In this document: positions 1 to 64,000 of the stretch, one piece after another
How positions within the stretch are numbered: position 1 is the stretch's first letter
Layout of the letters: each line of letters opens with the position of its first letter
Source of the DNA: Branchiostoma floridae
Taxonomy: Eukaryota; Chordata; Leptocardii; Amphioxiformes; Branchiostomatidae
DNA: 64,000 nucleotides
Direction: 5' to 3'
NCBI RefSeq assembly: GCF_000003815.2
Contig: NC_049983.1
Span: 19,137,694 to 19,201,693 of the forward strand
Notes under the pieces: model-generated
Told to the model about the DNA's origin: nothing
What the model saw: only the letters and a program-made list of their open reading frames with translations
The model's database searches: none
Position numbers and translations under genes: made by a program

Positions 1-154
1 TGAGGCATAGTCAGTTAATAAGGACACATGATGTGATCTGGGGGGAAAATGATTAAAAATTGCAGACACTGATTTTTGGCTCGAAAAGTTTGTCTATTGA
101 AATGGCCTTGACTGTTGCAACAACATATCTTGTGTGTTATCCAGCAATACTTAC

Positions 155-1044
155 CTGTTCCATAGCTGCAAGACTTGACCGCAGGTTCTCATTTTCTGTA
201 GTCACGTTGTGAACATGTTGTTTGCTCTCAGTGCTTCTGGTAGACAACTGGAAGCAATGTTAAGATCATGTATCAGTTCTGAGTTAACATTTCCAGGGTG
301 ACATTTGTGTTTGCAAAAATCTTCTTTAGTTGCATCCATAATAGCACCATGGACAGGGCCTGTTTCTTAGTGTGGACAAGCCCCATTTCTGAATGTTACA
401 GCACCATGGACAGGCCCTGTTTCCAAGTGTTATAGCACCATGGACAGTCCTGGACAGGCCCTGATCCTGAGTGTTATAGCATCATGCAGAGGCCATGTTT
501 TTTACTGTTAAAGCACCATAGACTGGCTGTTCCTGAGCGTTTGGTGCCATGGACAGGCCCTGTTTCTGAGTGTTCAGCACCAAGGACAGGCCTGCTTCTG
601 AGTGGCATAGCACCAAGAATTATACTCAATCTTATTTCATATGAGACATAAAGGCAGTGAATAGATACACAGTCCCTTTAAACAGGCTATAGATGTCACT
701 TTACTTACAAAAAAAAAATTTCTATGTATCTGGCACAGATAAGCCAGTATTGAGAAGTAGGACTTCAAGAAGTAGGACTGATTCGTATCTAGTTTCTCCT
801 TAGCTACAGTTATGACCTGAAAAGTAGGACTGATTTGTATCTACTTTCTCCTTAGCTACCATTATGACCTGAGGAGTAGCACTGATTCGTATCTAGTTTC
901 TCCTTAGTTACCGTTATGACCTGAGAAGTAGGACTGATTTGTATCTAGTCTCTTCTTAGCCAGTGTTGTGACCACACCTCTGCTGTGAGCTCCTACAGCT
1001 GGACCATACAATATCACATGCAATGATTGCAGATAGAATCCATG

Positions 1045-1080
<36 letters not shown>

Positions 1081-4000
1081 GTAGAGAATTCTCAGGGCTC
1101 GAAATTCATTTTTGGGAATACGTGCACTGGTGCACCCAAACTAGAAAATTGGGTGCACCAAAATATTTTTGGGTGCACCACATGAAATAAAGTAGAATAT
1201 CAGAATAACATAATTGCAAACCTATCAAATTAGTAATTTGAACGGAGCTCTTCAGAAATCAGAAGTACTATGACAGTCATTTTATTATCTTTCTAACACA
1301 CAGATGTCAAGAATATGGTGTTTACTTAGTATACTGACATCTTAACATACATAAGTCTATCAAAATAGTGCACCCACAGATAAAAATTGGGTGCACAGCT
1401 CCAATTTTGGGTGCACCTGGGTGCACAAAACCCCAGTATTTCGAGCCCTGATCTGCTTGTCTTTTGCGCATCTGTTTCTCTCTTGCGCACCTGTTTCTCA
1501 ATCGCCCACCAGTTCCTGTCTAGAGCACCGGCTTCTCTTTTTGTGCATCTGTTTTTCTTTTGCGCACCTGTTTCTCTCTTGCACACCTGTTTCTCTCTTG
1601 TGCATCTGTTTCTCTCTTCCGCATCTGTTTCTCTCTTGCGAACCTGTTTCTCTCTTGCGCATCTGTTTCTCTCTTGCGCATCTGTTTCTCTCTTGCACAT
1701 CTGTTTCTCTCTTGCGCACCTGTTTCTCTCTTGCGCATCTGTTTCTCTTTTGCGCACTTGTTTCTCTCTTGCGCATCTGTTTCTCTCTTGCGCATCTGTT
1801 TCTCTCTTCCGCATCTGTTTCTCTTGCGCATCTGTTTCTCTCTTGCGCACCTGTTTCTCCCTTGTGCATCTGTTTCTCCCATGCGCATCTGTTTCTCTCT
1901 TGCGCATCTGTTTCTCCCATGCGCATCTGTTTCTCTCTTGCGCATCTGTTTCTCTCTTGCACATCTGTTTCTCTCTTGCGCACCTGTTTCTCTCTTGCGC
2001 ATCTGTTTCTCTTTTGCGCACTTGTTTCTCTCTTGCGCATCTGTTTCTCTCTTGTGCATCTGTTTCTCTCTTCCGCATCTGTTTCTCTTGCGCATCTGTT
2101 TCTCTCTTGCGCATCTGTTTCTCTTTTGCGCATCTGTTTCTCTCTTGCGCATCTGTTTCTCTCTTGTGCATCTGTTTCTCTCTTGCGCATCTGTTTCTCT
2201 CTTGCGCACCTGTTTCTCTCTTGCGCATCTGTTTCTCTCTTGCGCATCTGTTTCTCTCTTGCACATCTGTTTCTCTCTTGCGCATCTGTTTTTCTCTTGC
2301 GCATCTGTTTCTCTTTTGCGCACCTGTTTCTCTCTTGTGCATCTGTTTCTCTCTTGCGCATCTGTTTCTCTCTTGCGCATCTGTTTCTCTTTTGCGCACT
2401 TGTTTCTCTCTTGCGCATCTGTTTCTCTCATGCGCATCTGTTTCTCTCTTGCGCATCTGTTTCTCTTTTGCGCACTTGTTTCTCTCTTGCGCATCTGTTT
2501 CTCTCTTGCGCATCTGTTTCTCTCTTACGCATCACAGAAAAAAATTGGGTGCACAGCTCCAATTTTGGGTGCACCTGGGTGCACAAAACCCAAGTATTTC
2601 GAGCCCTGATTCTAAACACTTTCCTGGTTCCCAATAAACAATGTGTGGGTATGTGTGTTTGTGTGTGGTCTCTCCTTAGCCAGCATTATTACCGCACCTC
2701 TGCTGTGAGCTCCTGCAGCTGGAGGTCCCGTTCCTTCACCTGCTGTGCACCCCACTCCTGCAGTTCCTGTAGTCTCTGCTGGGCGGCTGTCACCTCCTCC
2801 TGCAGTCTGGTGTTCTGCTCCATAATCGCCTGAGGGAGAGTCCAGGGAATTTTTAACAATGAAACAGGGGCGCTGTGCCCTCATGCCCTGGTCATGAGTC
2901 CCCTTACCCTGGGAAGCATAAATTCTTCTTTACCAGGGATCACATGTGGCCACAATCTTCAACTGTGCCCTGTCTGTTAGTAGTTTTGGCTCCTAGGAAG
3001 CCATAGAATGCTACATTTCAACTATATTAACTATACTGAACTATCAAAAACTCCACACCCTGGTAGGAAGTACCCTATATCTTCCCCACTTGGTGGCATC
3101 GCTCAATTGCAGAGCTCTCTCTTGCAATGTTTTTCTAGAAAAAACCCTGGAGTCAATTTACAAACATCAAGCCTGGATATTGTAGGCATTATAATACCAT
3201 ATAATTGCTCTGTGCCTTTATAAGGAATGAAGCCTCCATTAGTCAGACTATAGCTTTATTGCAGAAATGGTTTCAGCCTTTTATCTTGCCATGATTGCCC
3301 GATACATCATTGTGCATGGCAGCTTCATGATTAGGAAGCTCTCGTTAAATCTTTTTTGTTTTATCTGGAGACTTCTCAAGACATTTGGGAGTAAATAAGT
3401 TTTGTAAGTCAGGCATCGAGAAGTGGATGCCCACATGCAAACCAGTCTCTACACACTTAGTAAAACACTGATTAAGCTACTTGAAGAAGATACAAAACTC
3501 GATAAAAGTATCCTTAATTCCTTAATGATGCTTTGTCTGTAATTTGTTCACCACATATCAAATGTAATCATGTTCACAATCAATCAAACATAGGAAAATG
3601 CCTTACAAAATATGAGTGTTGGACTTACTTTTACTTCTACCTCTTTGGAAGATTTCAGTTCTTGAAGTGAAGACCTGTTATCTGAATACATCTTTTCTTT
3701 TTCCTCTTGTAGCTGCAAAAGGCTAAAAGTAAAAAACATCCCATTTCATCATACAAGCAAGTAATCACAACATGTTAATGATAAGTCAATTGAATTGTGT
3801 TGGAAACAGAACTATCGTTCGTTTAACCTTTAAAGTGACAGAGTTTCAGCCCTATAAAATGCTATCAGTGCCAGGGTTGGCCGCTGACCTCCAAAAAGAA
3901 ACCCCTGAACAAGGCCGAAGTCCATAACTTCCAGGGTTCGTGCGCTACACACGCAAAGCTGCTACTTCGGGGGAATATGCTATCCTGGATATATCCGGGC

Positions 4001-7000
4001 GCGGCATACAGGGCATGTATATGTGTGCCGGATATATCCGGGTTTGGCAGTTTAAGGGTTAAGATCTGAGACATATAGACATACCTTTCCTGCTTCTTTT
4101 TCAATTTTTCTGATATCTGTAGAGGGGGAAAGATTATCATTAACAGGCAATACAATAGTTGCATCTACATTAAGTACACAATCACTAACAAGAAAATAAA
4201 CAAAGCATCAATAACTAATTGTTCTATTAATCACAGAGATGAAATGGTATTTCTAGAGGTATAAAAGGTAATTTGATGAAAGAATGTATGAATTTTAGGC
4301 AGTTTCATTTAAATTGGACTATAACAAAACTAGGCTAAAGATTTCTAAAAATTTTTCTTACCTTAGAATTTTCATCTTGTATCTTTGATAACTTCTCAAT
4401 ATATGATTTCTGAAATGTAAGGAAGTGAATGTCTTATGTTAAACACATGACTGACAATAATTTGCAGGTGACTTTCATTCTAATTTAGTAATAGTACAAA
4501 GAATCAAACCCACTGATTTTTGATGGAATGCAGAAATGTTTGCAGTTTGTCTTCACGATTTTTGCGGTGGCCACTTCAATGCAAACTCAAAACAACAGCA
4601 AATATTTTATCATTACAGTAAGTGACTACAGTATATGGTGTTACCATGAACTCAAAACAACCACAAACACTTGCATTTTCCTGCTACCCCAAAATTAAAT
4701 CCTGGTGAACTTAAATGCATTTATCTACACATTCCAAGTCTTATACGAATCATATTAGCAGGCTGCAAAATCCATCCCCAACTTTGACCAGATTTAGAGT
4801 TGAGCTGACCTCTAATGATTGTATCTGCTCCTTCAGTATTGTCTTCTCTTCTCTTTCTGTGTCAACCCTTATTTGGAGATCTGAGTGGGTGGAAGAAACA
4901 ACATTTTGGTTGTTAAAATTATGAGAGGAAAAAATCTGGACAGATGCAAAAATTCATAAATATTTGATGCATAATGTATCAAGCAACTTCATATGATATG
5001 ATATATACATGTATCTGTTAAAACATCTTGACATCTTTTGCTCTACTAAAACATTAAAGAAATTCTTACCGCTCATTTCTTCTACTTGCTTTTCTAACTG
5101 TGAACATTTTTCTTCCGTCTGGAAGCAAGAACAACATATCAACTGACAGATAATGCAAAACATTTCACTCAAATGAATGTTTTCACTATTAACATAATAA
5201 GAACAACCGATTCTACAGTAGTAGTGATGATAACATATCAGTTCACATATATACAAGTACTACAGAATGTAAACCTCTTCTCTAAGACAGAAAGTAAACT
5301 TGTCTTCTGATGTTATAATGATTCTTCCATCTGGTAGACTTCTGTAGTTACCTGTCTGAGAAGGTCCACAACAGAGCTTCCTGAACTGTGAACATAGACT
5401 CCATCTGGAACACATAAAGTAAAGCAATAAGCAATAGGGTGTACACATTTGCTGTAGACTGCAATATGATTTGCTGTTGTAATATGATTTGATGTCCTAA
5501 TATGTTTGATGTCACACTAGACACATGCCTGGCTAAAAGTTGGCTGTAGACAGGATTTTTAATGCTTGGGTCAATTGGGAAATAGTAGTCTAAGGGACCA
5601 TCAAAGAGTGGCTACAATTGCAAAAGCCAACACAGGTCACTACAGTAGGTAGTCCACTGGTACTGGGATGTTCTCAACTCCCATACTCCTCCTTATTAGT
5701 GCTGAGTGCTTAGCTGAAAAAAGCAGCTGTCTGTATCATTTCTTTGGTATGGCCCAGCAAGGGTTTGAACCCAACCTTCTACATGTAAATGCAAGGCATT
5801 AATCTACGAATTAAGCCATTACACTGGTTATGTGTGTACTGACCTATAACTGGCCCAGCCCTGGTCACACTGGTCTTGATCTCTGGAATCAGCTGTTCTC
5901 TTAGACTAGCCAGCTTCTCCTGTAAGGCTGCATCTGTAGGGGACAATGCCATAAAAAGGTCCTTAGAAATAATATCTACTAATTACAATTAAATCAAACC
6001 CTATATAATCTGATCCACCATTACAGTTAAGACTTGAGCCCACTTAGCAAGACAGGAAACAATCCCATAAAAGATGTACAATTTGGTTTCAAATCTATCC
6101 ATCATTGGAAGTGCTTCTTGCAGAAAAAAACAATAGTCACTGGTGAGAGCCTAACCAGGGCTTCCTCAGATTGATGGCACAATAGATGGGACAAAACTGT
6201 GAAAAAGACTGATGGATAAACTAGTCTCAAATGTCTTCTGTCTTGGTAAGTCAGCTCAAATCTTGGCTGTAATGATGGAACAGATCCTTGGATACTTTAT
6301 TCTTTCAGTCCTCTAGCTATCATCCATTAGCTTTAAAGCTTAAAGGTTATCGCTTCTTTCAGGACATATCATTTCTTTACCGCTTAAACAGTGGTCCTTT
6401 ATTGTGTTATCGCACTTGTCCATTACCAATAGGTAGGTAGGGATTTTGGGCCCTACTCGTGATTTCATACATCTCAAATTTAAAGTAAATTTTATGGATG
6501 ACATCAGCATGCGCATTAATTTTTGCCTGATTTCAGGTGCCCAGGGCTGTAGTTGTAGAAATGAAACTTATTGGATAGTTGTAACAGTGACACCAATATG
6601 GAAGCCATGAGTGTGGTTACCAACTTTGTTGGTGATGCCAGTCTACCACACTAGTGTCACTTTTACCACACCAGTACATGTCTTGAATACAGGAATGAAT
6701 GCCTTGTTGGCTCCGATACCATGTTTTGTCCCTTTAATTCTTGTTACAACATTTATCACAACTTTACGGTGCCTATTTTTGAAAATGTAGCGATCTTATT
6801 TTTTTCCGCCCTATCGCACTATTTTTGCAGTTTGCAGAGGATGTCATCCATAAAATTTACTTGCTGTGGCCTTATTGTATCTTTCTTTTTGCTGGAACTG
6901 TTATTGTAAGATGGATAATACAGAGACATGTGCTCACCGCTGCTGGAGTCACTCCCACCGGGGGTCTGCAGCTCCGACAAGAACTTGGTCAATTCTCTGT

Positions 7001-10000
7001 CCAGTAGTCTGGACAACTCTGTGGTCATGGCACAAAATTACATGTCATTAACATTATATAATCAATACTACGCTCAAGTCAAATCACAATGTGATACAAT
7101 TGGTACTTCTGAAAAGTAGTATGGTTGGTCACGTTGCCATCTTAAACTAAGATCTATTGTGAAGTTGAAAATACATCGTAGTTTTCCAAAATTCTTTAGA
7201 CTCGAACTAATGTAAATCTCTGCACACCTGCAGTCTTCAGAAGTAGCGCTAACTACAAGAGACACTTTCTACACAAGTTTTCAAACACCAGGATTGATAC
7301 GTCCTTTTTCAATCCAAATATTATATAATGTGATTGATGTGACTACACAATGTACATACAATTTCAAAGCCGCTCATTTTTCAAACCTCAAGCAATATTA
7401 CTGTTCGCATTACTTAGCATCTTAAACCATCCATACCAGACTCCAGTGACTGGTCCTCTTCCTCTTCCCTCTCCTCCTGACTCGAGCTCCCCTCCACTGT
7501 TCGCTCACTGGAGAAAAGTACCATTTGGCAGTTCAATCCATCAGTCTGCTATTGTTGGCAAGAAAGCGCCAACCGTACTAATGCCAAGAGAGTTCTCCAC
7601 TGCCAAGTTTGAGGTCTATCAATAACGGAGGCTTTGGCCAGCCTTAACGAACCTTCACCAGCAAAGGGAATTATCACTAATGAACTCCGCAGAGTTGGGA
7701 ATGGATTGGCTCTCTAACTGTTGGCAAGTAGTAGGCATGAATTTGTAACTAATGCAAAATGTACATGCCCAAGCATATCCAAGTGTACAAGTCAGCAGAA
7801 AAAAATGACATCCTAGGTTCCAAAGTAATTTCTATGAGCCAGATTTTGGACAGAAAGCCAAACAATTTGCAGGGTAAAAGACTACGTGTGAAAGAAGCAA
7901 AATATTTCAAAGATTCAAAGATTTAAACCAGACCAGAATGTCTATATCATGCTGTACTTCAGCTGACACTAACTTGTGACTAAGAAACCCTCAATTCAAA
8001 TCAGATCATTTGATCAACAGAAAGCAGAAAGAAACTAGCAGGCATTTCCAACACAAAACAGTCTACAAGCTTGTTCACAGCCTGAAGTGTAGGATGGATT
8101 GCTGAGTTGAGAGACCCTGGCAATACATAAGAATGGCCAGTGGTCTCCAACTTTGACATATTACCCACAATGCCTGACACTGCACATTAGCATTTCAAAC
8201 CACAAACTAGCTTATACAATGGACCAGGTAGGACCAGACAATCGATACAACACAAAACAGATACAAGACTGTCAAAACAATGCATGTTTAACTACAACTG
8301 GACCAGCTACTTACTGTCCCTTCGGTACTGGTGACAGACGGACATGTAGAGACGATGACAGTCTGAAGAGGGTCAGTAGAGGATGAGTAAGGACTTTGAT
8401 AATACAAGTAAGACTACCGCGTTCTTTAAAAGGAACATCAGTGCTTTTTCTGATACTTTTTAAGACGCTTTTTTACCAGTACAGTCCATACTATTGCAAG
8501 CATGCTATTAGTAAGACTGAAAGGAAGAAATAGCGAGAATGCTAAAACTTGGTTAATTCTAGAAAAGGACACATGATAAAGGGAATAAAACTGTTCACAC
8601 CCTTGTAGTTGGTTAAATAAATAAAGCCATCTTGGGTATGCTACTGATTGTTCTAGTCCTACATTAAAAACATATTTTCATTCCATCTAGCACTAGGTTT
8701 ACACACAACCAGGGCTGTCTCTAGGACCTGTCCCTCTGTCCCAGGACCAAAAATTTGCTAATAAAAATTTGCTTGTTGAGACAGAAAAAATATTAACTCA
8801 TCCGTCCGAAAAATCTTAACTTCATGACATGAAATCGTTGGAAAATGTATTTTTTATGAGCTATGTTAAAATGACATGTTAAGGCTACACCAATTTTATT
8901 TGTTGTTTCTCAGATTTTTTCAGAAAAAAAATTGGGTCGGTTGGTCAAAAAAAAAAAAACTTTTTAAAAAGTCGTGGGTAGACCGGAGATCGGACAGGAA
9001 ATCCGAGAAACAACAAATAAAATTGGTGAGGCCTAAACCAGGAAATCAACAACATGGGCTCCCAACCAATAACTGGGACAAAAAATTCAACCTGTGGACA
9101 GCCCTGCACGCAACACACAGACAAGAGTCCTAAACGAAAAGGATGAACAGAGAAAAGCGCCCCCTACCTGTCCTCTGGACCTCCTGCAGGCACACCTCTC
9201 TGTCCAGACAGCTTCACACATCTGGTCTCCAGCTCAGCGTTAGCTGATGTCAAGGCGCTAGGAACAACAGGGGACAGACCACAAGGTTCTAAATTCAGCA
9301 CCATCAACAGTAAAGTTTAACGTCTAAGTTTATATAATGCTAGTTCACCTTTACCTGCAGGGTAATCTACATCAGATTTCTTTTTAAAACAGGATTTGTA
9401 TGGAAATTCGGATATCAAGACAAAAGGATGATGGTTTAAACAGCAGTATTTTGGATCTATTGCAATTTGAAACTACTGTTCGTCGATTCAATATCCCGCT
9501 GCTTTTAAATACATGTACATCAGGTTACCCCACGGATAAAGGTGAGCTAGTATTATAAGGACTATACCAATCATTCTATTTTCAGTATCATCAAGCTGGC
9601 ATGTAGAGCTCTAATTACGAGTATTAGCCCATCTCACATTTAGCCAAACATGGCCTCCTGACCTTCTCTAGAGTTTGGTTGGGAGATTGCTGTGAGCAAG
9701 GTCATCTATGCCTGTGAGTTGGTCAGTGATGCTGCCTACTATTCTTTTGAAATCACCTTACCAGCTAACCACAAGTTTTGAAAAATTAAAGTGAGAAAAG
9801 TCTGTTTGGACGTGATCAGAGGAGGAAACTGGAGCTAGGATAGGATGGATTTTGGGGCACTCAAAGGAGTACCGAGGGTTAAGGACTGATAACACTAGTT
9901 CACCTTTATCCATGGGGTAACCTATATTCGTTGATGTTTGTCAACACGGTATTAAAAGATATGAACTAGACAGATGGTGGTTTCAAGTTGTAATGTGTTC

Positions 10001-13000
10001 AAAATATTGTAGTTTGAAACAGTTACTACAGTCTATTGACTTGATATCCCTAAATACCCTTTTCTGAAAGCAATGGATATAGATTACCCCACGGATAAAG
10101 GATTTTAACTTCTAATCAATTAATGTGAGACTGGTATTCAAAAACCTTATCCAGTCAACCAGAATATCAACTTAGATTCTCAACAAACTATTGAAGGATA
10201 GATTATGGCACAGCAAAAACAACAAGCTATACTTCAAGTCAGAGACAACTCAATTATGATATTACTGCGATAAATCAGTAGAATATATTCCGTAACTAAT
10301 AGTCTGCTATATCATAACATTTAAACATTCATCAATTGATCATCAAATGATGTGTCAAATTATGCCAATGTGTCTTACCATCGCTCTTAAATGACTTACT
10401 AATATACAATAGATTTTATTGATCATTTGTACAATTGACCTTAAAAAGGATAATCAATCAAAATGGTTCATCTATCAGGCACATCTAATCAAGTCATTAT
10501 TGATTTCAGAGCTTCAACAATTTGCAAAAAGAATCCTTACCTTACTGTTTCTTTTAAAGATGTCATTTCCTTGTCAAACTTTTCTTGAGAAGCTGGAAAA
10601 AAATGCAACAAAACTGATTTCACAACCACTTCTGTGTACTTACACTTGTTCTTGTAAATAATCAAGATATTCTTGAATGTACGTGTACTGTGGCATTATG
10701 TGGTACATGTGCTGTGATATTATTTGGTATGTGTACTGTGGTATTATATGTGCCTTGTTTCTTTACTGGCTGGGAACCCAGAGGGTGATAACTCCAGGTC
10801 CTGTGGATGTTGGAAGAGGCACTTGTCACAGATTTCATCACTACACTCTGGTAAAAATGACCATGTTTAAGGACCTACCACACTTATTGATTAGAGCAGG
10901 GGTCCATCCTATTGGAGTGGTTCAAACAATAACAGTCATAACTTCCCCTGTTATAGTATGTCAATCCTTCCATAAATGTGGTAAAAATCTCAGCGCATCT
11001 AGCGCAAGTTCACCTTTATCCGCGGGCATGACAAATGTCCGCTGTTTTAGAAACAGAATATTTAGGGATGTGAAGTAGACGGAAGGTGCAATGTTTTGAA
11101 AGTAACTGCAATATTATGAAAATATTGCAATTTGAAACCACCGTCCGTTGATTTTTTATCCCTAATTTGTAAAACAATGGCCATTGGTTACACCTCGGAT
11201 AAAGATGAACTGGTGTTACATCATCTGACCAACCTTCTATTTTCTTCTGTAAGGCGGTGTTCTCTGCTCGTAATCTCCGCACTTCGTCCTGTAGCTCAGG
11301 GCTGCCGTCAGAGCCGCCCCCCTCCCCAGCCAGCCGCTTACTCAGCTCTGCATTCTTCTTCTCCAGGTCTTCACTGGCTGCCACCACCTGTAGACATGGG
11401 GACATCTATATGCATGAGTCTGGGAGTTTTCTGGCCTTTTGAACCTTTAAAAGCTGGTTCGTGGTTTGAACCACACACTTACACTGTGATGCATTGTGAG
11501 TACAGTTAGTTGTAATATGATAAAAGTTGAAGGCTCCTGAGAGATTAAAAAAACATGTATGGTCTAGACAAGAAATGTTAAGTTAAGATGCCTTTGACCA
11601 AGTTTATGCACTGTTCAAACTGTGAATTATCTGGCCGAACATATGCTCTTAGTCAAAGCCTGCAACTGATGACACTATTAAGTGAAATAAGTCTTGAGAG
11701 TCAATGCATATCTGCCTATCGATGCCCAACAGTTCTGGCAAGCACTTACTGTGCATAATGCTTCTTTGAAGTTCACATTTTGTCATGTTGCTAGCTCCTC
11801 TTCCTTACTAGCTTAAATCCTTAAAATGAACTTTTCAAATAGATTCTTTTTTTCAATTTCTTTCATTTTAAGGCCACTTTGTACAATCTACAGTATGGAT
11901 TGTCACAGAGTTGCCTGACCTTTGTGAGTTCGTCCATGAGAGTCTGGTTCTGCAGGCGGAACTCCTCCTCCTGACTCCCCAGCCGGTGCTGCAGGGCTTC
12001 ATTCTCTGCCTGCAGTCCCTCCAGCTCCTGCAAGGGGGCACCAAACAACAACCATCACTACCACAGATGCATAGGATTTCTAACCGTGGTTATCTGAACT
12101 GTTTTTTCTTCTTTTGGATGTAATACGTAGGTGTCCATTTGCCTGTTCTAATGAAACTACAGTCAAACCTGAACAGGTGACCACCTCTACATAAGGACCA
12201 CCTGACCAATGTGACCACTTTTTTGTGGTCCTTTAATGCTTAGACATTTTCCCCGTTGACACAGGCATTAAAATGTTCTGTCTATGTAGGCCAGATTTTC
12301 TCAGTCCCTCGAGTGGTCTTCTTTTGCAGTTTTTACTTTATTAGAGGGATTATTTAATAAGTTAATAAATAAGTAAGTCAATTTATACAGCCAAAATATG
12401 CTGCATACATGAAATGCTATATATAGTACAAGCCAAAGATAAACAGGACTGATTACAGTTCCTGAATCTGTTTTGTAAGGTTTGTGCATGAGGACATCTA
12501 GCAGAAAGCACTTAAAATGCAGGCATTAGTTATTTTGCTTCCTGGCAAAAATATAACGGTTATCTTACATGTACATTAAAACTAAATGTACAGCCAGTTT
12601 GATAACTTTCTAGACAATATCTGAGGCCTTGTACAGTATTTAGGACATAATGGCTAGTGTAATAATAAAAAAGAAGTCAGATCACGAAAGGGGTATTCAA
12701 TGTCATGCATCTTCATTCACATCTGCAAGCTCAAACACACACAATTCAACTTTCTTTTCTTGAACCTGGAACAGAATGTTTCAAATACATGTTGTATTAC
12801 CTGTCATGTAAGCAGTCTACCATATCAACATACCTTCTTCTTGCTTTTTCCAATATTCTGGCCGATGTTCTGCATAAACGATGGCTAAAACAAGACAACA
12901 AATGGTCAAGTACTGTTCATATACATTGCTGACGAAGGTCAAGTTAAAAGGCTCTAAGTCAAAGTCAGCCAATGCAAAGACAATCTTATTTGATTCCTTT

Positions 13001-16000
13001 TCTGTATCTCTCTCACTTTCTCCCTCAGTCCCATAGCCGGTGGCAGTATTTCACAAATTTATGTACTTCACAAATACATAAATGTCTTGCCTTGACATAC
13101 ATGTACACGTGAACAGGTATGAGGGTTGTCATAAATATATTTATACAATTCCCCGTCTGCACCTAATACATTATACAGTCTGACAGTCCCTGCATTGTTG
13201 TCTATAGAACTCTGCCCTACATTTAATATTCATGTAGGAGTCAAGGATAGTACAGTTCTCATAGAATATACAAATCATACATTTTGTACAGGAGTCAATG
13301 ATAGTATGATTCTCATAAAATGTACGAAGTCAGCAGGGGAGAAACACTGGTTGTATGAAACTGAAAGAAAACTCTAATGTCCAAACATATAATGTAGTAT
13401 AATTTGTAAATGACTATCCCGGACAACAGTACCTTGCCTTTCTCCTTCTGTAACTCCTTCTCCAGAGAGGCTGAGGTGCTCCGCAGGTTGACCAGTTCTG
13501 TGCAACAAATAAACAGCACATTCATATGATAACATGTTCATTGTTTTCTAATAAAAATATCTGAAAGCCTTTCTACAACGCTTCATTGATCTGTAAACAA
13601 ACCCTTTATTATATGATGATAAATGCCCTAATAGCAAACTGTGCAGTTCTTCTAGCACAACATGGCAGGATGCCAATATGTCAAGACTCATGAGTATACT
13701 TTGGTGTAAGCTTTGCTAACTAGGAAAAGATGGATGTGTATGAGCATGTGTTACAGTATGAGCTAAATAAATAAATAAGAGTTAGATTATATAACGTCAG
13801 GATGTAGAAATGCAAACTAAAAAGTATTTGATGGTATTTGACGTATGTGACAGACATGCAGCCACCCTCTCATTGGTTGAACTAATTGAGTAGTTGTCAA
13901 GTTGTCAGGACTGGTCTGTTCCACAAACCTCTGTCTTGTCTGCGACATTGTTCCTGTAGTTGGTAGTTGGAAGTCCTCAGTTCCAGAAGCTGGGTCTAAA
14001 TGAGGGCAGAAATCATGTGGTCAACAATTTAAGATTGAAACTACAGGTAAAGACTGTTTGTAGTACAAATGCATTTTCACTTTGCACCTGCACATTATAT
14101 AAAAAAACCTGCTATTGCTGAAAACATAGCCTAACGTTACATATCATCCCTGCCAGACTAATTACATAATGCACATAACGTTACAGTGTTTGAAACACCT
14201 GTCCAGTCTAACTTGTCTGTCTAAAAATATGACCATCTTATTTCAGTGTGGGCAATGACCAGTGGAGCAGAAACTGAAGACTTGTAGTGCGGTGTATGTC
14301 CTAAACATAGTGCTTGATGTTAACGTTACCAAACATGTCAACATTCGTGTAAGTTATTACTTGTGGGGTAACGTTAAACAAATTATTCATTGATCAGTAA
14401 ACAAGACTATCAAAGACTAGCAAGTTATCTTTGGTAAGGTATACTTAATTCAAATTTATCCAATTTGATGTATTCTCTCGCAAAACTACGAAAGCTTCAC
14501 CCTCCTTTTTCAGCACTGGAAACCAGTGCTGAAGATGGCTTCAGCACTGGAAACCGAGTGCTGAATGTTCGTCAGCACTGGAAAACCAGTGCTGACGCGC
14601 TCTCAGCACTGGAGACGCCGGCTTCAGCACTGGAAACCGAGTGCTGAATGTTCGTCAGCACTGGAAACCGAGTGCTGACGCTCTCAGCACTGGAAACGCC
14701 GGCTTCAGCACTTCAATGCGTTTATATTGAGTGGGTCAGTTTACCTGACACCATTAGTATTCACCAGAATCGACATGGCTACTGCGATATCTATCACAAA
14801 TTGACACAATAAATTTGTTTGCAATCCCGTTTTAATGATATTCATTCCTTATACATTTCAATTATACAAAACAACACAAATTCAGGCTTTTTTTGCATCT
14901 GAATCTATCTTACGTTATATCAAAACCGCCGTTCGGCGTAACACACCAGCTAAAACTGCATAAACTTGAAAAATCATCTTCATTAGTACCGTATATAGTA
15001 CCGCTTTCAGTACTTTGTATCTATACTCTATACATACACCAAGTTACACATTAAATTGAATAGCACAACCAAAAGTTTAACTTTATTTTTAATCAGTATA
15101 CTATACGTCAAGTACCGCTCTCAGCACTAGGACACTCCAGTGCTCGAAATACTTCGGCACTGGTTTGAAGAACGTTCCAGTGCTGAAAAGACGTCAGCAC
15201 TCGTTTTCCTGTGCTGAAGATTGCTCAGCACTGGTGTTCCAGTGCTGAAGTGCCCCTGAGCACTGGAAAATCGAGTGCGGAAGGCGAAGCTTTTGTATAT
15301 CAGCACTCGGTCCCAGTGCTGACGGCGGTTTCAGCACTGGGTAACCAGTGCTGAGTGACCTTTGACCTGACCCGTCGCCGCCAGGGCCGCGAGTTCAGCA
15401 CTGGAGCCGAGTGCTGACGAACATTCAGCACTGGAAAACGTCTTTTCAGCACTGGAAAACGAGTGCTGACGTCTTTTCAGCACTGGAAAACGAGTGCTGA
15501 GGGAGCTTCAGCACTGGAGAAAGGCCGATCAGCACTGGAAAACGAGTGCTGAACATTGGGCTGTTCCAAAAAAAAAAAATAGAGGGGGGGTTGACGACAC
15601 CGAAATTTGCTTCCGACCCCTAGAGTCCAGCTGTCCAGTTCAAATGCTTCGACCCCTAGAGTCCGGGTCCAAAATACTACGACCCCTAGAGTCCAACTGT
15701 CCAGTCCAAATGCTTCGACCCCTTGAGTTCAAGTCCAAAATACTACGACCCCTAGAGTCCAGCTGTCCAGTCCAAATGCTTCGACCCCTTGAGTCCAAGT
15801 CCAAAATACTACGACCCCCTAGAGTCCAACTGTCCAGTCCAAATGCTTCAAACCCCTGAGTCCAGTCCAAAATACTACGACCCCCTAGAGTCCAACTGTC
15901 CAGTCCAAAATATTACGACCGAAGTCCTGCTTTCCCTCGCCTAATAATTTTCGTCTTAGTGTTGGCTTTGCGGTGGAGAGGTCATTGTTTTTTTTAATGT

Positions 16001-19000
16001 GAACGCTCCAATCGGCTTGGATTTTCACTGATCCAGCTCGTTTGCAATACATTCTTAAGAGATAGTTTGAGACACTTGCGAACAATCGGCTTGGCTCGAA
16101 CCCTGAAATTGAACGCAACGTGGATAGATTCTATGCAAATTTTCCCCCAGTTGGAGGTTGTATATCCAGGTACACAAGGTCAAAGTTTGCGTAGTTCGGG
16201 ACCCATACCACATGCCACGCTGACAAGTTTGCTCACTTAAAGACCAACCCCGTACTATAAAACCACCCAATAAATTCGGCTAACGTAAACTACTAGAGCT
16301 CAGTCTTCTGTTCACTGTGGTGGAGTTCACATCGGGGAAGGCTGGCTGAGACGGCTGACCAACACAAGTTTATTTTCAATTCAATTTTGATATTAGGATA
16401 CTACATTAGGTATTAAAGTATGATTATACATAAAGCTTTACCTAACCCAGAATATAAAGTAATGAAAATGCTGGCTTGTCTTACTCTGGTACTGTGAGAC
16501 ATAACTGACAGTTACATGTACAGTCTACATAGCCCCTGTTGGTACACTTGCAAACAGACACCACATTATTAGCCATATTTCTAGACACATAAATATCAGA
16601 GCTAATTCAGTTATAAGGAAGATTTTCAAGTTGCAATCATGTGTAGATACAAAAAGACATTTTGATACAAAGTTGGCAGAGCAGACTTGAAAGTTTCAAT
16701 TTGAACACAAGGTTGGTTTCCCAAAATTTGAAAGTTGCTGTTATTAGGACCTCGATTATGTAACTTTGTTACAACTATCTTGATAATTCTGCAGGGTTTG
16801 ATAGTGTTTCCTTGAAAACCAGTAGAGAAAAATATTTGAATTTTTGACCAGTATTTTATGCTAATCTGTCCCTACCTTTGTTTCCAGTGTGTAGACAGTC
16901 TGAGATTTTTATTAGTTTATGTATTTATAGGGGTCAATTCACCCCTCTAGCTGCTGGGATGGTCACAGTAGGGAGTACTTCCTTAGTGCTGTGCCCAGGG
17001 CACTCCTGTTTGGTCTTTAACTTATTCTTGTGCCTATCGATAATGTCTGGAAAGAAAAAAAAATGCTTTACAGGGTCAAGGCAAGTGGAATTGGAAGCAA
17101 ACAATTAAGCTTTTGATCGCGCTTTGGAGGAGAGAGGAAATACATGAAGCACAGAGCAAACTAGAAAAATGCACGAAAAAACAAGGACATCTTTGACTTG
17201 AGCAGAAGATCTCCCTCTTTGCCAACATATACTATGTTAGTTAGGTCATGACCCTAAATGACCTGGGTTTGAGAAAACCTACAATGTTGTACGAAAGTAT
17301 AAAAGTATCTAAGTCCAGGTACCAGGGAATCGTAATCAGTTTGTTCTTTTTTTAGTGTAAACAGGGTCTTAGATAAAACTTTCAGTTCATCACTCCTCCT
17401 ATCAACAACCCCCCCATCATGCGTCAAATGACTGCTGGTTTACACTTGGCATTGCAAAGGATTTGCAGTTTACCCTTCTTGAAGAGATGGGTGGGGCAAG
17501 TGGGAGGGGCAGTGATTATCCCTACTGATAACAGGCCTGAGCATTCAACAATGCTAGACTGGTCACTTGATGGGTATGCACCTGGGTATGCATACCCAGT
17601 CCTAGTCCAGCAGACTAGGACAGAGGGAAACTGAAAAAGATTTCAAGATGTGTTCAGGGGAATATTGTTTCCACAGCTTCTAATACATTAACGGTTTTAA
17701 TCTACTGAATAGACACTTTGGTAGGACTCTTGACCAGCCAAACTCCTTATGCCACTGGTAGATCTGCCTGAATATTTAATTCTATAGATCCTAATACACA
17801 ACAAACATACCAACAATGTAGCTATTTTATAGTAGTTGGCCGTTCTTGCCAACATCCTCTCAGGAAAACATTTTCAAATCTGTAGGAAATCTGTAAGTGA
17901 AGGTAACTAGTAGTAGTAGAAAGGTTGGTATTTGCTTATGACCAAATTTAGAAATTTTTACTCTGTCCTTCTTATGCCAAAAAGGGACTGTTCCAAAATT
18001 GAACTTGAAAAAAATCATCCCATGCCAGGATGGACACTTCATATTATAATGTAACCTAAAACTAAGGTTTGTTGTTTGTTTGAACCTTTATTTATTCATT
18101 AGAAGCTGAAATCGGCCTGCAGGCCGCTTTTCTGGTATAAGGTACATTCATACTAGTCCTGCACTGTAACAGCACTTATTTCTTAATTAGGTCATGTTGA
18201 TTTGATTGTATGGATGACATCCTCTGGGAATCCAAAAAGTGATGTGAGCAAGCGAATTAAAAAAGAAAGATTGGCATAAAAAAGTTGCCTTGATAGAACC
18301 TCCTTGATCTAAGCGAGGTGATTGGCATTGCAAGTGAAAGTGCAGATTGGGCCAAATTGTAATTACCCTACCATTCATCCACAATCAGCCAGCCTGAGTA
18401 CCAGCCTTGACCCCATTCACACTCAGAAAAACAATTTGAAAAAACATGTTATCCTAATAAACAGCCCAATTCGAATAAGTTTCTGCAGTGTGAACGCTCC
18501 CAAATCACTCGGGGAGGTGGATAGAACTGCGCTGCGGGGAGTCCCGATTCATGCGATTCAGCAGTGTGAACGCGCAAGTGGATAGGATTCTGCTACGTTC
18601 CGGGGTGTGACGTCATGCATCCGGGAACTTGGGGTCCTACTTTGCATCGTGTGGGAAACACTACACACGCCTGATCGCTTCGTTTTTCAGCAAGCATTTT
18701 CCGTTGTGTTTTACTTCCAACAACAATGAGCGGAGAGAAAGGGACATTTTCTTCATCATTCGCAAAGTGAACACCAGAACAAACGAAGCTGCTCATTTCC
18801 ATCTGGGGCGGGAGGAAACGCAGAAAAAGCTTGGGAAGGTCCATAAAAACAGGGACATTTATGAAGATATATCAAAAGGAATGGTGGAGCATGGAGTTGA
18901 GAAATCCCTTGAACGGTGCAGAGATAAAGTTAAGAATCTCACCGCCAACTACCACAAGACGCAGCGATACATCTGCGAAAGTTTTATTCGGATAAGACTG

Positions 19001-22000
19001 AGGGCACACTAATCGAATTGCCCAAGAGCAATGCGAACACAATTTTGGGTCAGATAGAAAATTTTTAATTTAGATAACTGTTTTATTCAAATTGTTTTTC
19101 TGAGTGTGAACGGGGTCATAGTTACCACTGGCTCGATCCTTTTGCCCCACATTCCATGTGTGCTATTCTTTAGAGGGTAGATGTTGGTCTGAGCTGCTCT
19201 AGAACTAGTAGAAGCTTGCGCTGTAATGCAAGGTACTATAGATCATGCTCCTTGTCAACAAGTACATGACATCCGCACAAGCTGCAAGAGTCTCAACTCC
19301 TTGGTTTGAAAAGTACAGGGATATACATAGAAACATTTAATTTGGGGCCAGTGAAAAGTTGACTTGGGCCAGCAGATTTTTTATGAATTTGCTCTCTAGG
19401 GCAAGTGAATTTTAAAAAAAATATGTTTAACCCAGTTCCACAACACCAGCAGGTGTCAGGAGCTGACAGGATAACTGCATATGTGTGTGGGGAAAGACAG
19501 AGGGCCACCTGGTGAGACTCCTTAGAGGAGAGACATCGAGGACACAAAAAATGGGAGGGGGTCTAGTCACAGGCTAGTAGATTTATCAACCACAACATGA
19601 ACTAAAAAAATAAGTCAACTAGAGCAACCCTGTACTGGTAGTCCTTTATTCAGGAGGGAAGTTACAACACCAGGTACAAAATGACATGCATGTGGGCTTC
19701 GTTAGACTCTGCCCAGTGGGGTGCCTGTTCCCTCTGTTTCAAGATTGCTCATCTTCTTTGCTCATCCAGATTTCTTGCAGGGAAAAATAACTCATATATA
19801 GACTACAATGCCATTTGTTTCTTACCCTCATAGCAAAAGGTATGACTGTTTCCAAAGAAGTGATGTGAAGGAGATCTTCAAGACAGTCACAGCTGTTAGC
19901 CAGCCTGGAGTATGCATGACTAATTATTCGCCCACCCATGGAGTTACCTATCACTGTGCTTGTTTATACCAGGATGGTCTGCCACCTCTACCATCTCTAC
20001 TTGAGATAGTTTTAGAAACTCAGCTGAGACCTTATGCTGTTTGTATTTGCAAGGATGTAAGTTAGTATACTGAAAAGTGGTCACCACATGAAAGTTCTCA
20101 AGATTTTCAATTTTGAGGCCAAGCATGACTATAAACGCAGTCACTGCTGATTGGCTGAGCCTCAGTGAGGGGAAACTGCGGTTTATTCAAACTGGAAGCA
20201 AGGTCCTAATGCTGCAATTGGACAGTACTACAACTTCCATATGTACTTGTAGCTCCTGGAATATGCACTATGTAACATATTGGCCCAAAAATTGAAACTT
20301 TTTACCATATTTGCTTCATTACTTCATATTCCTGGTGTTTGTGAACTGTGAAAAAAATGCATGAGGTCATAAGGTCAACTGATAGTCAGAAAATCATGAA
20401 CCCTCCTGTTTGCAAACAGGAGGTCCCCAAGGGAGGGGTTATATCACTAGCACAGCCAAAATCTCCTTTTGCTTCAGAATAGCAAGACATCCCTGCCCCT
20501 GGCATGGGAGTCTGATATTTGTAAAATCACTACCAGGGTTATCAACAAGCTGGCATTATTTCCCTTCAAACCTGCATGAAATTTTGTAAAGATGAAGTTT
20601 TTAAAAAGAAACTTCAGCTAATATCAGTCATCCCCTCTGTGCAGTCAGGCCTCTGTGGCCAGTGTTGGTTGGTGAATTTTTCTATGGTCATGTTGTTATT
20701 ATCCCTCACTGAATATAGTATAGAATGCCATGGGGTTGACTGGTCGGCTGTTTCACAATTGAGTGTACCCATTTATTTTTCCACATGTTACCAGTTGATA
20801 AGAAAGTTTACATAAGACATTACTGTTTTACACTTTTATTTCCCAAAAGCTGATGTAACAAGGAACACAACAAAAAAAGAAATAGAGAAATCCATCAATA
20901 TTTGGCAAAAATATCGTAAAAAATATTACTAAGAAATGTCTTATTTTTAGTGTTACCAGGGGTCATTCAGTTTTTTTCACAATTAAACCATTGCATCTAA
21001 CATCAAAAACATGGCTGCTACCTTAAAATTCCTTATTTTGTACATGCAGGGATATGTTAACTAGAGATTTATTACCATTTTTTGAAGATATTCCGACTTT
21101 TTTTTGGCAATCAGGGTTATTTTGTATTTTCACCCACATGTTACCAATTTTAATGTAATATTTACTTAAAGGTTTCAAAGTCTGTAGCATTATTTTAATG
21201 TGCTGTGATAAGTGTTAATTTGACATGTTAATATTTGATATGATGTATGTGAAAGAACAAAAGTAGAATGAGATCATTCCTACTTTCATCTGAGTCACAG
21301 CGAAGGATCAAAGTATCGGCTGTCATTTTCCGAAAAATTTTGTCCCGTCCGTACCCCCCCTTAATTTCTATATTAAGTTAATACCACAAGCTTTTGATTG
21401 TGATAGTTTACAAGTCTCTTTGACCAGATACCAAACCACTATAGAAACCAAATCTATGATTAAGACCTTGCCCAATACAGCACCGTATAACTGCAAATGT
21501 CCCGTCCGTACCCCTGTCCCGTCCGTACCCCCACCTGTCCCGTCCGTACCCCCACTTTTAGATTTAAGCAAAATATTGGGGAAAATGACATTCCAATTGC
21601 TAAAATAACACATACTAAAGACTTAAAAGATAAAAACATCTAATCTCCTCAATAAAAATAGTAGTTTCTAATGAATTCATCATCGTATTCTTTAACAGTT
21701 TTTCATTAATTCCCATAAACTGCCTGGGACTGGTATGAGATGAAATATGATATTCCCCTTAAGTTACCATCCCATTTTGCCCAGACCATGTGCTCTCCTC
21801 TAGCCCAGCTCAGTCTCTTCCTGATTAAGTTGATGGTGACAACCCATTTTCCTCACCTCCCACTAGTGCAGTTAGTGTAAATGCAAAGGGCAAGATAGGC
21901 ACTACCTGACACGCCAAGGAGAAAGGCAAAGGTTCTCGAGATACTTTTCAAGTCTCCTATCAAAATAAAATCCTTGAGAAGAAAGGGGTACTTGCTGTAG

Positions 22001-25000
22001 CAAAAGAGAGCAGAAGAGAACTGCAAGTAGGTCAAGAAATTGCAGATTCCCTGACAGAGCAGGTACATTCCAGCAAGTTCACCGTGGAGCATCGCCATCA
22101 AAGAAAATACGCTACCAGTAATGGCATTCTCAGATCAGATCTAATAAGAATGTCTAACTCCCTTAAAGTTTAGACAATATTGCAGTATTTGTAGATGCTT
22201 TAATTAACTGGTATTTGGTGAATAAATGTGTTCCAAAAGGTTTGGACAAGTCCCTGCAGTATCAGTCTTGTTGGCCTGTTGTCTGGCTGTGTCCCGTCCG
22301 TACCCCCACATAATATCATATTCATAAAATCATCAAGTCCCTTGTTGTGTTGCCAATGTATAAAACCTAGAATCTTATGTAGGAGTATATAAAGAATGAA
22401 ATTTTACCAAAGTTTAGCTACCAAAGTGCTTGAATTTAAAAATTTCGTATTTGACCTTTCCTTCCACATAAAATGACAGCAAGGTGTTATCATCGCCTTA
22501 CAATAAATGACCAGAAAATGACACAACAAGGTGCTACTGCAAATCAAAGTTAGTTTTCTGGTCTTGTGGACACTAGTGATGGAAGATAACATGGAATAGT
22601 GTTTATCTTTAGTTCTTCCTCTGGCTGTACTGTATATATCTTTACATACAGTCTTACAGTTGTCCCGTCCGTACCCCCATGGTGATCCATGAAAGAAAGC
22701 CCTGTATTATAGTAACCGAGAGGTGTTGTGCAGAGATCTTTTAGGATATTGAGCCCCAAGTATGTACCTTTCAATTGCCAACATTAATTTTGAAATATAT
22801 TCAAGTTGATTTTTCAACCTCAGTGACACCTGTTTGGTACACTCAATTGTGAAACAGCCGTGGTGTAAAACTTTAAGACTTCTACTTGGCTGACACTACT
22901 CAACTTTACCAAGGAGGTTATATAGACCGTGACTTTACTGAGTTACTCTAATTTCCTAACTGGCAATTGACTGGGGACCATCCCCTCCGTTGATGGTCCC
23001 CCTCCGTTGCAGTCTTCCTGTCTGCTGTGTCTGTAAACATTCTGCCAGCACAGTTCAGCCTGGTCTGCCTTTTTTTGTTTTTAGACATTTTTGTCAGCCT
23101 TTCTATCTTGTCCTGTTTAACCTTATGTCCAAAACATCTAGGAACGCAAAAAAAAAAAAAGCCAGAACTGAACTTCTGCTTGGAGAATATCTCTATACCC
23201 TGATGGTCACTTTTACAGAGGGACTGAAGTGAAGGTCGAGCTCTCCATCTGATAAACCAAGGACAGAATGTTCTTGCCTTTAAACCTCCTTGGTCAAATA
23301 AAAAAAATCCTTGGTCAAATAAAATTGAGAGTTAACTTTTAATTATATACAAAATGTGTTATGTCCTTGGTCAAACCACATATACCTACCCTGGAGGCCA
23401 TCCGGGATCGGGCAGCTAGGACCTACCCTTTATGTTGAAATCAGCTGTAGCCAATAAGGTTTTGCACTGGGCAGGGTGGGGGATGACATGCTGGGCGGTG
23501 GTGTCATTAATCACAGCACTGACCAGCCCCTCTTGGACGCTCTGCATGACAGGCGACACCAGACGGAAAGGGTAGCGATAAGAGTGAGATTGATGTTGGG
23601 CTGACTGCCTTGGCTCCCCGAACAAAAATTGCTAACAAACCTCGCTAGCTACCCGGTCCTGTCTGGCTTCCAGGGTACATATACCTTGTGTCGTGAGTCA
23701 GATAGGATTTTTAAATTCTCTACCCCAATTCCCTAAACATCCCATCCCCCAACATCTAAAGCAAGGAGTTTATACCCTTCTTGATCCCAACAAGTACATG
23801 TGTATAAACTTCAGCATGCCTCTCTTCATTCAGGGATGTTTGTTTGTGAACACCACCCTAATCAACATCAGGGTGTGAATTACCCTGATTTGCATTGAGC
23901 CAAAATAGAACAATGGATCCTCCCTGGGTGGCTGTAGTCAGGTTCTGGGTCATAAAGGGGCCAGACAGTTTCTAATCTGCAGAGCCCATGGGCCCATGGT
24001 ATCAAGGCAAAAAAAAAGGTTAAGATTGAAAAATTAAAATCTAAATAATCCTGTAGATGCAATACGTAATATCAACACCCCTCAAAAAAGCATAATGAAC
24101 GGCCCTTTGCGGCCTTCTACATTAGCGCTGGTGTTTGTTGTTCGGGGAGGGTGTCTGCGCAGAAAAATTATGATCTTCGTGACATAAGACCCTGTCTCTG
24201 GCCCATAGTTTGAAAATCATGAATTAGCGCCCGCCCCAACAATAACCGCCAGCACTCGGGGCACTGCACTCGGGGAAGGCTGCAAAGGAGGCTACAGTAC
24301 ATTGATCAGGGCCATATTTGGGCATGTATCAATTGAGGCTATTACCTCCTTGCTGTTACTAATTTTGAGAGACTTTGGAAATGTTATGTTTGTACAAAGT
24401 TATAAAGAACTTCGTTTGTCTCTAGACCCCCCCATCTGGCTGTCTGAACAATTTGTAGAAATTATGGCCCCAAACATTTTTTCAGAGGGCTTGACCAGAC
24501 ATTGGAATACAGAGTTGCCTGCTCAGTGAGCTCCTCTGGCTGGTCAATTTCTAGTTGTTTTTTGAGCCAGCTTTTTTCTGGCAAGTCATGGAATCTGACC
24601 AAGGAGCTTTCATTGATCTGACCAAGAAGCTTTTGACAGAGTTTTCCTATTAGAAAAATTATTTTTTCAAAAATATATCAAGTGTAACTAGTGCCAAACA
24701 CTGAACAGCAAATGCCAATCGGTCAGTTCAGCGGGGGGCCCGTGACGGTTTCTGTCATGTCTAAAGACAAACCGTCACTGGTGACGGTAATAGGAGGTTG
24801 TGGATCATATGCTAATGATATGCAGTGGAAACAAGTTTTGCCACATAGTTCTAACGTTCGTTTGAGACATTGAAAGTCATCAATGTTCCAGGTGAAATGG
24901 CCTGCCACCAGTGACTGCTTCCTTGTTATTCTCCTATGACCCTGTCACATGCCCGGCTTGCACTACTATGCACCAGTGCGGTGATGGCAGAAGCCGAGTT

Positions 25001-26777
25001 CAAGCCTGGGTATTGCCCGTCCGCCCTGTACATGTGCCTCATCCTCTATGCTGCCTCATACAAAGGAAAATGCGGGTAGTAAACGAATTCAAAATATAAA
25101 TGGTATTCAGGTGTTGCAAGACGAAAACACGCGCCATTTTGATTCGCACGCAATACTAGTATCCAGCTCCACAGGCAGCATAATTATGACAGTGAATGAA
25201 CATGTTACAATATTACGAGAGACTCATGTCTTGAGTAAAGTATACTAAATATACAAATGAAAGGTATCAAGGTAGTAATCGGCTGTAGAGTGTAGACAGA
25301 CAACCCTACATAGGCACGAGCCAACAACCTCTCGCCGACAGCTTTTTTTCAGCGTCTAGATGGAACTGCAATATCGCCATTAAGATATCGGCAGAATTTC
25401 TCTCGAAAGGTCCGTACCATTTGTACGATAGCTTAGCAGGGGTCCCCGACAGCTTCCGCGCGCGCGTGTAGATGTGTCCCCGACTTCGGGAGGGCTCGTT
25501 AGCATATAATGCGGGCTCATTAGGCTATATAGCTATTTATGACTGAAAGCGCCACGGGTGTCCCGCGGCCAACGTTCCAGATCCCTCCCGACAATTCTCC
25601 AAAGATATCGGCAAAAACTGAGTATAGATTGGGCCATAGAGTGTAGACGGACAACCATAATCAATGTAGAACGTCAATTTGGGGTATTTTGTTTAGAGCT
25701 AGCTTTATTGGCCGTTTTAATTCTATAATATTATGCATTGTAGCTGCTCAGAAAGCATAAACTGATGAATTTTGTGACTATAGCATAATTAATCCTGCCA
25801 GTCCTATCTTCCAGTATTACCACTAGAGTCCAAGAGTCCAGTCCAACCTTAAGTACCCCTAGAGTCCAAAGCGTCCAGTCCAAGCTTCCAGTATTACCAC
25901 TAGAGTCCAAGAGTCCAGTCCAACCTTAAGTACCACTAGAGTCCAAAGAGTCCAGTCCAAGCTTCCAGTATTAACCCTAGAGTCCAAGAGTCCAGTCCAA
26001 CCTTAAGTACCCCTAGAGTCCAAGCGTCCAGTCCAACGTTCCAGTATTACCCCTAGAGTCCAAGTGTCCAGTCCAACCTTAAGTACCCCTAGAGTCCAAG
26101 CGTCCAGTCCAATGTCGTCAACCCCCTCTCCTCAGTTATTTTTTGGAATAGCCCATTCTTCAGCACTGGGCGCCGAGTGCTGATGCCGATTCGACCATTG
26201 TTTTCAGCACTCGGTTCCAGTGCGGAAGGTGAAGCTTTCGTAGACTTGCTATTCTCTCAAGCTTAATTGTGACGGGAATCACAGACCCTTAATTTTTTAA
26301 AGGTGATCAAAATTAGGCCAAGGGCGATCCGCTGCCCCACCGGGCCGAGTTTGTTTACAAACAGTGGACATCCCAGCACGTCACGTGCACTGCAGCTGTC
26401 CGCCTGATCTAACCAAAAACACTCACCACACAGGTGCTGACGATCACCGTAACAAATGAGCTACTCTGCCGCCCGACCCCTGACAAGCGGAGAGAGATCA
26501 GGAGGAAAAGGAAAGTGCAATCGACCGGAGATGGCCATGATAGCATCCGCGTGATTTTTGTCCTCTGCAAAAAACGAGGGGAGGGCGGAAATATCACCCC
26601 AATTTCAAGCGCGATCGTGAGTCTTGTGAGACGGCAGTTGAGATGCCCTTGCTACACTGTGATCTGTGGACTGATCTCTATTTGTTTGGATGCAAGTCTG
26701 GCTGATTATTCATTTCAAAGAAGCCATCGTCTTACCTGCAAACGCTGAAATTCTTCATCAGACAAGCCGCCCGCCAT
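155..26777 (-). CDS. GRIPAP1: GRIP1-associated protein 1 (GRASP-1), 5' half, 18 exons, 3' end outside window
   Basis: Coiled-coil protein; the vertebrate family acts on recycling endosomes as a Rab4 effector and binds GRIP1. Coding exons in order (high to low): 26777-26736, 13995-13929, 13497-13433, 12869-12834, 12027-11920, 11387-11234, 10592-10541, 9257-9168, 7008-6938, 5933-5844, 5404-5352, 5118-5070, 4880-4810, 4409-4362, 4116-4085, 3722-3629, 2829-2693, 236-155. They sum to 1341 nt (447 codons) with matching phase at every junction. Recognition rests on MAGGLSDEEFQRLQ at the start, QLLELRTSNYQL, SQEEEFRLQNQTLMDEL, RLRAENTALQKK, ISEKLKKKQE and ENLRSSLAAMEQ, all in the same order as in human GRIPAP1 (about 840 residues, so roughly half is here). 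The protein is Glu/Gln/Leu-rich heptad sequence with no membrane segment. The exon 8/9 junction has an alternative pair of splice sites. Intron 1 (12.7 kb) is mostly a transposon insertion. Ortholog call is firm; individual small exons are predictions. Confidence 0.9.
345..610. repeat. Degenerate tandem repeat around 'AGCACCATGGACAGGCCCTG'
   Basis: Several imperfect copies of a unit reading approximately GCACCATGGACAGGCCC followed by TGTTTCTGAGTGTTATA run through this part of the GRIPAP1 intron after exon 17. Spacing is irregular and copies are eroded. No coding signal. Confidence 0.6.
771..1003. repeat. 52-bp minisatellite ending in a partial copy of GRIPAP1 exon 17
   Basis: Copies starting at 771, 823, 875 and 927 have an exact 52-bp period, unit beginning AGTAGGACTGATT. 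The last copy runs into 948-1003, which is a diverged copy of 2668-2723: the donor side and last roughly 30 coding bases of GRIPAP1 exon 17 (shared CCTCTGCTGTGAGCTCCT). The array therefore seems to have grown out of a duplicated exon/intron boundary. Confidence 0.75.
1047..1077. repeat. (TG)n microsatellite
   Basis: About 15 uninterrupted TG dinucleotides in a GRIPAP1 intron. Confidence 0.95.
1093..2608. mobile_element. Inverted-repeat element with ends CAGGGCTCGAAAT, expanded by an internal minisatellite
   Basis: The left end CAGGGCTCGAAAT (1093) is matched inverted by ATTTCGAGCCCTG, which occurs twice: at about 1438-1450 and at 2596-2608. The last 65 bp of the element (GGGTGCACAGCTCC through the terminus) is thus duplicated on both sides of a 19-bp repeat array. 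A 5-bp direct repeat ATTCT lies just outside 1093 and 2608. The CAGGG ends suggest a hAT-type MITE, but no 8-bp duplication is seen, so the class is uncertain. It lies in the GRIPAP1 intron after exon 17. Confidence 0.7.
1452..2530. repeat. 19-bp minisatellite, about 57 copies
   Basis: Unit approximately GCGCATCTGTTTCTCTCTT repeated with a strict 19-bp period, with a few 15-bp short units and single-base variants (GCAC for GCGC, ACC for ATC). The unit has no stop codon in most frames and its length is not a multiple of 3, so long repetitive ORFs appear on both strands. These are not genes. The array is flanked on both sides by the same transposon terminus. Confidence 0.93.
3827..4058. mobile_element. 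232-bp MITE flanked by TTAA
   Basis: TTAA at 3823-3826 and 4059-4062 flank an element starting CCTTTAAAGTGACA and ending in the inverse of CCCTTAAACTGCCA. TTAA duplications with short terminal repeats are typical of piggyBac-like and Kolobok-like families. Inside are two copies of GGATATATCCGGG. The right end lies about 25 bp from GRIPAP1 exon 15. Confidence 0.7.
5636..5830 (-). mobile_element. tRNA-derived SINE copy (intron before GRIPAP1 exon 11)
   Basis: Read on the minus strand this resembles a degenerate tRNA head (TGGCTTAATTCGTAGATTAA, then a B-box-like GGGTTCAAACC) followed by a body shared with 49320-49516, including GAGTATGGGAGTT and GCACTAAT. The two copies are diverged. Class is inferred from the box-like motifs. 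Confidence 0.5.
7019..8709. other. GRIPAP1 intron sequence, nothing recognised
   Basis: Left part of the 2.1-kb intron between exons 8 and 9. A/T-rich, only short ORFs, no recognisable coding, RNA or repeat structure until the hAT-like element at 8710. Confidence 0.5.
8710..9106. mobile_element. hAT-like MITE (397 bp) with nested inverted repeat
   Basis: Ends CAGGGCTGTC and inverted GACAGCCCTG. Flanks CACACAAC (8702-8709) and CACGCAAC (9107-9114) form an 8-bp duplication with one mismatch, the expected hAT signature. Inside, 8878-9036 is a second inverted repeat with about 35-bp arms containing CCAATTTTATTTGTTGTTTC, probably a separate element inserted later. It ends about 60 bp from GRIPAP1 exon 8. 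Confidence 0.75.
9331..9559. mobile_element. 210-bp inverted-repeat MITE family, copy 1
   Basis: Begins TATAATGCTAGTTCACC and ends with the near-perfect inverse (GGTGAGCTAGTATTATA). The sub-terminal motif ACCCCACGGATAAAGG is shared with copies at 9895 and 11006. The body is also partly palindromic. No coding capacity. Confidence 0.75.
9895..10102. mobile_element. 210-bp inverted-repeat MITE family, copy 2
   Basis: Starts CTAGTTCACCTTTATCC and ends in ATTACCCCACGGATAAAGG. Same internal order as copy 1 (AATATTGTAGTTTGAAAC near the middle). The outer right arm is eroded. Confidence 0.7.
11006..11213. mobile_element. 210-bp inverted-repeat MITE family, copy 3
   Basis: Starts AAGTTCACCTTTATCCGCGG and ends CCTCGGATAAAGATGAACT. 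The centre is a hairpin around GCAATATTATGAAAATATTG. It lies about 20 bp from the donor of GRIPAP1 exon 6. Confidence 0.72.
11234..11387 (-). CDS. GRIPAP1: GRIPAP1 exon 6, coiled-coil core (residues about 107-157)
   Basis: Encodes 51 residues including EDLEKKNAELSKRL, a Gly/Ser linker (GEGGGSDGSP) and RLRAENTALQKK. The last motif is close to the human LRLQAENTALQKN. Acceptor CTACAG and donor GAAG|GTTGG are clear. A copy of the 210-bp inverted-repeat family starts about 20 bp into the following intron. Confidence 0.9.
12161..12262. repeat. Interspersed repeat fragment, shared with 49592-49682
   Basis: CTACAGTCAAACCT followed by two GACCAC motifs and a CATTGACAC-like stretch occurs here and again, diverged, in an MTMR14 intron. 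Probably a remnant of a dispersed transposon family; class unknown. Confidence 0.45.
14471..14479. repeat. Left 9-bp target-site duplication of the 11.77-kb element
   Basis: TATTCTCTC, identical to 26250-26258. It directly precedes the terminal sequence GCAAAACTACGAAAGC. Confidence 0.85.
14480..15596. repeat. Left inverted terminal region: arrays of CAGCACTGG hairpins
   Basis: Two blocks (about 14511-14712 and 15118-15555) of short hairpins in which CAGCACTGGAAA or CAGCACTCGG is followed within a few bases by its inverse. The first block shows a higher-order period of about 83 bp. The gap 14715-15115 is A/T-rich unique sequence. At 15274-15298 lies a reversed internal copy of the terminus (AGTGCGGAAGGCGAAGC), so the left arm itself resembles a smaller complete element. 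Confidence 0.85.
15604..15930 (+). repeat. Inner tandem array 'GACCCCTAGAGTCCA'
   Basis: About ten units of roughly 30 bp, each with CCTAGAGTCCA or CTTGAGTCCA followed by GTCCAGTCCAAA and an ATGCTTC or ATACTAC variant. The array causes repetitive ORFs on both strands; no gene. Confidence 0.85.
15931..18408. other. Interior of the large element, nothing recognised
   Basis: Ordinary A/T-rich sequence with ORFs under 80 codons. No transposase motif, splice-bounded exon pattern or RNA gene seen. At 18071-18101 is a 27-bp stretch (GTTTGTTTGAACCTTTATTT...) that recurs at 42508-42538 in an MTMR14 intron, probably the tail of a dispersed element. Confidence 0.45.
18409..19117 (+). mobile_element. 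Harbinger-like element, decayed, with 32-bp inverted ends
   Basis: Starts GACCCCATTCACACTCAGAA and ends in its inverse with a single mismatch over 32 bp (18409-18440 and 19086-19117). The interior carries a broken Myb/SANT-like ORF. Repeated sub-terminal GCAGTGTGAACGC motifs lie near the left end. No clear target duplication. Nested inside the 11.77-kb element. The Harbinger assignment comes from the Myb-like domain type and is inferred. Confidence 0.65.
18629..19012 (+). pseudogene. Myb/SANT-like DNA-binding domain ORF, disrupted
   Basis: The frame from 18629 ends with HKNRDIYEDISKGM, then VEKSLERCRDKVKNLTANYH. This is the second and third helix region of the Myb/trihelix-like domain encoded beside PIF/Harbinger transposases. 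The first-helix part (TPEQTKLLISIWGG) lies in another frame starting at an ATG at 18726, where the usual leading Trp codon is TGA. At least one nonsense change and one frameshift therefore break the domain. No transposase catalytic ORF is present. Confidence 0.6.
19118..20745. other. Interior of the large element, nothing recognised
   Basis: Short ORFs only; no motif, RNA gene or clear repeat identified. Confidence 0.4.
20746..22859. mobile_element. 2.1-kb segment bounded by a perfect 24-bp inverted repeat, with GTCCCGTCCGTACCCCC copies
   Basis: 20746-20769 (GGCTGTTTCACAATTGAGTG...) is exactly inverted at 22836-22859. Inside, the motif GTCCCGTCCGTACCCCC or a near-identical form occurs six times in the same orientation (from about 21342, 21500, 21517, 21537, 22291 and 22662). 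No ORF longer than about 82 codons and no target duplication recognised. Probably a nested non-autonomous transposon. Confidence 0.55.
22860..25284. other. Interior of the large element, mostly unrecognised
   Basis: Apart from the exon-like ORF at 23416-23625 and a short hairpin at 24735-24788 (GTGACGGTTT with its inverse), no structure was recognised. Confidence 0.4.
23416..23625 (-). CDS. Possible exon-like ORF of unknown origin inside the large element
   Basis: A 69-codon open frame whose composition is more protein-like than its surroundings (contains SPVMQSVQEGLVSAVINDTT and PAQCKTLLATADFNIKG). It ends at a plausible donor (AAAGG|GTAGGT). I do not recognise the family. It could be part of an element-encoded protein, a captured host exon, or chance. 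Confidence 0.2.
   Translation of the reverse strand: MFGEPRQSAQHQSHSYRYPFRLVSPVMQSVQEGLVSAVINDTTAQHVIPHPAQCKTLLATADFNIKGRS
25286..25656. repeat. Direct repeat pair TAGAGTGTAGAC(A/G)GACAACC
   Basis: 20-bp copies at 25286-25305 and 25637-25656, 351 bp apart, each near an AAGATATCGGCA motif. The segment between is G/C-rich. Nature unknown. Confidence 0.5.
25813..26118 (+). repeat. Right inner tandem array 'CTAGAGTCCAA'
   Basis: About nine units of roughly 35 bp, alternating CAGTATTACC and CTTAAGTACC variants of CCCTAGAGTCCAAG followed by CGTCCAGTCCAA. Related to the array at 15604-15930 but in the same, not inverted, orientation. Confidence 0.85.
26122..26249. repeat. Right inverted terminal region of the 11.77-kb element
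   Basis: Read inverted from 26249: GCAAGTCTACGAAAGCTTC, two CAGCACTCGG-type hairpins, then GGGCTATTCCAAAAAA and GGGGGTTGACGAC. This is the same order as the left terminal region but much shorter (one or two hairpins against about twenty or more). Confidence 0.85.
26250..26258. repeat. Right 9-bp target-site duplication of the 11.77-kb element
   Basis: TATTCTCTC, identical to 14471-14479. Confidence 0.85.
26736..26777 (-). CDS. GRIPAP1: GRIPAP1 first coding exon with start codon
   Basis: ATG at 26777-26775 in the context TTCAACATGGCG, encoding MAGGLSDEEFQRLQ, then the donor CAG|GTAAG. This matches the conserved N-terminus of the family. The exon ends in phase 0 and joins in frame to 13995, where TQLLELRTSNYQL continues the alignment. 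About 700 bp upstream lies a TRMU poly(A) candidate, so the GRIPAP1 promoter is probably within 26778-27900; no TATA box stands out there. Confidence 0.88.
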
Positions 26778-28290
26778 GTTGAATGATGATGTCACGATCT
26801 GAAACTGATTGGACGCCCTTACGGTGCAATGCCGCCTAGCGGTCAAAGTACAAACTGTAGAATTGGAACAGGTGCATGCTCTGCAAGTCTGAGTTACGGT
26901 AGTCTCAATAACTTATCAACGAGGTTAAAGAAACTTTCATGCTGATCAGTATTACCTAAGGGAAGGAGGTTTTGTAATTTGTCCATACGTTGGCATCTTG
27001 ATCCCTTTGTTGCATTCCCAGTTTGGCATGTCGTCTGCTAGTATCTGCATTATGCGGATAGCAATGTCCCTCCTACGCACAAGATGATGCAGTTTTTTTA
27101 AGCACCATTGTCGTTTTTGCAATGCAATATTTCAAAACAACAAATTGAATTCTATTTCTGTGTACTTAAATTCATCCCTAACTTCTGAAGAGAGGAAATT
27201 TACAAAAGCGTACCAAGGTACGCAATGTGAAGGGTTAATGAACCATATGAATGCATTTCTTATCCAAGTATGTTCTTCAGATGAATGTGTTAAAAATCCA
27301 TTCATCAAAACTTGACAACTTTCTGGCAACTAGCAATGGAGCACTGTAAGTTTGAACATGTGACAAAGCAAATCATGTTAGGTAGGTTACATCAAGGACT
27401 CTGATATAACGTCCTTGCATTTACACATGTACGTACTACCTGATAGTTGTTACCACAGTACAACAGCACCAAAAGCAAGAGTCCACAAAGTTCATTGCAA
27501 TGTTGGTCGATTTTATTGTACCTTCAAGTTGATATTCACCATACTAGGAGTTTGTAGTAAGACTGATGATTTTGATATGATGATTTTGTGGTATAGGGGA
27601 TCTACTACTTCTACTACTGGGTAAATTACTGCAAAACGTCATCAGTCCATGCAGGTTCTTCTATGGCCTTCATAAAAGAAATCTCATTGCTATTCGTCAG
27701 CACTAACAATAATCAATATTTCTTTGAGATAATAAAGCAAGCTTCTCCGTTCACAACCTTAAATGTCCTACATTTCAAACCTTCCTTATCTTTGACAAAG
27801 GAGCAGTAAGCAGCATTTTGCAACAAATTGAATATGACATCAGTACTAACAAATTTAGGTAACTTAAATTTTTCAAAGCAGTACCAGAATGCGGCTTTGT
27901 CACCTTTATTAGTTAGATAATCTATGTAAGATTGGCATCACTGCAGACTGCTCATAATGTAAAATTCCACCCTTGTTTGGTTCTATTGAAAAAAGTATGA
28001 CAGCAACTACAGCATGGTACAAGTACACTGATCAAAATGAAGTGAGTTGGCACAGGAACCTTTGCAATGTGTTACAATCATACAATGAATAAAGCAATTT
28101 AAGTACACATGTAACTTATTCAAAGCTAGTGCAACACACAGTGGAACAATAAACTACAGCAGAACAAGTATGGACCTGACATTAACATTCATGAGTTACA
28201 TTCCTCGGCGCAGCATATACGACAATATTGGTACTAAAAAAAGATACATCTATATACAAAGTCTCCATCTAAAGATGACATGTGTACTGT
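26778..28290. other. Intergenic: GRIPAP1 upstream region and TRMU 3' untranslated region
   Basis: TRMU and GRIPAP1 both read leftward, so this 1.5 kb holds the TRMU 3' UTR and the presumed GRIPAP1 promoter. A minus-strand AATAAA lies at 27910-27905, about 380 nt after the TRMU stop. No other gene seen. Confidence 0.6.
27905..27910 (-). promoter_or_regulatory. Candidate TRMU poly(A) signal AATAAA
   Basis: TTTATT on the plus strand, the first canonical hexamer noticed downstream of the TRMU stop at 28291. Confidence 0.4.
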
Positions 28291-31200
28291 CTATTTCTCT
28301 GGTCTCTTCTCAATCTCCTCTATTCTGATGGTTCTCCTTCCTCGCAAGTCAAATAACGTGGGTCCGAGTTTGATGATCTTTCCTCCACCCAGGCACTCGT
28401 CCCCTTTGTAAAACACTGCATACTGGAAACAAACATTGTTAAGTATCCTCTTCCTTTTTGGCTTAGCTCAAAGCCTTGTACTTTTTGAAACCTATTTTGA
28501 AGGGGGACAAATTAAACTAAGTGCTAAGATTGAATGCAACATCTTAAGATAAGAACCAAACCTTTATGTCACAGAGATGCAATAAAGGAATTGGGAAAGC
28601 AGTTCATTTCCTAATAGTTGTGAAATCTTACACTGTCCTACATGGATGTGTAACCCAAAAGCAAGGACAATCAACGTAGACCCAAATAATCAGGATTAAA
28701 TCAATTTCAGGTTTAATACCTCCACTTTCTGTACTACCTGAGAAACTCTTACCTGTCCTGGTGTCAGCGCTCTGATTGGTTCAGCCAATGACACCCACAC
28801 CTGGTTGTTGCCACTCAGAGTCAAGGTGCACTTAACTAGTGGAAACACACATTTACCCAACTTATTCCAGTGATATACATATATCATCTTGTCAGAAACA
28901 AGCCGTAAACAATGCTGCAGGTAGATGGGAAATGGAAAGGGAGGACAGGTCCTTCACTGTAATAGAACCTGCAGAGCTCTTTTGTTATACTAAAAGGCAG
29001 TTATACTGGCTATATAGACACAAAAAAAACTATTGACTTTGTAGCTTGTCTTAATTCTTTTACCAAGATACTGCACCATCAGTAATAGCTGGGTATATAA
29101 ACACAGCGTGCAAAAACAATAAATCTACCTATTCTTGGCAGTAGTGGCAAGCTGATAACCTAACCTTCAATTTAATGATATCTTATCCCATAATTTTGAC
29201 AAACCAATTTATAAGATGCCATGCCAAACATGTTACAGTTATGTCATCCCCTTGATTGAAATATAATCGCATATTTCATGATGATATCTTAAGTCAAATG
29301 GGCAGGTGGCTTCACATACAAATGTATGATGATGACTTCCTGAACCTCACCTAAAGGCATCTGATGTTGGAACCTGAAGTGACAGTCGTACATCTGGTCT
29401 ACATACAGGTCACGTGGAGGGTCGGCTATCCAGTGTACAGGCTCGGTCATTATCAGCTGTCTGTACAGGGCAGGGTGGTCTGTTGTAGGGCACTGAGAAC
29501 AGGAGATACATAAAGGTAACACTAGTACAGGGCAGGGTGGTCTGTAGTAGGGCACTGGAGATGGACAATGATAATCCATTGTGAATACAGGTCGTTTCGT
29601 TACATGGTCTTTTCGTTACACGTCTTTTCGTTACATCATGAAGTCATTTCGTTACACCATGAAGTCATTTCGTTACACCACGAAGTCATTTCGTTACATC
29701 TCGAAGTCATTTCGTTACAGATTAATGTCAGGCCGTTATAGTACTTCTTACTACAAATTTATTACTTTTCGTGGTAACAAAAAGCCGGGACTCAAAATTC
29801 AATTTCTTTTTCTTGTTTTTCGGCAGATATTGAACGCCGCTAAGCGCTGGAGGCGCTGACGGGCCACGCTGCATGTCGGCTTGAACGGTCATCTGAACCA
29901 AGGAGAGATTACACATAATATATCTGTTATGTAGTAACTTGATCATATATCATATATGCTGTGATGTGCACAATAAATCACGATTAGATGCCTTTAGTAT
30001 CGTTGATATACAGTGCGCGCAGTAAAGAACCTATTGTTGTTTATTAGACCGGCGGGCACGCACTTTTGTAGGCTTCTGGTCCGTTCGGCGCCGACAAAAT
30101 GCCTATAAACCGATATCCAATACCCCTTCGAGGAAAAAAATTCAGGCTTATATCTCTCCTTACCATTTTTTCTTACTAAACACTACCCATGCGCCAGTTT
30201 AAACGGAGAAAATATAATGTTTCCGTACATTTCCTACAACACACACGAATATATTCTTATGCCAACAACTGATGCTAGACCGTCATGCATTGCATGACGC
30301 AAGGGTTCATTGTCCTCCTTCCCACCACGTACGTAGTACTGTAATAGTGAATACCGTAATAGTATACAGGACAAAGGACGGTGGGGAACCCAAATGGTAC
30401 AATAATCTTGTTGTGTATTTCTGACAATATAAATATGAAAGATTCAATGCAAAGTCGGGTCAAGATACATTACCTGAGTACTCGTATTGGTCTTTACAAA
30501 TACAAGGAAGGCTATGGAATTTGTAACAGCAATGGGTTTACAACAATAAATAAAGCGGGGAATTTTCATGACTAGAACCGTGGCAAACACAACTCCGCTT
30601 ACATGCCGAAAATAAGACGTTCGTTTCATACTTCTGAGTTAGAACTACTGTAAATATGGGAGAGATAAACTCTTCACCTTCTTGTGTACAACTTGTGTCC
30701 ACAAATTACGCTGAAAGTTTAAAACTTAGCGCCGTCTTTCACGCTAAATATAATTCAAAATGGCGCCCGCGCCGCTTGTTCAGGCGTGGGTTACGCCTGT
30801 GCGGCAAATGTGATTGTAACATAGCAGATGTACTTCTACATGGTATGGACAGAAACCTATGGACAGTTTGTGCCAGTTTAGAAGGAGAAAATATAATGTT
30901 TCCGTACATTTCCTACAACCAAGCAGCTTACAACGCACACAAATATTTTCCTTTGTCGACAACTGATGCTAGACCGTCATGCATTGCATCACGCAGGGTT
31001 CATTGTCCTCCTTCCCACCACGTACGTAGTACTGTAATAGTGAATACCGTAATAGTATACAGGACAAAGGTCGGTGGGGAACCCAAATGGTACAATGGTC
31101 TTGTTGTGTATTTCTGACAATACTTTGAAATATGTAACATTCAATGCAAAGTCGGGTCATACATTACAGCAACGTTCTTCTAAGCCGAGCCGCAAATTAT

Positions 31201-34200
31201 TCCCCGACTTACCTTTCCCGAAATTCGCATTTCCCCGGTAAAAATTGAATACCCTTTCTTGAAGATATAGAAACATTGAACAGTGTTAGTAGAGAGATAT
31301 GAGAAACAGGGACGTGTTAGGGATGAATGATATGTGTCTATTGGTATCACGGAACGGAACAAAACCGAACGATAAAAAACAAACAATTACCAAAACCAAA
31401 CGTAAAATTGAGTGTCATGTCACGTCTCTAATGTCAACCAAGAAAGATCAACCTGGAAAAGATAACAGGAAAACACTTATAGCGTTTAACATGTGACCAA
31501 GATAGGATAATAATCAAGTGTAACGAAATGACCTTCCCATGTGTAACGAAATGACTTCCCCATGTGTAACGAAATCACTTTGTGATGTAACGAATCGACT
31601 GTAACGAAAAGGCGATGTAACGAAACGACCGGTTACCATCCATTGTACATTGTGAAGATGCAACATCCTGTAGGATTTTGCTGTACTTCATTCAAGACTT
31701 TGTAAGACAGCTTGCAGGACTTTGCAGGCGAGCTCTCAGGATTTAGTGGCACCTCTTTCAAGATTTCCAGGGATAAGTTGCAGTATTTTGCAGGAAAGCT
31801 CTCAGTATTTTGTGCCATAGCTTGTGGGACTCCCACGGGAGACTGATTGTGTTTTGCAGTCCTTTTATGATGCAAACAAGATACTGCAAGATACATTGCA
31901 GGATAGCCGCAGAGACGACTGTTGGCCTATTATCGCTTATACTACTAACGCTCCCGGCCAACAGTCGCAGACTTCAACATTGAACGGAATCAAAAAATCG
32001 CCGAATAAACGAGCCGCTGCCCTAATCCTCGGATCTCTGGGTGTCCCTCACTTCCTAACAGCCTTACCTAGCCAGCCGGAGCGTTTTCCGGCTCAAAAAC
32101 CCCCTTCGCTAGCCGCGCCGGGACTAAATGCACTCCGATCGCACTGTTTATACACACCGAGTGGCGGCCATATTGGAAATACCAGCTTAGCCGGCGCGCC
32201 GAATCAGCCGCGCGAATAAGAGACTACTTTTCTGATAAGCCATTCCTATGTGGGGAAAGTTGGAAAGTTCCCTGAAATTTCAAATAAACTATATTCAAGC
32301 AGAATAACAAACTGGAAAGGGCTTTGGATATTTTCAATGAGTTCAATATGTTTTTGATAATATTCCATTGTGATTTTGAGACAAAAGTGTTTCATGTTTT
32401 AATGCTTGAATATAGTTTATTTGAAATTTCAGGGAACTTTCCAACTTTCCCCACATAGGAATGGCTTATCAGAAAAGTAGTCTCTTATTCGCGCGGCTGA
32501 TTCGGCGCGCCGGCTAAGCTGGTATTTCCAATATGGCCGCCACTCGGTGTGTATAAACAGTGCGATCGGAGTGCATTTAGTCCCGGCGCGGCTAGCGAAG
32601 GGGGTTTTTGAGCCGGAAAACGCTCCGGCTGGCTAGGTAAGGCTGTTAGGAAGTGAGGGACACCCAGAGATCCGAGGATTAGGGCAGCGGCTGGTTTATT
32701 CGGCGATTTTTTGATTCCGTTCAATGTTGAAGTCTGCGACTGTTGGCCGGGAGCGTTAGTAGTATAAGCGATAATAGGCCAACAGTCGTCTCTGCGGCTA
32801 ATTGCAGGATATCCTTAAGCCTTTACTGTCCTGGACATGAAACCAAATGGCATTGGGTACTGGTGAAAAATATCATAGCCAGTGCAGACTGGATATCCAC
32901 TTTTTCAAGAAAAAAGTTGACATATCAATCAGAAACCACAAACGCCTCACCACAAAGATGTTGTTGGTGCTGGTGTCCCTGTCCACAACAAACCATGGCT
33001 CCTTCATCCCACCCAGGCCTGCTCGCTGCCCTATAGTGTACATACAGGCTCCTATAGGAAGAGAAGTTTCATTCTTTAGTCATTATAAAGAACTGGCCTC
33101 ACTTCTTCTTTTGTCATCCTCATTTATCAATTGAGATGAAGCATGATGCTTCTTCAAGTAGCTAGTAGTGTGATATGGCTTCACTTAGTGGCTTGTGTCT
33201 TCTAGCTGAGCATACCATGTCGCCCTTAAGTGTTTTGTTCTTTTACATGCAGAGGCTTGATGCCTAGGCTATGCCTTAATCTCCCTCCTACACTGGGCCT
33301 TTAGCTTTAAATCACCATCTGAAATTACACATGCAATCCCTTACAATATCTCCAAGCTAGGGCCTAGCAATTGAACCCAGGCTCTCGTACCACTTACATG
33401 ACAGGCGCAGCAATACCTGTAAGAACTGAAATGCTAACACGACTAAAAGTCAGTACAGCAATGTTACCCTATAGGCCATGTGTACATACCCTTATGTTCT
33501 CCTAAAACCTTTCCATCCACCACTGACACAAACTGGCCTGGTTCAGTCTCCAGGTACTGCAGAAAAAACTACAGTTAGTTGAAGCATATGAGATTTGTAA
33601 TATGAATATAAATAGCCTAAGGAAGACTTTAGTAAAAGACAACAGAATCACATGTTACCTCTTGTAAAAAGGTTGGAAAATTCCTGGTGCCAATGAAGCA
33701 GATCCCCATGCTCTGTGAACAGAAAAACAACATTGGCAGATAATGAATCTGTCAGAGTAAAGTTATTGAATGAAATAAACTTTATATCACCAAAATATAC
33801 TGCCAGTACGTGCTTTTTATCCTTTCAATAACAATTTAATTTCAGACATATGATGTGATGCTGATACATGTATACTACATTTCTCAATAACCTGTACATG
33901 TAACCTGTACATGCCTCTTTCAAACATCCTCTTATGCCAGTGCAGCTGCACATTTTTATTGAGCGATGACCCTGGCGTATGCGCAGCCTGTGATCCATCC
34001 TTCACTCTGCAGTAGCCAAGGCCAAACATAGATACTCCCCTCCTGTTGTTAGAGGGAGAGTCGTCAGCCAATCACGCTGTCTCTCAACCTAAAGCAGTGA
34101 TGTGATCGGCTGGTGATGGCTAGCCAGTGCTAAAGCAGTGAGAAGGATGGCTTGCAGGCCAGTGGGCATTGGTCGTTGCTTGATATGCACACAAGTGGTG

Positions 34201-37200
34201 GGCTTGGCATAGATGATGCTTTCAACTTCAAGGAGGAAAACAAAAGAAAGTTTCACTCTCACCTCTTTCTTCTTGGCTATATGAGTAAAGCCAGCGTCCT
34301 GCGCCATCTGTTTGACCACAGGTTTGGTCAGTTCGCCCAGCGGAAAGAGCGCCCGCCGCAAGGCCTGCTGGGGGATCTGGGAGAGGAAAAATGTCTGGTC
34401 CTTCCAGCTGTCCAGGGCTTGTAACAATTTCACATCTGGGGAAACATGATGAGAAAAATTGTCTCTTTCTGTTGTCTTGCATTTGGGTTCATTTTTCCTT
34501 CATGAATTTGGATTCCTTGAGTCCATGGAGATGGGACAATGCCAAGTCATAATGTAGATGACAAAATGAACACCAGAACTTTTTTGCTCATATATGTCAT
34601 TTTAGCAAGATTTGAAGTACCCTTTTGCAATTAGAGAAAAAATCAAAACATTAGTCAGAAGATTATACATGTATGGCAATTCGTTTATTATTAGTAGCTC
34701 CTTTTTTCATAGCACTGTCCACCTCCATAAACACTGTTAAGCTAAATGTGGATCCAAATAAGTCAAAGTCTCTCATTGGTCAAGCCACTCATTGCCATGC
34801 TTTCATTGATTGAACCTCTTTTGGTTGAGAGAAGAATGGTCTATACTTACTCTCTGTGTTGTTCCGTGGTATGATGTTCATAGACGACAGGACGTTCTCT
34901 GTACAGATGTTACCATGGATGCTCGTCCTGGCATAGTGGCCTGTCGCCAAGGCATCTGCCTCAAATTTGTCCATCACATAATTAAAGAACGTCCTAAACT
35001 TGATCCTCTTATTGCACAGGATGTCTGGATTTGGGGTCCAGCCATGTTGATACTCCTTCAGCATTTCACTGGGAAGAAATGTTGCATATTTAGTATACTG
35101 GTCCTAGAAAAAAACTGCTGCTTTGAGTGTACAAAAAATAAAGATTGTGAATAATCCATAGAAGATCAGGTAAATGTAAATTGACATTTCTTTTAAATGA
35201 TATACTCTGAACCAAGTTGACTCTGAACACTGGAAAAAATGTTGTGACAGCTTTTTTACACCCCTGTGTAGAAAAAAAATAAACCTATTTTAAAAGTTTT
35301 TAGCATTTGGAAAACCACAAACCCTGTGGCCTAGAATTTCTGTCAGTTGAAATACAAGGTTGATAGATTATTTCGTCTGGCAACTTTGACTTTTTGCATT
35401 TTGCCACTTGCAGTGGCAAAATGCATTGTCGCCAGAGTATTCGCTGTTGTAATGTTGAGATGTTGGAATCTTGGAATGAACGGACCTGTTCAAAATCTGC
35501 AATGCATTTGTATACCTCTTAAAAGCTCTGTCATGAGTCATTGTTTGTGGTCCGTAATGGCCCCTGATATTTGATTAGATTAAATGAATGAAGTACGATA
35601 TTCCTTAGATTGATGCAGCATATAATCAAATTATTGCCCTTACATTCTAATTTGTATTATCAATTCANNNNNNNNNNNNNNNNNNNNNNNNNNNNNNNNN
35701 NNNNNNNNNNNNNNNNNNNNNNNNNNNNNNNNNNNNNNNNNNNNNNNNNNNNNNNNNNNNNNNNNNNACCCTTCTAGTACTCCTTAGCTAGGAGAATTCT
35801 TGATTCTCCTAGGGGAGATTGGAATCCAGGGGGATTCGGAATCCTCCTAGGGGACATTGGAATTCCAATCTCCCCTAGGGGAGACTGGAAATACAGAAGA
35901 ACCTAGGAGGATTCTGAGTCCCCCTAGGGGAGATTGGAATTCTAATCTCCCCTAGGGGAAATTGGAATTCTTCTGTATTTCCAGTCTCCCCTAGGGGCAT
36001 TCCAGATTCCCTAGGGGACATTGAAATTCTTCTGTCATTCTACTGCAATTCCAATCTCCCCTAGGAGAATCAAGAATTCTCCTAGCTAAGGAGAGATTGG
36101 AATTCTACCAGAACTATACTCAAGGATGTTACACTACCGGTATTGTCACTTTTACAATTATACTGAAGGATACCAAACTTGTGTCACTTCTACAACGTTA
36201 ACTACACTTAAGTCTGACTAGTGAAATGTACTGATCTGAATAGGTGTGAAACTGTAACATCTTGAAACTGTGATTGATATTTTTGGCATTTTGGCACTTT
36301 GATCACTTTACAGTTGTTATTGTTCTTCCAAAGTTGCGAAATGATTCTATGTCAATGTTAACTACACTGAAATGTACTCAATAGCTGTTAATTTTGCCAA
36401 ATTTTGAACTGCAGGCTTTGATTGGAATATGACCTCTAAAGTATGGAGTCACTAACTTATAATGGCATATGCAAATGTGCTAATTTACATATTGGTGACA
36501 TTTCCATACCGTTATATAATTATGAGTTAGTGACTCAAATGATTCAGTCTACTTTCCAAAACAATTTCATCCATTCTGATTATTGGTAACATCAAAGATT
36601 GTCCTGGTAGAATTCTGGATTCTCCTCTATTACTAAATGTTTGAAAATATGATGTTTAATGAGCTATAGTATAGAATATAGTATAGGATAAGGTGCTATT
36701 GTACACTATAGAGAAGTATTCTTAACCTTAGATTGTCAGCAAAAATGATAAGTGTTAGATATGAAGCATAAGATATGATGATTTATTCTTAGAAATAATT
36801 ATAAATCCTTTGTTGCATTGTTTGAAACTTTGAATCCATGGTAGATTCAAAGATTATCCTGGTAGAATTCCAATCTCTCCTAGGAGAGATTGGAATCCCA
36901 GTAGAACTCCAGAAGGATTCTAATCTCCCCTAGGGGAGATTGGAATTCCAATCTCCCCTAGGAGGATTCCAGATTCTCCTAGGGGAGATTGGAATTCTGA
37001 TCTCTCCTAGGGGAGATTGGAATTCCAATCTCCCCTAGGAGGATTCCGAATCCTCCTGGATTCCAATCGTGCCTGTGACGTATATATATAGATATATATA
37101 GATATAGATATCGTGNNNNNNNNNNNNNNNNNNNNNNNNNNNNNNNNNNNNNNNNNNNNNNNNNNNNNNNNNNNNNNNNNNNNNNNNNNNNNNNNNNNNN

Positions 37201-38380
37201 NNNNNNNNNNNNNNNCCCCCCAGGTTTTTTAAAGCACTTGTTTTATTTGTCACTTAGACATCTCTGACCTTCATTTCCTGTCAGTACACATGGCCAGTAA
37301 ATGGAAAATAGATAATGCAGAAACACAGATAGACAAACCCGATGAAAACAATACCTCCGTTTCACAGAGGTATCAGTAGGTACTAGGGGTGGGTACCGGT
37401 ACAGAAACTTCAGGTCCAGGTCCGGTTCAGGTCCAGAGGATCAGGTCCAGGTCCGGACCTGAACCTTGACCTGATTCAGTCTGAATGATACCAATGGTTC
37501 ATTTTTCTACAAAGAAATCAGTTTGGTGGGGTATTACTAGTAGACTCACACTGGTGTTTTAAAATCATACAACGCTAACTGCACCTGTACGATTGACTGT
37601 AAAACTTGGTAGAAATGCCTATAAACTATAATCTGCTTCGGCTTCTTATTTTCTTCCACCTGCAAGCGTCAAAACGTGTGAATGCATGATCAAATAATCT
37701 GTTAACTTTCTAAAAGGTCCAACATCCGGTCCACTTACTTTTTTCAGGTCCGGTTTTTCTGGACCGGTCCAATAAGAAAAAACGGTTTTGTACCGGTACA
37801 CTGTACCGATACCCAGCCCTAGTAGGTACGTGGATTACCTGAAGACATCGTTCCAGTAGTCCTTGACCAGGTTGACCTGGTGGAAGGGTATGTCAAGCCT
37901 CCTGCAGACGTACTCAGCATCCTCACAGTCCCTGTCAGCCTGACACACCCCCAGCTCATTCACAGTGTCCCAGTTCCTCATGAACACTCCGGTTACCTGG
38001 TAACCTGGGGGAGGAAAATAAGCTTTTAATAAATCTGACATGCTATATCACATACTCACAATTTTTGGATGTAGCTCATAATCTTTGCAAGAAGTGACAT
38101 AAGTTTGGACCTTTTAAAGTTGTTTTGTTGCATAAGGCTATAAACCTCAAACAATGAGGTTTCATTTATTATCTTAACCTGTTGTCTCAAACTCGCGTAG
38201 ACTCAATCAAAATTCCGTTTTGGCCAAAGGGCCCCTTGTCTAAACTCCAAGAGACATCTGCTTACAAATCTGAAATTCTGCAATTGCAAGCTGGTCAGTA
38301 CCTTTCCTCTTGAGGAGCAGGGCCGCAACACTGCTGTCCACGCCCCCTGACAGGGCAACAACAACGTGCCTGAGGCTCAT
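28291..38380 (-). CDS. TRMU: Mitochondrial tRNA-specific 2-thiouridylase (MnmA/TRMU family), complete, 10 exons
   Basis: Adds sulfur to U34 of mitochondrial tRNAs for Lys, Glu and Gln, using ATP and a persulfide donor. Exons: 38380-38302, 38004-37839, 35068-34851, 34435-34263, 33712-33659, 33556-33490, 33051-32951, 29492-29351, 28835-28753, 28422-28291. They give 404 residues plus stop, close to the human length of 421. Visible motifs: the N-type ATP pyrophosphatase loop SGGVDSS (residues 11-17); TPNPDILCN with the catalytic Cys at residue 100; [20 protein letters not shown] with the second catalytic Cys at residue 217; [11 protein letters not shown]; and the C-terminal barrel ending EEIEKRPEK. 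Odd point: the usual Arg before TPNPD (GRTPNPD in human) is Trp. Intron 2 contains two assembly gaps and intron 7 two transposons. The start is the first in-frame ATG after a stop. Confidence 0.95.
29467..29560. repeat. Tandem duplication of the TRMU exon 8 acceptor region
   Basis: CAGGGCAGGGTGGTCTGT with GTAGGGCACTG occurs at 29467-29495 (the 5' end of exon 8) and again at about 29527-29556 in the intron, 60 bp away. The intronic copy reads CACTGGAG instead of the functional CACTGAGAAC boundary. Confidence 0.7.
29574..29582. repeat. Left 9-bp target-site duplication of the 2,055-bp element
   Basis: ATCCATTGT, identical to 31638-31646. Confidence 0.75.
30193..31168. repeat. Internal direct duplication (281 and 297 bp copies, 679 bp apart)
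   Basis: Both copies run from GCCAGTTTA through GAAAATATAATGTTTCCG, AACTGATGCTAGACCGTC and CACCACGTACGTAGTACTG to GCAAAGTCGGGTCA. They differ by substitutions and small indels. Copy 2 keeps an open reading frame; copy 1 has a stop (TGA) and a one-base shift at the matching place. Confidence 0.8.
30656..31117 (+). CDS. Unidentified 153-codon ORF inside the 2,055-bp element
   Basis: The longest non-repetitive ORF in the transposon-rich intron. It starts at ATG 30656 and ends TAC TTT... TGA-side at 31117. The product is Cys/His-containing ([18 protein letters not shown]) and basic, with no family recognised. The decay of the matching frame in the upstream duplicate suggests it is either a relic or fortuitous. 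Confidence 0.25.
   Translation: MGEINSSPSCVQLVSTNYAESLKLSAVFHAKYNSKWRPRRLFRRGLRLCGKCDCNIADVLLHGMDRNLWTVCASLEGENIMFPYISYNQAAYNAHKYFPLSTTDARPSCIASRRVHCPPSHHVRSTVIVNTVIVYRTKVGGEPKWYNGLVVYF
31638..31646. repeat. Right 9-bp target-site duplication of the 2,055-bp element
   Basis: ATCCATTGT, identical to 29574-29582. Confidence 0.75.
31647..31894. repeat. Degenerate repeats around TTGCAGGA(CT/TT)TTG
   Basis: Loose tandem copies of a unit containing TGCAGGACTTTGCAGG, AGCTCTCAGGATTT and TTTCAAGA. The 897-bp fold-back inserted at an ATTGCAGGA within this tract. Confidence 0.55.
31904..32800. mobile_element. 897-bp fold-back element, two 398-bp arms, 101-bp loop, 9-bp duplication
   Basis: Left arm 31904-32301 starts TAGCCGCAGAGACGACTG; right arm 32403-32800 is its nearly identical inverse (at least one mismatch, AATAAACGAGCC against AATAAACCAGCC). 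ATTGCAGGA flanks at 31895-31903 and 32801-32809. Each arm contains the same short open frame, which I regard as incidental. It lies in TRMU intron 7, 267 bp right of the 2,055-bp element. Near-identity of the arms suggests recent insertion or gene conversion. Confidence 0.88.
33659..33712 (-). CDS. TRMU: TRMU exon 5 with second catalytic cysteine
   Basis: 54-nt exon encoding [18 protein letters not shown]. Its Cys is the persulfide-accepting partner in the MnmA mechanism. Flanked by clear TTCACAG and GTAACA splice signals. Confidence 0.92.
34851..35068 (-). CDS. TRMU: TRMU exon 3 with first catalytic cysteine
   Basis: Encodes [20 protein letters not shown] and ATGHYARTS, the tRNA/ATP-site region with the catalytic Cys. 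A Trp codon (TGG) stands where Arg is nearly universal in the GRTPNPD motif. Confidence 0.92.
35668..35767. other. Assembly gap (100 N)
   Basis: Run of exactly 100 N at the left edge of a palindromic array. Confidence 0.99.
35768..37070. mobile_element. Fold-back element with palindromic CTCCCCTAGGGGAG arrays on both sides
   Basis: Arrays at about 35790-36110 and 36860-37060 are made of ATCTCCCCTAGGGGAGAT and GGAATTCC units, themselves palindromes, giving an extreme hairpin density. The inner ends match in inverse (GATTGGAATTCTACCAG at 36105 against CTGGTAGAATTCCAATC at 36860). The unarrayed centre is about 36115-36850. Both outer edges run close to the N gaps, so the termini and any target duplication cannot be read. 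Confidence 0.7.
37116..37215. other. Assembly gap (100 N)
   Basis: Run of exactly 100 N just right of the palindromic array and an (AT)-rich microsatellite. Confidence 0.99.
37384..37821. mobile_element. hAT-like MITE (438 bp) with 8-bp duplication GTAGGTAC
   Basis: Starts TAGGGGTGGGTACCGGTAC and ends with the inverse of TAGGGCTGGGTATCGGTAC. GTAGGTAC flanks both sides (37376-37383 and 37822-37829). The left interior has repeated CAGGTCCAGGTCCGG. The right end is about 10 bp from the donor of TRMU exon 2. Confidence 0.85.
38302..38380 (-). CDS. TRMU: TRMU exon 1 with ATP-binding loop
   Basis: Encodes [20 protein letters not shown] and the first residues of the Rossmann-like domain; ends in phase 1 at AAAG|GTACTG. 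The N-terminus before the ATP loop is very short, as in other TRMU proteins, so any mitochondrial targeting signal is cryptic. Confidence 0.93.
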
Positions 38381-39107
38381 CCTCTTCTCTACACTTTCCA
38401 CAAGCGGTGAACAGCACGTGATATGTCTATTGTTGGCATTTGATACCTAAAAACGTCAACAAACACATCCCAACTAACTCCACGTGACGATCTGTCATTC
38501 TCCTCTTCTGACCTTCAACCTTTGTTACTGTTGCATCATGGGATAGTGCTGCACCCACTACAAAAGGTCGATGGTGATTGGCTAGTCACACTAAATCGAC
38601 CAATCAAGTCTCTTGTAACAAAATTTTCACCCGTAGCCTCGTGTTCGCCACGAGTTAAAAACATCATGGATGCCGTGTGATGAAATTTTGGTAACCATGG
38701 ATTGTTTTTTCTGAAAATCTCCGTATAAATAGATCATAGTCGGGCTCTTTGATGGAGGAATTTCAGAATGTCACCTGATACGTAAGTGTTGCTTGTAAGG
38801 GTGTCCGTTTGGAGCTGAGAAAAGTTTCTACAGCGTTTTGAGAGGTGTTTGTTGACGCTAGCTGAGGGGGAGGGGCATGCTTGTATGTCTTCACGCCAGC
38901 TGAAACTGGAAGTGAAAGTGTCCAGGACAACTTTCGCTACTTGCGCGGACTGCACTTGACTTTGAGAAAAGGCGACCAGTCATCCGTGCTGACCTAACTG
39001 TGCTCAAAGGACAGAGCTCATATATCAGTTCCGTGTTCAACAAGAAGTGCGCAGGCTATTTTGTCTAGTCAGAAGGCTGAAGAAGTCTGTCAGTGAAAGT
39101 TGTGCCC
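38381..39107. promoter_or_regulatory. Shared upstream region between TRMU and MTMR14 (divergent, 727 bp)
   Basis: TRMU starts leftward at 38380 and MTMR14 rightward at 39108, so this interval should hold both promoters. Visible candidates: oppositely oriented CCAAT boxes (ATTGG at 38577-38581, CCAAT at 38600-38604), a ZNF143/Staf-like GCATCATGGGA at 38533-38543, and TATAAATA at 38724-38731 facing MTMR14. Roles of these sites are inference. Confidence 0.6.
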
Positions 39108-42100
39108 ATGGCGAGTAGGGAAGATGGAGGGAAGATTCGGTACGAGGAAATTCACTCCCTTCTAGACTTTTTCTCCAAGAACACATTCAAAACCAAGGAC
39201 ACACAGGGGAATTCGAGGGTAAGTTTAAATGTGAAACTTTATTGCTAACTGTCAAATGTAGCTCATGTCAGATATCTTCCAAGGTTCAAGTTCAGTCTTG
39301 TAGGACCTGCTGTTGGTGCCTTCAGAGATATGACACTGTAAGTCTTAAAATTTTGCAGTGGTTTTATTGTTATAGTTTCTGTGACGATTTGTTGTTGTTG
39401 TTGTTGTTGTCCTCGTTTAACGTCTATTATTTCGCTAGACGTGGCCTCTTGGTGCTGAGTAACACATGGTTTGCATTTGAGTCAATAGTCTCTCTTAGTA
39501 TTTAACTCTTGGTTCCTTGTGCTTGAGAGTTGCTGGAGGAGTTTCTAGGAGAGTACGTCGAAACGATGTGTACTCTCAATGTACTGGGAGAAGGCCAAGT
39601 ACATCTGTTTGTTGATTCCTTCTGACGAGTCACTCAACGACTTCTCCACTGTAAATTCATGACACCCTGAGTATGCATTTCCAATGTACCACAACTTTAC
39701 TACAGAATTTTCCTCCCAAAAATTTAAGGCACAGAGAAACCTCCTTTTTCGTGCAGCTACGGTATGAGACCACTACAGAAGTGAACGGATTTACAGTAAA
39801 AATCTGTGTTCAATGATATAAGTTCTCAAACTACTATATCGTAACCCCTCAACGATGTCCGTTGGGTAATTACATGGTAACCCAGAGAAACATGTGCTGT
39901 GAACATTTTGCACCAGGAAATGGGAAGTAGCTAAGTTAAATCAAGTGAAAGTTTCAGCTGCCTGCATTTGTATCAGATATGTGGGAGGCTACATGTGAGA
40001 TGCTACAAATCACCATGAGGAAGTATTGAGGAAAGTTTCATCAGCCATTTCACTTTCTCTGTACTAGTAAATGTGTCATTCAGTTAAAGGAAAAGCATGG
40101 GAGATTTATATTCAGTAATGATGTGCAAACAGTGCAACAGGTTTGATTTTCTTTTCTATGACAAAACTTAGCTAGAACTGAACATTTAACAAAATTACCA
40201 ATTTGCTCCCATAGGCATTTATAGCATGTTGTTATTAAAGCAAATGTCTGTATTTAACATGTGCTGAACAAACAATATATCTTTGATTTTGCAGCTGAAA
40301 GTCATCCACAGAAAGTGTCTTGATCTCTTTGCAAAGGACTACAAGTACGCTGTAAGTGGTTTTCCTGTTCATGCCAATACTTCTATCTGGCAATCATTCA
40401 TCACCATCAAGCAAGCATTATGCATGTTGCTATCAGAGTTATAAAACATGTCACATTATGTTATCTTGTTTGTTTGCTTGCTGGAAGATAGCAATGATTA
40501 CAGAATGTTAACGTTCTAAGTCTCAGATAGGTAAATATTTTTTTTTAAATTTACATGTACTCATGGCATAACATAGTAACAAAGCTGGCTAAGGAGTGTA
40601 GCCAACCAAGGAGTGCCTTTCAGCCACAGGAGATTATTTAATTTGCACAATTAGTAATGATAATGTTGTTTCTTACCTGCCATACTTCCACAGACCATAG
40701 ATAACAGTGGTGGGGAGCTGTGTGGCCATTATCCAGCCAAGCTGGTCTTGCTGGAGTATGAAGTGGATGATGCCACCAGGAAGTAGGTCAATTGATATTC
40801 ATACAATAAATTCCTGTTAAAATATCTTTTGATACAGTGGCCTATGGTCGAGTACAATTTGTAAACGTATTCCTTTATTTGAGTATACTGCTGCTGGGTT
40901 CCCTGACATGGGTGGGCAGCAGTCAACCAGTTTTTATGATCACACACCGCTTCCAAGCAGCTCTGCAGGTTCACACTGGTACTGGTTAGGCTGCACACTT
41001 TGATGTCCTTCCTGACACCCCAGCCAAGATCCAATCCTATGCTATGATATTGCAGCAACTAGTTTGTATAGTGCAGAATACAAATTTTTTGTAACTTACG
41101 TTATGCCTGCCCTTGGTGCTGAACCAGAAATCTGTTCTGTGAAGTGTTCTGGTACAGTTTTTTTTCTTCGATTTTCTTGTCCCATTGCACCCTTTGGCAC
41201 CCCATAAGAAAAGTTTAACATAACACCTTGTGTTCCATTTCTCTTTCTCTGTTGATCCCATGGTAAATTTCATATCAGCAAACTTATTATGATGATTTCT
41301 ATAATGTCTAATGTTGTTGTTGTATGTAATGTTGCCCGTCGTTAAACAAGTCATCTGTATTATTTCCCAGTACCAAAGTTGGCTCCTTGTATGACCTTGG
41401 CTGGATGCATGACCTGTTTACCAAGGCCAGACTGGCGCGCTGCAGGTCCCGGTTTGTAGTGCCTGTCATGCTGTATGAAGGCAAGGTAAGAGCTTGGTAT
41501 CATTAGCTTTTTTTGTAGCATATGATTTCCATACTATTTCATAATTAAAATGATAGATAAAATCTTTGTAATGGTCTTAAAATGGTCTGATTCTCTTAGA
41601 ACAATCTAAGTTATGTTTGAAAAGTGTCCATTCTACTGTATCAATGCAAACTTTTTTCTATACTATTAAATGTAAGACAAAATTTGAAGCAAATGACTCT
41701 GAATGATGCAGCATGCCTTGACCTTTCACCCCTTGTGTTGTTTGCAGCACATCTGCAGGTCAGCGACCCTTGCCAGCGGTGCGGAGGTGTACGGCAGGTC
41801 GGGTCTGGACTTCCTCTTCTCAGGTAGGTACTGTAAACTGTGAAACATGTGTAGTAGCTATACTTCGATGCTCATGTTTTTCACGGTAACCTCACACTGC
41901 AAGCATATGGTTTGTCTTGCATGTCATAAGCTATTTTGCACATTTGACTACGCATGGTAATATGTCAAAGGTAAAGGCCCCTGAGATGTCTTGTCTCAAC
42001 CATTGTTTTGACTTACATAACAATGTCCAGACAGTAATGGCGCCTACAAAATGGTGGAATGTTTACAGTAAGGGGCTTTCACCTTTGATGCATTATCCAG

Positions 42101-45100
42101 AATTCATGTCGCGTGTGCATGCATAGCCACTTATTGTTCTTGTTCACTATTTGAACTCTCATTAGTCGAACCACTAGTTGTCATACTTTCATTGCTTGAA
42201 CAGCTAAAATTCACAGATTCATCTGTAAGCCTTGTCACATGACAACTTTTTGTGATTGTACAAATTTCAGGTGACAGATTCTCTGCTCACAAAATGTTTC
42301 GATCTTGTCCTGTTCAGGTGGAGAGAGCATCCCTTCAGAAGACGGGATGGTGAGCAATGGGATGTCCCGGGACCAGGCAGTTTACGTCCCCAATGGGAAC
42401 AGGTAGGTTGGAGTAGTTTTCACTTGTATGATCTTTGTCATCAGTCCTGTAGCTAGTCAGCTGTAGGGGCAGAACAATGTTCATCAAAGGTCCTGCACCT
42501 CTGGCAGTTTGTTTGTTTGAACCTTTATTTATTCATTGTTCTTCAGTCCTCTGACAGTCTGGCCAGCTGGTTTTGTGAGAGTTTGACATTTCACACCTAG
42601 GATATAGCCTACATACTATATATTGGCAGGGTTGACAAGTTGCACAGAATATTTTCTTTACTGTGTTAAATCTACATGTATTAGTCATCTTTACTACTAT
42701 TGTTTATTGTAGTAAGCCAACATGTAATTCAATATGTTACAGTGCTTATCGGATCGAGAGCCCTAGATATTTTAGGACAATAAAATTCACAGATTCATTT
42801 TAAATTCCAGGCAGAAATACTGTATTCTCCTTTCCTCGCACCCTGTTTTAAGTACACCAACCAATACTGAAAAAGTCCATAAATAAATGTCACTGATTCC
42901 CATTATTTTGTTTGTCTTGAGAATAAACTTTGATTCCACACTTAGGAACAGAGCTGTTATGCAGAGGTCATTTTTCTCAGGTTTGCCACTATTGTGGAAT
43001 GCCTTCTTCATCCCACCAGTGTCTGCTATGAGGTAAAGATGAAATGATGACTTAATCCTGTATTTATCGACCTCAGTGCTAGTGGGTGGTGATAGGTGGC
43101 ACTGGCGGTGGCTTGGGGGAGAGTTTTTACAAGGGTTACTTTCACCTTTGGTGTAGTGTCTTCATTTGTTTTACAGGATCTTGGAAGAAACTGGCCAATG
43201 GTTACATGTATTGTTGAACATTGTATTTTCTAACCTAAGATCAATTGAAGCATCACCATTTGTCATTGAAGCAGGTGACCACTGTCTGGTGTGATTGTCT
43301 ATCAAAAGTATCATGGTGGATTTATGGTTGATAACTGATGCTCTGTATGGTGAAAGTAAGGGCTATACCATCTCTAAGTTTATCAAGAGGGTTTTATAAA
43401 TGAAACCCTTGATCCATTGAGAAATGTTAGGGGAAATACCGTATCTGCCCTTAAGCCTTTGAAATGGAATAACCCTACTGTTAGTGCATTTGTCACTGTA
43501 AAACCTAACACAGTTAATAGCCATTGAAATGATGTGGCTCCCTGAATCTAAATGTGTTTCAAAATGATGCATGTTTTGTTTGTTTGTTTGTTTGTTTACC
43601 AGTGAATGGCAGCTGGTGGACAGTATCCGTATGCAGGACATCCGGCTGCTGAAGGCCCTGAACATCGGCACCATCGTGGACCTCATGGTGGAGAACAAGA
43701 AGGTCAAGTTTGGCATGCAGTAAGGCTCTGTTTGTACTTCTGTTTAGGCCACAGCCGCCACACCAAATTTGAAAAAAATCGGAAAAGATACCAAAAAAAT
43801 TTTTTAAACGTCTGCGGTGCAGATACATGTATACAGCTTGAATAACACAAGGAAACAACGGCCTGAGGAGTGTAGTATTTTTTCTCGGGATGTAATTTTT
43901 TTTCTTTTTTTTTTTTTAAATGAAAAAGAATAGACAGACGAATCCCAAAAGCAACAAATAAGATTGGTATGGCCTTTAATATGGTCTGTCTGTTTGGTGT
44001 GTGTTGGCCTGGTGTATGTGTAGATGTATTGGTGTGTAGTTGGCATGGGTCCAAAGTTGTTCCTTCATGTTAGCTTGGCCCGTTTATTTGTTCCACAGGC
44101 ATGCAGAAAATAGATGTTGCTCTTAATGAAGTGGAGCATGGTTGTGTTACATTTCGTCCAGAAATTCACAAAACCTCTTATCTACATGTAGTACCTCCAA
44201 TTTCTTGTTATACAGTGTGATCTTCTGAATATCAGGCTTTCAACAAGTTTTGTGACATTCTTTGTTATTGATTAGCTCTAATCACCATAGTGGAAAATGC
44301 AGCATTTGATTGGTTGTTGGGATTGACTGATTGTTCTTTTCCTTTAAGGGTTACATCTTCAGAAAAAGTGGACAAGGAACACAGATATGCAGACTTCACA
44401 TTGATATCGGTGCCCTATCCAGGTATGTACAATCTATTTGTATTATTTGTTCAGTCTCTTTTCTTGCTTAAGGTGGTATCTCACTGCACTTGGGACGATG
44501 GTGTGGCACTGCAGGGTTCAAAAGATTACTTATTGAATGATAACCAATTTCAGAGATAAAGAACAAATTTTCTTACGTTTTGTGTACAAAATGTATTTTG
44601 TTGTCTTTTAAGTCATACTTTTACGCATTACGCCATTTCTAAATTATTTTCAAAAATCGGCAAAAATAACACAATAGTGCCACAGTGAACAAACCCCACA
44701 GTACCGCATGGGTGCCCCAAGTGCAGAGAGAGCTTGTTAACTTCATGTTGCTGTCTTCAACGTAAAAATGTTATCAGCTGTTGACACCTTGTACTTTGTT
44801 TTTCAGGCTGTGAATTCTTCAAGGACTACAGAGACAATGACTACGTCGCAGAAGGGCTAGTGTTTGAGTGGAATCAGGTACAAATTACTGTACATGTATT
44901 TACTGTGCATAGTACAGTAGTTTTACTGTGTGGTAGGAGGATAAAGAAGATTTATGTGATGCTTCAGATGCCATAGTACAGTAGTAGTACATGAAAAAAA
45001 TGCTTCTTCAGGGTTTCATCAATTCATGGTGGAAAGGTCGCTGAAAAAGCAAAAATGAGGCCACAGATTAAGTTTCAAGATTTATAGGAAATTCATACTT

Positions 45101-48100
45101 ATCGCCAAATGGCAAATTTTCTGTTTCAAATCAAGGCTTAACATGACTGTTTATACCCCCAGGGCTATGTTGATGCAGACCTTCAGGTTCCACAGTCACT
45201 TATAGAGAAGTCACGATGCCTGGGAATTGACTGGGACAGATACAGGGTAAGTTTATGAATAAGCTAATATACAAGTACATGTACTGAAATGCGGATACAT
45301 TTTTAGTAATTCTCTATGTATATACTACATAATGCTTTATATTTACACTACATAATATAATATTTCCTTTGTTCCAGTCTTGGGACCTCATCAAACTTAC
45401 CCAGAACTACCTTAGGCTAATGCTCTACTGTCTGCACCATGGTAAGTGGAATTCATCTTACCCCCACAGTAGACCGGTCCTGACTGTCCATTACAATTAG
45501 CACTTCAACCAATAATAGCATGGCAATTAGCATATTAACCGATGAGAGTGTGGACGTCTTATAGAATAGTTGAAATTTTATGTTTTTTCACTTGTGTATC
45601 TATGTTTTGGCATTCGGTGGGTAGAGGTATATGATCCCTCCAGGCTGTGTCAGGCTAAGGATCAGTTTATTGTTCAAAATGTCTTAGTTTTCTAGTCTTC
45701 TTCTGTTAACTGTTACCAAGATTTTGAAGAGTTTTTAGACTGCCATCTACATGTATGGCAAAACATTATTATCAACTAAGATGGAAAGGCTTGAACAAAA
45801 AGCATTCCAGTAATAGATTGTAACATGTTATATGTCCAAAATGTTACGATCTAGAATTTTTTTGTTTGTTTGACCTACAGGTGAAAGTGGCCTGCTGGTC
45901 CACTGTATCTCCGGCTGGGACAGAACACCGCTCCACACATCACTACTCAGGCTGTCCCTCTGGGCTGTAAGATATCAAACATCTCTCTCATAACTTGTAA
46001 TGTGTGTATTGCTCAAAATACGTTGTACTTTTTCCAGTTACATACAAAACTGCATGCTTGCAAAAATTGAATCGTCAGTAGTAGTTTTTATATGCAGAAT
46101 CGCATCTTCAGAAATGCAAAGCAAAACTTGAAAACAGTGTGCAAATTCTATGATGTACAATGTCATTTAGTATTTTGACCTCTGTGTTAGTGTTAACAAA
46201 AATCAAAATGGCGGCTATTACCATAATCTATGTACGATAAAGTTTTTTGAATAATACACATTTTGTAGAAATGGAATTTGCTGAAATCAGTTATGGATCA
46301 ACGGTAAAATTACATTTTACAATGATAAATTGATTAAAATTGACAAATCCTCACACACTTGTGTTGCTGCAGGATGGTAAGATGCACAAGTCTCTGAGTG
46401 CCCTGGAGATGCTGTACCTCACCATAGCGTACGACTGGCAGCTGTTTGGGCACAATCTGCAGGACAGGCTGAGCAAGGGGGAGGAGGTACAGGATACTTG
46501 GATACTTAATTCACCATTAGTTATCATACATTAATTTGCAGGTAGCTAATCTTCCTGGACTTCAAGACATTAAAACAGGACATACAAACTAAATGTTTAT
46601 AGCAGGTGTTGTTGTTGTTATTGTTGGATGTCCATCGTCACTTCGATGATGACTTCAATGGCGTCTCTGGTGCGACCGTAACCCGAAGGCCAAGGCGCAG
46701 GTATTTACGGACTATAGTACAATTACTAAGGAAAGACATGTTTCTGCAAATACATTTACTTTTGCAGTGGTTGTATTGCATGGTAGGAGGGCAAAAAATG
46801 GTTTCTGCCCTGTTTTAAATTTGTGGCGAAAACAATTAAGTATTACAGTAGCTAAACAAAGGGGGCATAGTTGAAGTGTCCTGTAGAGAGGTCTCTGGTA
46901 GAGAGGTCACCGCAATAATAGCAAAAGAAAACCACTGTGAAAGTTCCATAGTCTATAGTACTTAATGTTTAATTACATCACAGTGACTGTAAAACAATGT
47001 TTATTTAAAATCTTGTCATTGTATATGTTCTTCTGCACTTTGCTTATATTGAAAGTAATCAATGTGATATAGATATATAAGCTGTGATTGTTGCTTAGAT
47101 GCATGTACAGTATGTACCTGATATTGAAATATTTTTCTTTCTCTCACAGATCTTTTTCTTCTGTTTCAACTTTTTGAAACACATTGCTGGGGATGAATTC
47201 TGCATAGACAGGGTTAAAGGGTAAGTAGTTGACTAAAGCTTTTAGTGTACAATGTGATTTGGGTGCTGGCCTTAATAGTCCCATAATCATAATCCCAAAC
47301 AAGGCAGATCTATGGAAGTATGTCAAAGAACCATTTCAGACTGTTGTAGTGAACAAAAACATCTAGTTTAAGCTGTTTTATGTCATCGATACTCAAAATG
47401 TCATATCCATTGTGTGATCTCATGTACTAAGCTGTTAGTAAAATTCATTGTTTGTTTACAACACGTCTGTGTAGTGGCAAAACTTTGCCTTCTTGTGATT
47501 TGCCCTCACAGAGAAACAAACAGACCAACAAGGTCAGACTCCGAGCCCCAGTTTGATGACACAGTGCTGATAGGTAAGCTTTACATTTTCTTCTTTTTTT
47601 TTTAACATAAAGTTTGGATTCATGTTATACTAGGTAAATCATGTCTGTTGTACAGGGTAACACATGTCTGTTATACAGGGTAACACATGTCTGTTGTACA
47701 GGGTAACACACATCTACCGGTAGTACAGGGTAACACACATCTAATACAGGGTAATACACATCTAGTACAGGGTAATACACATCTAGTACAGGGTAATACA
47801 CATCTAGTACATGGTAATACACATCTAGTACAGGGTAACACATATCTGTTGACTGTTGTGCAGTCAGATATATCTTGTACAGGGTAACCCAGGTTTATTA
47901 TGGATGGTAACATGTGCCTGTTGACTGTTGCACAGTATTCAGGATGGCTCCAGCCCTGTGTAACACATCTCTTTTGTACAGGGTAACACATGTCTTGTAC
48001 ACTGTAACATGCCTGGTAACACATATGTCTATGTCTGTTGACTGTTGAACAGGTATTGAGGATGGCTCCAGCCCTGTGTAACACATCTCTGTTGTACAGG

Positions 48101-50499
48101 GTAGCACATGTCTGGTACACTGTAACACATGCCTGGTAACACATATGACTATGCCTGTTGACTGTTGTACAGGTATTCAGAATGGCTCCAGCCCTGTGTA
48201 ACACATCTCTTTTGTACAGGGTAACACATGTCTTGTACACTGTAACATGCCTGGTAACACATATGTCTATGTCTGTTGACTGTTGAACAGGTATTGAGGA
48301 TGGCTCCAGCCCTGTGTAACACATCTCTGTTGTACAGGGTAGCACATGTCTGGTACACTGTAACACATGCCTGGTAACACATATGACTATGCCTGTTGAC
48401 TGTTGTACAGGTATTGAGGATGGCTCCAGCCCTGCCAGGAGACATCGGGACAGTTCAGGGTCGATGAGCTCCATCGGCAGCATGAGCAACTGTGTGCTGG
48501 ATGGTACCACTGTCCCCTTCACTGTGGGGGATGACAGCCCCTTTTCAGGGGAGAGACACCCCAATGGGTAGGTGGCCACTAGGGCCTACATCACATTTCC
48601 AAACCAAGGCCCGGCCCGGCAGCATTTGGGAACAAAGCGTATGATATAAAAGACACTAAACTACACTCGACGCAAGGAGAATAGTCTTGGGTATTAGTAA
48701 TGTGTATTTGTCGTTTCCACAAACTGGCCGGGCCCTGGTTTGGAAATTTGACGTAGCCCAAGTTGGAGTGCAGCTAATTTATAAGGGGGGTTAAAGATGG
48801 AATAAGTCATGCTGGCTGTGTGAATTCCGAAGATGAGTTCTCTTACAGTGCCATCTATATTCTTCATTCTGCTTTTAACTTGTGAACTTCTGAACTTGTT
48901 AGTCTAAAATTCTATAATTCTGTGTTTTACAGTATAAAATTCTATAATTCTGTGTTGTACAGTATGAAATTCTATTCTGTGTTTTACAGTTTTAAAAAAT
49001 TCTCTTCTGTGTTTTACAGTTTTAAAAAATTCTCTTCTGTGTTTTACAGTAATATTCCCATAATGATGCAGCCCATGGCCCAGCGTGCAGTACTCGGCTC
49101 CGCCGCATCCTCAGCCTGCAGCAGCCCCATGGCTGTTCCATCCAAAAAGCCCACCCCTGTGGAGGCAGGGAGTAAGTCAGGCTCATCTGTTGGCAGGTAA
49201 GGGATAGGAGCCTTAGGTTTTGAAGCCAGGAAAATATGGTTACATCTGTAACAGATGCTTAGGGGTGGCGCCCATCTCCACATCTCCATTTCTGTATCCC
49301 TTGGACACATTTGTGCAAACCACTACAGCAGGGCACTAATCCACTGGTAGTGATCTGTGTTTAACTCCCATACTCTTGCTCATTAGTGCAGAGTGCAGAG
49401 CAGAGAAAGCAGCATGTACCATTTTTAAAGTCTTTGGTGTGACTTGGATGGGAATCAAACTCACGACCTACTGAATGCAAGGCGAACACTCTACTCACTG
49501 TGTCACTGCACTGATAGCATGAGCATGACCATAAATTATGGTAGTTTCTTCTAACTTTGACTGTTCTACTAGAATTTACAACTTACAAGCTACAGTCAAA
49601 CTTTTACTAGAGACCACCTCCATGTAGGGACAACTTGGCCAATTTTGGTTTTCCCTTAGATAATATTTTCCATTGACACATTGGCAATTTCTTTGCAAGA
49701 TAATCACAAGGTTACATGGTAAAGTTTAACAATCTTCTCTAAGTGCTAAGCTGGATATATGACATGTAGCAGCCCAGGGATGAATATATACCATGATCCT
49801 TCCAGCTGGCAGATAGTGACAGAGTCCGGCAGTATCCGAGGGTTCACCACATCGCGGGACTCCCCTGTCCTGGTGGGGTCGGAGAGCTCAGGCAGCAGTG
49901 GGCCGGGAAGGTCAGCATCCTGAATATGTTTATAGTCCTAGTTATACACAAAATGTAGATAGTTGTTGCAGTCTTCACACTTGCCTATTGACACAGGGAC
50001 TGTAAATTTTGAAATGTTTGTGGCAGTTTTATTTTTGCAGCTTTTGCAAATTCCTAACACTTCATGCTAATACCAGCTGCTTTCATTGTAGAAATCCTTT
50101 TAGTTTCAAGCCTTTTCCTGCTTCTTAGCTGTGTGATCAGTACACATTTGTGCCAAAAAGCTACCTTAGGAGAAGAATACAGTAATGAAAGTAAAGGAGT
50201 CATATTTTGGCATATTCTTTGAAACATCTAGTGAGCTATCTGGCAGCTTTGGCTGGATGAGAGTTGACTTGATGAGTTTTGATTTGTAATGTCTAATTTT
50301 GACTTGCAGTTCCCCTCCGGAGCCCAAGGAGGCGTCCATGAGAAAGATGCGTCTGGAGGAGGTGCGGTGTATCTTCCTGGCACACTACAGCGCCGTGGTC
50401 GGCATGAGGAACGGGCCGGAGTACGGCGGGGGGTTGTCGGGCTTCATGGGACAACTAGCTAGCAAAGTAGGGTTCAGGGCAAGGGCCAATATTGTATAG
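39108..50499 (+). CDS. MTMR14: Myotubularin-related protein 14 (phosphoinositide 3-phosphatase), complete, 19 exons
   Basis: Dephosphorylates PI3P and PI(3,5)P2 at the 3 position; in vertebrates it acts in autophagy and muscle calcium control. Exons: 39108-39218, 40295-40351, 40694-40782, 41371-41485, 41748-41823, 42318-42402, 43603-43719, 44349-44422, 44807-44877, 45163-45246, 45378-45441, 45881-45966, 46373-46486, 47150-47220, 47512-47573, 48411-48567, 49050-49196, 49806-49910, 50310-50499. They sum to 1875 nt (624 residues; human 650) with matching phases. Motifs: HICRSATLASGAEVYGRSG, DLMVENKKVKFGM, VTSSEKVDKEHRYADFTL, the catalytic loop HCISGWDRTP (Cys323, Arg329, both intact), AYDWQLFGHNLQDRLSKGEE, FFFCFNFLKHI and the C-terminal SWQIVTESGSI. 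The Ser-rich tail after residue about 420 is poorly conserved, as expected. Acceptors of exons 16 and 17 are duplicated in tandem. Confidence 0.96.
43736..43980. repeat. Inverted-repeat fragment related to the repeat at 8878-9036
   Basis: Contains AACAAATAAGATTGGTATGGCC at the right end and TTTAGGCCACA at the left. The arm resembles CCAATTTTATTTGTTG of the GRIPAP1-intron copy. Diverged, with long T and A runs in the middle. It starts about 20 bp after MTMR14 exon 7. Confidence 0.45.
45881..45966 (+). CDS. MTMR14: MTMR14 exon 12, catalytic P-loop
   Basis: Encodes GESGLLVHCISGWDRTPLHT. The C-x5-R signature is complete, so the enzyme should be active rather than one of the dead myotubularins. 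Confidence 0.95.
47640..47895 (+). repeat. About 21-bp minisatellite (GTACAGGGTAATACACATCTA)
   Basis: About ten copies of a 21-23-bp unit with ACACATCTAGTACAGGGTAA at its core, in MTMR14 intron 15. It produces a repetitive minus-strand ORF that is not a gene. Confidence 0.85.
47896..48434 (+). repeat. 118/120-bp tandem repeat carrying copies of the MTMR14 exon 16 acceptor
   Basis: Units begin with GTATT(G/C)AGGATGGCTCC at 47935, 48053, 48173, 48291 and 48411, spaced 118, 120, 118 and 120 bp, so a 238-bp dimer is the larger unit. The last copy is the true exon 16 start. The upstream four contain the acceptor and the first 24 or so coding bases, then diverge to GTGTAACACATC. Each has a stop (TAA) in the spliced frame. 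Confidence 0.9.
48918..49050 (+). repeat. 27/30-bp tandem repeat of the MTMR14 exon 17 acceptor
   Basis: TGTGTT(T/G)TACAG recurs with AG ending at 48932, 48962, 48989, 49019 and 49049, spaced 30, 27, 30 and 30 bp. The last is taken as the exon 17 acceptor. All spacings are multiples of 3 and the intervening sequence has no stop in the MTMR14 frame. Confidence 0.85.
49320..49516 (-). mobile_element. tRNA-derived SINE copy in MTMR14 intron 17
   Basis: Minus strand: GTGACACAGTGAGTAGAGTG (A-box-like), TGAGTTTGATTCCCA (B-box-like), then a body shared with 5636-5830. Possibly extends leftward to about 49260. Class is inferred from the two promoter-like boxes. Confidence 0.6.
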
Positions 50500-51904
50500 G
50501 CTTTATTGTATACCCAACCTTGTTCCTGGACACTGTATATTACTTAGTACATGTACTTCTCTTTATAGCAGTCGTATTATTGTACTATTATACTAACAGG
50601 GATGAACAGCTTGAAGAGCTGCAATGAGTCTGTCACCACCATGGATAAAAAAAAAGGACTATATTTTTTCTCTCAAGAAATTTACATGAACAGTGTTTTG
50701 TGCATAGAATTGATCTATTGACTAGTTTATCAAGAACAGAAATTTTTAGCCAATATTTATGCTTGAATAACCCGTAGGCTCATAGAAAGCTTAGTTTGTA
50801 CTATTGTTGTAGATTTCAATGAATGTAGCTGACACTTGCTTAATAAGGGAAATGTCAAGTGTGATGTTTCTCCTTGCTGTACAAAAAGTGCAATTGGCAC
50901 AAGTTACAAGAATTAGATAGAAATATGCAATTTAACAGTGTTGATTAGAGATATCAACTGTGACCACATTACATTTTGTATGTTCCCCTTGTTTCCAATG
51001 GTGCTTAGGCCCCCTTTCCACTAGATGACCACTTTGTGACCCCTAGATTTTCGAAATTGCAATTAATTCCAGGATGTTAAAGTATGATGTCAAAGACAAC
51101 ACAACACTCAGAAATTGACAAGATTTCAAATTGTTATTTGTGAAATTCATTGAGAAAACTGTCAGAGTTTTGCTCTGTGGTTGTAGCCTATGGTGGAAAG
51201 GGGGCATTACTGGAAGGGCTTCATAATACCATGTTAAAGTTACTTAGTGTAATCATTTCCATGTCTTATATCAGAAGATACAATAATCGGACTCAGTGGA
51301 CCAAATAGCATAAAGCTTCACATTGTTGTTTTTTTAAATCCTCTCTGCAGACTGTACTGCAATGGGATGCAGTATATACATGTACAACAGTATGGCTTCA
51401 GTTTTATTTGACGCACTTTTATGTGATGCCTGCAATTTCCAGTCCTTTCAAAGGAAATTCCTGGAATAAGAGCTCTACAGAGCCTAACATGGTATTCAAG
51501 TCTGCTCCTCTGTTTAAAACAGCAAAATCAATTAATTTCATTCAGTGATAGTCTTGTCAAGGTTAGCCAACCACACGTATGCCAGAATTTGCAATGTATT
51601 ACAGGATGTTGATTTTGTGTTCTATTCCCAGTATACCCAGTCAGTCTCTGAAGTGCCTGAGTCTGTCAGCTTTTGTTTCATAACCAAGACCTCAGATTAT
51701 GTTAATTACCGTATATCCCATATTGGTTCAAGAAGGATTTGTGCTTTTGTATTTATGATATTCAGACAAATATAAGTGCTGTAATATAATGAGCTTTAAA
51801 GTCATTTACTTGGGCTGAGTAGTTTAGAACATACTTGACTATTTGGCTTTCATCCATGTTTCTCATATTTTTTTCTAAAAATTGAGCAGATACTTATGCA
51901 AGAC

Positions 51905-51910
51905 AATAAA
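51905..51910 (+). promoter_or_regulatory. Candidate MTMR14 poly(A) signal AATAAA
   Basis: First canonical hexamer noticed downstream of the MTMR14 stop at 50499. Confidence 0.35.
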
Positions 51911-53118
51911 AAATTACATAGTTTACAGTTGGGCAGTCATGAATTTGTGTTAGGCCTATGGTGAGTCAACTAGTCCAGATTTGATGCAAACTAACATACA
52001 CATACATGTACATGTATAGCAAATGGTGTATTTTTTGGGAAAGCCTTGTTTTCTGCTGGCTTTTAGTACCTTCTGTACCATGTAATACATGGCCATTATT
52101 ACTAGTACGTACACATGTATAACGTTGTGAAAGTAGAGATTGCTATTTCAGAAAATCACTACTTTTACCCGTAGAGATTCGAGATTGCAAAAATATACGT
52201 CAGTCTCTGATCTTACTGGTAGAAATGCCGATCGTACTGGCATAGATAAGGATCTGTCTCTGATCTCAATCTCTCCCATCCCAACAGAATACGTGATCCT
52301 GCTAGATTGCAATCTCTACTACTATGTTTACCAGTACATAGACATAGAAAAAGCTGCATAAGTTTTGTTTAAACCTTGTACAGTATTCACTAGTTAAAAT
52401 TTCTTACTCATTCTCAAGGATCCAATCGCTGCAAGTTTTGTAAATAGTCTACTTTAATTTCTTTCATTCAACTGTATAGTTGGAATTTGTCACTGATTTT
52501 CCTCTAAAACTAATTACTACAATGATCACTGCATATTTGTAAAAACATTGTCAATCTATGCATAGTTGTGTATTCATACAACCTGGCACCAAGTTGTCAT
52601 CTTTAGGAAAGTCATTAGTGTACAATTTGATGTTTATTTGTGTTTAAGTCATTGTTATATGAGATGAATAATTTGGCCACACATTGCAAGTTTCAAATAG
52701 AGGTTTTCTGATATGTATGGCATAATTTCAAATGCAATTTCTGGACAGACAGAATTGTAACAAATCTTCCTGTGTTGTGAAACTGCACTTTGCAGTTTTC
52801 TGCCGCTGCAAATTTAAAGTGAAGCACTTTCTTTTCATATCTCAGGGACGTAATTAAGTACCAGTTACTGTGTGGTCCGAAATGCAAAGGACAAAACAGT
52901 AATTTCTACTAAGTATATCTCTACATCTAATTTTATCCAATTGCCAATATATCTTATCTCAATACATCTATATGGTCCTATTCTAGATGCTCTGTATTAA
53001 AATGAAATGTGTACAGCTGGAGTCCATTTTTTATTGAATCTTTTAGTTGTCGTTTTTTGGACTTGTTGATTCTATGTTTTCATTTGCCAAGGTTATGTTA
53101 TCTGTGACTGTTGTGGTT

Positions 53119-53142
53119 AATGTGTGTGTGTGTGTGTGTGTG
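53119..53142. repeat. (TG)n microsatellite
   Basis: Uninterrupted TG run, between the convergent gene ends. Confidence 0.9.
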
Positions 53143-53322
53143 TGCATGCATGCACGTGTATGTGTGTTTGTATAGCATGATGGGCACATATTTGTGACAT
53201 TGCAATTTGTTCAGAAGTTATAGATGCAAAGGTTTGGGTAAGATTACAACAAAAAAAGACTTGTTCAACAACACACACAAACAAACAAAAACACAAAACA
53301 AATTGTGGACATGCCTGTTCAA

Positions 53323-53328
53323 TTTATT
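53323..53328 (-). promoter_or_regulatory. Candidate poly(A) signal for the 53621-64000 gene
   Basis: TTTATT on the plus strand gives AATAAA on the minus strand, about 295 nt after the stop codon at 53623-53621. Confidence 0.5.
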
Positions 53329-53620
53329 TCAAAGATGCAAAAAGTACAACAAATGGTATCAAAAGTGAGAGCAGCACTGCATGAAATGCACAGCTTCAAA
53401 ACCTACACCAGCTCTGATGTAAACCTTGCAAGCACACAGAATAATCATTTATATCTCATTGCACTAACGGATGCCCTGCCCTAACGGACTACAGACAAAC
53501 TGTACCCCATCATCACTGGCCATATAAAATTTCCTGATCATTGTAGAGAAATACAGGTGACGAAGGTCGGACGTATAAAAACATGGAAGGCACAACGTGG
53601 AACGGTCCTATGTATCATAT

Positions 53621-53698
53621 CTAGTTCCAGGGGAAGCCCAGCTCCTCGCTCCACCGCTCATTGGAAGATGGCTGACGCTCGGTGGAGTGCCATGACTC
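53621..53698 (-). CDS. Terminal exon of the modular protein
   Basis: 26 codons after acceptor CCCCCAG: ESWHSTERQPSSNERWSEEL, then GFPWN and TAG at 53623-53621. Joins the preceding exon in phase 0. Confidence 0.8.
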   Translation of the reverse strand, partial: ESWHSTERQPSSNERWSEELGFPWN

Positions 53699-56600
53699 CT
53701 GGGGGAACACAGGCAAAAAGGGAAGTGAGTGCTGGCCTGTTAGCATAATTATGAAAATAGGGTGCTAGAACTTGGTAAAAAGTTTCAACATTAAGAGCAA
53801 GGCTAGTTACACTTTTTAGACTTTAACCCTCTTGTGTTGGCTGAAGATTGTGGTGTTCACAATAGAAATGACTGCTTTGCTATTAAAAGAAATACCGAAA
53901 CCCATGATTAGCCCAACTTGATTGTAACACTATATCAAAGACTTGTATTAGCTCTTATTGTTATGTTAATTAGGATGTTCAGTTTTATTCTATACATCTC
54001 TTTTGTACTTTGTGTAATAGTTGTTGCCATACATTGTACCATGTACAATTGTCGTGCAATAAAGTTCTTCATTAAAATTAAAGCTCTTCATTATAAAGAA
54101 AGTGTTGAAGAGATGAAACTGTTACAGTATTAAGTTTGACAAACCTTGGTGTGTTTTGCAGCACATTCCAGGCAGGCACAGGCCTCGTGGATCAGCACAT
54201 CCTTGTCCAGGGTGCGGCCGCGGCAGTCGAACTGCTCCTCCACAAAGCTGGTCTTGGTGGGCTTGCAGGTCTCGGGACAGCGGGGCACCTGGCGGACGGT
54301 CTGGCAGTCCTGGAAGCTGGGAGACGGGTGCTTCACGAACTGCCTCTCCGGCTTACAGCCTGAAACATAAAATGTGATGAAAAAATGTTATGAATTCAAT
54401 ATTAAGCATCAGCAGAACCTTTAAAAACATCTTTCCAGCATCCATGCATCATAGAATATCAGTGCAACTGTAACCATTAGTTGTTTTTGAATCATACAAT
54501 GTACATCCATTCAATTCAGAGCATGCACAGAGAATACGTTGTAGAGCGTGATCGTTCAAACTTTGAGACAAAGCAGGTTTTTAATCTGTACTGTGTCAAT
54601 GACATCCAGGTGATAAGATGCACCAAATAGCAATTACCCAAGCAACTGGATATGGTCAGACGTTTCAGATAGGATCCATTATCTTTTGTCATGTGTCACT
54701 GATGAATGATAACAGATGTTATCTGAAACGTCTGACCGTTTCCAAAATCATATCCAGTTGCTTGAGTAATTGCTATTTGGCATTAATCCGTAGTGTTTCA
54801 GTTTGAGAGACTGACCACAGTTGGTGCACTGCCTCTGCTCACGCTGCGGCTGACAGTAACGGTTGGAGGCAGGGTTGACGTTGCGGGTGCGCCTTTCGCG
54901 CCACTGGCTACCAGCCTGGCAACTGTTGGCATCACACTCCGACCACTCCTTCCAAGGCTCCGAGGGAACACACTCTGTTCAGCAGGAAGGTGGACATGTT
55001 AGTGGAGAGATCTAGGTATACTTGCCATGCATGACAAGCTTAAGGAATAAGTTTTAATTCATCACACAAAAGTGGGGACTAGCCCAGTGATCATGAGTAG
55101 TGATAATCATCAACCTTACATTTAATAGGTTGAGTTTGATCGAGTTAGACAAACAAATCTTAAAGATGGTACATACTGCTCTCTCTGCCTAGTACTAAGC
55201 ATTTGGGAAATAATATGGTAATTGAACACATACCACCAGTGTCGGACTAGCCTCCTGATGTAGTGATTGCACAAAATTGTGTGGCCCAAGGACTATAGAA
55301 ACAGAGAAGTGTGCTGCCCTCTTTTCAACACAATATTCCAAAAACCTTGAACCAATTTTTTTTTTTTGCTTTGCTTTTTCACCTACCTGTATCTGAGGTC
55401 ACCTCCACCTGAGTTGAGGACTGCTCCACCGACCAGGGGCTCAGCTCCAAGGACCACTCAGAACTGACCTGCTGAACACAGTTATAATGTGAGACAATGA
55501 AAACACAATCATTGTTAACTACAAAGCCTTCATCATTCTGCAGGTGCCACACAGATTTACTGGTTTACTGTTTACTGTTTAAAGTTTTACAGGTCAACTG
55601 ATGAGTAACTGCCAGTACTTGTACTTAGCTCATGATCTGACAAGACAGGCTACAAGATGAAGTCTTTTGTGAACATTTAAGATTTATAAACTTGGACCTT
55701 TGAATCATTGCTGCCCTGTATACAAATAAGCATCAGGCAGACTATCTGATGTAAGTACATGTGACTACTACAAGGACTAAAAGATTAAGACTTTTGTACA
55801 GACAGGCAGTAGACCTGAGCCTCATGTATGATGTATCTGATGTAATTTTAGCTATAGTGTGATTATTTTTTTAGTCTTTTAGTCTTTCTGTCATGTCCGT
55901 TATCACAGTGATATTGTATTGATCATCATATGACGTTACGTGTAGAACCACAGTAAGAATAGCTAACAGAAATGTCAAGCTAATTGTGGATCCAAATAAT
56001 GTCAAAGACTGGTACATACCCCATGGGACTCATGAGACTCGTGAGACTGCTCCTCACTGGACACACTATCGATGGACCATCTCTGCTGCTGGTTCTGGTG
56101 GCAGTTTACAGTAACCTGGATCTCACTGGGAGTCACATGCTCAGAGCTCACCTCCTCAACCTGGGGGGACCAGAACAATGCACCATGAGATGGAAGAATT
56201 TTGTGACTTTCATGGTTTGAGTCATAATTGGTAAAATTTATCCCAGTCAAGCTGCTATGTGTCTTACATTTGTATCATTACTTTTTCTTTAGGACAGTAT
56301 TGAGATAAAGAGATTGCTGTAGGTGTAATTTTTAGTTACTAATTGCGTGTGAATTGTAATTCTTTTTAGTTTGCCTAATTTCTTTGTATGATTTACTGAT
56401 CCTGAAGGTTCCTTACCAATTTATGCTGTATTCTTGTATCTTGATTAGTTATGATTTTATAAGGCCTCCCTTGGAAATAAGTTTTAAGTTACATGTAACT
56501 GAAGGGATCACCCTGAAGATTCTTAAATAAATAAAAAAAACTTAATAGATAAATTTAGTGGGTTTTCTCACCTCCACGTGGATGGTATCATGGCGGATGG

Positions 56601-59600
56601 GCTGCTCAGACGACACACACTTGTTGGGCTTGTACCAGACCAGCTGGTTGTGCAGAATGTGGCGCACCACCCAGTCCTCGGCAACCACCTGCAGCCAGGA
56701 GCCAGACGCACGCTGACGGTGCTGTACATCAAGATCTGTTGGGCAACGAAAGGGTACAGGTTCACAGGTGAGTTCAAATTAGTACGGACATGCATCTAAG
56801 TGGCATTTTCAAATTTTCTTTTCAGCAAAAGGACACATTTTCTGTCCAATCTGTATAGAATCTGATTTTATTCATATTTCATTCTTTTCTATACAACATT
56901 TAAATTTGTCTAAATCAATCCAGAAATAACACTTTGACTTGCCTAACATCACTTGTTACATCAAGCTCACACACATCTGTGGGTGCAGGTTCACAGGTGG
57001 TTTTGAATTAGTACAGAAATATGTCTCAATGGCATTTCCAAATTTTCCTTCTCAGCAAAAGTTGAACTAATTCGTGCTCCCTGAGTGCTTTTCATTTTTC
57101 ATTTGCCCATTACATTTCTGCACAACTTTTGTCTCTACAGATGCAGTGCAAAAATCTTGCGTAACATTTCTGCACAGCTTTTTTTCCTTATGTCTATACA
57201 GGTGTACAGCGAAGACTTACCCAGATGAACCATGTCACGGTGGTGTTCCTGAGAGGACTGACGGGGGTGGAACTGCTCCTGCAGCTTGTGTTTGTTGATG
57301 TTCACGTCACCGCTGCTGGCTGTTACTGTCAGCTTCACCTGGTAGGTAGCAAAGAATGGCTTAAGCCTTCGATTGTAAACCTTGGACTTATGAAGGACCA
57401 TAGTCCTCTTTTCACCCACAGTAAGTCCAATGGTCTGAAAATGGATTTACTCAGGAAGGACTGAAAATGGACTTGCTCCCTTAATTGGTGTGAAGGAATT
57501 ACTCTGGGATAATAGTCCACCCAAACTAAACCAATTGCCCTCAGAGACATGGCAAAATGAGGTGGACTTACTGTGGCAGTAACTCCCCCTCTGGCACAAA
57601 CAAGTCCACCTACAGTGTACAGTCATCCTCTTTAAGGTCCCAGATTTGCAAGAATGCAATTGATTTCTTGCACTTTAATGCATGGAGCTTTTGTTGCAAT
57701 CTAACATAAGGAGCAAGAAATAATACCATGTTGGGAGCTGGCTGGTGCCACAGGCTCTGCAGTTCCAGGTTGGTGTCGATGTGGGGTAGGGGGCGCTGTT
57801 GCTGCTGCACACACATGTGGGACGGGGCCTGGACCAGGATGGGGGAGGAGACGGGCCGCACCTCCACCTTGTGAACAACTGTCATCCTGGGATGGATCTT
57901 ATCTACAAATGTAAATAGATGGCAAGATGTCAAGTTACTCTACAAATTCTTGTTTTGAAAGGGACGTAAAACGGGGGTCCCATGTTCGAAGAGGTGCCTC
58001 GTCCACATAAATCAGCCTAATTACCCTAACATTGGGTACATATACCTACTGGCTGCAAATAATACACCAGATGTATTAACAGTATTTGTCTGTTCACAAC
58101 CTAGTTCAATCTCATCATGAGTGTACCAGCGGTAATAGATTTCTTCTGCACTTACATTATATTTATATTCAACTCTGCACTTACAAGACATATTTGACTT
58201 CTCCCTGAATAATTTAGGGTTGTGGAAAAAAGAGTCTCTTTATTCAGTGACGTACCAATCCCTACAAGCACAATGCATCAAGTTTAGATGCCAAGTTTAC
58301 CTGGCGACAGTCTCATGGCAGTGCGAGTGGTGCCGTACTCTACAGTGATGTTGTCGGTGCCTGTGAACGCCCTGATGGGAGTGTACTTGATGGTCTGCAG
58401 GGCCTGCTTGACCATCTCAGCTGGTCCGGACACGCAGAGGTTGGTGGGGATACGCTGGCGGACGCCCATGTGGTCCATGAATGTACGCAGGCCGTCAGGG
58501 GCGGTGTAGGTCACCAGGCCGTGAGCAGCGCGGATTGTCACATGCAGGATACCTGTGTGTGATGTCACAAAACAAATTCATGACACGACACAAAATCAGA
58601 AACCGAAAATCTCATAAATGTACTTCTGTGAAATGTTTTCAGTTTTTGTAAATTACTCCTTTTATTCTCTATCGAGATTTCTCACTGTTCTGTTAAATGC
58701 ATTTTTCTCTGGCTCCCATAAGGTATTTGAAGACAGGAAGTGAGATAACCCACTCTGGGACCTTTGAACTAACTTCCTGTCAGTGTCCCTGACATGCAGC
58801 ATGTGTAAAAGCACATTATATATATCCAAATCACTATGGTCACACAAACAAACAGGCACACCAAACTTCTACACAGATTTCTATTTTCAAAATCATTTTA
58901 CTTTTCAAATTAACAAACACTGGAAAAAATGATGGTCACCAACCGTTCAGAGACTCCTCGTTCCAGAGGTCCTCAGAGATGAGGTTGATGTTGACTGTCT
59001 GGCCCTGGTTAGTCTGGCTCCTCTGCTTACTCAGGTGGAAGTTACCGTTGGTGGCCCATGGGTCCACACATCGCCCGGACGTCTGGTAAGCCCAGACTGT
59101 CAGTAGGTCAGACGGGACGTCTGAGTTGTCCTTGTACATGCTGATCTGTGGGTGTAGAATAAGAACACTTGTGGTCAAGGATCAGATGACTTGTCTCGAT
59201 AGACATAAAACAGATTTCTTGTTGTGAGGGATAAACTGTGAAGGATATTACAAGCTGTGTGAACATGTTTTAGATTTTTCAAGAAACATTTTAGTACATA
59301 TTCAATATCTTTCCCCTTTGGTTTGGCACTTTTCTTATAATCTTTCGTACAATCGTTTTTTCCACTTATCTTCACACAGCCTCTTTCTTTTACCTTTTCA
59401 GGAATGTTCTTTACTCCTTTTCTGAGAAAATAGAGATAGACAGCATACCTGAATGCCCAGGTGGCAGATGTCAGTGGCCCTGACTCCATTCCTGAAGTGG
59501 ACCTTAACTGTGCGCAGGTGCTCGTTACACTCCTCTACAGATGTACAGGTGAACTCTGGGTTCTCCACACTCTCAGCCTGGACTGTGGCAAGCTTAGAGA

Positions 59601-62600
59601 GAAGAAATAAGTCTAAGACTTACGATTTGGTCTTTTCACATAAATGATTATCATACATTCAAATGTAGCAGTATGCTTAACTTGCTATAATGTACATTTG
59701 TAGCATCAGCACTGTCAGATTCTGATGGCAAAGAAACAAGAAAATGGTAATTTGAGAAGGTCTGGTAGCTGCATTTCTTCTGAATTCTAAGCAGTCATGC
59801 TTTCTTTACAAGAAAACGAATATGCATTTTGTTACTGCTCACAGTTTTGGTACTGTCCTTGGTGCTGAATAACAAGTTTTCCATTACAACATGGTAACAC
59901 TTTGGTTTTTAAACACTGGATGGGAAACCAACAAAACCAAGATTCAACTACAATGTATGTAGATCCAAAAGTACTTTGAGACTTGTATACATCATAATTA
60001 CAGTGACTAATAAGAAAGACAAATAAAGTCAAAACTGGTCAAGTACTGTCTCTGAGCTGTCATTGTCGCAAAGCTACGAATGAGATCATAATTACAGGAG
60101 TTTCAAAAAGCCTTTAGCATTATTCTTTAGCTACAATTTTGAAAATTGCTATCAAAGCCATGACTATCAGGAAGCTTCCCTTACATGGTCCTCCATAACC
60201 TTGAAGTTGAGATGAAGGTTCACATCAGTAAGCTGGGAGCGGATGTGGATGTCGTTGATGGGGACGGACTCAGCATCGGAATCAAAGTAGTAAAACAGGT
60301 TCCTACAGAACAAATACAATAGGTCAATCATCAAGACAGGTATTGTAAATCCATTCAATAATGCGGTCGGGAATTTTGGTGGTTTGGGGGAAAGGGAGAA
60401 AGGGAGTAGTTCACAGCATTTAATTTTAGTGATGAGAACAAGGTTCTACCTAATAGAACAGTAGCTGGCCTCAGCACAGCAATCAAATAATTGCAATGAT
60501 AAAATTTTAGCGGTTGAATAGTACTCGCTAAGTTTAAGTTACCGCTAAGAAATCAAGAATTACTGTTGATATATCAGATAAAGAATGCAACAGATCATGG
60601 TACACTGATTTGAATCTTTGCACACTGCCTGAAATTGGTTGCAATGGACCACAATACACAAAAGGTCACACAGTGAATGCAGAGTTTCAGAGAGCCCATA
60701 CTTTGGGATGAGGCTGATCGGAGTGTTGGTGCGGGACTGAACGTGCACAGGGATGTCCATGTCAGTCACAGGGCGGTCCTGCCTGTCCTGCTGGCTGGCG
60801 CAGGAAGAGGGTGCTTCTTCAGAGACAGAGATGTGGATCATGCTGGTCCAGTCCTGACACTGCTTGTTCAGCCAGTACGGCGGGAGGACGCGGGGCCACC
60901 AGGTCCAGGACTTGGTGGGGAACGGGTACCAGAAACGTGGGTACCTGGTGGGGATGACAAAAATAGACAATAGTCATGATCAAGTCTGGTTTAATGAAAA
61001 ATGACACATCAGTCAAATCTTCAACACATGAAGGTTTCAGTTTAATCTGAGAAAAGCATGCTATATTTGCAGCAGCAATAAAAATTTGATACAATTTGAT
61101 GAGAAACTAAATCTAAACTAAAGTGAGCTGCTTTACAAAGCTGGTCTCAAATACTTATTAGTTGTAATATTAATGCGATTTATTTAATAACACATGCATG
61201 CTTTAGGTAGAGCAGCTGGATTTAAAAAAAAAAAGATTTTTCCCTAGATTTTATATCTAAATCTCATATGTTATAGTTGAATGAAACAATCTATATTCAA
61301 AATATTGAGCAGTCCTACCATGCAGGCCAGATAGCAGGGTGGTTGGGATCCTCTGACAGAGCCTGGTCCTGCTCGCTGGGGAACATCCATGTGGTGGGGG
61401 GCAGGTCCCAGTTGGGCGGGGTCGGCCACTGCTCGCACCACGGCACAAACACCATGCTGGACACAGCCTTCTGCACTGAAGCCAGGTCACCTGGGGGAGG
61501 GGGGCGGTTGTGTTGTAAGTACTACATACTTTTAGTTTTCCTTCCCTGTCACCAAGGGGGGCGATTGTATTGTAAGTATGAATAATATATGAGTTTTCCT
61601 TCAGTGTCAACAAGGCTAAACCAGGAAAATGTCAGTACAGTTTCCTGCTGACAAATATGACTTGATTATAAATCTAAGCTTTTTAAACTTTTGTGCAAAA
61701 TCAGCATCAATTCTGAACAAATTTCTGGAATAACTGGATCTAAAATCTGTAGTGCTACATTAGTACATTAGCTACAAGTGAAGACCATCAGAAGTGAAAA
61801 AACTTTGTGGACAAACAGACTGCCCCTTCGGGTACCTGGCAATAGGACTGACGATGATGATACTATAAAAATATTTCCTTGGCTCCCCTGTTCCACTCAG
61901 TCAACAGTACTTTAGTCTACACAAGGTACGATGTACGAGGAACTGAAACGCACCAGAGAAGGACAGAGTAGGACGGCCGTTGTTGGAGTACTGGAAGTGG
62001 TGGTGCCTGTAGTGCTGGTAGAAGTCATCATCAGCGGTCAGCTCCTGCCTCTTAGTCTCAGTACTGGTGTGGACATCATGCTGCAACAGTACAGAGAAAA
62101 TGTCATTATGATCTGAAAAAAGAAAACAAGTCTGTAAAATTGGCATGTAACAACAATCTATGTAATCTCTCACTATCAGTAGCATACTGCTAGCTAGTGG
62201 TGCACAAAATCTATTCATCCATCTATCCTTCTATCCATTCAAGCACACAAGTACGCATACATGCACTCATCCATCCATTAATCCATCCATCCATTTATCC
62301 ATTCAACCACACAAGTACTCATCCATTCATTCATCCATCCATTAATCAATCGATGCATCCATCCATCAATTCATTCCAGCAGGCCAACAATCTCTTGCTT
62401 TTCCACTTAACAGCAAAATACTATCCATCCAACAAGAAAAAGTTGAAACAAACTTTTTGCTTTCCCTTACATTCTACATGTAACACCATGACATCACATA
62501 CCCAGGCCTTGCCCTGATGCCTTTCCTCAGAGCTGTGCCTGTGCTGTCCCTCCTCGGAACTCTGCCATCTCTCCTCGGAGCTGTGCTGTCCCTCCTCTGA

Positions 62601-64000
62601 GCTGTGCTGTCTCTCCTCTGAGCTATTCTCATCCCACATTTGCCAGAGGCTGTCCCACAGGTGAGAGATGGGGTTGCTGTCCTGGTGGTTCCTCCTCTGA
62701 TGATGCCTCTCATGGCTGCGGCTCCCATGGCTCTGACTCTCCTGGCTCTGACTCTCATGGCTCTGACTCTCATGGCTCTGACTCTCATGGCTCTGACTCT
62801 CATGGCTCTGACTCTCGTGACTGCGACTCTCGTGACTGTGTCTCCTGGAGTGTTCCTGATGTCGGAGGAAAAACATACAGTACTCTTGTTATGTCTCCTC
62901 TCCCTTAGTGTACTTCAATGGTAAAAATTAAGGCAAAATATCAATTTGTTTTGGTCTTAGTTAATGAACTACCTGTGAAGAGCTGTCTTCCCTAGAAAGC
63001 TCACTCTCCACAGAGTGTTGATGTGGGTCCTGATGACGATGATGTCGAGAATGATGCTGGTTGGTAGACTGATGAGAAATAGGAAAACATATCTTAATAT
63101 TGTGCATGTATTATCAAATAGAATACACATGGTTGCTACAGGTAGGGCCAAAACTTATATGTTTGTAGTCATCGTCTGAAATTCTACAAGTGTATAATTT
63201 GTTCACTATCTTCCACATTGAAAGAAATAGGATGCAAACAGAATTAGAAACTACCTTGGCATCAGAGGTGAAGACGACGCCATCCAGACCATCCCTGATC
63301 CACAGATGTCCACCTTGGTTCACGGAAGCGTGGACGTGGTAGCGACCGTTGTGACCCTCGGCATCTTGAATACGCAAGTTCGACAGAAGCACGGGACGAC
63401 CTTCGCTGGTGCTCAGAGCACGCTGTTGGCCACTGGTCCTCATGGAATGCATGTCTGAAAGGAGTATGTCATGTGCTATGGATTACACCAGGACTTTCAC
63501 TTGCAGGTACCTTAAAAAGTAACATTTTGCTAAATAAGTTTATGAAGGTTAGACATCCAGGTAAACAATATTCAAAAACAATTCAATCTCTACAAATGGG
63601 AAACTAAGCAATCATGATTTACATTTGATTGACTTTTACATATGATCTTTAGGAGTTAGTGGTTTAGCCAATTTTTTAGTTAGCTGTACATGTACTTGTA
63701 TTGAATTGTTCTGCCAGTTCATTCTAGTGATGCTGAAGAGTGATGGATGTCACCTGAAATATCTGGAGTAAATATCCGTTTTTTATCCAGTTGAAGAGAT
63801 TAAATTGTTTTTGTATTTGAATTTTTGCTAAATACAATAAGTCATGAAAAACTAGTACAAGATTGATTAAGGTGTTACATATCGTCTGTCTGGCATTGCA
63901 CATTAAAAAACTGTGAAAAGATGAAGATACTTGTGCCTACCATGATGCTCGCCAGTATGGTGACTGCGGAGACAGCGCAGGTACTCCTGTCCCAGCCACT
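53621..64000 (-). CDS. Large modular extracellular-type protein, 3' 19 exons (5' end outside window)
   Basis: Exons (high to low): >64000-63941, 63454-63255, 63068-62973, 62855-62502, 62080-61954, 61490-61319, 60944-60702, 60302-60185, 59592-59449, 59145-58944, 58552-58301, 57902-57727, 57338-57221, 56735-56572, 56160-56020, 55468-55387, 54974-54816, 54359-54145, 53698-53621. About 1032 residues are visible, with every phase matching. Order: a beta-repeat (LSNLRIQDAEG...GVVFTSDAK); a His/Ser/Glu-rich segment with SHESQ pentapeptides; a Trp/Pro-rich block (WYPFPTKSWTWWP); two or more cadherin/VCBS-like repeats, best seen in LVTYTAPDGL...IKYTPIRAFTGTDNITVEY; a further V-x-V-x-V beta region; a TSP1-like module; a cystine-knot-like module; a tail ending FPWN. 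No transmembrane segment in this part. I do not recognise the family; a secreted matrix-type role is inference. Confidence 0.85.
54145..54359 (-). CDS. C-terminal cystine-knot-like module exon
   Basis: 71 residues with ten Cys, including DCQTVRQVPRCPETC and DCRGRTLDKDVLIHEACACL. Spacing resembles the second half of CTCK domains (strand, C-x-G, then CxCxxC), but the first half is short. CTCK-like is a motif judgement. Confidence 0.55.
54623..54780. mobile_element. 158-bp inverted-repeat MITE
   Basis: Left arm CCAAATAGCAATTACCCAAG through GTCAGACGTTTCAGATA; the right arm is the inverse with one 12-bp insertion. It sits in the intron between the TSP1-like and cystine-knot-like exons. A looser relative may lie at 63725-63800. 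Confidence 0.75.
54816..54974 (-). CDS. Thrombospondin type-1-like module exon
   Basis: Encodes CVPSEPWKEWSECDANSC and GSQWRERRTRNVNPASNRYC, ending REQRQCTNC. The W-x2-W-x2-C start, the G-x-Q-x-R-x-R strand and the six or so Cys are the TSP1 pattern. Confidence 0.75.
58301..58552 (-). CDS. Exon with clearest cadherin/VCBS-like repeat
   Basis: Encodes LHVTIRAAHGLVTYTAPDGL, then a Cys, and IKYTPIRAFTGTDNITVEYG. The pattern of a beta strand, G-L/T strand, 'A..L..I.YTP...F.GTD.ITV' closely follows the tandem cadherin-like repeats best known from large bacterial surface proteins. One exon holds nearly the whole repeat. Confidence 0.8.
62215..62375 (+). repeat. (ATCC)n-type microsatellite
   Basis: CATCCATC and CATTCATCC runs, interrupted, in an intron of the modular gene. 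The repetitive ORF across it is not coding. Confidence 0.85.
62502..62855 (-). CDS. Low-complexity exon: SHESQ pentapeptides and SSEE repeats
   Basis: 118 residues rich in His, Ser, Glu and Gln: seven or so SHES(Q/R) units from a 15-bp DNA repeat (62726-62840), then SSEE(R/G)QH-type units. Such Ser/Glu/His-rich tracts suit metal binding or phosphorylation; function is inference. The frame is confirmed by clean joins to the flanking exons. Confidence 0.8.

Follow-up and report, generated by a model that had tools for sequence, protein, structure and literature searches.

Positions 14471..26258 of the 64,000-nucleotide stretch of Branchiostoma floridae DNA analysed here (the window) are framed by a perfect 9-bp duplication, and the question raised by this locus is whether one transposon or several fill the space between its two copies. 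An earlier note on the same DNA had favoured a single element of 11.77 kb. We give a probability of about 0.96 to a different reading, in which 14471..26258 is a nest of DNA transposons: a 1,170-bp outer element that was later split by a 10,597-bp inner carrier. The giant transposon is thereby replaced by elements nested in order, and our verdict is a resolved nest of ordinary DNA transposons in which the inner carrier family is mildly unusual. Transposition of the 10.6-kb carrier, together with the smaller elements it contains, is so recent that a single gap is the only difference between two of its copies.

Anatomy and relatives of the outer element

The terminal features described in the earlier note were verified. 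The 9-bp target-site duplication TATTCTCTC is perfect at 14471..14479 (left) and 26250..26258 (right), and the inverted ends (14480-14505 and 26224-26249) are 88% complementary over 26 nt, corresponding to 23 of 26 bases. The left end is rich in hairpins, as claimed: bases 14480-14720 folded as single-stranded DNA at -69.3 kcal/mol compared to a dinucleotide-shuffle mean of -36.6 (z = -9.1), with none of 200 shuffles equally good. The outer element contains twelve perfect-stem hairpins; none of 20 mononucleotide shuffles had more than one. The strict terminal inverted repeat (TIR) is only 26 bp, and a continuous long TIR is absent.

The outer element consists of a left part of 1,078 bp (14480..15557, plus strand), which includes one copy of an ATT triplet, and a right part of 92 bp (26158..26249, plus strand), which was delimited by end-probe matches and continuous relatives; together they make up the 1,170 bp. 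A left hairpin array of CAGCACTGG / CCAGTGCTG units occupies 14505..14716 and the right-hand hairpin arrays occupy 15115..15555, both on the plus strand, and the two sets are partly inverse (14523-14613 vs. 15176-15266, 78% complementary). Between the right-hand arrays and the right end lies the inner insertion. Because it sits 92 bp inward of the outer right end, most of the right-hand array is now found on the left side of the nest. The right arm described earlier as shrunken, and the left arm described as expanded, are an artefact of this. In the intact relative L018 (1,165 bp), hairpins are present on both sides, at bases 44 to 201 and 695 to 1083. The left part shares 99.0% identity with L018 and 98.4% with L019, both of which run from the left part into the right part without a break. 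When joined (in a 1,167-bp version, three bases short at the joint), the outer copy showed 99.3, 99.3, and 99.2% identity to L017, L018, and L019, respectively.

The outer family was surveyed with probes from both ends in the 513-Mb genome, and 20 loci were fetched first. These searches score the best candidates only, and copy numbers are therefore lower bounds. The outer terminus pattern was found at 63 + 62 places, compared to 0 + 1 for a control. Among the 100 of 125 end matches that were listed, every visible pair was collected, yielding 38 two-ended copies with the window included. A second batch of 18 loci was taken from the terminus listing; L057 was among them, leaving 17 further loci. 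Perfect 9-bp duplications flank 27 of these 38 copies, window counted. They were present at 16 of the first 20 loci, when L032 is counted as part of the 7.7-kb copy L057, and at 10 of the 17 further loci, where the remainder matched at 8 of 9 bases (three), at 7 (one), or at 1 to 3 (three). For the 11 copies lacking a perfect duplication the corresponding numbers are three at 8 of 9, one at 7, one at 6, and six at 1 to 3.

Copy lengths are mostly modest: 21 of the 38 measure 1.0-1.9 kb, five 0.86-1.0 kb, seven 0.11-0.49 kb, and five exceed 4 kb. End to end, 18 of the first 20 loci fall within 1.0-1.9 kb, the exceptions being L035 (4.24 kb) and L032/L057 (7.7 kb). The probes designed from the two ends of the supposed 11.77-kb element strike common other loci at far shorter spacing, contrary to the claim that 14471-26258 is one element. 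The genome search proposed in the earlier note, with both end regions, did recover other copies; it recovered no autonomous copy bearing a transposase. Among the five copies above 4 kb, the window, L035, and L057 contain recognisable inserts, and L055 is mostly N (a 5.6-kb pair containing 4,747 N). The fifth, L056, is a diverged 4.45-kb copy without N and with a perfect 9-bp duplication, and its 3.8-kb interior has no open stretch longer than 140 aa. Two of these copies were considered as autonomous members and rejected: the extra ~2.9 kb of L035 carries a reverse-transcriptase open reading frame (RVT_1), and L057 is split by another 6.47-kb insert (1291-7763) bounded by inverted arms. The arms of the L057 insert are of an inverted CCTGTGTGAAAAT type, and the 9-bp duplication of L057 is still intact. 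In stretches of ~5 kb beside six unpaired outer ends no DNA transposase was recognised by eye, and the same holds for stretches of 7.0 and 9.5 kb at two additional unpaired ends, with open reading frames judged by eye.

The inner insertion, its passengers and its recent move

Of the 20 outer copies fetched first, 19 are uninterrupted at the position where the window sequence breaks: 18 read AACATTCTTCAG and L034 differs by one base. The remaining copy, L036, is too diverged to show the breakpoint; at 1,005 bp, it too has no room for the inner element. Across the same position the window reads AACATT, then GGGCTGTTCC ... GGAATAGCCC, and then ATTCTTCAG. Comparison of the uninterrupted relatives with the window therefore identifies 15558-26154 as a 10,597-bp insertion with a 3-bp ATT duplication. 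The left ATT lies at 15555..15557, where the outer relatives provide the empty site, and the right ATT at 26155..26157, as read at the joint.

The outer edges of the 11.77 kb do carry terminal inverted repeats and a perfect 9-bp duplication, as expected from one very large non-autonomous element of Mutator/FB type. We nevertheless consider such an element extremely improbable: 19 of the 20 other copies are continuous across the breakpoint and the twentieth measures 1,005 bp, the interior has its own termini, its own ATT duplication, and independent copies in places where no outer element is present, and no second pair with a spacing of ~11.77 kb occurs among the outer-end places listed. A single 11.77-kb element is refuted by the outer relatives that are uninterrupted at the breakpoint, unless some further copy has this interior at this breakpoint. 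What had been taken for a very large family member is, for 10,597 of its 11,770 bp, a second transposon with termini and an ATT duplication of its own. A shared block ending GGGTTGACGAC had also been reported near both ends; its inverted occurrence there was confirmed, but the block is a terminus of the inner and not of the outer element.

The inner transposon (15558..26154, plus strand) begins and ends with the termini given above. Next to these are a left subterminal tandem array with a 66-bp unit (15614..15909, plus strand) and a right subterminal tandem array with a 77-bp unit (25798..26112, plus strand), the latter running in the same direction as the former. A twin of the whole inner element was found 2.7 Mb away (C5:16458684-16469281), with 0 mismatches and 1 gap over 10.6 kb. 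One of the two copies is therefore the product of a very recent transposition. The twin has ATT duplications of its own and flanks unlike the outer element, and since it lies between these duplications without an outer element, the inner element used its own ends to move. This bears on the alternative that the whole nest is now mobile as a composite 11.77-kb element through its intact outer termini. The outer ends and 9-bp duplications are indeed intact at the window locus, and the insert-bearing outer copies L035 (4.2 kb) and L057 (7.7 kb) retain perfect 9-bp duplications. The only near-identical inner copy seen is, however, the ATT-flanked twin with no outer element around it, and neither end probe has a second composite copy in its list of matches, these lists being lower bounds. 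Mobility of the composite thus has a very low probability in our assessment.

The inner element of the nest contains smaller insertions. Passenger A (2,116 bp, 20745..22860) has 25-bp perfect inverted ends and a TGGT duplication, with an empty site in L041, L042, and L043. Passenger B (776 bp, 16241..17016) has the ends AGACCAA..TTGGTCT and a TTAA duplication, with an empty site in L041 and L044. A probable third passenger, C (291 bp, 23387..23677), is hAT-like, with ends TACCCTGGA..TCCAGGGTA and the duplication CATATACC. It is missing from L041 and L042, neither of which has an exact empty site: L042 lacks the element and has a small deletion, and L041 at its CATATACC site (bases ~4425-4445) reads CATAT-TAAACTG-TACC, with extra bases that are possibly the excision footprint of this small hAT-like element. 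Without A, B, and C the inner element would measure ~7.4 kb, and its relatives on C17 and C6 measure 7.2 and 7.8 kb (both with N runs). All three passengers are carried by the twin, because the alignment spans the whole length.

Within the inner element, a segment between 54-bp inverted arms (85%) at 18408..19118, plus strand, contains a Myb/SANT-like fragment (18614-19012, PF13837, E = 9.3e-9); this segment is perhaps a decayed Harbinger-type element, and L041, L042, and L044 each have at least part of it. Bases 24721-25181 and 15984-16172 match many other loci, mostly at ~71-85%, and on this sequence evidence we read them as older repeats carried along.

Taken together, the nest formed in two steps. 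A 1,170-bp non-autonomous hairpin-array element first entered what looks like GRIPAP1 intron 1, where 9 bp were duplicated, a step documented by the anatomy of the outer element and by its other copies. Afterwards a non-autonomous element from a different family, 10,597 bp long, inserted near the outer right end, duplicating ATT, as the uninterrupted outer relatives show. Before landing in the outer element this second element already held two, and probably three, smaller insertions. Both families are presumably moved in trans, by cut and paste, with transposases encoded elsewhere; these would bind the inverted termini and perhaps also the repeated subterminal motifs. The absence of a recognisable transposase from the element in the window, pointed out earlier, was confirmed, and the search yielded none for the outer or the inner family.

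Architecture of the inner family

An exact genome search with the inner terminus yielded 38 + 36 = 74 places, compared to 0 + 0 for a reversed-pattern control. By count of the list these form 24 pairs, spaced from ~0.29 kb to 30 kb. Both ends were read for 17 of the 24 listed pairs (window, twin, C17, C6, C11, C14, L045, L046, L081, L082, L085 to L090, and C2), and AAT or ATT duplications were present in all 17. The AAT and ATT triplets together account for 4.7% of window positions.

The small members L045, L046, and L086-L088 are built of inverted termini around one one-way array with ~32-bp units in 4.6 to 6.7 copies. In L085 and L090 the array is partial, with 3 to 4 copies, and part of L089 consists of N. 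By eye, the array unit of L045 is similar to the window arrays. In the large members, counts of motifs on the plus and minus strands revealed arrays of the same direction at both ends. For the inner element of the window these counts (plus/minus) were 6/0 left and 8/0 right for GTCCAGTYC, and 6/0 left and 12/0 right for AGAGTCC; a core motif gave 14/0 and 8/0 in L081, where a second motif had no match, and the ends of the C2 pair gave 4/0 and 4/0. The most unusual feature of the nest lies here: small members have the order terminus, one-way ~32-bp array, terminus, and large ones look like such arrays split by cargo. That cargo split a one-way array is the simplest reading, although with three subfamilies only it is suggestive. 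Judged from members of both size classes, the mobile unit of this family appears to consist of a pair of inverted termini enclosing a tandem array of one direction, and DNA gained inside that array would be cargo. The inner family is a way to see a small array-cored element becoming a large carrier.

A more general hypothesis is that the inner family is a terminus-plus-minisatellite transposon, with short inverted ends and a one-way array as its working unit, in which DNA inserted into the array gives rise to 6-30-kb carriers; these would keep equally directed arrays at both ends, re-mobilise other transposons, and still be active in the lineage. We hold this as a tentative proposal, with the odds somewhat against it as a whole. 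That carriers take up and re-mobilise other transposons is suggested because the near-identical 10.6-kb twins share their passengers.

The largest member read (C14:10906634-10936633, covered by L047, L051-L053, and L048) is 30 kb long and has AAT duplications. A 1,414-aa open stretch inside it had no Pfam match. In the C11 inner copy, a DEAD-type helicase fragment of 116 aa (PF00270, L044 886-1233) was considered as a gene of the inner family and rejected as good evidence for one. It recurs with at least 90% identity at 14 further loci, where 103 or more of its 116 residues are covered, and at a 15th locus with 88 residues covered, and these repeats sit inside no inner-terminus pair (coordinates by eye); from its distribution the fragment looks like a separate dispersed repeat. 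The 15th locus, C11:21861493, is ~8.6 kb from an unpaired inner terminus (C11:21870323), on its element side.

Placement of the two families and the host gene

Both families were compared with known transposons. From the length of its duplication and from its architecture, the outer element is plausibly Mutator/foldback-like, an assignment that we regard as provisional. Duplications of ~9 bp are characteristic of this group, and the perfect duplications counted above conform to this. Of 27 genomic matches to the MULE domain (PF10551), none is within 15 kb of the listed outer ends, the nearest being ~19 kb away (by eye, 100 of 125 ends listed). Tm1 of root-knot nematodes, a Mutator/Foldback family, resembles the outer family in its composite inverted ends, which vary in length, and its MITE-like non-autonomous members, in duplications that are mostly 9 bp (within 8-10 bp for 45 of the 53 complete elements), and in asymmetric outer motifs; one described copy even holds an unrelated nested element (PMC3169594). 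It differs in having a member with a MULE (Phantom-type) transposase, none being found for the outer family, and in TIRs with 13-15-bp tandem repeats where the outer repeats are hairpins of ~23-30 nt (PMC3169594). Tetris, a foldback element of Drosophila virilis, is likewise non-autonomous, with 8-10-bp duplications, tandem repeats in its ends, and an autonomous partner that was not found, but it has ~220-bp repeats in long TIRs, compared to the 26-bp strict TIR and short hairpins of the outer element (PMC4079207). AcademH elements have a 9-10-bp duplication and a helicase-bearing transposase (PMC10045372). The outer 9-bp duplication fits the AcademH length, and no coding outer copy was found.

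The inner element is provisionally placed as PHIS (Pangu)-like. Pangu elements have ANT duplications of 3 bp, and their TIRs, 11-40 bp long, usually begin with AG or GG (PMC4482050); the inner family has AAT or ATT in every pair read at both ends and GGGCYRTTCCAAAAAAWAA, starting with GGGC, at both pair ends. Autonomous Pangu candidates average ~3.5 kb and carry a DDE transposase (PMC4482050), whereas none was found between inner termini, in pairs of ~0.3 to 30 kb. Specifically, none of 114 genomic DDE_Tnp_4 (PF13359) matches, obtained from the best 150 of 165 candidates, lies inside the 9 large inner pairs (by eye). The inner 3-bp duplication also fits the length reported for AcademX, which has a 3-4-bp duplication and an Academ transposase with a nuclease (PMC10045372).

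KolobokP, reported also from three Branchiostoma species, includes composite-like elements that share with the inner element direct repeats at both ends and short TIRs; solo-repeat duplications are 3-4 or 4-5 bp (PMC9587614). The direct repeats of KolobokP each bear their own TIRs (PMC9587614), whereas in the inner elements checked the inner edge of the array bears no further TIR copy. A scan with the 19-base terminus (up to 4 mismatches) of the window element, L041, L042, L081, and L082 found, besides the outermost ends, only two places, each with 4 mismatches: one at base 2428 in the window element, the other at base 1207 in L082. Both lie away from the inner edge of any array, and the KolobokP architecture was rejected. 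A MITE with a minisatellite in Porphyromonas gingivalis also surrounds a tandem array, as in the small inner members; it is bacterial, and large cargo-bearing relatives with an array on both sides, a feature of the inner family, are unmentioned in the excerpts of that report (PMC4596501). Neither family was met in the excerpts of the literature searched (PMC9587614, PMC10045372, PMC12373286, PMC4482050, PMC5802833, PMC3169594, PMC4079207), which did not cover Repbase, and either may already be catalogued. LanceletTn-2 and Harbinger-N11 are named without sequence in the excerpts of PMC5802833.

The location in GRIPAP1 intron 1, proposed in the earlier note, is supported by minus-strand exon-like frames on either side of the nest. 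Exon 1, with MAGGLSDEEFQRLQ, lies near 26765 and exon 2, with QLLELRTSNYQLQEQ, near 13968, and a further exon-like minus-strand frame occupies 11866-12054. These frames resemble the start of the human GRIPAP1 protein, and the host is accordingly a putative GRIPAP1-like gene. The right flank of the nest has a single match in the assembly, itself. The insertion of the nest is probably still polymorphic, and if so, GRIPAP1 intron 1 differs by ~11 kb between animals. Heterozygosity in sequenced amphioxus is given as 3.2-4.2% (PMC12500494). Near the host gene, a long minus-strand open stretch with REKQMRKRETDAQERNR-like repeats was observed at 1329-2531.
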